Below are positions 1-64,000 of a stretch of DNA of 64,000 bases, piece by piece; the stretch's first letter is position 1, and each line of letters starts with the position of its first letter. Both the position numbers and the translations under genes were made by a program. The notes below the pieces were generated by a model. That model worked only from the letters and a program-made list of their open reading frames with translations. It made no database searches and was not told the DNA's origin. The stretch is taken from positions 33,587,166 through 33,651,165 of the forward strand of contig JAJEKV010000003.1 of assembly GCA_021234155.1 (NCBI GenBank), written 5' to 3'. This DNA is from Isoetes taiwanensis (lineage: Eukaryota > Streptophyta > Lycopodiopsida > Isoetales > Isoetaceae).

Positions 1-59
1 AACAAAAGCATTAAAGACCATGTTAGCAAAATGATGTCGGCAACCAGATGCCAAAAGAG

Positions 60-300
60 TATTGAACTATACAATTGTACATTTAATGTATGTTCTATGT
101 ACATAAAATGTCCATCCAACAGTTCCACTGATCTGTTACTGTACATTTAATGTACATCCAATGTACATCTAGTGTACATCCAATGTACATCTAATGTATG
201 CTCTAATGTACATCTAATGTACATCTAATTAATGTTCTAATATTAGTACATCACATTAATGTACAATATTAGTACATCTAATGTACATATGTATGATTTG
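60..300. repeat. GTACAT-rich degenerate tandem array
   Basis: Irregular repeats of a roughly 10 bp unit containing AATGTACATC fill this stretch, with GTACAT appearing many times. The surrounding bases up to about 500 keep the same ATGTAAA/GTACAT flavour. No gene is visible between 1 and 611. Confidence 0.7.
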
Positions 301-611
301 TTTGGCTTCATTACCTGAAAGTACACTAAAATGTAAAATGATGTAATTTTGATATTCAAGTACATGTAAATGCAGCTGCATGGACATGTAAGTGTTAATG
401 GATGTACATCTAAAAAGTACCTAATAGCACATCACTGCAAGATTTCTGCTACTATGTAAACAATGTAAAAATGTAAACAATGTAAAATGCAATACATTTC
501 ATGAAAACCATGTGTATTCATTAACAGGTCACTCGGAACAGAACTAGAATGTACAGAAGAAAGTCATGAAAGAATTTTGGAAGAAAACATAATCTCCAAA
601 ACTGACTTGAT

Positions 612-1286
612 TCAATTACAAGAGCAAACCTGTGAGATATCAAGGTATTGTATTGCTTGTGTTCTCCTCTTCATGACATCTCTAACCTTTGGTGAAACTT
701 TGGTATTATCAAGCCAAAATCCACGAACCTGACATTTGATTGAATCATCGATTCTATTTGATCTTGGCATCCTTCCTGCCAAAGCCCATACATTTGCTCC
801 ACTTAATGACATTATCTTCTTCTTGCTGCAGCTTTGGATAAATTTCTTGGCTGTATCTTTAGCAATTTTGAAGAAACATTCTTGTTTATATCTCCTTTTT
901 TTCCAACAATCATTGATAACAGTGAATGTTTTGCAGCCAATTTATCTTTGCTATTAGCACACTTTACTTCTTGAAGCCCATCTTTCAAGTTTCTGATCAT
1001 TGATTTCATAACAATAACTTCGGAAGGATTTCCAATTACAGGTTCGAAAAAAGAAAAAAGCCTGCCATCTTGCAAGACGAGCACAAAAAACTAATCTTTG
1101 ATCTGGACGAAGCGTTTGCCAGCAACTGAGGATGCAATCCACCGACCTGTCAACACGCTGCTTTATTTGTTTTGTGCCATAACGCTGGCCAATGTCGGCA
1201 TACTTGCGCTTAGAACCACCACTTCTATTGGAATTCTCACCCTCCATGAACAGATTGAAATTGATTTGTATTTCTTGTAGATTCAA
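612..1286 (-). pseudogene. decayed ORF of an unidentified protein family, probably repeat-derived
   Basis: Three minus-strand frames join into one protein-like stretch. The first (1286 to about 1045) contains KRKYADIGQRYGTKQIKQRV and a run resembling LRPDQRLVFCARL. The reading then shifts near an A-rich run at about 1046-1060 and continues as VIGNPSEVIVMKSMIRNLKDG and KDKLAAKHSLLSM. A stop at 812-814 overlaps an ATG at 810-812, after which the sequence resumes with NVWALAGRMPRSNRID and VRGFWLDNTKVSP. The mix of basic and helical segments suggests a DNA-binding protein, but I do not recognise the family. A frameshift and a stop make it a relic. It may be one copy of a multicopy fern family; that is inference. 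Confidence 0.45.
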
Positions 1287-1987
1287 TTGGTATGTATTTG
1301 CTTCTGGAATTCGTTCGGTGTTCGTCTTGTGAAAGGGGGGGAATTTCGGAAAGGGAGGGACGGATCCATTCGAATTGGTTCGGTGGTTCGGTGGTTAACC
1401 AAGAATTTCGGGGGCACTGTCCGGGATGATCTTGCAATCATTGCAAACTGACACAAAACAACAAACCAGAGTATCTTGATATACACCTAAAATGTACCCC
1501 AAAAAAGCACAAATTCATCCTTCAATTCAGTACGATGTACGTACACCCTTTCATGCTTTTACCCGGCTGCATATCAAGGGGTGTTTATGGGTAGTTTGAA
1601 ACATGAGCTGTTGGATGCAAAGCAGCAGGATTCTCTAAGGAGATTCAGGTGTGTCATCTAGTTAGCCGAATTTGGCACCTGCGTTTGGAGCATTTTGTTG
1701 CCTTGCAGCTACAGATTTCAGAACTCAAAGTTTAGTACTAGCATGGCACCTCTTTTCTTAGTCTCATCTCTTCTTGTTAAGTGGGCTACCTTGGTCCATC
1801 TATAAGTAGTAGCTGAATCAGATTTGGATGGTACATTTTAATTGCTATATTACTTTTCAAATAGCTGATAATCACTATCCCCTAGTTATTCATTGAGTTG
1901 TAACATATCAAATCTGTTCTAATTCATTCTCTTCTGTGCTGCATTGCAAAGATTTTGTCTATAATTGAGAAGCTTTTGGTTCTGCAG
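1287..1987. other. no gene seen
   Basis: AT-rich sequence with a short GGTTCGGT direct repeat at about 1376-1396. Open frames here are short and not protein-like. Confidence 0.5.
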
Positions 1988-2029
1988 TGTCAGGGTGTAA
2001 TTGTTGTCATTACACCCTGACAACAATTA
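1988..2029. other. two overlapping perfect inverted repeats
   Basis: TGTCAGGGTGTAAT at 1988-2001 is the exact reverse complement of 2009-2022, with a 7 nt loop. TAATTGTTGTCA at 1998-2009 is the exact reverse complement of 2018-2029, with an 8 nt loop. The two hairpins share bases and exclude each other. No gene is tied to it. Confidence 0.75.
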
Positions 2030-2475
2030 GCATGAAATCGTGAAGTCTACAGAAAAGGTGATCCTTAACAGTGGTAAGCTTCTACAACGACCTGCACCTT
2101 TTACCATAGAGCCAGTGTGCCACCACAACACACACAGTTGTTTATTGTTGCATGGAAATGCTGTTCTACATCATTATTATTTACCTTGGTTTCTTCAAAG
2201 TCCTACTACAGCAAAGATTTCTATGAGATATGTTTTTCACATTCTATTGCTTGTTGAGCAAGAATTTATATATATGGTGTTTGAACTTGTTATAGTGCTA
2301 GATATTGGATGTTTCTTCATTTCTCGATGTTAGGTGGAAGATTTTCCCATTTTCTTTCTGCTTTCGGGCCCAAAAATTTTTTTAATATAACAATCAATAC
2401 ACAACTACCATTGAGATTATTAATATAAACCATTGCATTTAACACATTTACATTAAAATCCCCCTTGAACCCCCT

Positions 2476-2758
2476 TTTGTTTGGGTGCATATTCACACGG
2501 GGGGGTTACGTAGGGCAGCGAGAGCCCCAAAAATATATTTACAATACATGTACAAAATTAACACCATTAAGTACATTCTCTCAAACCTTATAGTATTTTG
2601 CAAACCTTAATATACAGTATACAAAAATGTGTACATGCATACCCCACAAACGAGGATCGCTATGTACGGTCCAGATCTTGAAATAAAGGGCAAATATGCC
2701 CATCCGACAGCTCTCGGTGCCCGGAGTAACCCCCCGTGTGAATATGCACCCAAACAAA
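2476..2758. repeat. 283 bp foldback with about 48 bp arms
   Basis: The left arm (2476-2524) reads TTTGTTTGGGTGCATATTCA then CACGGGGGG, TTAC and GAGAG. The right arm (2711-2758) is its near-exact reverse complement, with a short diverged patch inside each arm. About 185 bp of AT-rich DNA separates them. This shape fits a foldback or MITE-like element. No clear target duplication flanks the arms, so the ends are uncertain. Confidence 0.65.
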
Positions 2759-5707
2759 GCAAAACATAGCAAAAACTATACATAGCAAAACTATATTGAA
2801 AAGCATATAAAAAACACAAAGGAAACCCCTGTTATTGTGCTATATATTCATATCTCTTGTTATGTCAAAAATTTATAAACAAAGAGCTATGTTTTCAAAG
2901 CTTTGCAAAATAGAAGGGGAAAGAAAACTTTGCATTAGCTTTGAATGATATTTTGGCCTTATTGCAAGGCGTGTATTTATATGCATTCTTTTATATAAGA
3001 TATAAGATGGAGAATGAAAACTCCCTCTAGCCTCCTTTAGAGAAAAAAAGTTCTAGTTGCAACCATGAGCACCTCGTGCCCCACATATATTTGGTTTTAC
3101 CGCTATATTGGCATCCTTAAGTAGTATGCTCAAGTGTTTTTCTTTTTAGTTCAATAATTGTTATATAGAGAAATATTATGTTCTTAACATAGTAAATTGA
3201 ATTTCACAAACTCGCTACTCTTTGAAAAATCTTACCATTAGAATAAAAGATATTACACAATCGGCAAGTGCTTTTTGCAACCCAGTTAAACATGCATGGG
3301 CAATTTCGAGGTAGATGAGTTCTTAGGTGCTTTTGTGGAAAAATATATTATAAGTGTTTATAAACTTTTCAGATTGGCGCTGACTAATTCAAGTAATTCT
3401 TTAACCTTGGTTTGCAAGCACTTAAAATAATTTTCTTTGAGGAGAATGCCAATGGACCCACATTAGACAGATAGTATTATACTTTTTACTCAAAGTAGGA
3501 ACACCTTTGAAACTCATATCTCAGTACTATTTTTTGATGCCATTTGCAACTAATGACACATAAAGATATTTATCACATGGATGACGGAACCTCAATATGT
3601 CATTTCTAGTAGTAGCCTTACTTAGCAGAGTTATTGTTTCACGTCCTATAAAGACTCGCTCATGACCTCTTTATTGCTGTTAGATCTCAATATCTAAAAT
3701 ACTTTCAATATAAATTTTTACCTTGGAAAAGATAGGTCTAGATGAGGCATTATCTTAGTTTGAGAAACTTTTTGAGCATAATGGGCGAATTTCCTGCTAG
3801 GTCTAGCCCAGCTACCAAGCTACATACTTCCCCCCTATTCCTATCAAAAGTACCAAGAAAAATAGCTATTGTTTTCAATTCCAAACGGTAGCTTACAAGG
3901 TTTCCTCAGAATTTCCCGAACCAAGGGCATTATCCTTACAAATGTTTTGGCATGCATAGGAAGTGGTCTCATTTAAGAGGTATTGAAAGGTGATGCTCAG
4001 GTTGAGATGCAAGAAATTTTGTCCATTTTATGTTTATTTGATTATTTCTACACGTATCCACATATGGAATATCCTAGATAATAAATTCTCTAGAATTTAG
4101 ATAATATATTAGAATATTTCCACAGCCACATATTCATGTTTAGCAAAAACATTGTAAGTAAATAACATCTCTAGGTTTTTTGCACAAACATCAGTGGTTA
4201 ATTATATCTATAAATGCGTTAAACATTATTTTGCAGTTGTCAATTTCTATCCCTTATTGACACTTGCTACGATAGCCTCTAGAGATGGTCTCGAGTAGTC
4301 AAGGTAATGGAAGGGAGAAAAGAAAGAGATAGAAAGGAGAAAAGAAAAATACTTGCTGCATAGTTGACATAAATGCTGGGCCTGGCCATTGACATAGACA
4401 TTTGGAGCTTTAGAATGAATACTGCAAATATGATCGCAATTGTAATGCTTATGTGTACTCAGACTGTTGCATAACCTTCATTGCCATCTAAAATGTAAGC
4501 CTTTGGCCCATTTAATCTCCATTTAATCCCTTCCTTTTTTTCAAAGCTCCCTTCCATTGAATCCAAATTATATCCTCTAAGAAGATAGAGTAGTGTTTGA
4601 GAGGCCAACTAATGCATAGACCATGGTTTTTAGAAGTAAATATTTGGGCATCATAGAATGGGTAGGGCATTTTAAATGTCATGTTAACCATGTTCACAAT
4701 CTCAACCACCATAAACATGACAATCAATTCCTATTTTTGACACAATTATCTTGACGAACAAAACATGCATTTCTATTAGCGGATTCACTTCCTGTAAATC
4801 ATGTAAAGTACTAGAGATGAGTGTGATGTAGTATATGACTCAAGTCCGTTAAAACATGTACTATATAGTTCTTCCACTTTGAATAGACGTTCTAAAAACA
4901 TCAACAAGAAAAACTTGTCCCAAGAGAAAGAATCAGGATGTTTCTACACGTGAAACTCTTGCAAGCACAATTCTCTATGAAAAGCAAGCGTCGTCTCGGG
5001 CACGCGAATACATGCACACATACACAAAGATATGTGCTCTAAGAGGTCCTACCACAAACTTTCTATACAATGTATAGAAAATATGTTCTATTCTATTCTA
5101 CTCTGTTTCTATGCTATGCTATGATTATGTAAAATTATAATACATTTATAAATACTCCTTTCAAACTCTAGGAAAGCTTGAAATTGAGATCATTTATATT
5201 ATTACAATGGCTACCACTGCACTAGAAACAAAAGATACATCCATATGCATCATTGCTAATACATACATTTAGGATGCTAGTGGCATCCAATTTTTGCATG
5301 GTTTCTAGTATACACGATCATTTCAACCATGACGCATAGAAAATGTAATGTTTGCCAGTTTAAGTCAATTGTCCATAGCTATCATAAAGATCTTGAATGT
5401 ATTTAAGTCAACTGTCTATAGCTATCATCATAAAGAACTCAATTGTGCATATCATTAAATGTTTTACCTACAAACCAAGGTAGGTTGCACGTGAAAGGTG
5501 CAAGTAGAGACTTATAAGAAGGCATGAACGAAATAACAGTGTAGATAAGGACATTAACAAAAAATTACACATGGATGTTGTCAGTTGTATACTTAATAGA
5601 ATTATTATTCCTTCTCTTCAAAGAATATAGGCATATGTGATGTGGAGGGAAATGAATATAAAATAAATAAAAAATGATGATGTATGTCAATTGAAATGTG
5701 TAGAAAT
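2759..5707. other. long AT-rich intergenic stretch
   Basis: No conserved protein motif, RNA gene or bounded repeat was found in about 2.9 kb. Open frames are short and without family features. It forms the upstream region of the dioxygenase remnant. Confidence 0.5.
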
Positions 5708-6778
5708 ATGGCTCATCTCACAGTAGGAGGAGCAGCAGCAGACATGGAAGGCAAAGAAGAAGTGCCCCAAATTGATCTATTAGCAATCAAATCGTCGATT
5801 GGTGCCAAGCAATTGGGGCATCTTCTACGTGGTTAATCATGGTGTTCCCATAGATCTTACACATGATGTGGATACAAAATTCAGAGAGTTCTTTGCTCTG
5901 CCTTATGAACTGAAGGGGAGACTTTGTGCCTCTCAACCAAACCGACCATATGGTTATTCTTCAGGAGGAGATGAGAGATCCACTGGGCTGGCATGGCAGG
6001 AGGCTATAGTTGTGCCTAATGATGAGAACACCTTGGCCACCATGTTTGAGCATCCTTCAATATGGTATATACATCTAAATCCCCATGCTAGTTTCTTCAA
6101 ATCTCACCATTGGTTGCATTTTGCAGCTCTGCACTTATGAGGTATATGAAGTTCATGGATCGCATGAGTACGGAGGTGCTCAACCTTCTGGCGGAGGCTT
6201 TGGGAATCAACATTACCACATTTAATGGTTGTTGCAAAGATAGTACTCGGGCTCTTAGGGCTAACTATTACCATGTCTTTTCTAAATCATCACATGTTCC
6301 TGGTTTGACACCTCATTCTGACCCCAATATGCTCACCATTCTACACCAAGATCAAGTCGATGGCTTGGAAGTAAAAAAAGGTGAGCAATGGATCCCTGTT
6401 CTGCCCTCCAAGGGTTCATTCACGATAAATATAGGAGATTCTCTCCAGGTAAGTCTAGAGATCAAATTTACAAACTTGGAAGTTGTAATTGACATTCTGA
6501 GTAACGTATTTAAATGGTAGCTTATGAGCAATGACTTGTACTGGAGCGTGGAGCATAGGGTGGTTGTCAAAGAAAACACCAGTCGAAGACTATCCATGGC
6601 ATTCTTTGTCTCTCCTCAAGGAGATAGTTGTCTAGTGCCACCTCAAGCACTAGTTGATAAAGAACATCCCTTCCCATATAATAAGATGACCTATAGTGAG
6701 TTTAGAAGTCTCTTCTTTGGCTACGGTGGTATGAATGGGAAAAGGCATCTTCAAGATTGCAAATCATATGTCTTCTAA
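5708..6778 (+). pseudogene. 2-oxoglutarate/Fe(II) dioxygenase (DOXC type, gibberellin-oxidase-like), frameshifted
   Basis: This resembles the plant 2-oxoglutarate-dependent dioxygenases that oxidise hormones and specialised metabolites in the cytosol. Three exons fit GT-AG rules: 5708-6064, 6127-6448 and 6521-6778, with introns of 62 and 72 bp. The N-terminal DIOX_N signature WGIFYVVNHGVP is near 5814. The iron ligands are present as HSD in LTPHSDPNMLTILHQDQVDG and the distal His in SVEHRVV; the 2-oxoglutarate-binding R-x-S is RLS. LTILHQD is typical of gibberellin oxidases and their relatives, but substrate cannot be told. The ATG at 5708 leads into PQIDLLAIK in one frame, IVDWCQ (5791) lies in a second and WGIFYVV in a third. 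At least two small indels in 5770-5815 therefore break exon 1, while the catalytic exons are clean. A misassembled base or missed start is possible but less likely. Confidence 0.8.
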
Positions 6779-7534
6779 TACAATACATGTGCTGGCCTAC
6801 TTCTTGATCCATTACCAATATTTCATTAATTTACTTGAAGCACCTATAGTCAAAGGAGTTATATAATATTGCATATAATGACGATGTGACATTGATCAAG
6901 AAGCATTATTTTTATGTCTCTCCTCCAAAAATCAAATGTACTATTTGATTGATCGACTTTGATTAAAGATATTCTTTAAATTTATAGAAAACTATTTATA
7001 TATTGAATTGATTGTATTATTGAATATTTGTAAATGTAGCTGCATAGATATTGTTGACTTTGCTAATTATTATTGGTAACATTGACACGTGTTAGAACAG
7101 AATAGTGTTAGAGAGTAAAAAAAAACGCATATGAAAGAAAAAAGGACAAAAGAAATTTCAATGGCATCTGACCTTAATTTCAATTAAAGAAATATAAATG
7201 GCATATGCTACAATTTCTAAGCAAGGTGCATCATGGACTACCTCGGCCGTAAGATCCGTGCATCCTATGCTCCATATCGTATGTTGATGCCTCCGTGCGC
7301 CCCTCATTTAGATTATAGTTATTTATGATTGGGGGCGCCTATGCTTTTGAAATATGAAATACAGGTTCACCTAAGGTTTTAGCATATGAAATATAGAGAT
7401 TCAAATTTTTACCAAGTTATTCATATCCAACTTATTTCATTGGGATTCTTTTGGTATCTAACTTATTTCATTGGGATTCTCTGATCTGAAGAAAAACTCT
7501 TTTGGCGTGCGTGCACGCGTGCATGCGTGCGTGT
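6779..7534. other. no gene; GTGC-type microsatellite at its end
   Basis: AT-rich downstream region of the dioxygenase remnant. An alternating purine-pyrimidine GTGCGTGC/GCACGC run at about 7505-7532 replaces the start of the following LTR. Confidence 0.5.
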
Positions 7535-7972
7535 GTGGACTGCTCGAGTATTCGAATCTTGAATGTGCTTATGGGGCGTTCCCGAGACACCGACATAAAT
7601 AGGTAGAAGCGACTACTCATAAACGTCTAGACGGTTTTGCCCAGTTGGCTAAGGGCATGCCGGCTAGGAACGTTACATTTGGTATCAGAGTAGGTCTCGA
7701 GTTCGAGTCTCCATGGGTGCCTATATGCATGGGTAATTTGCAAAGACTTGGTAATTATTATGACATGGTATAGCCTTGGATGCTCGAGGCGAGCATAGTT
7801 CTAGTGGGAGAGACTGTAACGGGCCCATGGTAGACCGCTCGAGTATTCGAACCTTGAATGTGCCTGTGGGGCGTTCCTGAGACACCGGCATAAATGGGTA
7901 GAAGCGATTACTCATAAATGTCTAGACGGTTTTGCCCAGTTGGCTACGGGCATGTCGGCTAGGAACGTCATA
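7535..7972 (+). mobile_element. TRIM (terminal-repeat retrotransposon in miniature), 5' LTR truncated
   Basis: A truncated left LTR (about 7535-7677) ends AACGTTACA. It is followed by TGGTATCAGAG at 7680-7690, the standard primer-binding site complementary to the initiator-methionine tRNA 3' end. The internal region is only 137 bp and ends in a purine-rich AGTGGGAGAGAC tract. The right LTR (7815-7972, 158 bp) begins TGTAACGGGCCC and repeats the left one, including GCCCAGTTGGCTA and ACTCATAAA. Nothing is encoded, so mobilisation would have depended on proteins from another element. The same family appears complete at 61805-62333. Confidence 0.85.
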
Positions 7973-10469
7973 GTTCAGAGCAGCCAGGCCAGGACCGGAA
8001 GTGACCAGTGCCTTGAGAGGCCCTCAATCTATAAGTTGGATTTCCTAAGGTTTTGTGGCTGCCCGAAAAACATTTCGTCCAAAAATTGAGAAAGAACTAT
8101 TTGGTATTTGGTATATTGTCAATTATTGTCTTGTCCAAACCTTATCTAATCGAGAGAGAATTTTCCCCTCGCTTATCTGATTGTACCTGGCGTGCATGCT
8201 GCTCATACCGAATAAGATAGATAGTATGGCAATAATATGGAGTTTTCCGATTCCAAGCATTAGCCCTGCCGAACTTCCCAGGTTTTGCTGCTGCTATGGA
8301 GGCAGGTACATCCTCAAAAAATATTCGAAGCCCATTTTCTATTGGTATATCCGTCTTCTTTGTGGCAAGAAGACCATAGCCTTGGATGGCCGACACCTTA
8401 TCTCCTCTAGGTTCATGCGGGCTCCATAAGGTATTCATAGTTGTTTTCATCATTAGCTCAACAAGAGTTAAGGGCTAATGATTGATACACTATTCTTCAA
8501 TAAGAGTTAATTTATTTTTTACAGATCAAAACATGTCTATGAATTTATTCTTTACATGGTGCGCTGAAACATGCGTAAATGTGTCCAATCCCTGGTCCAG
8601 AGAAGATTCATCAGATCGTCTCCACATTTATTGTGAGAATGAAGAGGATCTCCAGCTTGATTTATGTGGCTCAACTTTACTTTGTCTGAATATAGGTGCA
8701 TTATTTATCCTTTAGGTTCTTCTTCTCATGAATCTTATCAGTATCTAAGAAAATAAAATGTTTTGTGTATCTGGCCTTAACATCCAAATAAGGTGTAATG
8801 CTAAATAATCATGCTAACGGCCTGCAAGAGATCTTATTATGCTAAATAATGGTTTTGTAAGACATGATTTATATCTAAATAGGGCCAGGTTTTAGGGGTG
8901 TTGTCAACAATGTCCATGGTATTGCGATTATTGGAGTATTTTAGATTATTTGTCCAATTAAAACCGCTGCAAACAATTCCCATCTTGATCTATGATATTG
9001 TAAGAATTGATGATAAGCTTAATAGGTGCATGATGGGCAATACTACACAAAGAGGACATGCAAACTGCTTCATTTATATGGTTAAGATATGAAAAGTTAG
9101 AAGTACGCTTACTTTATGTATGTTGGATATGCCAAAATGTTCATGGAGCAAACAAAGAGGTGTGTGGCTAACATTGATTAACAAAAAATAAACTATTATA
9201 AGAGGTGAGAGATGTGCGGTCTTCAAAAGGTTACAAATTATGCCATGTTTACTTACTTCCAAAAACTTCAGGCCCAACACTAAGTTCCTTTTAATAAGTG
9301 GTGTATGTGCTTTCCTATGTGCCTTCTATAACTTGTGTTAGACTTCTCCTGTACATTATTTATAGATGGCTTTATCTATATATTTAATGCAAGTGAGAAA
9401 AAGGTGGGATGGTGGCACATCTCCTCACCTGTTTCACACTAGGAGCATGTGGTTTTAAGCAAGAGTCTGTAAAACTTTACATTGGGTGGCTTCAGTTTGC
9501 ACACTCAATGAATGTAATTACAAAGGCCTTCCTTCAGCAGAACATTTGATACTAACTGTTGTAGAATTTGGCCAGACAAGGTCCAGGTTCTTGACAGCTA
9601 TTAGCAGACAACAAAAGATTGTTCAGATGCATATAATAGTAGCACTAAAATAACAAAGAATGCAAAAAGAGCTTATCTTCCATGATAATGCATGTTGAAT
9701 GATGTTGGACAATACATCTATCCTTTTGAATTGGGCACAAATCAAAGGGACGTCTCTACCTTATTTCAGATAGGGTCTTTGTTGGAAGGTTCAATTCTTT
9801 TAAAATATTTGTTAGAATAAAATTACATTCGATGGGTCTGCATGGAGAACAAGTTGTCCATGCCACATAAAGATCTTTCGGAAGGAATTAGTTGGTTCTA
9901 CGAGGAAATGCTGAGTAGCCAGTTAGCTTCCATCTGCTTATCAGCATTATAGCTGAGCAGCAAGTGACATCATGGTTTGAGCCCATCCTTTCCCTATTGT
10001 ATGCAATGCATGCCATTGGCTAAATCCATATGCTTATGATAGTTGGATTCTCCTTATATCCAAAAATAACCTGAATCATGTTGAATTATGTGCAGAACAA
10101 GAGCGCCACAATGTTATAAAGGGAAATAAAAAACATTACTATGCATATGTGCCAGTTTCTTAGATGATAATAGAGGTAAAGAAAGTGTTGAGAGCTTTTA
10201 GATTCAACAGTATTGTTGTATTTTTTACAGTCTTTCTTACTGCCAGAACCATGTAGTATGGTTCCATAACCATACTCCAATGCCTGTGGTGTAAAGGTAC
10301 ACTTTGAGTCCGTAAAAGTGGGATCTCTCCTACTCCAGATGTACCTCTTTAGTATCTCTTTATCTTCAGCAGATTATGAAAAGCTTCATGCCGCAATCTT
10401 GTTGCCGCAAAAACTCCTATGCAAAATTGCAACTGCTTGAGTACATGTGTCACAACATTTGATGTTCAA
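7973..10469. other. no gene seen
   Basis: About 2.5 kb of AT-rich sequence without a recognisable protein. A 103-codon minus-strand frame at 8142-8453 has no family features or splice context. Confidence 0.45.
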
Positions 10470-11840
10470 TTTTTTTTTTTTTTTTTTTTTTGAGGGTAAG
10501 AATTTTTAGATTAATATGAAAAGAGGTATACGACCTTCTTGTGGGCTCCACAATAGGCCAGATAGGAAGTATATAATGCTCTTGGTCACCAGATAGAAAG
10601 AATTGTAGCAATAAATGCACGCAGCCATCAAACTAAAAAGCTACCCAAAGAAAAAGTCCACGTACTATGGTCAAGGATCTCAACCTCTTCTTCATACTTG
10701 CAAAATGATATGCTCCTCAGCCTTTTAGTTCTTCCAGTACTAGAGGGCGTGGCCTTCTTCCCAGCTATTGTATGTACTATGGGAAGGTAATAGCACTTGT
10801 AGAGTGCAATCAAAATTATTCCTCAAGATCCTGAAGAACGCGCCGAAGGAATACCTAGAAGAATAAAATAGGCAAGTCGCTCTGGATTGTATGAGAACGC
10901 CTGAAGATCTGCCTTCTTCTCCTACTAGCAGTACTATAGAGGCTGACTTGCTTTTCAGAGGTACATTCCACTACCAAGAAGCCCAACCCGCAAGATTTTA
11001 AGCAGAATAGAACTGTACTAGGCAAGATTGCCAACTGTCTTCTCACTAGCAAGGTACTACAGGCAAATCACCAAGAGCTCCCTCCCATACTAGAGCAACC
11101 CGCTACTCCACTTGAGCTGACTCAACCTCTTCTCTACAATAAAGGTACTATAGACTAGGCTACTCTTTCCAAGTAGAGCTTCAAGGCAAAGAAACATATA
11201 TTTAACAGTTTTGAATACTACAGGAGAAAGCCAATCGCAATTCCAATGGAAATTTTCCAGGAAGCCTCAAGCAAGATCTTTGCATTACAGATCCATGGCA
11301 GCCCCGTCATGACAAATAGGAGCTGCAGTGGACAAAATACCTGTTTCAATAATATCTGCCTCCTGAAGCACATCCCCGAAAGATTTGAAGACATTAACAT
11401 TAAAACAATATATGTGTTGCAGCTACAAGAGACCACGGGTCTCCGTCTCAGTATATCTTGCTTTTACCAATCGACTGTCACGGATCACCATGTCATCCTC
11501 TATAGCTGGGATAGAGAAGGGGAAAAAACCCATAGGCGATACCAAGCAAGCAACACGTAAGACCAAAAAAAGCCATTCTATGTCCCCTCCTGTCATGGTA
11601 ATGCTGCCGTAAGTGCAAACACAACCGCAGTGAGTGCAGCCTTCAGGTTGCAATAGCGTCTACGCTCTAGCATCAGCCAAGAAAACAAGCTGACTACTAG
11701 CCTAGCTCTGCCCAAACACGAAAACACAAATGGCAAATGATTAAAGTAGTCTCCTACCAGATCAAGTGCTGATGCTACAAGAGGGAGTTGGAAATAGCGG
11801 CCATATCCCATCCTATCCTCTACTGCAACTGTCACATTAG
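10470..11840 (-). mobile_element. poly(A)-ended retrosequence, non-coding body
   Basis: A run of 22 T at 10470-10491 is the poly(A) tail of something copied from the minus strand. Just inside it, the pattern of an AT-rich block followed by AAGAGGTATACGACCTT resembles the block after the T-rich run near 50545 (GGTATACAACCTT), so both probably belong to one family. The body is rich in short CTACTAG/CTTCTTC-like words and shows no open protein. The 5' limit is a guess based on a shift to GC-rich sequence (GCCGCCGCCG near 11960). It could be a LINE 3' region or a retrocopy of an RNA. Confidence 0.4.
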
Positions 11841-12258
11841 AAATGGAGGCAGAGAACTTTACCTTCTGCCATGGCTTCCGGAAGAGGGCAGAAGCAGCAA
11901 GGCTGCTCTTCCAGCAATCGCACCTGCATAAGGTAGAGAGCAGTCGTCGGACGGCTGCCGCCGCCGCCCTAGTTAGGGCGCAACACGTTCCGCATCCGCC
12001 TTTCCACAGTCAAAACATTCGTCGTTCCGATGTTCAAATTGCATTTCAAAACATTTACTTTCTTTACCATCCGCACTGGAGACTTGCAAAATCATATACA
12101 CATTTTCTATTTATACCTTTGTTGTAGCATGGCCAAGAGGGCAATGACATAGTGTTTTAAAGATAAGCATGGCAATCTTCTCCACAAATATCTATGTAGT
12201 AATTGATGTATTGGCTCAGCTTCTGATTGCGACTCCATTCTGGCTCCCATAATTTGGA
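11841..12258. other. GC-rich patch, no supported gene
   Basis: Contains a GCCGCCGCCG run near 11960 and otherwise unremarkable sequence up to the target site of the next element. Open frames run through the patch on both strands, but none has family features. Confidence 0.4.
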
Positions 12259-13462
12259 AGATTATGCCCGGGGGGTGCAGCTAATGTAAGGTCATAGGGT
12301 TAAAGAAAAAGGCCCTTATAGGGTTAAAAAACTAAGAAAAATACCCTTTATACGGAATTGTTTAGACACTCTAGATACACCCCCTACCATATATGTACAC
12401 TTTGTTCTATAAATTCCTCCAAATCCCCTACCATATTTGTATAATTTATTATCTAAATTCAACTAGACCCCTTACCGTTTTTTTTAAATCAGTTTAATAA
12501 ATTCGAGCCAGACCTTCATCTATAAGCCGTTACAGGCCCATCTACAAGTGCCCTAGACAAGTTGTGTACATAGCCTATAGTTGACTATTTGAGTGACCAG
12601 GTTGAGTGTCAAGTAGGTGTGGTGTGATGAAAACTTGAGGACAACTAGTAGTAGGGCAGGCTTGAGGAAAAGGGTAGAATGGGGCTTGGAGAAGGGTAGG
12701 ATGGGTTTGTAGAGGGAATTGAAAGTTGCTTGCAATGAAGACTCGTATTATTTGTCTGCATGACACGAATAATGGATTTACAATTCAAATCCACAAAAGT
12801 ATAATGTTAAGAAATGTATTGTTAGGACTACTTTCAGTTCTAATCCACAAAAGTATAATGTAAAAAATAGGTTGTTAGGACTAGTTTCTTGTGCTTGAAA
12901 ATATTTAGATTGTGTTGGGACACTATTATTTACTTTGGGCGTATGGATAACCCCATATAGAATTCATAAGATATCAAATTTCATGGTCTTTGCTAAGGTG
13001 ACAAGTTTAGGAGAAAATAACCAAGTCAAAAGCATATTTGATTAGTTTGCATAGAACTTGTATAAAGTACTCTTTTGCAACATGGGTTCATGACTAGACT
13101 GGATTGAGAGCAAATGTATAATCATGCATTAATGATTGGGGATCAATCCTTTGCTCCCCATCATTATGAACTTCATATTTGAGGCAACCCTTCCATGTTT
13201 TTGTCTTCGTTGTATTTGGATATATAATTAAATTATTCACTCCACATGACCTAGATGGTCATACATTATAAAATAATTTCCTGGCATTGATGGCATGCCT
13301 TCAATGATGTGGACATGACCTAGATCATATAGTAAAAATAAATGTCTTGCATTCTTGCCTTCAATGATGTACATGTTTGGAATAAATGGTACTAGAGCTT
13401 TGTAAATCCAAAGAAAAATCAATGTGAATATGTTTGGGTTTCCAATTGTAGACAATTAATAC

Positions 13463-14760
13463 AACTGCAAGACTTGCCACATAACGTTGTGATTCAAAAG
13501 AGCGTCCATACAATTACTGTTACCATGTAAGCAATTCACAAAATGAGCAAACTCAAGGACATTATTGGCCTCTATTAATGCCGAAGTCAGTCTAAGGTAA
13601 GTAAAAGCGCGTGTGCCGCCCATTTATGTGGGTCTTTTCTAGCTTGGCATTTTCAAGAATTTTATTGTATCCAGCCTTGTCATAACAAGGGAGTGCATTC
13701 TCACTAGCTACATCAATACCAGCATCCCATGCAACATTCAACACCTGAAACCAAACACATTGCTTATAAGCAAACAACTGAAAATGTCTGAAATAAAAGG
13801 AAGGATTGTTTAAGTGATTGCATTGCGTAAGAGAATATACCTGCCAGACTAAATCCTCTAGATCTGAGAAAGCTTCACAATAATTCCTATCAAAATGCAT
13901 TCCGAAGCTCCACATTATGCTTGGCAAACATCTAGGCAATTGAGGCATATCCATCTCAGTGAATTGGATTGTAAAAACCTGCTGTTAATTCTGCAGGATG
14001 ACTGGCCGATTTATACCACTAGTGAATGCCAGAAACCTGTTAAGGAACAACAATAAGGTCAGCTCAGTGATCCCGTCACAGCTTGACCGTTTGCCCCAGT
14101 TTAGGGAAGCTCACCTTGGCAGAAATTCTTGTCTCCAAAAGCAAATTTGGCAAGGCTAAGGCTTCATCACCATGATTTATAAGTATTTCAGAATACCATG
14201 AAGAAAAAAAGCAACCATAATAGTTACCATAATGCCCTCCAACACAGAAAAAGCATATCCCAGGAGATTGTGAGTTGTAATCCCCTGCATTAATAGGTGC
14301 CACGCCCATTCCGAACATCCTCGACTCATTGCAGCTCTATTCAACTTGCACATCAAATATTTGCAAGCAACAGCAAATATAAATGATTTCATTTATCCGA
14401 TTTTAAGAATCTAACATCCATAAATCATGATTTTTAACGTTCAAACTATTAGCAAAAAGTCTGCAAATTTGGAACATAATTTTATGCAGTCCACCAATAA
14501 TTCCAACCATATTTTAAAGGATAGGAAGGATATTGCAACTTCCCACATGGACCAAGACCCACTTCAATATCTTCAATAGTCCCATCCTTAAAAGTCATCA
14601 ATGCCTGACAGAAACTCCTCATGAAGTCAAAATACACTTGTGCACAAGACAAAAAATTCAAGAATGCTGTTTGTAATGCAAAAGCTATAAACACTATACC
14701 TCAAGTCCGGTGCGCCAATTTAATACAGCACGTTCTTTCTCCTCTATGCTTATTAACAGT
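13463..14760 (-). pseudogene. beta-amylase (glycoside hydrolase 14), C-terminal exons, captured and decayed
   Basis: Beta-amylase releases maltose from starch ends. In minus-strand order the family's conserved blocks appear: VLNWRTGLE (about 14700-14740); VYFDFMRSF, then [17 protein letters not shown] (14482-14660); AGDYNS, FSSWYSEILINHGDEAL and TRISAK ending at a GTGAGC donor (14115-14310); EAFSDLEDLVWQ ending at a GT donor; then after an AG acceptor VLNVAWDAGID, ASENALPCYD and GYNKILENAK. FTYLRLTSALIEAN follows one base out of frame and runs to a stop near 13463. The N-terminal half of the (beta/alpha)8 barrel was not found. The first junction is off by one base, the FPGIGEFQCYD block expected after SYPLKYGW is absent, and the last exon is frameshifted, so it cannot make an active enzyme. 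Confidence 0.85.
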
Positions 14761-15299
14761 ATTTATCGCATATGATTCTGCAAGCAGCTCTAGTGCCATG
14801 CCTGTATAATCAAAAGATACAGTAAACATCTCTTCTGCAAGCTTAGGTTCAAGCATTATTCTATTTTGCAGAATTTATCACATGCATTGAGCAGCCTATT
14901 CCAAAGGACATATAGAAAAACAAATGAATAAACGTCAAATTGCAGATGAAGGACAACTTTGCAGCACCTAGCACCCGAAGGTCAGAAAAATAGGTAGCCC
15001 AAGATCATAAAGTAGCCCAACTCAAGCAATCTGTGCCTTGGGAACTAGCAATAACCAGCCGGTTTTTTAATGTAAATGTCACACCATGGTAATTTAGTGC
15101 ACTACAAGAATATTGAACTTAGCACAAGCACTACTTATCAAGCCTGCTATCAACTGCCATAATTGATCTTCACAACACACTTAATAGTGCATATCACCAT
15201 GAGCACCTTACAATCTGCAACCTGACCAGCAAATGAAATGCAAATAAAATTTAATACCATTATAACAATATCATATCCAAAATCAACTTTACCTTTCTT

Positions 15300-16116
15300 G
15301 GTCTTAATCTTAATCATCATGTGCTGGATGCTTCCCCTTGGTCTCTGCAAAATGTTCAAACAGTTAGTTTAGTTACCATAAGCAAGTCATTGCAAAGAAA
15401 TTACTCACAAACTTATCAAACTTTGTCTTGTCACTGTCAGGCAATGCATAATTGTTATTAGCAGAACTAATGTTAAATCGGTAAGGGAAATCACACTTTC
15501 TAATTCTATGATGTGGTTCTCCAACAAGCCACATATGTACCATTGACAGGAATCTCCAGCCAACTGATCACAAACCTTATACAAAGCCATGTTAGATGGC
15601 CTATTGGCCAAGTCAAAAAACAAAAATAAAAACAAAAAACAAACAATCATAACTAGCCTTACACCCGCTCTAAACATTTGTCATCTCACTCCCAAAATGC
15701 TGTTCAGAAACTCTGTACAAAAGAAAAAGAAAGTTAGAAGAAAATATTTGTATAGAAACCACAAAAAAAATAAATGTAGAGTCCATACATTTGCAATCGA
15801 ACTCAGCCAAAATAGAGCAATAAATGAAGCCACAATAACACTACCTGTTCTGGAACAAAAAAAATGAAAAAAATAATGTCATCAGCATACTCTGATCTCC
15901 AGTTGGAGAGGATTAATGTCTAGATATTTACTTACTCGTTATATACCAAGGACGATGCTCATGGATTTGCAGCCTGAAAGAATGGATAATATCACAGATT
16001 CTAGAATCTGCTTCTAAATCTGGCATCAGGACTTGGAGTTCAACGTCAGGATAGTTTTCCTTACTCAATGCATGTATCCGGCATAAGATAAAGCTTCCGG
16101 CCATAAACTGTAGCAT
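15300..16116 (-). pseudogene. second set of captured exons, gene not identified
   Basis: Protein-like pieces occur in minus-strand order: FILCRIHALSKENYPDVELQ with IHSFRLQIHEHRPWYI (15928-16116); WLVGEPHHRIRKCDFPYRFN and NNNYALPDSDKTKFDKF ending at a GTGAGT donor near 15406; then RPRGSIQHMMIKIKTKK between an AG acceptor near 15345 and a GTAAAG donor near 15290. Splice signals and residue composition argue for real former exons. They do not match beta-amylase and I do not recognise the family. Being in the same orientation as the amylase exons, they could be transcribed together as a chimera. Confidence 0.5.
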
Positions 16117-16777
16117 CCAGACAGATCTTTTGCCTTGATAACTTTGTTTTCAGTCAGAGCAAAGCTGGAGGACAACTGGGAGCCGATCGATTTTGTTTTA
16201 AACCTTCTTAGTTATCGTTAAAAAGGAGGCTGAGAGCTGCTATTGTCTTCAAGGTTAACCAACCACTCAACTGCCACTAAATCGTAGCTTTACCTAAAAA
16301 TTAATCCCCTATATTGTTCTTCTAAGCCAGATGCATCACCATAGCTAGCCATGGCCATCAGCGCCATTGTAGCGCCTTGAGCTTTCATTGCCGACCAAAT
16401 GAGATCTATTTGGAGCACTACCGAAGAAATGACTGCCAAAATACAACTACTGTAGCCGGCAGTGCCATCGGAAGAAATACCAAACTCCAAATGCCAGAAA
16501 GCTGCCCCAAGGTGCAAGAAAGCTCTCGACCACCGCAGACATCGAGCACTCTCAACCCCTTTCGTATACGCGACCAAAGCCAAAAAAACCCTATACCTCT
16601 AATGTATACGGACATGTGGGGATAGACCATTGAATCCTACCCCCAACATACCTAACAAAAGTGTGGCCCTTACCTCACCCGTACATATACGTACAAAAAT
16701 ACCTTAAAATAAACCCTCTATTATACACGCACGTATTTTGTAAGGTTTCCATTATGTGCACCCCCCGGGAGATTATG

Positions 16778-17116
16778 GCAGCATTCTAACATATGTTAAG
16801 CAAGCATTTTGTTTAGATCTTTTATCGCCGCATGACATTCAATTCCAATTGTGTATTTGATTTGTACTTGCAGACCTAAAATTCTTACACGTTTATTTGC
16901 TTGATGAATCAATGTGACAGAACAGAACTTTCTAATCCTGAAGATTTGAATCTCCTGCATTGTAAATTTAACTCCCAAGTGTGAACCATGAGAGAGGAAA
17001 TTTTCAAACATCCATTCCAACATGGACTCCTAAATAGATTATGAATGTACGAGAGTTCGTGCTACAATTCTATGGAGTGCTCTATTAATGTGAAAGAACT
17101 GCAATATTATTGTAAT
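16778..17116 (-). other. possible minus-strand exon, unidentified
   Basis: A 75-codon minus-strand frame at 16796-17023 contains HLGVKFTMQEIQIFRIRKF and looks moderately protein-like. It lies between two transposon insertions and has no family signature. Confidence 0.2.
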
Positions 17117-17124
17117 ATCCATAT

Positions 17125-17746
17125 CAGGGATAGGTTCAATACGTTGTACGTTTTATACGGAATACGTATGAATTGTATGATACGGCACATATTTGCCGTA
17201 TAAAACGTAAAAAATACGGCAAAAAAAATTCGTCGGAAGATTTTGGCGTCGCTGAAAATTTACCAAGCGTCAAACGATGAAAATCGCGTCTTGTGAAAAA
17301 AAAAAAAAAAAAAAGATAAGGTATTTTTTTCGGCACGATCCGAAAACCTTCAGATCGCAGACGTCTGTGAAAGTATTTTACTGCGTCGCGATCTGAGAAA
17401 CCAGCGTCTGCGTCTGTGAAATTCAAATTTTTTTTACGGAAAAAAAAAAAAAAAATTTTGAATTTCGGCGTCGCGGAATTCTTACGTATCGCGATGTGAA
17501 AATACTACAGGCGTCTGTGAAAAAAATAATATTTTTTTTTTTTTTTTGCGTTAGGTGTCGCCGGTTTTCAGCTTTTGTACGTCTGTGAAAAATTTCAGCG
17601 TCGCTTTTCACGTTGTTTTTTCGCGTCGAAAATTTTTCCGGCCGGCGAGGTTTTAATACGTTAAATACGTATTTTATTAAAAAATACGTATTTTTTGACT
17701 TTATATGTCAGGAATTTGAATTTTGTACGTACAGAACCTATCCCTG
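17125..17746. mobile_element. 622 bp hAT-type MITE with 8 bp target duplication
   Basis: CAGGGATAGGTTC (17125-17137) is the exact reverse complement of 17734-17746; CAGGG-type ends are typical of hAT elements. ATCCATAT flanks both ends exactly (17117-17124 and 17747-17754). The interior encodes nothing. It carries repeated TACGTATTTT/ATACGG words near the ends and many short GCGTC-GTGAAA units separated by A or T runs. It would need a transposase from elsewhere. Confidence 0.88.
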
Positions 17747-17754
17747 ATCCATAT

Positions 17755-18390
17755 GCTTTTCTTTTAACACACAAATCCTTGATTATAGATTAACTGCGAA
17801 AACCTAATCACAGATCGTTCTAATTTTACAGTATCTATTATGCTTCATACACGATAAAGGTGAATTCTAAGCTATTTTTTGATGGTTCAAAAACTCAGAT
17901 AATGTTGCTTTACATCCAATTTCCATGTCATTTTAGGTTTTATTTCACAAAGGCATAAGGATAATCTCTGAGCATAAAAACTTAAATGTCATAGCTCGCC
18001 CTTCAATCTTCACGCTACTTCAATATATTCATTGCAGTATATTCTAGGGCAGAGACGTGAAAATATATAATCTTCAGGTACCAGAGCTTCATTCATCTAA
18101 ATTTTGAGCATCTATGTTTTTAGCATGGAGTATCAATATTTTTTACCATACCATAAATTGGATGCATCAAATCATCTCAACCATGTCCAGCCTGCTTTCA
18201 AACCACTAGCTAGTGATCTCTTTTTGTATAATAACGACATAAACAATTTTGCCTTTTAAGCCATTTTAGTTGGCGTTGATCTCTATAAGCCATTTTGGTT
18301 AGATTTGTTTGAAGCATTAATCTTTACATTTTAGAATTTTGAAGCTCTACAGTTTTATAATTTGCTCAAGCATTCTTGAGACCTCTTTTC
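17755..18390. other. AT-rich, no gene; possible LINE 3' region
   Basis: Lies just downstream of the minus-strand LINE reverse-transcriptase remnant. No poly(A) or microsatellite tail was recognised, so the LINE 3' end is probably lost or too diverged to see. Confidence 0.4.
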
Positions 18391-19743
18391 TCAATTACTA
18401 TGTACTGTAACTTCACTATGTTGAAACTTCTTAACTGCCCTACACCCTTTACCTCTACTTGCCTCCAATGCCAGGCATTGCAAACAACCATCATCCATCT
18501 CAAAGTGGAAGCTTTTATCAACAATCAGCCCAAGATATTTATACACATTTGCAATTTCTATAGTTTCAGCTTTATAGTACCATGCAAAATGATCCATTTC
18601 GTTAGCTCCAAAGATAATGATTTTCATTTTATTCCTATTCACTACCATACCCTTTGCATCACAAAATTCTGCTAAGGCGTCCAAGTTCTTCTGCATACCT
18701 CCAACATTTCTAGATAACATCATAATATTATCTACATATAATAAGAGTAGTGTAACAAAACCCATCCAGAGACACGCCTTCTCTCCAATTCTACTTATCC
18801 ATTCCTCTAACTCATCTATGAATAGCCTTGCTTTACTCCAATATTGCTATCCACTAAGCTCTGACATTTTCTAAAAAAGAGAAATAATAATTGCACTAAA
18901 AAAAGGGAAATAATAATTGCACTAAAAAAAGGGAAACAATATTGCACTAGTACCTTATTATACAGCGCCTTGACCGCAAGTTGATATTCCACAGGGATTC
19001 CAAGCTTGTCCATGCACTGCCAAAGATTACTCCTTTGCACCTTATCGAAGGCCTTTGTGAAATCAACAAATAATGCAAACATAGGTGGTTTCTTACCTAT
19101 GACAGAATCCATCAATGCCCTGAAGGTAATTAGATGATCAATAGTGGATTTTTTGCGATGAAATCCAGCTTGGCCTTTAGCTCAAACTTTATGTTCACCC
19201 AGGCACTAATTTTAGCATCAAGCGTGGTAGCAAAAAGCTCTGAATATAAGATGCTAACTATTATCATTCTATATTGTTAGGATCAGATACATTGCCTGCC
19301 TTATGCAATGGTATGACTCTATTTATCTGCCAAGATTGTGGAAATCCCTCATGTAATGCTGCATTAAACATCGACACCAATACATTAGCCACGAATAACC
19401 ATGCCCATTTAAACATTCTTGTTGTCAACTCCAGAGCATCCATCGCTTTCCCATTAGAAAGCTTTTGCAGTTCTTTAAGGACATCCTCATCAGTAAGCAC
19501 AGGGGTATTGTACCCAACCCCATGCCAACTATCGTCCAGCCCATGTACATAATAGAGATCATGCACTTGCTTCCATAAATCAGCCACATTAAGCATTGCA
19601 TTTATTGGTTTCTTAGGCCTAAGCATTTGCCAAAAAAAATTTGGATCCAAAATCAACTCGGCCACCATATCTTCCTGCCTTTTCCGCAAAAACGCTTTCT
19701 TCTTGAATTTGACTAGTTTAATATACTCTTTGTTAACCATCAT
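18391..19743 (-). pseudogene. LINE reverse transcriptase domain, broken
   Basis: Three frames carry the RT order. The first (19743-19264) has an ANVLVSMFNAALHEGFPQSW thumb-less N-terminal block and RVIPLHKAG. The second (19115-18816) has ALFVDFTKAFDKV with its catalytic Asp, and GVKQGYS. The third (18765-18391) has LLLYVDNIMML, the position of the Y-x-D-D active site, where the second Asp is Asn. YKYLGLIVDKSFHF follows, as in other LINEs. Loss of the catalytic Asp, a tandem insertion at 18881-18950 and frameshifts make it inactive. Confidence 0.85.
18881..18950. repeat. 26 bp tandem repeat inside the RT remnant
   Basis: GAAATAATAATTGCACTAAA plus AAAAGG occurs at 18881-18906 and again at 18907-18932, followed by a partial diverged copy to 18950. 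It lies between the codons for YNKVLVQ and those for DSNIGVKQG, so it expanded after the element had lost function. Confidence 0.8.
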
Positions 19744-20079
19744 TTTATTTAAGCCACTAGCTGACCTGAATTCTTGCCTCTTTTATTTGCATTCCATGTC
19801 GAACTATTCTTTTTTGAAACAAGGCAATGTTCTGCTACAGAGAGTACAAGAGAGCTCAACTATCCACTTATTCAATGTGCATCGAGAGGCCATTCACTAT
19901 GTGCAATTTTCTCTTCACAAAATTTTTCATACCTTTCGCTTTAAACCTAGATATAAAAAACTTTTTGTTTGCATGGAAAAATCTCTATTTGTGCACGATC
20001 CAATTGCGTTAATTTCCACAAGCAAAAGCACATGATCTGACTCAGTGCCTATATCCACTACATACATCCTTGCAATAAT

Positions 20080-20700
20080 CAACACTTGCTATTATAAAAT
20101 CCACTACACTTGCATCCTTGCAAGTACACTTTCTTGAGTCTGGATACTTGGTACAAAACAAAATTGAGTCCACTGCACATATTTAACGAACGGAATCCTT
20201 GCAGCTTAAGCCATATCTGCAGATATACGATACCATCCACTAATAGCCAATTCCTGTTCATCTAACATTTCCATCCATATTGGATCTCCATTTGGGCTGC
20301 TAATAGCTGCTTGCTTGTTTGCTATGCGACCATCAAAATTGCCAAGTAAAAGAACATTGCCATGTTGCATTAACTTTATTATGTCCTGTTCCAAGTGAAA
20401 AAAAGGATCATCCTATCTAGATTTATCATAGGTAGGCGATTCCCGAGGTGGAAAATAGCAATCTGCAACAAATGTCTTTTTTTTCTTACCAGGTAATTCA
20501 ATCCAAATATATTGTTTTGGAAGATTTGTGCTTAAGAACTGAAACTGTTTGCAAAAACGCATTCCGAACATAACATGCAATGCCTCCAAATCCCCTGAGT
20601 CTCCACCCTTTTACATTCTAAACAGAATAAATAGAAATGAATCCCACAATTTTCGGCAGTCCTTTTTCTTCATGCTCAGACATCTCTAAGAAAAATATGA
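20080..20700 (-). pseudogene. LINE endonuclease (exonuclease-endonuclease-phosphatase fold), broken
   Basis: Minus-strand blocks include ADCYFPPRESPTYDK (about 20430-20470), then HGNVLLLGNFDGRIANKQ (about 20320-20370), matching the conserved G-D-F-N-A-R block of AP-type LINE endonucleases with Asp and Asn swapped. Further on are SDHVLL-like codons near 20030, the position of the SDH catalytic motif. Several stops interrupt the frame. Confidence 0.7.
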
Positions 20701-21391
20701 TATCAAAATCCAGTAAAACATAATCCATAGTAGAAACCTTAGTAGCAGTCAATGTGTTTACATTGCAAGATCCGCACCTGATGGTCTCACATCCCTAACT
20801 ATCTGTCGCCACCACCTTGCCATTGTGCCAAGACGTCTTTTGGCCTTGTTGCCTTGCTTGCTTGAGTATTTATACTTGCTCTTTATGTTCTTGAAACTGT
20901 ACTTTTGTAAGGTCATCATTAATCTACACATTTTGCCGCTTCAAAGAAGCTCTCTTTTTCAAGATATTAAATTTGTTGTCTCTAATATTGAATTTAACCA
21001 CCAATATTGTTGTTCTGAAAAGATTGTATAACCACTTGCTTTATGTCTTCTTTCCCTTCCCCTGGCAGTCCTATCAGATGAAGATTCAATGTCCTTGACT
21101 TTCTTTCCAAATCTTCCAAGAAATCTGCCAATTGTTGTTTCACCTCTGCTACTGAATCATGTTTTTATATCCATATCCATTCTCTTCGTCGCTGTCACTA
21201 GTATCTGTTGCTTCTTTCTCTAATTCTAGTTTAACCTCTGCCTTAAACTGCTCAAATTCATCCCTTATCTCTTTTTTGAATTGCTCATAATCATTTCTCA
21301 TTTCTTTACAGATAGCATTCCTTAAGTCACAAGCTATGCTAGGAATTATCTCTTTTAAAATCTTTGCGATGGTTTCTTTCACGGTGTCACG

Positions 21392-23388
21392 CATAGTTGG
21401 GCCGACCCACCGACCTAGCCGACCTGCCGACCTAGGTGGGAGAAGGCCAACTTAGGTGGGGATTTTTTGCCGACCTACCGACCTATTCCGCCAAAATTCA
21501 ACTTTCTTTTTTCCTGCAGTTAATGCATAAATAACATGTAATACATCTCTACTTCTAAATAAATAGTGAATACAGACAAGTTTACACCTCAAATAATTTC
21601 TAAATAGTCGATTTATGCTATTAAACTTCAAACAAAGCAAAATACATTGTCTTTTGAGGAAAGATACATAAGAAAACGAGTAAATAGTAGCATCAAACCA
21701 AATACATATTTCTAATCTTCGTCTTAATCTTCATCTTCATAAGAAACTTCATCTTCATCTTCGTCTTCAACATTGGAATCTTGATCATCCTCCTCCAAAT
21801 CTTCCTCATTGCTTGATTCAATGTCCTCATCCTCCTCATCCTCCCCTTCCTCATCTTCCTCCTCCTCTTCATCATCCAATTCCATAGTCTCCTCATACAA
21901 TTGATTCAAAGGACGTACCCGATGGCGACGACGATGAGAACGTGGACGTTGGAGCACTTGTGGTGGAGAAAAGATCATCCTTTCAATTTGAATCCGTTCC
22001 AATTCAGCTTGAACAAGTAACAATCGTTCTTCATCTTCTTCAAACACAATTTTCTTTGGATCATGCTCAAGATAAGTCTTAAGCATAAGCATATCCGCCA
22101 CTTATGTTGTCTGCGCATTTGAGCAACAGTAGTAGGCTTTCTGCTTAACAGATCCTTATATTGCAGTCCTGATATAGTAGTAGAAGTGGAACAACAAATT
22201 CAAAGCATGAATACAAATATATGCCAGACATTGTTTCCAAGCACTCATAATGCATTTCTTTAATTGTAAACCCATTCATTCAGCATGAAGTATATATTAT
22301 GCCATGGCTGTTCAAAAAATGTGTTACATTCCCTTAATCTAAAAAGTTCACACTATTTCCCAAGAATCATTCAATTGTAATGTTCCCTTCTCAAGAAAAT
22401 CATGGGCAAGGGGAACCAGATCGTACAAATCTGTCATGCAATATTTGGATGTGGTATTCCACCACATGTTCACTTTCAGCAGGAGAAACCTGGTTTTTTT
22501 TTTTTTAAAAGGCAGCCGTCTATAGAGTCATAGGATCTATTAATGGATCTGTTAATGGATGCAGTTATAGATACAAGAATAAGACTCCTTATGATTTTGC
22601 AAATACTCCTTATTTTTATGATTTTGTATTACACAGTGAAATAGTGATGAACAGAGAAATATGGTATGTAGAAGATAGAAACAATGGAAATCAGATTGAA
22701 TACCTCAAGAGACAGTGGTATCAGCCCAAGGGTAGCTCCACACCTGCAGCCTTTCACAGTCCTTATCAACCCATATTTTCCTGCAAAACAACCAGAATCA
22801 CATCATTTTTCTTCATTCGATTTATGAAGATCCTTATAGCCATCTCAATCTATTAGATAATATGCCTGTTCTTGACAAGATACCTGCGATTTCAGGTTAG
22901 GTTCTGAATAGCCCTTTCATTACCGTGCAACATTCTTAAGATCTGAGCTATGGACATGGTTCTGAGCCATTTATTCCAGTGGGTCTTCTTTCAACCTTCA
23001 CATTCACAACACTTAATTAATCTATTCCCTAATCGGCTGAATGGAGCAGTGCATTTACATTTACAAGCATCCAAGACTAGTTTTCAGTGGAAGAAGGTAC
23101 CTGGAGCTCGGATTTGGCGACGCCCTGGCCGGATTTGGCAATGTCCAGTGCTTGCAATGATGAAAACAGAGAGTAGGAACACTCAGGTTTAGATTTGGGC
23201 TGCCAAATCTCTTCGAAAATCCTCTGTTGTTCATTGTTTTTGGACCCACGAAGCGTAATGTGAGTGAGGGGGGAAATTTTTTTTTTTGGGTTTTAGGACC
23301 CATCCGACCGTGGGTCGGATCAGGCCGACTCCGACCTAGGTCGGAAACGCTCGGCTTTTAGGGCCGACCTAGGTCGGCCCCAACCATG
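21392..23388 (-). mobile_element. 2.0 kb hAT-type element with 8 bp target duplication
   Basis: The left end CATAGTTGGGCCGACC and right end GGTCGGCCCCAACCATG are near-exact reverse complements. GTGTCACG flanks both ends (21384-21391 and 23389-23396). Subterminal DNA has clustered GACCTAGG/CCGACCTA words, such as GCCGACCTAGGTCGGC, typical of transposase-binding sites in hAT elements. The interior holds an acidic minus-strand ORF (21724-22101) that resembles the tail of the hAT transposase at 61485. It lacks most of a transposase and is probably non-autonomous. Confidence 0.85.
21724..22101 (-). CDS. acidic C-terminal remnant of a hAT transposase (probable)
   Basis: 125 codons. The first half has FEEDEERLLLVQAELERIQI, then a basic stretch RSHRRRHRVR, and the last 50 residues are almost all Asp and Glu. 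The LLLVQ block followed by a Glu/Asp tail has the same order as at the end of the hAT transposase at 61485-61804 (NDEWLLLVQKTV, then acidic). This is the only link and is suggestive. A captured host acidic protein is the alternative. Confidence 0.4.
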   Translation of the reverse strand: MADMLMLKTYLEHDPKKIVFEEDEERLLLVQAELERIQIERMIFSPPQVLQRPRSHRRRHRVRPLNQLYEETMELDDEEEEEDEEGEDEEDEDIESSNEEDLEEDDQDSNVEDEDEDEVSYEDED

Positions 23389-23659
23389 GTGTCACGTAGG
23401 TCTTGTTTGGAACTAGATTGTGTAACGAGACCCAAAATCGTTCCTGGTGAGCAAGGAACAGCCACATCATTAGACGACATCATTGCTGGAGTTTTGATGG
23501 AGAATTCGATGCAACATTCCCATATTTGATGCAGAATTTGATGCAGTAGCCACATCCAAAACCCCTATTTTCAGAGAATTGCTGCCTGATGAAACCTTTG
23601 CCTTCATACTGCCTGCTTCAGATTTTTTAAGGCCTGCATCACTGCCTTTCACAGAATTG

Positions 23660-24217
23660 GAATCTATCTGATATAAGGTTTACTGATTTGGAAGGCTTTA
23701 AAGCAATCAAATTGTTCGAATATTATAGCTATCTCGATGATGATTCTACATGAAGAGAAATCACCACATAACGGTTGAATACTTACTTCATAGACTAACA
23801 AAAGCAAGTGGTATGGCTTGCAATAATCTCACATGTTGTACCCCTTGTGGCAATTATTCCTTCTGCATCTTTATTATTATATGACGTAAAAGCATCAAAT
23901 ATTGTAGGTTCTTATGCCAAAGAGCCTGTAAGGATGTGCATCATAAGTTATGTAATAACGCAAAACCTCGATTTTACCCTTAATACATCATTTTTTGGCA
24001 CTTGTAAGAATGTGCATCGTAATTTATATGAGAGCTATGAAATCTGAAGTAAAAACTAGATCCTCATATACAACATGGAAGATGGATCGTCGGAATCAAT
24101 TTCGTGCTGCCATGTGGCAGTCCCCTACACTCCAGAATGGACACAGGGGCTCCAATTTCGCTCATCCGATGAAGATCAGCAGTAGTTGGTGAAGATCCGG
24201 TGAAGAACATCAGTAAT
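23660..24217. other. no gene seen
   Basis: AT-rich DNA between the LINE 5' end and the next LINE tail. No protein family or repeat structure is visible. Confidence 0.4.
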
Positions 24218-24330
24218 CGATAGGAAGGAAGGAAGGAAGGAAGGAAGGTATTTTTATCGTCCACGGAGACCAATCGGTCTATGGGACCCAATACAAAAGC
24301 GCAGCAAGCGGATTACTACCCGGGTTAAAA
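24218..24330 (-). mobile_element. LINE-type 3' end with (TTCC)n tail
   Basis: On the minus strand the sequence reads GACCGATTGGTCTCCGTGGA then CGATAAAAATA, followed by repeated TTCC units (GGAA on plus at 24220-24249). The same terminal consensus, with other tails, occurs at 50665, 53040 and 60060. A CCCGGGTTAAAAAACCCGGG palindrome lies just upstream of it at 24318-24337. Confidence 0.65.
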
Positions 24331-24360
24331 AACCCGGGTGATAGGCTCCCAAGTTCCATG

Positions 24361-24463
24361 TTGTGGGGGGAGGAAATTGGTCCCCCATTCTATGGTGGAC
24401 AAGGAGACTCGCCCCCCCTCTCCACTGCGAAAGGGGACCGATTTCCTTCCCCCAGGACAAGAA
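24361..24463. repeat. imperfect foldback, GGGGGGAGGAAATTGGTCCCC arms
   Basis: The stretch near 24364 (GGGGGGAGGAAATTGGTCCC) is complementary, with a few mismatches, to the stretch near 24433-24455 (GGGACCGATTTCCTTCCCCC). About 50 bases lie between the arms. It sits upstream of the 64-residue protein gene and may be part of the adjacent retroelement. Confidence 0.5.
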
Positions 24464-24694
24464 CATGTAGAGAGGTCCGAGGTTCGTTGTTGTGCTCCAC
24501 AACTAGGTTTAGCCACTCCAGTTATGAGTGTTATTTTTTGGTCTGACGTGGCTCCCACGTAGACAAGGCGGATGGGCTGAGCACTAAAAATAAAGGCATC
24601 TTAGTCTATTGCCGGAAAATGTATGACACAAATTCCCGGGGACCAGTGAGACCTTATTCCTACTTTTCTAGGGCGTTACCTCACAGCTCCGGCG

Positions 24695-25718
24695 ATGGTG
24701 CGGGTTTACACGTTTGCGGGTATGGTGGCTGCTATGTTTGTGTTCGTCAGGTTCACAGACAGAGTTCATGTTCATATGGCTCATCGCCAGGAGGACAAGG
24801 TATGCTTTTCTCTCCTTCTGCATTATCAGACTTTTATTCGGGATTCCAAAGCTTTAGGCTTGATTCACCATCTGAAATGGAGTTCCTAATTCAACTGAAG
24901 CATTATTGTGTGAAGAAGCCTTGTAAATGCTTTTTTATTTTACTGTTTTTCCTGCATTCTGTGGCGTGGTAGTAGTAATTACCTATTTGGCATGGCCATT
25001 TTTTCTACATTTTCTTCCCAGTCCTTTTAATTGACTTTCTTTACTATACAGGTGTAAGAACGCTTATAGGTCACATGACTGAATGTTTGCATGCACCTAA
25101 ATTTTGACCTAATAGCACTTTGAATTTGAGCTCCGCCATTCACCGGTATAAATGACCAGATCAGTATAAGGTGCAAGCTTTTTGGACATTTCACCAATTA
25201 CTTATGAACTGCCCAAGCATTAGTATGCACAAGTAATCATATCTGCTATCCATATGGGGTCCTCTCTTTATTTACTAACTAGTAGGTCAGTAGATCTACA
25301 TTGACTTGCTGGATATGACAATTTTGGCAGTCTAAAAAAATTAACATCGACATTGTTACAATGTATTACCAAAGTTAACATGCTTTAAGACGAATAATAG
25401 TCTTGTTTCTGTTGGCTTTGAGGCCTGAGAGAAGAATGCCTCTGTTCTGAGACATCTTTTGATGGGTTCATTCCCTGCGAAACCTTGCATCTGAGCCAAA
25501 GTCCTAAATCTGTTTGTTTCCTTGTAATCTGCTGTACATAAGATGTTGTCACCAAGAAAAACTGCAGAAATTTATTTTGTTCTACAGTGTATTTGAAACA
25601 TTACATTTAATATGTCAAACATTTGCAGATTAGGGCCGTGGAGGAAGCAAAAATTGTTGCTAGAGAAAGAAAAAAGATACTTGATGAGCTCACAGAGAAG
25701 GGACTTCAAGAGCTATGA
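24695..25718 (+). CDS. 64-residue single-pass membrane protein, two exons
   Basis: Exon 1 (24695-24799, 35 codons) starts MVRVYTFAGMVAAMFVFVRF, a hydrophobic segment long enough for one membrane helix, and continues TDRVHVHMAHRQEDK to a GTATGC donor. Exon 2 (25629-25718) follows a TTTGCAG acceptor in the same frame with IRAVEEAKIVARERKKILDE and LTEKGLQEL, then TGA. The intron is 829 bp. The product is an N-terminal anchor plus a charged amphipathic helix. That layout is common in small mitochondrial membrane proteins, but I do not recognise a named family. Both exons are undamaged, unlike most of the window. The ATG is the first after the GC-rich leader. Confidence 0.65.
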
Positions 25719-27139
25719 TTGCATTTTCATTGTTTAGTCATCCATTTAATATAACAGAATACAATAATTTGGATATTGTTTTTTCTTCATCTCCTCATTA
25801 CATCAAGACCCCTGGATATCTAAAATAAAGTGCCATCATGGTTTCAATGGGAGTTGCATGTATGATTGAATAGCATGGATAAATATGAAGGAGAAGAAAA
25901 ATAAATTTCGGGCTCTCTATTTACCGAAAGGAGTATAACTATATGGGAGAATGATAGACGCATGCTCGTGCTATACTGGTACTGGATTAAAAGAAAAGAG
26001 TATCACCTTCTATTCTTTTCTCTCACCCTTCTCAGAAGCTGTCTGCCATTAATCTGGCTAGTTGGTAGAGCTGCAATGATTCACAAAGAAAAATTTACAA
26101 AGTTGTGTAATTCTGCATTTTGTTACGGCATTGTTTTAACAAATACGAATATAGTGCCCGACATATACAAATTGCAGTGGCATTTAGAATGCAACATCTC
26201 ACCCTGGCCTGCTGAGAGTAAGAAGCATACTTTTAAATGTGATTAATTCTATTCTATGTGATCAATTCCCTCCCAATGGGCAACTGTATTGATTTATATT
26301 ACCAAAGTAGCCCATAGGCAAAATACCAAATCAACGTGACATCCTAAAGTAGCAGTTTTTTTTTTGTATAGGCATTAGAAGTAATTTTCTTATAATCATC
26401 AACCACATGTCTCAATTATCAACTTGCCCAAAACACCTAAGAGTTAAATCTGCTAGCGTCCAAAATAACAACAATTTTGAGGAACATTGAGTCAATAAAC
26501 CTTCTATCAGGAGTGGACTGACATCCAAACAACTTTTGCGCCAAACTTGTTTGGCTTGATTCAATACCCCAAAATAGCAATGTTGGAGCATCTCAGAATA
26601 GCTACTTTTATCTAGAGGTTGACTATACCTAACAAGAATATCTAAGCCATCTTGACTTAAAATATTACTACCTTGTTACGTTAATTCGAGCGCACTTTAT
26701 TTCTGTTTCTGCTGGTGGCATCCACCCGCCTATTTTCAATGAGGCCCGTTTCTTAAGCCCCTCTTGCCCCATGCCTTGCCCCTTATATAGTTTTTGGTGA
26801 TCCAGATCGTCCATCGCCTCACCACAATCTTAAAGGCCTTAATATGGCAACGTTTACTATGAGTTAAATGAGTTGATGCGTATGTAAAAGTCAACTAACG
26901 TGATCATACAACCTGAGCAATTCCAACCTAGAAAACTTAAAAGCACGCAAGAAAAACAACTTTTTGTCTATGCAATTTCAAACAAAACAAGTTGTTTTAC
27001 TGAAAGCTCTGTAGCTTAAGCTTTATGACATCAAAGTGGATGGCTGACTATCCCTCAATTCCCCCTCAAGGCAATGGTTGGCTACTTCACATCTAATAAT
27101 TCGTTTCTAATGTAATGGGCAATGGTAAGCTACAAGGCA
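25719..27139. other. no gene seen
   Basis: AT-rich sequence downstream of the small membrane-protein gene. Short frames only; no repeat family was recognised. Confidence 0.4.
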
Positions 27140-27169
27140 TCTAATATTTCTGACAATGGTGCAAGCTTT

Positions 27170-27516
27170 GCTTTATTATTTGAAAAGAAAGAGGATTAAG
27201 CACATGTTGACATTGAGTAAATAAATATACAACCCTAAATAAATAAATAAGGCAAGCTTTGCCCTTTTTTTTTTTGAAAGGGGAGAGGATTAAGTACAAG
27301 CTGACATTGATTAAATAAATATACAACCCTAGTAATTCTATATCTAAGGCAAGCTTTGTCTTATTGTTTGAAAGGGGAGAGGATTAAGTACATGGTGATA
27401 TTGATTAAATTAATTACAACCCTAGTAATTCTATCTATAAGGCAAGCTCTGCCTTACATGCTAATATTGATTAAATAACCATAAAACCGTAGTAATTCTA
27501 TCTACTTCAAGCCTTG
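27170..27516. repeat. four-copy tandem repeat, unit about 94 bp
   Basis: Three fuller units and one truncated unit share GAGGATTAAG, GACATTGATTAAATAAATAT, CAACCCTA and GGCAAGCTTTG. Approximate units are 27170-27262, 27263-27357, 27358-27450 and 27451-27516. Copies differ by point changes and small indels, so the array is old. Confidence 0.75.
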
Positions 27517-29140
27517 CTTGTGCTCCAATTGATCCTCTTTTTACATCCACCTCTTCATGATCATAACAATCTCGTCATTATTAAGTGTTACCAACGTGTT
27601 CTTTTGTGTTTTGGGATATCTTGATAAAACAAATGGATGCTTTCGCCCATTGTTGCCCAATGCTTGGATGAGTTGGATCTGTTTGTTTGTTACACAAACA
27701 ACCACCACTTGCTAAGCCACCACGAAGGACTTGACTAAAGGTATACATCAAACTCTTTTCCTTGTCAATGTAAATAGATTTATTTGGGTTAACCTAAAAA
27801 CAACATCATCCAAATCTCATAATTGTGGAAAGATCAAGATCCCGAGACTCGATTGGAAAGCACTTAATCAAGAGATTTACTAGCTCCTTTACCTTTATGC
27901 ATCACTAATATTATGGCACAAAGCTGCCTAGGTCCTGATTTACCATGCAATGAATCAAATAGAGGCCTATTACAGCACAGGGCCAGTAATGTCATACGTT
28001 TTTGCGAGGCACCAAGTGATCTTTCTTCATGCCTTACTTCTACAAAGCATCCTTCTATTGCTCTTCTATTGAACTCAGCGTCTAATATCAAGTGTAGCAA
28101 AACCTTTCTCAAGACCTTGTTCTATTATGATATCTAAATCCAAAATAATTTCACCGACCTATCGAGACGAAAACCTCAATCAAACAGTTGCAGTTTCAAC
28201 TACTTCATACCAGGTAATCACATATTACCATGTAGTGCATTCAACTATCTATGCCAAGATGAACTATGAAGAATTTCCTATTGTAGACATTGGATAGATG
28301 AAAAAATGACTATCACTTTTGAGCAATGAAAATTGCTACGGAAGGCATTGAACCTTCGAAGAGGTGTCTGAATAATGCCATGGTTGATTTCATCCTGTTA
28401 AACATCTAGAATACTTTCCAAAACTTATGGCAGCCTTAAGAACGCAATAAAAACTGAGTGATATTTACCGGAGTCCATCTATTCAAAGTGTATTCTGAAT
28501 GACGTCAAGTATTTTGGCATGGTGTAATAGTAAGTGATTGGTGTCGTCGCTCTTTCTAGCAGTTTCAATGTTATATTCTCAACCTTCAGATGCAAGTCAC
28601 TAGCAACAAACACAGGAACTATTATATAAGCATGAACATGTTGGCATCCTTTTATTAAAAACACAGTGCCATTGACAATTGGAATACCTCATTGCAATGT
28701 CTTGAAGAAGGACAACACTTACAAAAACCAGTAGCTTAATAGCTGCAACATTGATCAGAAATCCCTATTAAGATAAGTGTCCATGGTTCCTGCAGTAATA
28801 TGCTGGTATGAAAGAAAACAATAACAACAAAGATAAAAATAATAATAAAGTAATGTAGAGTACAATAGGCTTATTAACAACCAGTGCCATAACTGACAAG
28901 CCCATTCTTATGTTGCAAATTAAATAATAGACCTTTGCTTTATTAGAGGTACACAAAAAAGAGAGACGAAAGAAGATTAAATGCCTCTGATTCCATGGCA
29001 ACGATGCAAAAGTAAACAGTGGGGTCTATATTTTACATGAAGATTAGTTGTAACACCATCGACCATAACTGAATACCAGAGACAGTATTGAATTATTAGC
29101 ACATCTATATTTTCACATGTGATTCCTTGCACAAGTCACC
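27517..29140. other. no supported gene
   Basis: Mixed AT-rich DNA with short minus-strand frames at 28479-28664 and 28768-29001. Neither has recognisable domain features. Confidence 0.35.
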
Positions 29141-29351
29141 AAGGAAACATGATATTATAAAAGCAAAGGTGATGAATTATCATGGCTAAGACTGCCTTAT
29201 GGCAGCATAATAGAGGTGAATGGCAACACCATCTGGTTCAATGAGAGTTTCCTTGCCCAAGGAAACTCCAAGGAACATGACATTACAAAAGCAAAAGTGA
29301 TGAATTAAAATGGCTAAGAAAACTTATTGGACAACATAAAAGAGGTGCTGG
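29141..29351. repeat. diverged direct repeat, unit about 85 bp
   Basis: The stretch 29141-29223 (AAGGAAACATGATATTATAA, AAGCAAAGGTGATGAATTA, ATGGCTAAGA, AGAGGTG) recurs with changes at 29270-29351 (AAGGAACATGACATTACAAA and the same order of words). Confidence 0.6.
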
Positions 29352-29417
29352 ATTCGTAGTAAGATGACCAAAGACAGTTCGCATATACGCGCTCTTTGCA
29401 GCAAGAGAAATGTTTCC

Positions 29418-29760
29418 TTTTTTTTTTTGAAGAACATGCATTTATTGTGTGATATAGGAATTCAGCACTTGGGCCGCAAAAAGCGTTTTCTGGATCATAC
29501 GCTGGAAAGAGAGGGATTTTACTCCCTTAAAGGCTGCAGAATCTGTACAAAAGGTGCATACTGATGCCATAATTTGAAAACTTCCATACTTGGCATACAT
29601 ATCAAGAAGGGCACTTACCATGGTGTCTAATTCAATTATCCGCTCATGGAAGCAAATACCTCGCCTTTTTCGCCAACAAAGAGCACCACATGCTCAAAAT
29701 ACTTGGGATATATGTATAAGATTGGCCATTCTTCGTCCAGATATGTTTCGGCATTAAAAA
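29418..29760 (-). mobile_element. LINE 3' end with poly(A)
   Basis: A T run at about 29419-29429 is the poly(A) tail of a minus-strand insert. Upstream codons on the minus strand give protein-like runs such as DMYAKYGSFQIMAS, CTDSAAFKGVKSLSFQRMIQ and IPSILSMWCSLLAKKARYLL in broken frames, resembling LINE ORF2 C-termini. The family is not resolved. Confidence 0.4.
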
Positions 29761-30588
29761 TCAAGTGGCTTGGCTACATCCATCCCTTCCGGAGAAAGTA
29801 GTTGATTGCCCTTGAAGCTGCAATATAAATTTGATATCTTGTTTGATTTACCATGATTGTACAGCTGCAAGAGCGTCTCATAGACATCTCAAGTCCTCCA
29901 CCTGCTTTATTTGAGCAATTTAAGATAGAAAACCAGTAGCATTTACTGACAAAATAGGCATTTGTTTTGAAGACAAGAACAAAATAACTTAGTGCATTCC
30001 AGCTATCATTTAAGATGGAGAAAGTTCCTTTTTTGCACCAATCACTGCTAAAAAATTTCTACTAGTAACTTGAATTTATCATTCTATCCTCATTACAGAA
30101 TTTTTGGTTTAGTCACAACCAAGCACCTGCACACCAACCACCCATAAAAGTTAATACAAAAATACTGACTGCAAGTATAAACAAAAATCAATACTTGTCT
30201 TTTCCAATTTACTCAAATGATTCATATTTGCCCCTCCATGTACAGCTGATGCAGTTGACTCTAAATTCATCTCATTTACCACCTAGTAAAAGATCGAATT
30301 GTGCATTAGTTTATATATCTGTGATAAACTAAGGTGGCTTAAAGAAACTAACAGCATGAAGAGACTTTGAAGAGATTTTGGCCTGAGGCTCACTTAGGAT
30401 TGTGGAAGCAACATACAATAAGGAAATATTCCATTGAGTACTTTCACATAACAATTTCTTCTATAGAACTTCATTGTCCCCAGTTACAAAATAGAACTTC
30501 AAAATTTTTGCTTGATAAGTCTGATTTCAATGCCTTGTTTGTTTTCCAACATCATCTTGACTTACTTGAAAACAGCACTGCTGGCTTA

Positions 30589-30780
30589 CTATAAAACACT
30601 TATATTCAGATCATGATAATGGAACGTTGAGAAAATAGAAGCAATGGCGGTGTTCATAAATGAGATAGCTCTAGCATCAGCCTGAGCCTTACTTGTTATG
30701 GCTGACCATTTTGCACAATCTTCCACAACTTGCACCAACCCACATTGAGTTTGTGAGATGCATGGAGAAACTGAAGCATC
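30589..30780 (-). CDS. possible terminal exon, unidentified protein
   Basis: A CTCTTGCAG acceptor ends at 30781 and the exon opens DASVSPCISQTQCGLVQVVE, continues SKAQADARAISFMNTAIASI and ends NISVL with a TAG at 30589. The composition is protein-like and the splice site is good. No upstream exon could be assigned with confidence, although the PPR remnant lies upstream on the same strand. The family is unknown. Confidence 0.3.
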   Translation of the reverse strand, partial: DASVSPCISQTQCGLVQVVEDCAKWSAITSKAQADARAISFMNTAIASIFSTFHYHDLNISVL

Positions 30781-31503
30781 CTGCAAGAGCATGCTTAGAA
30801 TAATTATCAGGTTTTTTTCCCCTTGATTACATCAGAGGCCAGACCCTTACTAGGCACTTTAAAAGATGTATATTTAGTGCCATGTAAAGAAGCAGAGTGA
30901 AGGTATTTTGGCTGGCTCAACTCGTTTACTCAGGAGATCACTGAATCAGACTATGTTTCTTCATCATCTACATGAAACACCAGACACTTTCACTGCCATC
31001 TCAATGCCATGGTGCAATCCACCCAAGGAGCTACCTATCTCATATGTAGATTACAATCGTTAATTTGCATAGGCTCGAGCCCCATCTACACGAACATCTG
31101 GGACCAGACTAGTGGCCCCTTTCGCTTGGGGTCAAAGGGGTATGTCTAAGATGAAAATATGCAGCTTCCACCATCCTTGGTCAGATACTGTGGCCCAGCA
31201 TAATGGACTCGTTCAAAGCCACGTGATTGCCCAGACCAGCAGATTTTTGCCAAGGCGCATTTGATCAGAACTTGCTTAGGCATGTGTTTTACATCTGAGG
31301 TGTGTAATGAAACATCAACCACCCAATTACCCACCTACAAGGTTGGTGTTTTGAAGCAAGTTCCTGATTTTCCAGAACATGGGCAGGAAGCTTCTTCCCC
31401 ATAATTGGCTTCACCAGCAACTCGTTGCAATTCTCGGTTGCCTATGCCTTGCCTTAATTTATAAGTAACTAAAGGCTTGGAATTTTGTGATGATACATTG
31501 ATG

Positions 31504-33307
31504 TTATTCTTTAGCTGTGGCATAAACGTTTGACAGCAAGACATATCCACGATCACTTGATGGATCTACCTGAAGAAGCTGATACGTGGATCTCTTCGCC
31601 CGTTCTACATCATCATGAGCTATACATGCACTAACCAAAATTGTCCAAGCTATACTTTCCTGTGCAAATGGCATTTCATGGATAACATCCTCTGCTTCAT
31701 CCAGTTGCCCTACTCGCCCAAGAAGGTCTATGATGCAATGGTACTGCTCTATTGATGGCATGATACCAGGGTCTTTGCTGATTGAGGCAAAATAATGGTA
31801 ACCTTCAGCAAGAAGACCTGCATGACCACAGGCAGTGAATATAGCAACAAAGGTGATCATATCTGCCTTCACAGCATTTGACTGCATTTGACGATATAGC
31901 TGCAGTGTCATTGTGGCATTGCCGTGCTGGGCAAACATTGTGATTATGGAATTCCAGGAGATCCTATCCCAGCAGGGCATCTTCTCAAAAGCCCTCTGTG
32001 CCTCATTTAAACTTCCACATCTCCCATACATATTAATAATAGCATTGCCCACAGGCAAATCTGAAATATATCCATAATCAACAATCTGATAATGTACCTT
32101 GCGTCCTGTCATTAGGGCAGAAAGGTTTGCACATGCAGTTAGAATAGCTACTAATATGACCCGCTGTGCACATATGCTCATAGAGTTGAAGGGCCTCCTT
32201 GCTACATCCAAACTGAGCACAGCCAACAATCAATGTAGTCCAGGAGACCACACTGTGGTGAGGCACCCTATTGAACAGATAATATGAAGCCTCCAAATCT
32301 TCACATTGAGCATACATTTTTATCAACGTTGTCATGGCCATAGTATCAGATGCAAATTCACTACGAATAATACAAGCATGGATCAGTCTACCTTCTACTA
32401 ACATATTTGGAACAGAACATGCACCAGGAATAGTGAACAAGGTAATTCTGTCAGGTGTCATGCCTCCAAGGCGCATGCGCTTAAAAAGATGCAAAGCATA
32501 GTCATTTTTGTCATGCTGGATGGAGGCCGATATCATGACTGTCCATGTAAACACATTCCTTTGTTGCATTTTTTCAAACATTTCACAAGCTTTATTGAAA
32601 CTGCCACAATCTCCATACATTTTGACAATTGCTGTTCCAAGAACAACATCTGACTCTGAGGCATTACCAATGATGATGTCATGAATAAACATACCTTCTT
32701 CAAGATTGCCAAGGCTGCCACATGCATTTATAACGCTGGAAAATGTAAATCTGTCTGGCTTTTCTCCTTCTTCTAGCATTTTCTTGAAGAGTTTCATTGC
32801 TTCTGCACCATAACCTTGCTGTACATATGCAGATATCATAGCAGTCCATGAGATGACATCTCTATTCTCCATTCCGTTGAACACATTAAGGGCATCTACC
32901 AGGCTACCACACTTACCATACATCTTAAGAAGTGCAGTTTTGACAACAATATCATTTTCAGGAGCATTGATATTAATCCAACCATGAGTAAACCTGGCTT
33001 CACTCAAAGCTCCAACTCTAGAACATGCATTAATAATTGTAAGCAGGGTAATTCGATCAGGTTGCAGAGACTTATGCTGCATCTTGTAAAGTTGTCTAAT
33101 GATCTCATGGTGATGTTCTTGCCTGTTGCATGCAGAAACCATTACTGCCCAGTTGGTTTCATCTCTGTTAGATATTTGCTTAATCGTTTGCCGTGCTTCT
33201 CTCGACCTTTCTAATCCGCCTCCACCAGCATTAGGGCTGTTATCTCCTCTTCCCCCTTTAGAACCATGCAAATGTATCAAGTTAGTATTTTGTCTGATAA
33301 CTCGCAC
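31504..33307 (-). pseudogene. PLS-type PPR protein with one frame break
   Basis: PPR proteins bind organellar RNA and guide editing, splicing or stability. Codons 33307 to about 32160 give P, L and S motifs in order, such as VISWTAMISAYVQQGYGAEA, VVKTALLKMYGKCGSLVDAL and DRFTFSSVINACGSLGNLEE. Near 32150 the frame ends after YEHMCTAG. The second frame picks up at LVAILTACANLSALMTGRKV and runs through SWNSIITMFAQHGN, IDLLGRVGQLDEAEDV and an E1-like ILVSACIAHDDVERAKRS to YVLLSNVYATAKE. About seven residues of a P motif are missing at the join, which fits a small out-of-frame deletion. E2 is cut short and no DYW domain follows. The N-terminus is glycine-rich and shows no clear targeting peptide. 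A sequencing indel is possible. Confidence 0.85.
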
Positions 33308-34573
33308 TTTGCTGATTTTGCCTTTCTAGAATAAATATTATGTTCGTAAATATCGTAACAATCCATACCCCGAGAACATAATCCAAATTGGTATGACGTT
33401 GGCTTCAATCTGGAGATGGAGCTCCTCGTTGTCATGAATTTGCCTTCTGTGCAATATTCGATTTTGGCTATTTCACGTTCAGTGAGCTAAATTACAATAG
33501 AGAGTACTCATACATTTAAGGCATCTTCCTGCTTAAAGTACACGTCTTGCCATAACGGAGCATACCGCATAACAATGAGGCACGGCCTATGAAGAGGGCC
33601 TTTCAGACCATTGTTTCAAACTGAGGACATGCATTCCGAGCTTGACTGTCCCTTTTCTGCATTCCTTTCTCTGTTGTGATAAGTATGACTTTTCTTCTTA
33701 CCCGTCACACCAATGTCAACCAATAAATAAAGGAAGAGCCTAACACCATTTGACCAACAAATCCCCGCACTGGACAGAATTATGTAGAATCAAAGAGCTG
33801 AATTACATGAAATTTACGCTATCAAAGCGTCAGAATGGATCTTTTATGCATATGCTGGGACTTTCTAACACGTTCAGAAATAGGAAAAACTTTATATCCA
33901 TTGTAATACTTACCATGGCACTGCAATTCGAGTCATGCAGTTGGTAAATGTGCACCATAGTTGCCTCGATCTTCCGACTGATCGATCTAGGCTAGAGCAG
34001 GTCATTAACGGCTGGACTGACCGACCAAAAATCCAGCCTATGATTTCTTGAAAATAAGGCACCGAAAATGCATTCTGGACAGGGGAAAAGATTTTGAATC
34101 TAAGCTTACAGCTAGCCAAGAAAAAAGCGTATCATGAAGATTGGACCATAGCCCTTAATTATCTACTATTAAAAACGAAGAAGATGCCCAAGTCTTCAAT
34201 CCAATCAAACTTGCAATATCAAATGGCTTGCCATACCCTGTCTTTTAATCCTCATATCCTTTTGGGCGCCTAATTTGGGTATCATTTTCCAGCATACCGT
34301 TTGGTTCAACTCTCGTGTCATCCATACCATAAATTTTTAAAACAATTGTCATTTGCCTTTGCATTGTATTTTCCCACCTGGTTTGTAGTAGATACCATAC
34401 GGATCTTGTTCCACACTCATGAACATATGTCTTCAAGTAATATATTTCTCGTCATGTGCTTATCCCTACACTTATCACTTGTGATTTGTCTATAACTGTT
34501 TCAATCCTTTGCATAGTTCTTTTCTTTGTCTATTGAATTCTCGAACCTCAAACGTTTTATTAGCTTGTACCTC
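33308..34573. other. no gene seen; upstream of the PPR remnant
   Basis: Holds whatever promoter the minus-strand PPR gene had. No TATA-like element could be assigned, and open frames lack family features. Confidence 0.4.
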
Positions 34574-34733
34574 ATATATCTTGTAAAAAACAAATCAAAT
34601 AATTGACACCATTTGCTAATTTTTCTCTCTCGAATACATTAGCATAGTGACTAATATATCTTGTAAAAAACAAATCAAATAATTGACACCATTTGCTAAT
34701 TTTTCTCTCTCGAATACATTAGCATAGTGACTA
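34574..34733. repeat. perfect 80 bp tandem duplication
   Basis: The 80 bp starting ATATATCTTGTAAAAAACAA at 34574 repeats without mismatch from 34654. Identity argues for a recent duplication or an assembly effect. Confidence 0.9.
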
Positions 34734-35679
34734 ACATAGTGACGTGTGAAACTTTTATAAAAAATTCTCGTATAAGGAGATCTCAGGAGTTCTGATGCTA
34801 AATAAACCAGTTATGGATGCTCTTTTCAAGTAGAGCAACTATTTATCAACATAAATATACTAGTTGTGTTACTACATTTCCCATTTGACGATGCAAATGT
34901 AGATATTCATGACATAGAATATGAATCGCCAAATTTGATTAACAAATTCTTTAACACTAGAGTTGTCCACTGGACTATCTGTGGTCCATGGACCAAAATT
35001 GGTCCATCATACCTCTGCCACTTAAATCCCATTTATCTAGAGAGGAACTTCTCCATTTTGCAATCTACCACCACCTTTTGAATCTTCATTCGATTCTTTA
35101 TGATCTACAAGAATTTTATGACCAATGGATTCACCCATACCTTATGGTGATTGTCCAAATCTCATACAATTTAGCAGTTTTCGTACTAGTCCAGAACTGC
35201 ATTCTTCATTTTTTCTAGCACAAAGGGTCCAAACCTTGCTAAAATCAAAAGTAAATGATTTCTTATGATAAAACATATTGATTTGCATGTTCCCAAGTTT
35301 TTTCACTATTATACGACATTAGATGAAGTCACCATATTCAATTTTGCTCAAAAGAGCTGTTTTAAGATATGAATTTTTTCCCTCTTACTATTACAAGTTT
35401 TGGTCTAATTCTTGTGATTAAGTTGCTGACTTTAAGAGCTACAATTCGATGTTTTTTTGAAGCATTCATAAGTTATAATGTATGAAGAAAATATATCATT
35501 GTTTGTAGTTCTCTTGGTCTATGAGGTGTTTGGAATGTTGTTTTGGCATTTAAAAATTTTACTTCATTTAAGTGAATACATCATATAAATGTAAATGCTC
35601 ATAATATTTTAGTAAAAGTAGTCATGTGGCAATATGGCGGAACATGTTTTGCATTAAAAAAAATAAATTGTTTTAAAGT
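34734..35679. other. AT-rich, no gene seen
   Basis: Short frames only. The 5' end of the LINE fragment that follows may start near 35650, after an A-rich run. Confidence 0.4.
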
Positions 35680-36551
35680 TTGGTTGAAGCTCTATTCATC
35701 TACGAAGCATTTAGACATTTAGAACAAAGTTGGGACAGAGTAATCTGGAATCATATTGCTGCATTGTTGCCACAGGATTCTGGTCCACAGATTGAGGTAG
35801 TCGTATGGGGTTGCCATCAGGATATCCAGCCAGGGCAGTTTGTGTCTTCTGTGTATAAATTGCTTTTGCATTCTGAAATCCTGCCTCCATCTAATAGGTG
35901 GCATCTTCAGGTCCCTCAGCCACAATGGAAAAGTGTTTGGATATGGGTATGGGATAAGCTGCTTCATCCCAAAGTAGTAGTTTTGTGGTGGTAAGTGATC
36001 CATAGATGCCTCAGAGTCAACAGGTTAGTCCATAAAATGGATAATCGGTTTCGTGAGCTTTGTCCTTTATGCCAAACAAAGGGTTGAGAGTATTGAGCAT
36101 TGTTTTTCTTGTGTGAGCGGCTTGGCGGGCATGGTCTTGGTTGTTGACCCTTTTTGGCATCGTCTCGATCTAGCCAAAGAAATATTGCTTGCTATCTATC
36201 GATGCTTGGCCCAAACTATGGAAACGAGCTTTTCATCTTGCATGTATCGGGCTTTTATGGTCAATCCGGAAGAGAAGGAGGTTGTTTATCTTTAGGGCGT
36301 AGATATTGCGGATGAGATTGTTCTTGATGGCAAAATAAAATTGTTATGGCTTACAATTGTTCTTCTCTTGATCAAGAGAAGAAAGTAATCGATGTCGACA
36401 TACTTACCTTGATTCATTCTTTTGCATAGGCAGGTGGTTGTGCTCAGTTGGATCCGTTTGTCCACTGGGGTTATAATCCTGTCTTTGCATTTTATGTTGC
36501 TCTGGTTTTTAGTTGGTGAATAAAGCTTGTTGTCCTTCAAAAAAAAAAAAA
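35680..36551 (+). mobile_element. LINE 3' fragment: zinc-binding (zf-RVT) domain plus poly(A)
   Basis: The frame carries WHLQVPQPQWKSVWIWVWDK and LLHPKVVVLWW, the W-P-K-W pattern of the plant LINE zinc-binding region. MDNRFRELCPLCQTK and VESIEHCF follow with the C-x2-C and E-x2-H residues after a frame change near 36000-36080. Non-coding sequence then ends in ATAAAG and a 13-base A run at 36539-36551. This is a 5'-truncated, decayed LINE copy. Confidence 0.8.
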
Positions 36552-37430
36552 CTAGCAAAAAGCACACCAGAAGGCCTTAGCAAGGTAAGATTTGTTTGGT
36601 TTTTATTTAGGTTTGATGTCATTAAACTGCCATTGAATTTTAAAACTGAAGATCTTACAACTTATACTATACCACCTCGGATTTTGCTGAGGTGTTGCAT
36701 CTCAGATTTCAGTGAGGTGGAGGTGCAGTGTGAATATGCTTTAATTGCAAGAAAGACTGCAGGTTAGGCATTTATGGACTTAGTGTCATTCAACTGTGGT
36801 TATTTGGAAGTAGATTCGGCTTTGTCGGGTTTGAAATTTGATTTTCTTCTTTTAAGGTAAACGTGTTTTTAATCATATGCACTAGAAATGCCATTAAATT
36901 TGTCGCTTATCGATTGCTTAAGATTTGTAGTGTGTAGATTCTTGTCCAATTGAACATAAGAGAAGTGAAAAAAATGGAGAAGAGATTGAAGCTTATATTC
37001 GTCCACAAATGATTGTTGCAGAGATGCCATCACGTGGCAGCTATGTTTGGTACTGCTGTAGTTGTAGATGATGGTCATGCTCCAGTACTTTAAAGCTAAT
37101 AATGACAGAAAAGATCTGAAGGTTACTACGTCCATGGTTTGGAAAACTTTACTGCATACAAACAGACACAATTAGTTTTAAAAAGCACTATCATTTAAAT
37201 ATGGATAATAGTAAATATCTTTTTTTTTAGCATTAGGCTTTAACGATTCAAGCTTAACAGTTTCGGCTTTAACAATTCAATTCTCTCTCTCTCTGTTCAA
37301 ATCATTGCATTAGACGCTAGTGAAACGATGGTAAAATTGAGTTTAAAACCAAATAATGTTAATATTGCCATGAAACCAATGTGCAATCTAACTAAGCAAA
37401 CACCAGTAGATACAACAGTAGATACAATGT
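36552..37430. other. no gene seen
   Basis: AT-rich DNA with a short CT run near 37284. It lies between the LINE copy and the receptor-kinase remnant. Confidence 0.4.
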
Positions 37431-38112
37431 TTAGAAAAATTTGCACAAGGCCAATGCTCTCTTGCTTGACAACCCTGCCCTTTTTACTGCATATGTTTTT
37501 GCAGAACTTATAATCACCTTGTGAACAACACTATGAGCACCTTTTCTTATGATGTTCTCATCCGTTAAGCTCTTGGTTGCTTTTGGTTTCTTCTGAAAGT
37601 TAGAGCTCTTGAGATGATAAAGTATACCTCTCTTGTAGCATCTGAACAACACAAGTTATAACTAGAACATATTGTGCCAAGATTCTAAGGGCTATTCCAA
37701 AAACAACAGCATTGTTTAGGCCCCATTTACTTTGCCCAGGTGATGTAATATATGAAGGACATGCTTTGTTTGTAGTACACAAATTTGGATTGCCCATGAA
37801 TGATTCTAGAGAAGTTGTTAAAAAAAAATTCCATGAGCTAGGGACGTCTCCAGTGTCCAGAAAAATTGTTGTAGTAATATGTGAAGGACATGATTTGTTT
37901 GCAGTACACAAATTTAGATTGCCCATGAATGATTCTAGAGAAGTTAAAGAAAAATTCCATGAGCTAGGGACGTCTCCAGTGTCTAGAAAAATTGTTGTAG
38001 GAATGTTATATATAAGCAAATCTGAGGCAAGCAAATAACAAGGACATATGTTTAGAACCAATTTTCCGATGCTAAAACACTTTCCTATAGTTCTATCCTT
38101 TCCATCACACAA
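37431..38112 (-). pseudogene. leucine-rich-repeat receptor-like kinase fragment with internal duplication
   Basis: Receptor kinases of this type sense ligands at the plasma membrane. The minus strand first shows the end of the ectodomain, TGDVPSSWNFSLTSLESFMG then NLNLC, which fits the last LRR and its capping cysteine. That block repeats as TGDVPSSWNFFLTTSLESFM then NPNLC, because 129 bp are duplicated. Next is a hydrophobic stretch NAVVFGIALRILAQYVLVIT as the membrane helix. In a second frame, SLTDENIIRKGAHSVVHKVI gives the kinase glycine-rich loop with the first Gly changed to Arg, then TYAVKRAG with the ATP-binding Lys. The kinase stops soon after. The ectodomain start and most of the kinase are absent. 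Confidence 0.75.
37754..38008. repeat. two-copy tandem duplication of about 129 bp
   Basis: Copy 1 (37754-37882) and copy 2 (37883-38008) both start GAAGGACATG and contain TGCCCATGAATGATTCTAGA and GAGCTAGGGACGTCTCCAGT. Copy 2 lacks three bases in an A run and differs at a few positions. It duplicates the capping region of the receptor-kinase fragment. Confidence 0.88.
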
Positions 38113-38802
38113 GACTAACTAGAATAAGACTTGGGCAGCCATGTGCATTCTCGCACACAGGATATTCAATCATTTATTACACAAAGCTTCATATCCATAG
38201 TTAACGAAATGGTACAGAGTGAGGGGGGGCTGCGAACCTTCTGGTTGATTTTATTGTCCTCTGCTATAAGAAGACATAAAGGATGAACATTTCCAAGTTC
38301 AGACAAGTTTGAAAGAGGCCCAGAAGTAGCTGATTTCCTAGGTCCCTTGGCTGCAAAGGATGTTACAATCTTCTTCTTTCAAAAAAGATACATCAAGCAT
38401 CAGCTCATTCAGAAGGTTTGATCCTTTAACAGGCTTTGGAACATAACTATTAAATGTGATCTTCTTTTTGCCCTGCCGATATGGAACATGATAAAGTTAC
38501 AATGCATATATCTGTATTGAAAGCGTGATTGGAAAGATTACCATTGAAATTCCTCTAAACACGTGCTTTATCCTTAATTTTGAACCTCAAAGAAAACAAT
38601 AAGTAATTTATTTGACTGTATGGACTTTTAGATTAGAACTTAATTTTAGTCATGACAGAAATCTATGACGACTAGAAGCAAACTGTGCAGAACTGTTTAT
38701 ACAGATATATTCTTTGACCACAAAAGGCCTACTTGACATTATGGTGCACCCTTCTTTGCCACTTTCAACTCCTTTCCCACTTCATTATCCTTTATTGAAC
38801 TT
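38113..38802. other. no gene seen
   Basis: Sequence between the receptor-kinase remnant and the ARM-repeat fragment. Upstream ARM exons were looked for and not found. Confidence 0.35.
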
Positions 38803-39215
38803 GTGGCCAATGAACTTAAAACTTTGGGCCTAGAAAGTCTTGTAGAGCTTTCTAAGGATCCCAGAAACTGCTTCAAAATTGGCACATCTAGAGGCGTCAA
38901 TGCCATCCTTGTATCATTCATAGAAGAGGAAGATATAGGCCTTCCAGATGATCATTATGAATTTGAAATAATACAGAAATCTTTAGAGCTGCGTAATAAT
39001 ATTGCATCTACACCTGGAGAGGCTGGTATCAGTTTGAGAAAGGATATTGCAAAGACTATTTTTGTACTCAGAAATCTTAGAGATACTTTAGAGCATGGAA
39101 ATTGCCATCCAAAATTACAGGGTCATGCTATAGATCTGCTCACTAGCTTGGCATTGGATGCACAAATCAAAGAACGTATAGGCAATACTGGTGCTATAAT
39201 GTTACATCTTAGAAC
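38803..39215 (+). pseudogene. ARM-repeat protein fragment
   Basis: The frame from 38803 has helical, leucine-rich repeats: LESLVELSKDPRNCFKIGTS, then IIQKSLELRNNIASTPGEAG, DIAKTIFVLRNLRDTLEHGN, HPKLQGHAIDLLTSLALDAQ and IKERIGNTG. This matches a plant ARM-repeat family of unknown function in which LASTTGE.G and LEH..HPELQ blocks recur. Only about two repeats are present, and the frame runs into PPR-coding DNA at about 39215 in a different frame. It is a fragment, not a gene. Confidence 0.55.
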
Positions 39216-40330
39216 TCTGCCTACCAAAACAGAATGTCGTAGCTTGGAGCATAATTCTTGCAGAGTATGCAGAGCATAATAAAGGCTACCTTGCTCTGGA
39301 ATGTTTTGAAACCATGAAGCTTAAAGGTGTAGACCCAAACAAAGTCACATTTTTTAGTCTCTTAAAAGCATGCACCAGCATTGGAATCATACAATATGGA
39401 AGATGCATTCATGATCTTATCTTCAAGAATCATCTTCAATCTGATGTTGTCATTGGCAATACCAATGACATCATTGCAGGATATAGTCAGCAAGGTAAAT
39501 CTGATGTTGCATTAAAATATCTTGAGCATATGGAGCATGATGGTTTTAAACCAAGCAGAGTAACATATCAAGCGATCTTTAAAGCATGTGCTGTGACTGG
39601 CGCAAACTTTTCAAAGGCTCTACACTGCTTTGAAAACATGCAGCAGATAGGCATTCGTGGCGACAAAATGACATATTCAGGCATCTTAAGAGCATGTACC
39701 AGCATTTACCATAGCAAAAGGGAGATGCATTCACGAGCTCATAATTCAGGAGAGACTAGAAACTGAAATTTACCTTGGAAATGGCCTACTTGATACGTAT
39801 TCCAAGTGTGGCAACTGGAGATGGCATTCATGGTTTTTGTTAGAATGCCGTCTCAAAATCTTGTATCATGGAATACAATGATTGCAGCTTATGCCCAGTT
39901 TGGTGAGGCTGAATCAACTGTGCAATGTCTACAGGACATGCAGCATCACTATGTCAAAGCAGATAATGTGACGTTTGTTGGTATCCTTGCTTCATTACCT
40001 CAGACTGGTTTAGTTGATGAAGGACTTTGGTATTTCAGAAATATGGAGGAATGTTATGGCCTTGAGACGAAAATACTGCATTTTACTTGCATAGTAGGTC
40101 TTCTTGGTCATGCAGGATACCTTAATGAAGCAATAGGTTATTTAGACGCTGTGATACACAGAGATATTTCTCTTCACATGTCATTGCTTAGTGCTTGTGA
40201 ATTGCACTGCAATGTGGATCTAGGAAACCAATGTTTCTATGCTGCTGTTTCCTTGGATCCATATAGCGGTGCAGCATATATTCTGATATCAAAAATTTGG
40301 GCCAATGCTCAGATGAATGTAAAATGCTGA
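39216..40330 (+). pseudogene. PPR gene remnant, abutting the ARM fragment
   Basis: Frames here give KQNVVAWSIILAEYAEHNKG, KVTFFSLLKACTSIGIIQYG, then NDIIAGYSQQGKSDVALKYL. The S motif and start of a P motif expected after SDVVIGNT are deleted. MTYSGILRACTS leads to a stop near 39766. A second frame (39806-40330) continues VSWNTMIAAYAQFGEAESTV, GILASLPQTGLVDEGLWYFR, IVGLLGHAGYLNEAIGYLDA and an E1-like LLSACELHCNVDLGNQCF, ending before E2. A deletion, a frameshift and stops make it non-functional. Confidence 0.8.
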
Positions 40331-40435
40331 GCAAAGCTCTGAAGGGTGGTAACCACATGGATGCCCTCTGTCTAGGCATATTAGAGGCAGAAATGTTGAC
40401 ATTGCATCATTAAACACCATAAAAGCCCACTACAA

Positions 40436-40732
40436 GTGCAGGATCCAAAGAATAACGAGTTTATGGTTGGAATCAAAGCTGGAGAAGCACCCGATCTTCT
40501 GACTTTACATATTCCTAAAAACTGCAAGAAAATTTTAGGGCATAGATCCTATGATGATAAATGCAATGACGAATCCTTATCTGAGATTATAGGGCAGTTA
40601 AATAAGAACCGTAAATTAGCAATCTGCGCAAGGAAGATTCTAAGAAGTCTATGGCCAACTGCAACTGAGGAAAAGCAGAAAAAAAATATCGAAAGCCTTA
40701 CCTGTTGCACTGGCGATAGCAATGGGAAGTAG
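40436..40732 (+). CDS. hypothetical 98-codon frame
   Basis: A charged frame with SYDDKCNDESLSEIIGQLNK and NRKLAICARKILRSLWPTAT. Its amphipathic helices would suit an ARM-repeat tail, so it could come from the same source as the 38803 fragment. There is no clear splice context and no family match. Confidence 0.25.
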   Translation: MQDPKNNEFMVGIKAGEAPDLLTLHIPKNCKKILGHRSYDDKCNDESLSEIIGQLNKNRKLAICARKILRSLWPTATEEKQKKNIESLTCCTGDSNGK

Positions 40733-42484
40733 AAAGAAAGAACGAGAGGTCGCATTTAGCAAGAGTGCTAGGGTTTGTATCAAATGCTGAGCTTGAAAGC
40801 GTAATGATCGAGAAAGGGTGGAGTAAAGACTAGTTGGTAGGGAGAATGCTCTCGGGACGTCTTTCCATATCCCCGTGTGAAAGTGTGAAAATTTGGGTAT
40901 TTCATGATGCATGAGTTTCAGATTCTACACTTGTATCTCTTTCTGCTAGAGTTGGCAACTTCTCATTCTGTAAGAGGCACAGGTTGTACACTATGATATG
41001 CATCTAGATCTAAGGTGTTGTACGCACTACATAGCTCATGCTGTCAAAGATTGTAGATGTAAAATTAAACTGGCATAGGATTGCTGAGGGGAGGAACAGG
41101 ATTATGGGAAAAAATTTTGAAATTAGACTTGGATTTCTATATTTCTTTGCCATAGCTACCTGTGTTATTTCTAGTCTGCTTTGTGACATAAGAGAAACTA
41201 GACGCATCATAGGCTATTGTCTTCACAAGCATTTAGATAAAAGTCCGAGGATAAATAGCTGATAGTCTGCCCTTCGGTCGATTCTTCTGAAAAATAAGAG
41301 TTAAACCTTCGGACTTGGAGAAGTACCAAAACTTAAGCATAAACCAAGAAGGTGCCATATATTGAACTTCGTTTTTGCAGAGTAAAGGATGGGAAAACGC
41401 TTGCCTTAATTCAGTTGCTCCAGTTGCAGTACAGTGCTCCCACTTGCCTTAATCTAGTTGCTTCAGTTGCAATAGAGTGCTTGCCAAACTAGTTCCACGG
41501 AACGAAATATCGCCAACCACAAATCCCGCCATCGCCAAGAGCGGCACTATGGCTGGCCCCTTCTGTATGAAAATTAAACATTTGCTTTTGCCTAGGTCTG
41601 TGGACGATTAGATGAAATTGCAAAATGGTTAACGAAGCTCCTCGCCATGGCAGATTCCGAAGCAATAGTCAGCCAAAAAATAAAAAATCCTTTAACTCCG
41701 TTAAACCACTTGGTTCGCCACCATGGTACAGCAGAACAAGGCAAAGCTTAAAATCTTACAGAATCGCCAAGGCCATGCCATGAAGCTGGGATAGCCTAGT
41801 TCAGAACAGCAAAAGACACTAGAACACAATGTGCTAGGGCCACGCCGAAATCTCTTCGGCAGAGATTAAAGGAGGCTTGGAAAAAAAAAAGGGAGTTACT
41901 CCGTGACCCTTTCCATCTCCGTGCCCATTTTTGGCAGATTTTCTAATTTCCCTGGCCTTAGATTTGCAAAAGCCAAGATCTGATGGTGCAAAATAAGGCA
42001 CATCAGATTTTGATGACATGGAAATTACACGTGGATAGGCTAGAATTGCAAGAAAGGCTGTAGGCCCGGTAGGGCTGGTGTGCTAAAAAAAAAATTCTAC
42101 GAACACTTATAAGCATGTTAGAAGCAAAAGCAAGCCATGAGCAAATCAGAAACACCCAGTTGATAGCCAATATTTAACGTGGATTCATGATGCCAAAATG
42201 GAGGAGAACTTCAAAATCTTCTGTTTCCTACTATCACGAAATAGAGGAATTGTGTAACAAGGAAGCCAATCAAATCTCCGTCCATCATTTGTTTTAGGAG
42301 TAGAGAAGCATTGGAGCAGGCTTATGATAGATTTTCAAGCATCATGTGAACAATCCATGGCAAATTGGGCAGAACATAGCTGCAATAGAAATCCTAAAAG
42401 GTACAATGAGCTCTCCTCTTCATTCCTTTTCTACATAAATTTGTGTAAGCCTTTAACTCACTTCAGTTCATATACGAGGAAGCT
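40733..42484. other. no gene seen
   Basis: Open frames are short. A CAGTTGC-rich direct repeat lies at about 41400-41480 (CTTGCCTTAAT...CAGTTGC twice). Confidence 0.4.
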
Positions 42485-43318
42485 TGTCCTTCTGGCATCA
42501 CTTTGTCTCAAGGTAAGTACTTCCAAGATCTTCTTACAAAATTTCACATGACAGATTGCAAGGTTGCCAAACAGCCCATGGAGCCTGGTTTGAAGTTATC
42601 CACCTATGATGAGTCTCCTCAGGTAGATGCTACTTTGTATCGCTCACTTGTTGGTGGACTGATTTACCTTACAATCACTAAACCGGAGATCTCTTTTGCG
42701 GTGAGCACGTTGAGCCATTTTATGGCCTGTCCAAAACAGAGCCATTGGCAAGCAGCAAAAAGAGTGCTCGCTTATTAAAAGGTACTCTTAATGAGGGCCA
42801 CTGCTATATGCGTGATCCGTCGCCTGCTTTACATGGTTTTGTAGATGCTGGTATTCTGGTTGTCTTGACACGCGACGCAGCACCATAAGTTATGTGTTTG
42901 GCCTTGGTAAGAACATCATTACTTGGCTCAGCAAGCGTCAGCCCTCACTCTCTCTTTCTAGCACGGAGGCGGACTATAAAGCCTTAGCGATTGCTGCTCC
43001 TGAAGCCGTTTGTTAGCCAAACGTTTTGCAGAATTAGGCTTTGACACCAGCACTATTCCACTCTATTGTGACCAAAGCTCTTTGCAACTTGCTAATAATC
43101 CTGTGTTTCATGCTCATAGTAAACACATTGAAACACATTATCATTTTGTGTGAGAGAAGGTCCTTGATGGTCAGCTTGATCTTCATCACGTTCCAACCAC
43201 AGATCAATTGGCTGACCTCTTCACCAAGCCATTAGCAGGGTCTACATTTCAGAAATTCAAGACTCAGCTTTGTATTCGAATGCTCGGCTTAGGGGAGGAT
43301 TACCACGATAAGATGTAG
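42485..43318 (+). pseudogene. Ty1/copia pol 3' part (late RT and RNase H)
   Basis: The reading begins mid-RT with GKYFQDLLTKFHM and runs KQPMEPGLKLSTYDESPQVD, YRSLVGGLIYLTITKPEISF and HWQAAKRVLAY. In further frames come RNase H blocks [20 protein letters not shown] and ADLFTKPLAGSTF, with a TAG at 43316. At least four frame changes or stops occur. The 5' part of the element is missing. Confidence 0.88.
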
Positions 43319-43378
43319 CATTCTTCTTTTGTTCTCATCTTCTTTTGTTCTCAGTTCATATATGTGCTTAGGGGAGGA

Positions 43379-43669
43379 TGACAGAAATAATTCTTAATGG
43401 TTAAGCACACATATGTGCTGACATGGCAGCCTATGTATTTACATAGGACCATGGTTTATAGTTTATATTTATGTTCATGACATGTATGCCTTTAGGTAGG
43501 TTAGGTGTCAATGTGTTGTGCTCTACACATCACATATGTGACCATCTTCTGCAGCACCGAAGAAAAACAATCCAATCCATCATATTTCATTTTTCTGAGT
43601 TTTCACTCCGTCTCTTTTCTCTCTTGTTCCCTTGCTGTTTGATTCTAGCCTAGATCACAAGTTTTGTCA
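43379..43669 (+). mobile_element. copia LTR shared by two element fragments
   Basis: It follows a purine-rich TTAGGGGAGGA tract and starts TGACAG; a matching TTTTGTCA at 43661-43669 gives inverted TGACA/TGTCA ends and a length of 291 bp. The 3' end could instead be about 43722. A tRNA-Met-type primer site, TGGTACCAGAG, lies at 43731-43741. The LTR therefore has a pol end on its left and a primer site on its right. Confidence 0.6.
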
Positions 43670-43730
43670 TGGACAAGACGTAAACAATCTGTGTAGTATT
43701 TGAGGGATTTTGGATGTTTGACATATATGT

Positions 43731-44520
43731 TGGTACCAGAGGAAAAAAGAAGAAAGCTAGATGACAGAAGCATCTGCACTTTTATAGTAGGGTATGACGA
43801 AGAATCGAATGGATATAGATTATACGACCCAGCTAGTCGCAAAGTGTATATTAGCAGGGGCGTCGTGTGACGAGAAGATATGCGTGTGGAAAATTTTGAC
43901 GAAACAAGAGGAAGTAGAATGGATACTAGAAGAATATTTGAAGGTGGATATAGAGAAGGAAGAAGAGACCATCGTGAAGCAACCAACCTTGACCATAGAT
44001 GATGATACAAATACTGAGCCGGATGAAGTGCATGAGGTCATAGAGGCCGATAATATACACCGAAAATAGAGCATGAAGAGGTGCATGAAGCTGTAGAAGC
44101 TAATAACGCATTGGAAAATGTGGTTGAAGATGAGGAAACACATGAAGAAGGAGGCCAGGGCAGTGCAGCCGAAGTGAGAGGGAGATACACTCGTCGCAGA
44201 GAGGTAGATCGCCTTAAGTCAGAACTTTCCTTTGATGCTGACCTTTATGGTAGAACGAAAAGACTGGCCAAACCAAAGATGATATCATATGTTGTAGAAT
44301 CCAAAACGGTTGAACAGGCCATGATGGGACCATATGCTTCTAAATGGAAGGGGACTATGCAAAATGAGTTGAAATCATTTAGGGATACAAAAATCTATGA
44401 GCTAGTACCTTGGTCGAAGGGCAAAAACATAGTGGGCAGTAAATGGCTTTTCAAAGTAAAAAGAAATGCCGATGGCTCAATAAAAAGGTAGAAGGCACGC
44501 TTGGTAGCAAAGGGTCATAC
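43731..44520 (+). pseudogene. Ty1/copia 5' region fused to early RT, internal deletion
   Basis: After the primer site come short gag-like codons (IDYTTQLVAKCILAGASCDE), acidic linker sequence, then the integrase-RT junction: LYGRTKRLAKPKMISYVVES and WKGTMQNELKSFRDTKIYEL. VPWSKGKNIVGSKWLFKVKR follows, then a stop and KARLVAKGHT at 44492-44521. Most of gag, protease and integrase are deleted. The RT stops abruptly at 44521-44527, where a CCCGGGGGG inverted-repeat end begins. Confidence 0.85.
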
Positions 44521-45838
44521 TTAGGAGCCCGGGGGGTTCACCTTTTTTTTCCGTACAAAACATGTGCGTGGGCGATGAAGGGGTTTTTTTGCCATTTTCA
44601 AGTACGTATACCTAAGGAGCGTCTTACGTTTTGGCGCCGGACCTGTTGTATATCCACGGTTTCAAGGCGCTTTCGCTGCAGGTGGAGGGACTTAGAAATA
44701 CGTTAAGGGGGCTTAGATGCTTTGATCAAAACTGGAGGACAGATACGTTTAAGGGTGCTTGCATTTCCGGAGTTATGTTTTGAAATTTTTTTTTCCCTGT
44801 ACAGTTTTTGCCTCAGAAAACCTGTTTTTGCCTTGCTCTCTGCATTTTTGACGGAGTTTCGACCCGGAGCTTTACTCTAGACAAATGTTGTTTGATGATT
44901 ATATTGTGTGACATAAATCAGCATGGCAACTCATTTCCAGCATCGTGGCATTTAACGTTTAGAGTTTGTTGCTGCGTGGAGCTTCAGAGCGGCCATGGCT
45001 GAACCTAGGAGAGCCATTTCTGATCTTTCCTCCTCTCTTATAAACCTTTTATATTCCATTGTTCTTGCTTCGTCTGGGCATAGAGTTCGGCAGTAGAAAT
45101 AACAGATTATAACGGCTTGGGCTCCTCTTTTTATTGCTTAGCTATGAACGGATTTGCTTCATCAAGTTGGCCATAAACTAGAAGCTATGGTAGCAAAGAA
45201 CGATTTGCTTCTTTTGTTTGTGTTTATGGTGCAAACTAGCAACATAGTTTATTGTTGTTGCCTTCTCTTAACCGTGTGCTTTTACAGGCATGAAACAGAA
45301 GAAACACATTTTCTTTCAAACTATAGAGCGTTAAGAAGAAAGGAGCGTAACTTTTCTAGCTGTCTCTGTCATATGAGCTTCATTAGTTGCACAATTATTA
45401 ATGTCTCATGTTCTCACATTATTTAAACTACAGAAGTACGTATTTTTATATTTTTTACATTTCGTGCTTCCTCATAGATGTGAAAAATGCTTATGGATAA
45501 ATAGTTTTTTAAGAATGAGAAGTCCATTTATGAGATTTATATTTGATAAAATGCATTACAAACACTTTATGGAGGTGTGGATGCCTTGGTAACATTGCAG
45601 TGCTGATGCATATAAAATTCTTACGAAATTATCTTTGTGGTGTTCGTCCGTATATTTTTTTACTATTCTTGCATGCTAACAGGTTTTGAGCCATCTTTCA
45701 TAGGCTCGAGAGGAGTTGTGGCAACAAACAAACCTGTGATCCGTTCGCATTCAAAGACTTATATCTATTCTGCCAAGCCATGAATGCATTAATAGCGCCA
45801 AGAGCAATCAGATTTTACGCCTCTAAAGGTTACCTCTC

Positions 45839-45987
<149 letters not shown>

Positions 45988-46019
45988 ACGGATTTTCGGT
46001 TTCACTTTTAAAAACGAGA

Positions 46020-47050
46020 AGGTAGAAGTCACCACACAAGGTATAAATACTTGGGTCTAATTGTGGACCAAAACTACAAATGGAACAAAGGCGGTTGAGC
46101 ATAGAACGGATAGCGGGCTGAAAGCCCTTTTTTCAATGCAGAAGATGCGAGGAAGGTAGAAATTGTAGACTTTGGACTCAAGAAAATGCTATACAAAGTT
46201 CGGTTCAAGCAGCGATTTTATATGGGTGTGAGATCCGGGGCCGAGCTTATCTCTAGATATGTGGAAGCGAAGTAGAGAAAATCCAAAAGAAGTTCCTCAT
46301 GGCGAGCTCGGGGTTGCTGCAGACACCATATGAAATGATGCTCAATGAATCGGCCCGTTGCCTCTTGAGGGCTAAGCATTATGCCAAACATTGCACTTTC
46401 TTCTCAAGGTGAAATCAATGGATCTGAGATAGTTTTCCGTGATTTGGCAATGAAAGAAAGTGAGAACAAGGGATGGCACGCCCGACTTGATTTGGGAAAT
46501 GGCTTAGCAAATGGGGAATGAGCTTGGACAACATGCCGCTTTGACAAGGACATGATAAGGGAGTGGGTGAAGATACACTTTCATTATAAAGCATGGCAAG
46601 GTAGGTACCAAATGGAATACTATCGCACCTCTATGAACCCCGAAAGAGCAATGCCATACCTTGGAGGGGATATCCATGCACAAGAGGCACAATAATCAGA
46701 TTCCGGCTCAGCTCACATCACCGGGAGTGGGGATTGGGCGATGGGGTGACATACCTCATGAAAGGCCACATGCAAGGTATGCGGGTCCAATGAAATAGAG
46801 GATGAGGCACATTTTGTTCTCCACCGTCCTGGCCGTGATCAAACTCTAAGGGACCGAATGGGGAGCAATCCAGCTTCCCCAGCTTGAGTTCTTTTCACAA
46901 CCGGGTAGCATCACAGGGAGGTACCTAATTGAAGCAATGGGTGAGATCGGTCTCAATCAGAAACTACAAGCAATTGTTGGAAGAGTTTAAAGAAGACGCC
47001 GAGAGAGCACAAGTCGCACTCGGGCGGGGGTGCACTTTGACATGCATGTT
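46020..47050 (+). pseudogene. LINE ORF2 C-terminal remnant
   Basis: KYLGLIVDQNYKWN near 46047 matches the YKYLGLIVDKSFHF block of the LINE at 18391, placing it just after the RT active site. Broken frames then give GHARLDLGNG-like and MIREWVKIHFHYKAWQGRYQ codons, and KVCGSNEIEDEAHFVLH near 46778, a C-x2-C...H-type zinc-binding end. Stops and frameshifts are frequent. The fragment is bracketed by the two CT microsatellites. Confidence 0.7.
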
Positions 47051-47123
47051 TTGTTAGACAATCCTTGTAAGCGCAACATCTAATAGGCCTGATGGCCTCA
47101 TAGATGGAAAATAAAAGCAATTT

Positions 47124-47280
<157 letters not shown>

Positions 47281-47354
47281 ACAAGTTTTTGTTAGTCTAT
47301 ATTTATTCCCTTCTAATATTTGCATAATTTGTTATTCCTATTGTTTGCTTGCAG

Positions 47355-48245
47355 AATGAAGTCATATTATGGTCTGGGACAAGGAGAACATTTCCTTCTC
47401 ATGTTCAATCTGTATATTGAGGTCCTGCTACTAGCATGTCCATGAACAACGTTTATACAAAGAGCTGCAATGTTGTCTTATATGCCTCCAACTGATGCAA
47501 GGGTTACTTTTTCTATATCGAAGATTAAATTGCAAAACCAGGTATGTAGCATTTAATTTATGCCCAACATAGGCTGTTTAATGCACTGGAACCATTGAGT
47601 GTATGAATCGTTCTTTATTTCTTAGTTACAAGTAGTAAGGATTAAAGCTTAGCTGATTCCTGCATGTAAGGATTCAAGATTCAAGTGCCTCGAGCAGCTT
47701 TCTACGATTTGATTTTCTTTTAATTAGGGAGGTAGATCTTTGTATATGACTGATATTTGAGTTTAGCTGGCCGTATCTGTGAATATATGCAGATGTAAGG
47801 AAACCCGGAAAGGAGGCAATGCTATCATTTGCTTACTGGCACAGGGCAATTTTGGGGTTTGTAAATACTTTGTTCACGTTTCTATTAAGGTTCTACAACA
47901 GGTAAATCATGCTTCCTCATTCTTTAAATTACTGTTCTTCTAATACATTTCTTAGTTACATTTTCTTGGCAGCGACAAGCATTGGCAGCGACTATTCTTC
48001 CCTTTGCTTTCTATTCTGCATCGATATGGTTCTTACATGCAAGGATATCTATAGCAGGTGATTCCTTACCGATTATAAGACGTGTTTTTTATTGCATGCG
48101 TTTATTCTGACAAGACAATCTATTCTTAAAATTTTGAGATTGTTAGAATAGGTTCTAGCGAGGCTGAGATCAACATTTCGGGCATGATGCATGGCCAAAT
48201 GGAGGTCCTAAGTTCTTCTGAAAGCGAGCAAGAAGACAAAGCAGG
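47355..48245 (+). pseudogene. spliced-looking exons of an unidentified gene
   Basis: Successive blocks have acceptor and donor signals. One around 47440-47540 reads TTFIQRAAMLSYMPPTDARV then TFSISKIKLQNQ before GTATGT. One at 47792-47901 reads DVRKPGKEAMLSFAYWHRAI then LGFVNTLFTFLLRFYN before GTAAAT. One at 47974-48056 lies between CAG and GTGATT. One at 48145-48245 reads IGSSEAEINISGMMHGQMEV then LSSSESEQEDKA before GTTGTA. Phases do not all agree, and the first block has frame changes. I do not recognise the protein. If the surrounding inverted-repeat element is real, this is its gene cargo. Confidence 0.4.
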
Positions 48246-50439
48246 TTGTATTCTCTTTCTGCTATTATTATTTACATTATTTGAGAAGCTGTTGGCTAAT
48301 GCAATTTGCGAAATAACTTTATGCATGCATGAGCAGGCAATAGTGCCTGCAATAATGGTATTCCATCCCACCAATGAAGCTGTGCTATTCTAAACCATAG
48401 TATGCAGTAAAGCTTATCTACATTCTTAGAAAAGTCCTCGCTTTTTTGTTTTCATTACTACACCATTTTGTGATCTTCGGTTGTCTCTTCAATGATTGTT
48501 GAACTTGATGAATATATGCGAGTCAGTCGGACTTCAACAATCGTGCAAGATTTTGAAGCATCAAACTAATGGGTGCGCTTGCCCAAAGCATGGGTTGATT
48601 ATTCGGTGACTTGATTTCTGTTTTCAAGTTCTGATTTTATAGGTAAATATTTAGCCCAATCTATCTTGATTTTGCATAGCTTTGATTATGTTTCCTTTCT
48701 TCAAGTTAGAGTTTGAATTGTTAAATTTTGAGTTTGATGGTTGGCAGGTTGGATTGCAAGGGATCCAAAGGTTTTTGCCATCATTTAGCATATGTGGGAA
48801 AGACCTATATGTATGGACATGTACGTTGTGAGACTTGATCTTCGTTTATGCCACTCAAGACATCAATGAAGAAGCCTCAGAAGTTCAACAGGACACTTGA
48901 TTGATCACTTTTGCTGATTTCTACTGCTATTATGTTATCATGCTCCAAGAAATGCAAAAAATGTGCTTTATTTAATGAGTAAAGCCTTATCTTCACGTGT
49001 CTCTTCTTTTTCTTTGAATTTTGTTGTGAAGAAGTTTTAAGAGATGACGGAAATTACTTCTGGCATATGGAACACGCATCCTTATGCATTTATTCGCAAT
49101 TACTTATTTCTATCTTGCATATGTAGTGATGGAAAGGATTGTTCTTTGCAGAGGGGGATTTCTTCACAATAAGTCCAACAAGATATGGGTGGTTGAAGTT
49201 CATATCTGCTACTAAACTGTGTTACTAGAACTTGGAAACGTTCACAGTAATTCCAACATAAGTTTTGACTCTAGCATGGAATATGAGGTTGAAGGAGATA
49301 TAACGCTACTGAATTGATGTTTCTTTGGGATTTTTATCCTTCATTCTTGCTCGAATATTTTAATGTTGTCCCTTTTAGGATTGGTTGCCATCCGTATAGT
49401 GTGGACTCCATAATCTGTAAGCGCTCCAGCCTATTATTCTTTGCAATCTTGCTATTTTTGCACTTATTGCATTTTCTCTTCAATGTGCCAATCTTTGCAA
49501 TCTTGCCGACCTTGCATTTATTGAATTTTCTATTCTTCAATTATGCCATGTCATGCACTGTTCTACTTAGTAAGAATATTAAGTCCTACCTTCAGAATTT
49601 GACATGCCCTGACATTAGCCCGGCAACGCCGGGCACACGTCGAAAACCTATTAACACAATAATAGAATCTATTAACCCTATTAACCCTATTAACTATTAA
49701 CCCAATAAAAAAATCTATTAACCCTGTTGGTTGGTGTTCCCTGCTTTTCTTTTTTTCAGTGACCACCCGGGTGACCACCATTGAACTAAGAGGGACCATT
49801 GAACCATTGAACCCTAAACCTTCATGGAGCTCTACAGTCCTCTAGTCCTATGCAAAATTAGGAGGCTGAATGTAAATATAAGGTAGAGGGTAGGCTACAT
49901 TAGTGATATCCTGACGTAAAAATAAGGTTAAGGGTAGGGTCAATGGGGATTGGACTAGGCGTAAAAGTATGGAATCAGGTATTATTTTTCACAAACACCA
50001 GAGACTGTATACATAGGGGTTTCTATGGGGGGAGAGCCGTATACGGAGGGGTTTCTCCCGACCCCTGGAACGCACATGCCATATCCTCTTTACATAGAGG
50101 TGAACCCCCCGGGCTCTCGTGATGCAAAGAATTATAAGCAAGCAAGAAAGAACTAATTTAACTTACGCATCCAAGTAGCATTTTACTGCGAAACCTCACT
50201 CTTTGAGAAAAACTATGTATTAATATGACCAAATATGGAGGATGCAAATGCAGCAGTTTTTATGCTCTAAATTTAAGCCCTTTAAAGTAGCTTTCTCCCT
50301 TTAGTGCATTAATATTTACTGTTCACTGTTCACGTATGTAGCAAGATCAGTCACCATTTAATTATAAGAACAACCAACCCCACTAGTCCTAGAACATGTA
50401 TGTCTAGAATTCTAGATTGCCCAGAGCCACACTATGTAT
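48246..50439. other. no gene; short repeat patches
   Basis: Holds a CTATTAACC minisatellite-like patch at about 49645-49725 and a CCGTATACGG palindrome near 50038. No coding signal is convincing. Confidence 0.45.
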
Positions 50440-50515
50440 AGACCCGTCCTGTGGCCCACTATAGAGTCCCCACGGATGTTAAAATGATATCTATTTATCT
50501 ATCTATCTCTTCAAA
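50440..50515 (+). mobile_element. LINE-type 3' end with (TATC)n tail
   Basis: CCCCACGGATGTTAAAATGA is followed by TATCTATTTATCTATCTATC. The word order matches the ends at 53040 and 53160. Confidence 0.55.
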
Positions 50516-50524
50516 TATATTGTT

Positions 50525-50760
50525 TCTATTGTGCAAATAAATTCTTTTTTTCTTTTTTTGAAGGCAAGATATTTTTATTTATAATAGATATGGTATACAA
50601 CCTTATTAATAAGCCTCTTAATAGGCTAGATTGGAAAAATTTGCACCACACCCAAAAGACAGGTGAGAATAGAATAGAATAGAACAGAATAGAGTTTTTA
50701 TCATCCACTCCACGGAGACCAATTGGCCTATGGGGCCCAAATAGGAGGCGCGGCAAGCGT
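50525..50760 (-). mobile_element. two adjoining minus-strand retroelement 3' ends
   Basis: A T-rich run at 50545-50560 followed by GGTATACAACCTT resembles the end at 10470. Next to it, repeated AATAG units (50670-50695) precede a minus-strand copy of GACCAATTGG...CCACGGAG (50705-50735), the same terminal consensus as at 24250. One seems to have inserted at or beside the other. Confidence 0.5.
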
Positions 50761-52369
50761 ATTACTGTCCGGGTTAAAAAAAAACCCCCTCCCTGCCCTA
50801 AAGGGTTGTTTGGGGGAAACATCGTGACAGGAATAGGTTTGCTGTCAAACTGTACAAATACAAATACAAATATATATATATCATGGGGGACAGAAATATG
50901 TACATGTATCAGGTAAGTGGCCAAGGACCGAGCTGATCTCGGCGATCCATGATCTCTTGAATGTGAGGCACTAACTAACTTAGTACTAAAACTAGAGAAG
51001 CTCTACATCTTCTTTGTGACATCTGATACTATTAGCGGACTCACGTCCAAGCTTCTTCCCAACATGCAGCAAATACTAAAGGAGCAGGTCTACATTCTTT
51101 CTACCCATTAGCTGCATCTCACTCCTCCCTCAAAAATCCCTTATGGTTTAAATAGAATTAAGCCCTGAATAGCCTAGATTGGGAGCTAAACTAGGTGCAT
51201 GTTCTTCCAATTCAAATGAAAACCAAAGGACCCTGGACCCTGCAGGAACTGAGGCCATCTGAAGCTCCTACTCCGAAAGATGCAAGCGCAAAAAGAGTTG
51301 AGGTAGCAAACTTCATCCCGCATGCTAACTTAAACCTAGACTACCATCCTCCATAGAAGTACTAGAAGAGGCTACGCACTCTGTCTTCCTGCTATGCAAG
51401 GATTCTCACAGTGGTTTGCTTGCTCCTCTTTACAATGCCTAAGATGCATAAGGATGCAGACCCTCTAACTCTGTATTCCCTAGTATTAGCAAAGAGTCGC
51501 CTACTGCTAGCATAGACTGTAATCTCAAAACACAAAAATGAAAATGGAAGCTCGGTTTCTTCTTTTGTCATGATCCATCACAGAAGACGTAGCAATGAAG
51601 CAGCGGCAATACCCATCACCAATACCTCTTGTAATGGCTCTAGATAACACAAAAACAAGACAGCTCTTCCACCTTTTCTGGAGATGATGGATTCTTATAA
51701 CTATACAACTTGCATTTCAAATAATTGCTTAAGCTATTCATGGACAACAAATAAACTAGGAAAATAAGTTTACAATGCATGGATTTGAAAAAGACATTGC
51801 TATGCGAAAATAAAAAAGCAAGTAAAGCTTTTGCTTGATTTGAAGTGATTAACTAATTTGATAGAGCTACTGAGTGCTTTCTAGGTTGTAATAAAATTTG
51901 AATTCTCTTATTCTTATTTTTTCTGGAATGACCACGGAAAAAATTTTAGGAGGAAGAAGCTTCCCAAACGCTAGCCTCAATTTAGGAAAAGAAAAACCCA
52001 CATAGACCACTTACATTGGAATCCTCATTTATAAAGTTTGACCAGATTTGGGAACGATTTAGTCTACATTCGGCATTGCAAAGCAAATAAGGCATTTTAA
52101 CCTCTTCTTTATGCAATAGCTCTTGTCGATTGACATTGAATCCCAATACAATTTCCCTTCTTGTTTTCTGCGTATATCCTCCTCATTTTTTTCTTCTTCT
52201 TATCCTATCCTCGAAAGTTCAAGGTAATCCAAAGCAATGTGACCAATACATTTATATTTGTTAGAGGTTCACCTTTGTATTCATTCATTCTAGGTCTTGT
52301 TGCATGTTCTTACAACTATCGTAGTTCTTTCAAGTGCACTGTCATGTCTAAGGTCACAGGTTCAACGCC
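50761..52369. other. non-coding, retroelement-like composition
   Basis: The part from 50940 to 51700 has CTACTAG/CTTCTTC-like words similar to 10600-11800 and probably belongs to the same retrosequence family. The rest is AT-rich without a recognisable feature. Confidence 0.35.
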
Positions 52370-52891
52370 TTGTTGTGGAAGTGGCCATGCACTGTTCTAA
52401 AGACCGAGGTACATGAGGGGACGGATACACAGCAGGAGGAGGGGCCACGCCATTTGGTTGCAGAACCAGCCTCAGACGCACAAGACCGAGCTTTGAATTT
52501 ACGTATCATAGAGGTAGAGGAGACAAACATTGAGGGGCAGACGGATTTGGAGGTCGCTAAGCAATTCTTCTGTGGGGTTATGCATGTCCCAGCTGTTGGA
52601 CTGGTGTCTGCAGCTAGGGTGGGGGCTGCGCGTCCTGATCGACCTCGACATTTTCTAATTCGCTTTCGGGATGGGTTGGGTCGTCTCGGTGTTCTTCAGC
52701 ACGGAAATCATTTGAGGGGCACTACTTTTTCATTACAGGAAGATCTTTCTCCCATGCAGCTATGCAATCGCCGGAATGAGTTGTGCAAGGTTAGGGAAGC
52801 CCGTCAACACAAGAAATGGGCGGTATACCGAGGAGGAGCAGCAATTATCCTAGACCATTGGCCTTCTAATCCGTGGACAGGCTATGTTTAG
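52370..52891 (+). CDS. LINE ORF1 protein, RRM-like and C-terminal domains
   Basis: The 173-codon frame includes NLRIIEVEETNIEGQTDLEV with a second strand block FLIRFRDGLGRLGVLQHGNH, giving an RRM-like core. It then has TTFSLQEDLSPMQLCNRRNE and KKWAVYRGGAAIILDHWPSN, the C-terminal RNA-binding domain of L1-type ORF1 proteins. The frame is open from 52370 but the N-terminal coiled coil is missing or unrecognised. It ends at 52891 and is followed by a non-coding tail, not by ORF2. Confidence 0.7.
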   Translation: MLWKWPCTVLKTEVHEGTDTQQEEGPRHLVAEPASDAQDRALNLRIIEVEETNIEGQTDLEVAKQFFCGVMHVPAVGLVSAARVGAARPDRPRHFLIRFRDGLGRLGVLQHGNHLRGTTFSLQEDLSPMQLCNRRNELCKVREARQHKKWAVYRGGAAIILDHWPSNPWTGYV

Positions 52892-53105
52892 GGTCTCTCA
52901 GCAGTAGCAGTACCATATTATGAGAACAAATAGCTTTCATTTGGTTTGGGCGCTTGCCCTCAGCATGTATATATACTAATTTAGGCTTCTGCGATGGGGC
53001 TTTGTCCCCGAGCTCTTGTTTGGGCTTACACCCCTCTTTCATGTACTGGTCCCATAACCCGATTGGGTTTCCGTGGACGTTAAAAATCTTCTTCTTCTTC
53101 TTCTC
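52892..53105 (+). mobile_element. LINE 3' UTR with (CTT)n tail
   Basis: Ends GGTCCCATAACCCGATTGGG, TTTCCGTGGACGTTAAAAAT, then five CTT units. It starts straight after the ORF1 stop, with no endonuclease or RT in between. Confidence 0.65.
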
Positions 53106-53129
53106 TAAAGTTGGTGGGGGAAGGACCCA

Positions 53130-53228
53130 CTTCAACCATGTACAATGGTGGGGGCAAGATGCTTCTGGGTGTTTTGTATATTGTCTGGCTTCTCATAGAC
53201 ATTAAAATACTATCTATCTATCTATCTT
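53130..53228 (+). mobile_element. LINE-type 3' end with (CTAT)n tail
   Basis: GGTGGGGGCAAGATGCTTCT, then CTTCTCATAGACATTAAAAT and CTATCTATCTATC. GGTGGGGGCAAG...CATCTGGGTGTG near 58661 matches its first part. Confidence 0.55.
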
Positions 53229-55642
53229 CTCGGTTCCTGATTTCTTATACAAATATATTAGTTGGGCTTCGTCTTTCTAAGTTTTCTAATGAAGGTTTTT
53301 GCATACAACATAATCTCTTGGAAAAATTGATCCTTCCTATTAGTCGAGACTCCTCAATGCAAGAAATTTGCACAACATTTACGTGGTATTGTATTGTAAA
53401 AAAACTTAACGTCAAGAATACCTGAGGTCACATGACATTGAGTACAAGGTGTGAGCACAGCTACACCCAGCTTTGTATTTTAACTATTGGATGGGCGACT
53501 TTTATTAGTCACAGAGTCCAACAGAAGTGGTTGAAAAAAACCCAAATTTTTAACTTAGAAAAAACCACTCCTTCTTTTACTGTATACCCGTAATGCTACC
53601 TTATGGAGCCAGTTCCAAACCTTCTCCATCGGTGATATTTTGCATTCTCTGAAGCAAATTTTACACAATCCATTATTTGATTTTTTACATAGTCCATCAT
53701 TTGATTTTTTGCCTTCCAATTTGTCTGCTCCTATTCCGAAAGTTTGCTACCTCATCTTATGAAAGTTTGCTACCTCATCTTGGTTGGCTTGGATTCTGTA
53801 ACACAATCCCTTGCACCTTCTCCGGCATCCTATGATACTTTCACTATCAATTCTTATACTAAGCATCAGATGCTAATACCTTATACCTGAGCCATTTAGC
53901 ACTATAGGTAGCAACAATTTTGAAGATATTTAGCATTGTGCTTGTGGAGATTGACGTATAAAACACACAATTCTCACCTTTCTCAGCTTCTTTAACAAAG
54001 GTCGATGGACATCAGCAAAAAGTACGTCGAAAAGGAATTAACATGTCTAGTTAGAGAATAATAGACTTTTCATTTGTTTAGAAGCATCTCCATCAACTAC
54101 AGTATCAACATTAACAGAAAAAAAAAAAAAAGTAAAGAATGGCAAACGGATGACAATAGTCCTCTTGAACTCCCAAATGGCATGGCACCCATAAACACTA
54201 TAATAGAGAGTTCTCACACAACTATAAAAACAAACATACCTGTACCAGTACTCATGCTCTAAATACTATACCAATAATTCACTAAATTTTGGAAAGTGAC
54301 AAAGAGATCCACGAGAAGACATTAATATGCACATCAGCTTAGATTTGCAAATTCTTGAGACTGTAAATACTTCCACCCAAATACAGTCATCAGATAACTT
54401 ACCAACAAGCTTGATGGATATAAAACCAACAAGCCACTCTGCTCCTCGTTTAACAAATCCAGTAAAATCTTTAGCAAACGCTGGGTTCTACATGAGCCGC
54501 CTGATAATAACAATTTTATTATTGTTCAAAACATTAATTACGATCCATTGGATTCCCTTTCAGGGGCTGTATTTAACTTCTACATGGTCATATTTAATGT
54601 TTCATTTCTGAGCTTGATGACTAAAATAAACTCCTGCTTATGTAGCTTACGTGCCAATGAAATGAGCCAAAAGCATATATAGAAAACTTCCAAATTGCAT
54701 GCCGTAACATCTCTTCGGATACATTCTCTCCTCTGGAACTCAAGGCATTGAGCTGCTAAAGCCATGTCCTATCTATATCTAAAAAGGCAAAGCTGCTATA
54801 TTTACAAAAGCAAAGATCTCATTGAACCAGACTAAGAAAATGCCCTTACAGCATTGAAATGTCAGTAAACCAGCATTTGATATACTGTGCTTGGGGGTAT
54901 TGAGGAACTGCAACAACATACTGATCTGAAGTGACGTTATAATTAAAACTCCTGAATTAAGTGTTCTTGAATTTTGCCGAGCTGTTCAGTTACCGAGACT
55001 TCGAAGACTGAGAGTTAATTCAACTCTCGGTAAAATTCAAGACTGAATTTGAAGACTAATGTCCTGTTTCAACTCTCAGGTACGATGTCTGCTATATCCT
55101 GTAGAATAATGATCTGACTTAAGTCTCAGCTGCTATATACCTTTCAACTAAGCCAACAAATTACTGAATGCCACATTCATCCTCAACAGGAGATGTTGAT
55201 ATGGGACTGTTACGTACCTGTCAGAATTCAACATCTTGAAAAGCACACGCTCTACCGCACATGCTCTACCCCACTTGCTATATTCAAGTCCATCAGCACC
55301 ATTTCTGTCACAATAATTGGTTTGCAATATAAGCATCAGATACATAGCTGCAAGCAAAACGCAATAATTCATAAAATGTAGTCCTTTCTGTCTTAGAGAA
55401 AAAGTATAGGGATACCATGTCTAATACCAACAGCAACTGAAGAAAAATCATATGGAAAGACAGCAGAGTTTATTTGGTAGACAGAAACAAACTTAGAGAG
55501 AAGAGGAACTTACACTTTTTGCTAGACAACCCTGCTCAAAAGCTCTTCGTCCTTCTCGTCTGCGGCCCGAATAATGCATCATAGGAGCTCCTTCTTTTCT
55601 AAACTTCCCAAAGTTCTAGACATCAATGCTCCAACTATGCGT
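53229..55642. other. no gene; downstream of the PPR gene
   Basis: A short duplication GAAAGTTTGCTACCTCATCTT occurs at about 53737-53782. Minus-strand DNA just below 55642 could hold 3' UTR and its introns, but no exon can be defined. Confidence 0.4.
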
Positions 55643-57658
55643 TCAATCAAAATGGATCCAATGTCCTTCCCCATAGCCCATGGTCTCCATCATTTTCTTG
55701 AAGTCCATTTTTCTGCCAACCCTTGCATAAAGGTTGGACAGTAAAATAAAGGCTGCTCCGTAATGAGGCTCTGCAGTAAGAAGCTTTGAAACAGCCCATT
55801 CACCTAGTATTAGATCACCATAAATTCCACACGCGCCAAGGAAGGCTGTCCAGACCACAAGATCAGGGGCACATGGCATAGACTCAAGAACATCCTTGGC
55901 CTCATGCAAGCATCCTGCACGAGCAATGAGGTCGATCATGCATGCATAGTGTTCAGCTTCTGGACAAAAACCATAAACGTGACTCATATAATGGAATGTG
56001 TGAAGGGCTTCGTCAAAATAGCCTGCATGATTACATGCAACAAGCATAGATATGAATGTGACATTATCTGGTTTTTGTGCTTCATGTTGCATCTCCTTGA
56101 AAAGATTGATTACCTCTATACTTTTTCCATGCTGAGCATATCCTGAAATTAAAGCATTCCATGAAACTATATCCCGTCTTACCATTTTCTTAAATACCAG
56201 ATGAGCATTTGCAAGGCTCCCACACTTAGCATAAGTGCCCACAAGAGTATTTCCAACAAGGACATCTGACTGTAGCCCAAATCTCGGGAGATCCATATGC
56301 ACATGTTTCCCCCACTCTAGAGCACCTATGTTCCCACATGCAGTCAAAATTGCAACACACATAATTTTGTCTGGTATTAAGCCATAGGATTGGACATGTT
56401 CAAAGAGGATAAGTGCATGATTCTCTTTCCCACTTTCAATATACCCCGCAATCACCGAAGTCCATGAAACTATATCTCTTACTTGCAATCTATCAAATAG
56501 CTGCTGAGCATATTCAATACTTCCGCACTTTGCATATACTCCAACAATAGTATTTCCCATGGCACCATCTGAGACAAAGCCATCCTTTAGTTGATGAGCA
56601 TGAATGCACTTCAACCATGCAAAAGCTCCAGAATTTGCACATGTTGTGAACACACTAATGTATGCAACTTTATCTAGCTTCCATCCTTGCTGATTCATGT
56701 TGTCTAACACCTCAATAACCTCATGCCCATCCCCATGTTCGGCATATATTGATATCAACGCTGTCCAAGTAACCAAATTTCTCACAGGCATCCTATTAAA
56801 GATATCGCAGGCACCTCCAATGTCTCCACATTTAGCATACATACTCACAAGGTTACTTCCAACAAAAATGTCCCTTGACATGCCATCTCTTATAAGATGA
56901 GCATGAACATGTTTTCCCCATCCCAAATCTCCCTTAATGATGCATGCGCTTAAAACGCTAGCATATGTGACTTTATCTGCTATGAAACTATTATCCTGCA
57001 ACTTACAAAACATCCTAAGAGCCTCATTTGCTTTATCATGCTCAACATAGCCTGAGATCATAAGCGTGTAAGAAATTATATTGTGCTGATGCAGACCATC
57101 AAACACTTGACGGGCGTCTTCAATGGTTCCACATTTCAAATATAAGGCAACAAGGTTACTTCCCACAAAGACATCCACCTGCTCTGCACTTTGAATGAGC
57201 TTCGCATGGATGTGTTTGCCCATCTCTAACACCTTTGCTATGCCACAAGCATTGAGGACACCAGCATACGTCACCCTGTTGGGACTCAAGCCTTGCTGTT
57301 GCATTTGTTCAAAGAGTTTGATGGCCTCGTGAAGCTTCCCATGTTGTGCAAACTGGGAGATGGCTGCATTCCAGGATACAATGTCTTTTGTGGGCATTCT
57401 TTCAAAAAGCTGAAAGGCATCAACAATGCTGCCAGATGATGCATACATGCCAAAAAGGGCATTTCCAACAAAGATATTGACTTCCACCTCAGATCCTACC
57501 AGATGAGCATGGATATGCTTGCCCCATTCTAAGGATCTGGAGTTGGAAAATGCAGTCAAAATACTCACATATGTGACTACCTTTTGTCTAACACCATGCT
57601 GTCGTATTTCTATGAATAGCTTACAAGCTTCGCCAATGGATAGTTTTGGAGCTACCAT
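55643..57658 (-). CDS. PLS-type PPR protein, 671 residues, intact
   Basis: One unbroken frame from ATG at 57658 to TGA at 55643. It holds five P-L-S cycles: L motifs like RVTYAGVLNACGIAKVLEMG, S motifs like IFVGSNLVSMYAKCGDIGGA and P motifs like IVSWNALISGYAQHGKSIEV. Then come an L2/S2 pair (NVTFISMLVACNHAGYFDEA; HYACMIDLIARAGCLHEAKD), E1 (VWTAFLGACGIYGDLILGEW) and an E2 ending at GYGEGHWIHFD. No DYW deaminase follows, so if it is an editing factor it needs a partner supplying one. Such proteins act in plastids or mitochondria. The start lies inside a P motif with no targeting peptide, so an upstream exon may be missing; the region before 57658 shows none clearly. No stops or frameshifts, unlike the other PPR copies here. 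Confidence 0.9.
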   Translation of the reverse strand: MVAPKLSIGEACKLFIEIRQHGVRQKVVTYVSILTAFSNSRSLEWGKHIHAHLVGSEVEVNIFVGNALFGMYASSGSIVDAFQLFERMPTKDIVSWNAAISQFAQHGKLHEAIKLFEQMQQQGLSPNRVTYAGVLNACGIAKVLEMGKHIHAKLIQSAEQVDVFVGSNLVALYLKCGTIEDARQVFDGLHQHNIISYTLMISGYVEHDKANEALRMFCKLQDNSFIADKVTYASVLSACIIKGDLGWGKHVHAHLIRDGMSRDIFVGSNLVSMYAKCGDIGGACDIFNRMPVRNLVTWTALISIYAEHGDGHEVIEVLDNMNQQGWKLDKVAYISVFTTCANSGAFAWLKCIHAHQLKDGFVSDGAMGNTIVGVYAKCGSIEYAQQLFDRLQVRDIVSWTSVIAGYIESGKENHALILFEHVQSYGLIPDKIMCVAILTACGNIGALEWGKHVHMDLPRFGLQSDVLVGNTLVGTYAKCGSLANAHLVFKKMVRRDIVSWNALISGYAQHGKSIEVINLFKEMQHEAQKPDNVTFISMLVACNHAGYFDEALHTFHYMSHVYGFCPEAEHYACMIDLIARAGCLHEAKDVLESMPCAPDLVVWTAFLGACGIYGDLILGEWAVSKLLTAEPHYGAAFILLSNLYARVGRKMDFKKMMETMGYGEGHWIHFD

Positions 57659-58231
57659 TGTAACTTTTTATCCCAAACAATAGGACCATAGGGCATACTT
57701 CTAGAGCTTTATTTCCAACTATTAGGAAGAAAAAAGGATGCACACATGCAATGGCATTGCAGAGACATAATAAACTTTGCAAAGGCAGTAATCAATTGAC
57801 GTACAGCTGCTCTCGCATTCATAACCCATATTTCCCTTCAAGATATATCCGCAGAAAGTGTTAAAAATTTTGTATCTTTAGTGATTGCATCAGGCCGAAG
57901 TGTACAAGATGAAATGGGTTGAATTGGCCTTGCTGTTGTGTTTGGTGTACAATATTCTTCCTGGCCCAGTTATTCAACTTATAGATAACAAACATTCATG
58001 ACTATACCTGATATGTTGCTTGATCTAGGAGTAACCACCACGACTACAGGCCCTCTGAGAAAGGAAAGACAGCTGCTATTAGCATGAGGTTTGCTATGCA
58101 ACGACAAGTAATATGTCATCAAATCTAAGGATGCGAGTTAGTGCATTATTTACACATATGATCTAAAAGCATAGAGCTGAAAGAGCTCCAACAGATTGAT
58201 GACAAATTTAAACTTAACCATTTAAGAAGGT
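57659..58231. other. upstream region of the PPR gene
   Basis: AT-rich leader. A missing 5' exon would have to lie here or further right; no targeting-peptide-like frame joined to a donor was found. Confidence 0.35.
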
Positions 58232-58450
58232 CTAAGCCATTGGTATCGTGCCCACATTCGAAAGCTTCTTGAAATTACAGTGAACATCGATGCCACTATG
58301 AGGGACATTAACGATGCTCTTCAACAAACTTACAACATTTCCAAGCCCTGAATTATCAAACTTATTAAAGACGGGCAAGTCTGGTCTGCATTCATGGGTA
58401 GTGTCCAAGATTCTCTGGCCTTCGGGTGCTAATGGCACATGTTCTGGTCG
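58232..58450 (-). CDS. possible terminal exon, unidentified
   Basis: After an ACTATCACAG acceptor the minus strand reads RPEHVPLAPEGQRILDTTHE, then PDLPVFNKFDNSGLGNVVSL, IVNVPHSGIDVHCNFKKLSN and GTIPMA before a TAG. It looks like real protein, but no family or partner exon was recognised. Confidence 0.3.
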   Translation of the reverse strand, partial: RPEHVPLAPEGQRILDTTHECRPDLPVFNKFDNSGLGNVVSLLKSIVNVPHSGIDVHCNFKKLSNVGTIPMA

Positions 58451-58691
58451 CTGTGATAGTAATATACATTGACATATAAAAGTTTTAATGTAGTTGCATG
58501 TAACATGTATCCGTTTTGTTCTAAAGGTAAGTTAAATATCAACTACCTACTGCAATTGGTGAGAAGTTTTATATTTGGCATGCTAGCCTATCTACTCTTT
58601 GATTGTACAGTTGCTTCTTTTTTTGCTTTTGATATTTCAGGCAACACTTCAGCCAGACTTTGGTGGGGGCAAGTCCCATCTGGGTGTGTTG

Positions 58692-58789
58692 TGTCCCATA
58701 AGCTTTTAAGTGAAGATGTTGCAGAATGTTTGTGCTCATGTGTCCCATAAGCTTTTGAGTGAAGATGTTGCAGAATGTTTGTGCTCATG
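58692..58789. repeat. 49 bp tandem duplication
   Basis: TGTCCCATAAGCTTTT...GTTTGTGCTCATG occurs at 58692-58740 and again at 58741-58789 with a single A/G difference. Confidence 0.92.
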
Positions 58790-59740
58790 ATAACTACATT
58801 GTAGTGCTTCTGTAAGATTTGAAGATGGTCATTTGTAAAAGCCGTACAATATGTGCGGCAAAATAAGATAATTGTGATTATAGCTCTTAATTATCTTATT
58901 TTGCCATAATAAGATATTTGTAAAGATAAATAATAATAATTATTTATGATATATGCATCTAAAGTGCCTCCTTCAACATTCCTAGAAGTTTGCTACCAAC
59001 TTCCAAACGATGGTCAACATATTGAGTTTTTATGCTGAGTTTTTGTTGAGACATTCATGCTAACTTGATCAAGTACCAGATAATTGTATTGCTCGATATT
59101 TTAACAAAACTTATTCTTGGCATAACAATGAAAACAAACCACTAGCTCTTCAAAGACTGATCATAAGAGAGCACTTATGATAGATAGGATTATTTGTTTC
59201 ACTTTACCGATGACATTGCGAGGTCTATCCTCGTGTATATAACAGTAATTCTTCACTCAACACATACTTTTTGTCAATAGACGCTTCTATCTATAATTGG
59301 TCACCCGTAGGGGACCATGATTCGATTGTGGGGTATAGTAAAATGGATCACATTTTCTAAATAATGGATCAACAATAATTGTTGTCTTAGTCTAGACCAT
59401 TGAATGAGGTGGGTGAATATCGTGGATTCATCTTAATCTTCCAATCTTAATCTATAAGTATAGCAAAAGTGGAGTAGGTCCTAACGTTCTCTTATAAGTC
59501 CATTAGGCAAGTGTTCAACACACAAAAGACTTGAGCTCCAGTTAGAAAACTTCGCATATTCAAAAGATGGTACAATTTGACAATTGCCAAGAGGTGGTCG
59601 TGCCATCTAAAAAAATCGAGCGCCCTTTCAAATAAGATAGTGAGTTCAAACCTATAGGCTTGAAAAAAGACCAAGGCCCTTAAAAATTGTTCTTGTCTTT
59701 GTGAGATGGCCTTGGAGTTGGATTGCTGAAGATCATTCCT
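58790..59740. other. AT-rich, no gene seen
   Basis: Includes an inverted AATTATCTTATTTTGC / GCAAAATAAGATAATT pair near 58858-58906. No coding signal. Confidence 0.4.
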
Positions 59741-60002
59741 ATTACAAGTAAATAACAATATAAAGCTGACTCACTTGAGGTGATACCTAATCCTATCAAT
59801 GCTAGTACTATAGAGAATGTTAAGATACCTCATCATAAGGAGAAAACCTATCCTATGTTAAAGTATGGTACTATGCTAACATTACAAGTAAATAACAGTA
59901 TAAAGCTGACTCACTTGAGGTGATACCTAAGCCTATCAGTGCCAGTACCATAGAGAATGTTAAGATACCTCATCATAAGGAGAAAACCTATCCTATGCTA
60001 AC
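59741..60002. repeat. 140 bp tandem duplication
   Basis: ATTACAAGTAAATAACA...GAGAAAACCTATCCTATG starts at 59741 and again at 59881, with about half a dozen differences. The second copy lacks the last 20 or so bases. Confidence 0.9.
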
Positions 60003-60059
60003 CCTTGAGTGGTAAAGTTTAGATAGAAGTATAGATCCACGGATGACTCTTGGAATTGC

Positions 60060-60145
60060 ACGCCGCAATTATAATGGGTAGAATAGAATAGATTAGAATA
60101 GTTATTACTATCTACTCGAAATCAACTGGTCTATGAGATGCACCT
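60060..60145 (-). mobile_element. LINE-type 3' end with (TTCTA)n tail
   Basis: On the minus strand CATAGACCAGTTGATTTCGA is followed by a TAGTAATAA block and ATTCTAATCTATTCTATTC. It is a diverged version of the terminal consensus at 24250 and 53040. Confidence 0.45.
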
Positions 60146-61484
60146 TAGCAGCCCTCAACTCGTGTTCTATTCTATCAACAAGCATATTTGCCCTAAATCC
60201 ACTATTGTTATGCCCAAATTTTGTAGACCATGATTGTGAATATTTAATATGCATGTTGGTTGTGGTTGGGCTAATGGATCAATTCGATGTGGTTTGGCGT
60301 AATTATTCTGGTCGCATATTCCATAGTTAGGTTATGGTGCACCATGGCATAATTGAACTAGGGGCGTAACCTGGTGGGTTGTGGGGCTTTTGGGATATCT
60401 AACTAAAGTCTAATGGAGTTAGACAATGTAAATATCTAATGGCCCATTAATTCTTTAAGACTATTGAATGGATGATGGTTTCATTAACCATTGAGAAAAA
60501 AGTGAGCACCCTTAAAGCGGGTGGCTCATCTTTACGGTTTGGAAGCAGCCGGATGTGCCCCGGGGAGGGGGGCTGTGATAGATCGGCTACTAGCCGATTA
60601 CGCTTTCGGGTTGGTTTCTGGCAGAACCACCTGCCCACAGATTTGGTGCCACGTGGCCTTGCCGTGCTGGCGAATATTCTGATAAAAGAGGCGGTGGAGA
60701 TAATCTGTAACAGGCAGGAAGGCTGAAGGAAATAGAAAGAGAAGGAAGTCGAATTCAAGGATAATGCATTGAGGCGAGACATTGTGCAAGGATTTGCGCT
60801 CGTGCAACAAAGGAGGCTTGATCACAGGTGAGCCACAAAGTTGTTTATGTCGCTTTGATGGCAGAGTCATGGTGGCAGTCTGCAATATAAAGCTTGCCTT
60901 AAGTTTGGAACATGTATATATCATGGAAGCTTCGACATACTCCCTCTGGATAAGAGAGGGCTTGCTTCAAATTGATGCCTCTAGCTGAGCTTTTCCTTGT
61001 AAAGCCTTGTAGAATTAGCAGGAACTAACTAATAAGCCAGTTAGAAGTTAGGAGTTAGCTAATGTCTAACATATAATAACGTCTAACTAGCTATTCTCAA
61101 ACATACTAATGCCGTTAGTTTCAACACCAAAAAAAAAAAAGAGAGAGAGAGAGAATCAGATTTTGCAAATTTAATATATCACCTAGACTAATTTCGGCAC
61201 GTAAACTTGCAATAAAAAAAACTAAAATTATACTCTATCTTATCCCAATCACAGTTGCAATGTTAATATAAACCTGTCACAGTTGCAATTTGGAACAAAA
61301 ACCATACACTGAGTTCATTCTTAAAGTAAAACATAATTGACAATATAAAACTAAACAAGATATAAAAATCTTCAAACATGCCATTTTGAACCTGCAATAC
61401 ACATATATATAGTACATATAAAATCAGCTACAAATTAATGTTTCAAAGTCTCAAATTAAAATACTTACCATATATATTCCTTCT
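60146..61484. other. no gene seen
   Basis: A GC-rich patch lies at 60540-60680 with a hairpin ATCGGCTACTAGCCGAT. A short GA run is at 61141-61154. Open frames have no family features. Confidence 0.4.
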
Positions 61485-64000
61485 TCAAGTCAAGTCTCTA
61501 ATACTGTGTGTTCTCCTGAGCCCCCAACTTGATGACTGTTCATGTCCATGCACATAATCATCATGCTCCTTCACATCCTCATTATCATTAGCACCATCAT
61601 GTAAATCCTCATCCGAAGAATCCTCATCAGCACAACCTCGCTCCTCCTCATATGTTATATCTTCACTCTCCTCCTCTATACAATTCATATCAAAGATAAT
61701 TGCGGGCTGAATTATAGCGGCACTCTCCACAATGTCATCCACTGTCTTTTGTACCAGTAGTAGCCATTCATCATTCTTTTCAAGGTGGATCTTATCATAG
61801 TTTTTGTAACGTTCCTAACCGACATGCCCTTAGCCAACTGGGCAAAATCGTCTAGACATTTATGAGTAGTCGCTTCTACCCATTTATGCCGGTGTCTCGG
61901 GAACGCCCCACAGGCACATTCAAGGTTCGTATACTCGAGGGGTCTACCATGAGCCCGTTACAGTCTCTTCCACTAGAACTATGCTCGTCCTCGAGCATCC
62001 AAGGCTACTCGAGGGGTCTACCATGAGCCCGTTACAGTCTCTCCCACTAGAACTATGCTCGTCCTCGAGCATCCAAGGCTATACCATGTTTATATCGTAC
62101 CATGTCACAATGATTACCACCCTTGCATATAGGCACCCATGGAGACTCAAACTCGAGACCTGCTCTGATACCAACTGTAACATTCCTAACCGACATGCCC
62201 TTAGCCAACTGGGCAAAATCGTCTAGACATTTATGAGTAGTCGCTTCTACCCATTTATGCCGGTGTCTCGGGAATGCCCCACAGGCACATTCAAGGTTCG
62301 TATACTCGAGGGGTCTACCATGAGCCCGTTACAGTTTTCCTCAATTCTTTTGCCATCACTTCTCTCTAATTTTTCAAATAGGTGAAGGTTTGTATGAATG
62401 AAAACCAGTTTTTCAGCATTAGAGGACTTAAGTCTATTCCTCTTCTTAGTAACAATACCTGCATATGAACTAATTTCTTTCACAAGGACTGCTACATGTC
62501 CCTTGCCCCAATATACGCATTGCCAATGTCCTCAGTTATGGGAGAGAACTTCCAAAGTTTTGCCACCATTGCAAGGGCGCTAACATTTGATCCCTCAACT
62601 TAGCAGCAGGCAAATGGTGTAGCCCTTGTTCAATTCCCAAGGTGTTTCTAAAATTCGATAGTTGCTCATTCAACTTAGTTTGGAGTTGGATATCATCTTT
62701 AGTATACCTAATAACAAGGGATGATTAGCAATACAAAGAAGAAAACAAAAACTATTATTATGCACAACTAGTTGGGAAAGAAATATTTCTAACAAATTAT
62801 AATGAAGATGGATCTATTACGTACCTTGAGAGAAAGGTCCATCAATCTTTTGTCAAGTCCTCATCGAATAAAGCTCCCTCATGTTGAGGACCCTCCCTAA
62901 ACAAAGGGTTCACTAAATATCCTACTCCATGTAATGGAGAGTAAAGCATCTCCCATCTTGGAACTAATCCCTCGTGCAATTCCATCATACAACTTATGAC
63001 GGAGTCTATCTTCCAAGCTTGCACTTTACCTTTCATTTCCTTAAGAACCTCCACCAAATGGTCCATGCACTCATAAACTAATCCCATGGTGGAACCTTCC
63101 CTATCGACCAACCACAATACTTTCAATAAAGGAGTGAGAACATATACTATTTCCTTAGCATGTGTAAAAAAATCAGCACCTCTAATCAAGGAATAGACTT
63201 CCTCACCAATGAGTGTCCTTGAATGTTTCTAATGACTCCAATCATTGCTCATGATCATCTTCACCAAGGATTTCTCAACATCCTCACTTAATAATTGTTC
63301 CAACACAATAAAAATACATGCAAAATGTGTTGCCGCAGCTTTAAGCAAAGACCTCTTACAAAACTTATGCCATAATGATATACCTGACTCCTTTGACGTG
63401 ATAAATGTAACAATTTTTTCTGCTCCCTTTACCGATGGAAGAACCCAATCTAATCTCCCAATGTCCTCAAACAAAAGGTCCAAGAAATGGCATGCACACC
63501 TCGTATAAAATATGGAAGGGAAGTCCTTTTCCAACATAATACATGCTTTGACACAATTGGAGCCAGTGTCGGTCACTACTTGAACAACATGCTCAACACC
63601 AACAGATTCAACAACTTTTCTCAACTCGTCATACAAGAATTGAGCATCCTTCTTCTTACCACTAGCATCTACGGATTTCAAAAACACAGAGCCATAATAA
63701 TTTGATGCCACAAAATTTATAATGGGCCTTTTCTTTATGTCAGACCAACCATCAGAACAAATAGTCACATCATACCTCTTCCAAGTTTCCATCACGGGCT
63801 TAAGCCTTTCTTGCACTACTGAGTATTCTGCTGACAAATGCTTCCCCTTCAAATCACTAAAGCTAAGGGGTTGGTATCCTTCCCCAGCTTTATCCATGGC
63901 CTTGCAATAATCCTTAAAAACCTTACTTTGAGCAACATTATATGCAATCCTTGCACCATAGAATAACCTTCGTTGTGCTTCATCCGCTTTATTCCTGTAG
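61485..64000 (-). pseudogene. hAT transposase (DUF659 / dimerisation type), incomplete at the window edge
   Basis: hAT transposases cut and paste DNA elements with short inverted repeats. The frame is open at 64000 and runs AYNVAQSKVFKDYCKAMDKA. The DUF659 catalytic region follows: YDVTICSDGWSDIKKRPIIN, FLKSVDASGKKKDA, EHVVQVVTDTGSNCVKACIM and TRCACHFLDLLFEDIGRLDW. An in-frame TAG at 63229-63231 cuts the frame after NDWSH; the same frame resumes KHSRTLIGEEVYSLIRGADF and VLWLVDREGSTMGLVYECMD to 62842. A further exon (about 62720-62560) has LAPLQWWQNFGS. TKKRNRLKSSNAEKLVFIHT, the C-terminal dimerisation region, is at 62350-62480. A TRIM at 61805-62333 splits codons after RIEEN; beyond it the reading resumes YDKIHLEKNDEWLLLVQKTV and ends in an acidic tail. 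Confidence 0.85.
61805..62333 (-). mobile_element. complete TRIM retrotransposon, 5 bp target duplication
   Basis: Two 158 bp LTRs (61805-61962 and 62176-62333) run TGTAAC...GTTACA. The target duplication is GTTTT on both sides (61800-61804, 62334-62338). In minus orientation the primer-binding site TGGTATCAGAG lies just inside the 62176 LTR, and the purine-rich tract GTGGGAGAGAC is at the other end. The interior carries an extra copy of 28 bp of LTR end plus about 45 bp of adjoining tract. The LTRs differ at two positions only. It is the same family as 7535-7972. Confidence 0.93.

Follow-up and report, generated by a model that had tools for sequence, protein, structure and literature searches.

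A Pack-TYPE family of DNA transposons with beta-amylase fragments in the lycophyte Isoetes taiwanensis

We analysed a 64,000-nucleotide stretch of the genome of Isoetes taiwanensis (the window) and found an element, el1 (12267-16769), that very probably represents a family of non-autonomous cut-and-paste Pack-TYPE DNA transposons, which captured host DNA and are moved in trans. Inverted repeats and target-site duplications are present in el1, and exact 8-bp duplications were found at 43 of the 54 other loci examined. The element is not a singleton (563 ends in the genome, full-length copies L060 and L061, and sister L039). Host gene fragments without a transposase are present in el1 (beta-amylase), L039 (MurE), and L038 (ureide permease). 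The end counts, the duplications, the cargos of the sister elements, and the position of the host gene elsewhere therefore point to a Pack-TYPE family. Elements of this kind, including Pack-hAT, are already known, and the form found here, in a lycophyte, is unusual.

Ends, duplications, and copies of the family

The 13-bp inverted ends of el1 are exact, with CCCGGGGGGTGCA at 12267-12279 on the plus strand (family end type B) and at 16757-16769 on the minus strand (family end type A). Without gaps, the inverted match covers 23 bp at 87% identity. The 8-bp sequence AGATTATG is found on both sides of the element (12259-12266 and 16770-16777), and thus the inverted ends and the duplication described in the original prediction were both confirmed as exact. 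The observed/expected CpG ratio was 0.39 in el1 and 0.47 in the window and did not set the element apart. When 10-bp inverted pairs with 60-12000 bp spacing and an exact 8-bp duplication were sought in 20 simulated 64-kb sequences (Markov-1), none of the 20 contained such a pair, compared to two pairs in the window (el1 and 17125-17746).

In the 1.66-Gb genome, the 563 occurrences of the end 13-mer (279 + 284) compare with 2 (1 + 1) for the reversed control, and 35 perfect end pairs were 248-278 bp apart, compared to none for the control. Chance pairing of the ends was ruled out by the simulation, the genome counts, and these end pairs. The reading that unrelated inverted 13-mers surround an ordinary beta-amylase pseudogene is contradicted by the genome counts, the duplications, and the full-length copies, and we regard it as refuted. 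The further copies with the same ends and duplications that the original prediction proposed to look for are therefore present. Eleven pairs and 20 miniature elements (MITEs) were selected for perfect ends on both sides; 19 of these 20 MITEs had exact 8-bp duplications, one had mismatching flanks, and the ninth base matched in none. Of 20 unpaired ends, eight lacked a duplication-flanked partner within the fetched 10 kb, with two mismatches allowed, though several of these eight aligned over the MITE length. L062, at first a candidate for the host gene, turned out to be a family copy that is truncated and has one end only. Twenty of the 28 MITEs compared were at least 96% identical to the MITE majority sequence, indicating that the family has spread recently.

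The family ends are CCCGGGGGGTKCA / CAAGGGGGGTTCA, and some copies end in CAAGGGGGGTTCAC. The two ends are asymmetric, with a 13-16-bp inverted repeat CCCGGGGGGTKCA and, in the MITEs and in el2, a subterminal CATGTGCGTG-like motif. Besides el1, the window contains el2 (44528-50113, 5586 bp) as another member of the family, which had been overlooked in the original prediction. El2 has end A on the left and end B on the right, with an exact 16-bp inverted repeat (CCCGGGGGGTTCACCT). No target-site duplication was found in its flanks despite the proper ends. Its interior contains a LINE-like fragment, recognised by eye, between (CT)n runs, and in the parts scanned no Pfam match reached its curated cut-off (the best was DUF7953 at 6.1e-4).

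Captured genes and sister elements

Alignment with L039 divides el1 into a backbone and a cargo, with sharp borders at about 13467 and 15490. The left backbone (12267-13467) is common to L039, in two aligned pieces at 87-90%, and to the beta-amylase carriers L060 and L061. The right backbone (15490-16769), which has exon-like stretches, is common to L039 at 89%. Between them, el1 has the beta-amylase cargo (13468-15489), where L039 has other DNA with MurE/PAP11 exons.

The beta-amylase pseudo-exons are on the minus strand, and the borders of the first four were set by eye. The stretch at 13524-13744 (..VLNVAWDAGIDVASENALPCYD.. to ..LHG) is frameshifted; part of it alone gave a weak PDB match (0.45), and the stretch nevertheless aligns with the host gene. 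The one at 13841-14036 (VSGIH*WYKSASHPAELTAGFYN..) has several stops and was supported by a PDB match and by alignment with the host gene. The pseudo-exon at 14115-14358 (..APINAGDYNSQSPGICFF..) starts near a lost splice acceptor and was found by Pfam, PDB, and host gene alignment, as was that at 14496-14637. The final part of a further exon (..NWRTGLEV) lies at 14700-14741 by alignment with the host gene L063, and the similarity to L063 starts within this exon. In six frames, Pfam gave PF01373 at 7.3e-9 and 2.3e-8, and the PDB search matched beta-amylases at 9.4e-12 and 4.3e-23. Thus, the intron-containing beta-amylase fragments of the original prediction were borne out; they contain stops and frameshifts and are pseudogenes. 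A further segment of the cargo, 15014-15489, is present at 95% identity and, over part of its length, at 97% in two other places (L060 and L061), and part of it matches 12 more places at 73-88%.

In a six-frame Pfam scan of el1, GH14 alone reached E<=0.1, and el1 therefore lacks a transposase, as had been predicted. A second set of exons had also been proposed. Open stretches with donor-like ends can be seen by eye, but the portion at 15490-16769 is backbone common to L039, and the exon-like stretch at 15920-16179 had no credible PDB match (best E 1.1).

A host beta-amylase gene, L063, is on another contig, and its exon/intron layout matches that of el1, with additional exons. The flanks of el1 (7500-12258 and 16778-21500) gave no GH14 match at E<=0.01, so the beta-amylase does not continue beyond the element in these stretches. 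This result and the place of L063 on another contig rule out ends placed by accident around a host gene. Since the introns are retained in place, a retroposed beta-amylase was ruled out as well.

L060 and L061 are full-length and located elsewhere, with duplications of their own (CTATGAAG and ATTTAGAC). That the carriers differ in their duplications argues against a segmental duplication including the flanks. In L039, the MurE/PAP11 exons (8w9z_N, 4.8e-32) have sharp junctions with the el1-type backbone. L038 carries a ureide permease fragment (8.3e-40). L037 probably carries a PEPCK fragment; the PEPCK_ATP match (2.2e-5, Pfam) was assigned to this locus by exclusion, and a PDB search with one of six frames did not confirm it at E<=0.01. 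In L015, a stretch resembling a fucosyltransferase, spotted by eye, was dropped, as no PDB match was present at E<=1. No transposase family was found in el1, L015/L025, L037-L039, or the scanned parts of el2 (three frames only for 45986-47125).

Superfamily of the transposase

The original prediction called the element hAT-like. The duplication length fits this (8 bp in 19 of 20 MITEs, 9 bp in none) and is the feature that supports it; no target preference of the hAT type and no transposase-bearing copy were found. Since the elements scanned included no such copy, the enzyme is inferred, and it is most likely of the hAT type. The preference nTnnnnAn is documented for the hAT element Hermes (PMC10368747). 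Among 41 unique duplications of the family, 31 of 82 T2/A7 positions agreed with it, against an expected 0.307 (p=0.19). To our knowledge, the preference is not universal in hAT.

Superfamilies with 8-bp duplications also include P, Merlin, Zisupton/KDZ, and Novosib, and a mover from one of these, perhaps one not described in land plants, is a rather unlikely alternative. It would agree with the lack of the nTnnnnAn preference and with the CCCGGGGGGT end, which is unlike hAT ends, but the copies that end in CAAGGGGGGTTCAC are closer to them. At least 150 matches to the hAT dimerisation domain are present in the genome (150 scored of 1150 candidates; PF05699 was the only family covered in the genome-wide transposase search), which speaks for hAT, while one 820-aa hAT frame that was fetched had no family-type end within a 5.4-kb stretch. 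By eye, no PF05699 match lay near a CCCGGGGGGTGCA end on the contigs of the first 100 of the 563 end places, the nearest being about 47 kb away (C390); this check covered part of the genome and the CCCGGGGGGTGCA form only. It is quite improbable that the mover belongs to a superfamily as yet undescribed in land plants, not to hAT, and that the elements are cassettes with host genes replaced between fixed flanks. If true, one backbone would have shuttled beta-amylase and MurE fragments around the lycophyte genome.

A Mutator-like origin is highly improbable. Pack-MULEs are TIR elements with intron-containing gene fragments, a likeness to el1, but MULE duplications are 9 bp, and the 8-bp duplications of the family largely refute this reading, as the ninth base matched in no MITE; the inverted repeats are also short (13-16 bp). 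The family has neither CACTA ends nor short duplications of the CACTA type, having its own ends and 8-bp duplications. Helitrons have neither inverted repeats nor a duplication, and the family has both. Like hAT MITEs and Ds elements, the el1 family combines 8-bp duplications with short inverted repeats, subterminal motifs, and many short copies; it differs in that no hAT enzyme was linked to it and the nTnnnnAn preference was not seen.

Possible cargo exchange and relation to known elements

The asymmetric ends are probably recognised in trans by a transposase with an 8-bp staggered cut, most likely of the hAT type. The element very probably took in genomic DNA from a host beta-amylase gene together with its introns, one breakpoint lying within an exon, and has since been moved as a unit to three or more sites. 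El1 and L039 have more than 1 kb in common on each side of differing cargo, which shows that one pair of flanks can enclose different captured DNA. Faulty repair of excision gaps or recombination between elements would best account for this difference. Alternatively, cargo might be gained when two neighbouring elements act as one through pairing of their outer ends, as proposed for Pack-CACTA (PMC13317346), with el2 being an unmoved hybrid. We hold this route to be possible but less likely. That ends A and B of el2 are in proper order without a duplication would agree with it, but el2 may simply have undergone a flanking rearrangement, and a single hybridisation does not explain the more than 1 kb shared on each side in el1 and L039.

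The view in the original prediction that gene-carrying elements are mainly MULE, CACTA, and Helitron is out of date, as Pack-TYPE elements have also been reported for hAT, PIF-Harbinger, and Mariner (Gisby and Catoni 2022, PMC8903248). Its suggestion of an unusual, possibly undescribed family holds in that the ends were not found in the transposon literature searched, but the kind is known, including Pack-hAT (PMC8903248). No transposon paper on these ends was among the matches listed for the end sequence, and no title on the el1 family was among those listed for gene capture in Isoetes or ferns, Pack-MULE, Pack-TYPE with hAT, or Novosib. Like the Pack-TYPE and Pack-hAT elements of rice and maize (PMC8903248), the family is non-autonomous and multi-copy, with TIRs, host coding DNA, and the 8-nt duplication given for hAT. 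It differs from Pack-hAT as described there in its ends, in its lycophyte rather than grass host, in a single backbone with two different cargos, and in that its superfamily is unproven. Pack-CACTA (PMC13317346) resembles it in the capture of chromosomal DNA, and el2 could be a two-end hybrid of that sort, but neither the ends of the family nor its duplications are of the CACTA type, for which PMC8903248 gives 5 nt.

Gene-carrying TIR elements have been described from rice, maize, and Arabidopsis (PMC8903248, PMC13317346). The el1 family is a recently active family in a lycophyte, and since sister copies with common flanks carry different genes, it allows a direct comparison of cargo uptake and exchange. 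In the description of the Isoetes taiwanensis repeat library, repeats similar to plant proteins were removed (PMC8566536). This step would tend to discard Pack-TYPE elements like these, and their gene fragments may stay annotated as genes in Isoetes taiwanensis.

Ends and target duplications

The beta-amylase-carrying element of the window (12267–16769) has exact inverted ends (CCCGGGGGGTGCA) and is flanked by an exact 8-bp duplication (AGATTATG), and both features, taken from the original prediction, were exact on recheck. When extended, the inverted match covers 23 bp at 87%. Pairs of 10-bp inverted repeats spaced 60–12000 bp apart and flanked by a duplication exact at 8 bp were found in 0 of 20 simulated 64-kb sequences versus 2 in the real window. 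These two are the beta-amylase carrier and a 622-bp element (17125–17746) that starts 348 bp past the right duplication of the carrier. The smaller element has exact 13-bp inverted ends (CAGGGATAGGTTC) and an exact 8-bp duplication (ATCCATAT) conforming to nTnnnnAn, and has the appearance of an ordinary hAT MITE.

Across the 1,658,258,908-bp assembly (1110 contigs), the 13-bp family end occurred 279 + 284 times versus 1 + 1 for the reversed pattern used as a control, and two ends spaced 248–278 bp apart occurred 35 times versus 0 in the control. We surveyed 54 loci in addition to the two members in the window: 20 unpaired ends, each taken with 10 kb of inward sequence, 11 pairs, 20 further MITEs (short family copies of ~270 bp), and three loci found through their cargo. 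The other copies sought, with the same ends and 8-bp duplications, do exist: duplications were exact at 43 of 54 loci, comprising 11/20 unpaired ends, 11/11 pairs and 19/20 MITEs (pairs and MITEs picked for perfect ends on both sides), and 2/3 cargo-found loci. At two further loci the duplication was imperfect, with one and four mismatches, respectively. Of the 20 unpaired ends, 12 had a partner, giving 10 elements of 233–510 bp and two of 9.1–9.4 kb, and 8 had no duplication-bearing partner within 10 kb with two mismatches allowed. Since the partnerless ends L018, L022, and L023 (and L019 and L027 in part) align to MITEs over all or part of the MITE length, each of these five may be a MITE in which one end has decayed. 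L030 and L049 have the identical duplication CTCAAAAA and may be one insertion that was copied.

The ninth base beyond the 8-bp duplication matched in none of the 20 MITEs. The T2/A7 target pattern is reported for the hAT transposase Hermes (PMC10368747); among 41 unique duplications, including that of the beta-amylase carrier, this preference was not significant (31/82, p = 0.19).

Inside the inverted repeat, each copy has two unlike ends. In the MITE majority sequence the first end type starts with CCCGGGGGGTGCACACAGAAAAAACCGTACAAAACATGTGCGTG and the second with CCCGGGGGGTGCACACAATGTGAAGTCTATATGGCATGTGCGTGC, and some family copies have the variant terminus CAAGGGGGGTTCAC. Read by eye, the beta-amylase carrier has the first type on the right and a shortened second type on the left. 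In a comparison of 28 MITEs, pairwise identity had a median of 0.946, and identity to the majority sequence was ≥90% in 22 and ≥96% in 20. L047, at 0.51, appears to have been wrongly oriented in this comparison.

Gene fragments carried by the long elements

The predicted beta-amylase exons are supported on the minus strand of the carrier by two Pfam GH14 matches (7.3e-9 and 2.3e-8) and by matches to PDB beta-amylases, a third stretch reaching 0.45 only. Judging from its stops and frameshifts, this copy is a pseudogene. The interior also aligns, as had been proposed for a check, to L063, a host beta-amylase gene from a different contig, in which open exons read by eye have the same order and intron positions; an N-terminal exon stretch of L063 is absent from the element. 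The similarity begins within an exon (~14741) and stops near 13520. The main blastn block is 72% identical and shorter blocks are 86% and 78%; at these identities, either the capture is old or the true parent is another paralogue. The exons were not found to run past the element: GH14 had no match at E ≤ 0.01 in the flanks (7500–12258 and 16778–21500).

A genome search with 13468–15489 gave at least 53 matches (40 of 77 candidates scored). L060 (4674 bp) and L061 (4822 bp), which rank among the best of these and were compared at the DNA level only, are full-length copies of the entire carrier, each bounded by an exact duplication of its own (CTATGAAG and ATTTAGAC, respectively), and both retain ~330 bp missing from it. 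The cargo-found locus L062 is a truncated copy with a single family end. The carrier, L060, and L061 together place one cargo-bearing unit at three sites, each marked by a different duplication.

L039 (4392 bp, duplication ACTCTATG) shares its left and right flanks with the carrier at 87–90%, while the DNA between sharp junctions at ~13467 and ~15490 differs and contains MurE/PAP11 exons (PDB 8w9z_N, 4.8e-32; Pfam 2.8e-4, under the cut-off). The same flanks enclose two different cargos. L038 carries ureide permease fragments (8.3e-40). Two matches, one to PEPCK (2.2e-5) and a weak one to PPR (0.002), were assigned to L037 by their absence from the corresponding L039 and L038 scans; PEPCK was not confirmed when one L037 frame was searched against PDB. 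L015 and L025 (9.4 and 9.1 kb), scanned together, gave RRP12 HEAT (6.3e-6) and reverse transcriptase (8.7e-4). Each match came from a single frame of the 12 and could belong to either element. A stretch of 820 bp in the window (35732–36551) is 88% identical to the L025 interior and is a shared repeat. Of the nine full-length elements >3 kb (the two in the window, L015, L025, L037, L038, L039, L060, and L061), six have a host-gene match, and L015 and L025 add at most one to these. Open frames resembling mitochondrial ATP synthase beta exons (by eye) adjoin a family end in L024 (624–2308, minus strand).

The second member and neighboring features

The second member in the window (44528–50113) has an exact 16-bp inverted repeat and ends matching other family members, with the first end type on the left and the second on the right (by eye and from blast pieces). 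It has no duplication, since the flanks CTTAGGAG and CTCTCGTG differ, and no host-gene match above the cut-off. Either one flank was lost through rearrangement, or the two ends derive from two adjoining elements, which would suit the capture route proposed for Pack-CACTA in PMC13317346. By eye, the left flank resembles a copia reverse transcriptase fragment with no continuation in the right flank; 44054–44488 had no Pfam match at E ≤ 0.001, so the copia identity is a reading only. Inside the element, a LINE-like fragment (45846–47285, by eye), unrecognized by Pfam in three plus frames, is flanked by two long (CT)n runs, as though inserted at, or terminating in, a CT repeat.

Elsewhere in the window are 2-oxoglutarate dioxygenase gene pieces (5784–6517, plus; DIOX_N 1.6e-14, 2OG-FeII_Oxy 4.3e-16), LINE-type reverse transcriptase pieces (18394–19782, minus; RVT_1 7.3e-5 to 0.0045, under the curated cut-off), and an open PPR frame of 674 aa with an E motif (55646–57667, minus; PPR_2 1.2e-77), with further PPR pieces at 31507–33325 (minus) and 39200–39763 (plus). 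Directly left of the beta-amylase carrier, a weak porphobilinogen deaminase C-terminal match (~11988–12182, minus; 5.3e-4, under the cut-off) may be due to chance.

Relation to known elements and mobilization

In agreement with the original prediction for the beta-amylase carrier, Pfam scans of that element, L015, L025, L037, L038, L039, and the scanned parts of the second member reported no transposase families. Matches to the hAT dimerization domain number at least 150 in the genome (150 scored of 1150 candidates), and ten of the 150 lie in open frames of 736–820 aa. The single hAT gene fetched (L064, 5.4 kb) has no family ends. At the window edge (63232–63999, minus), an open frame contains DUF659 (E 1e-44), a hAT-associated domain, and probably belongs to a hAT transposase gene.

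The family differs from MULE, CACTA, and Helitron elements in duplication or ends, and it has the defining features of the Pack-TYPE kind, which already includes Pack-hAT of rice and maize (PMC8903248); it may belong to the hAT superfamily. Among the papers listed on the family ends and on Pack elements, MITEs, hAT elements, or gene capture in Isoetes, we found no report of this family. The family and its ends, the lycophyte host, and different cargos on one backbone are new as far as this search reaches. The family is present in many copies that have defined ends and 8-bp duplications, and its cargo consists of gene fragments, introns included. Its mobilization would depend on a trans-acting transposase encoded at another locus, most likely of hAT type, and its cargo may be taken up and replaced during gap repair or recombination.
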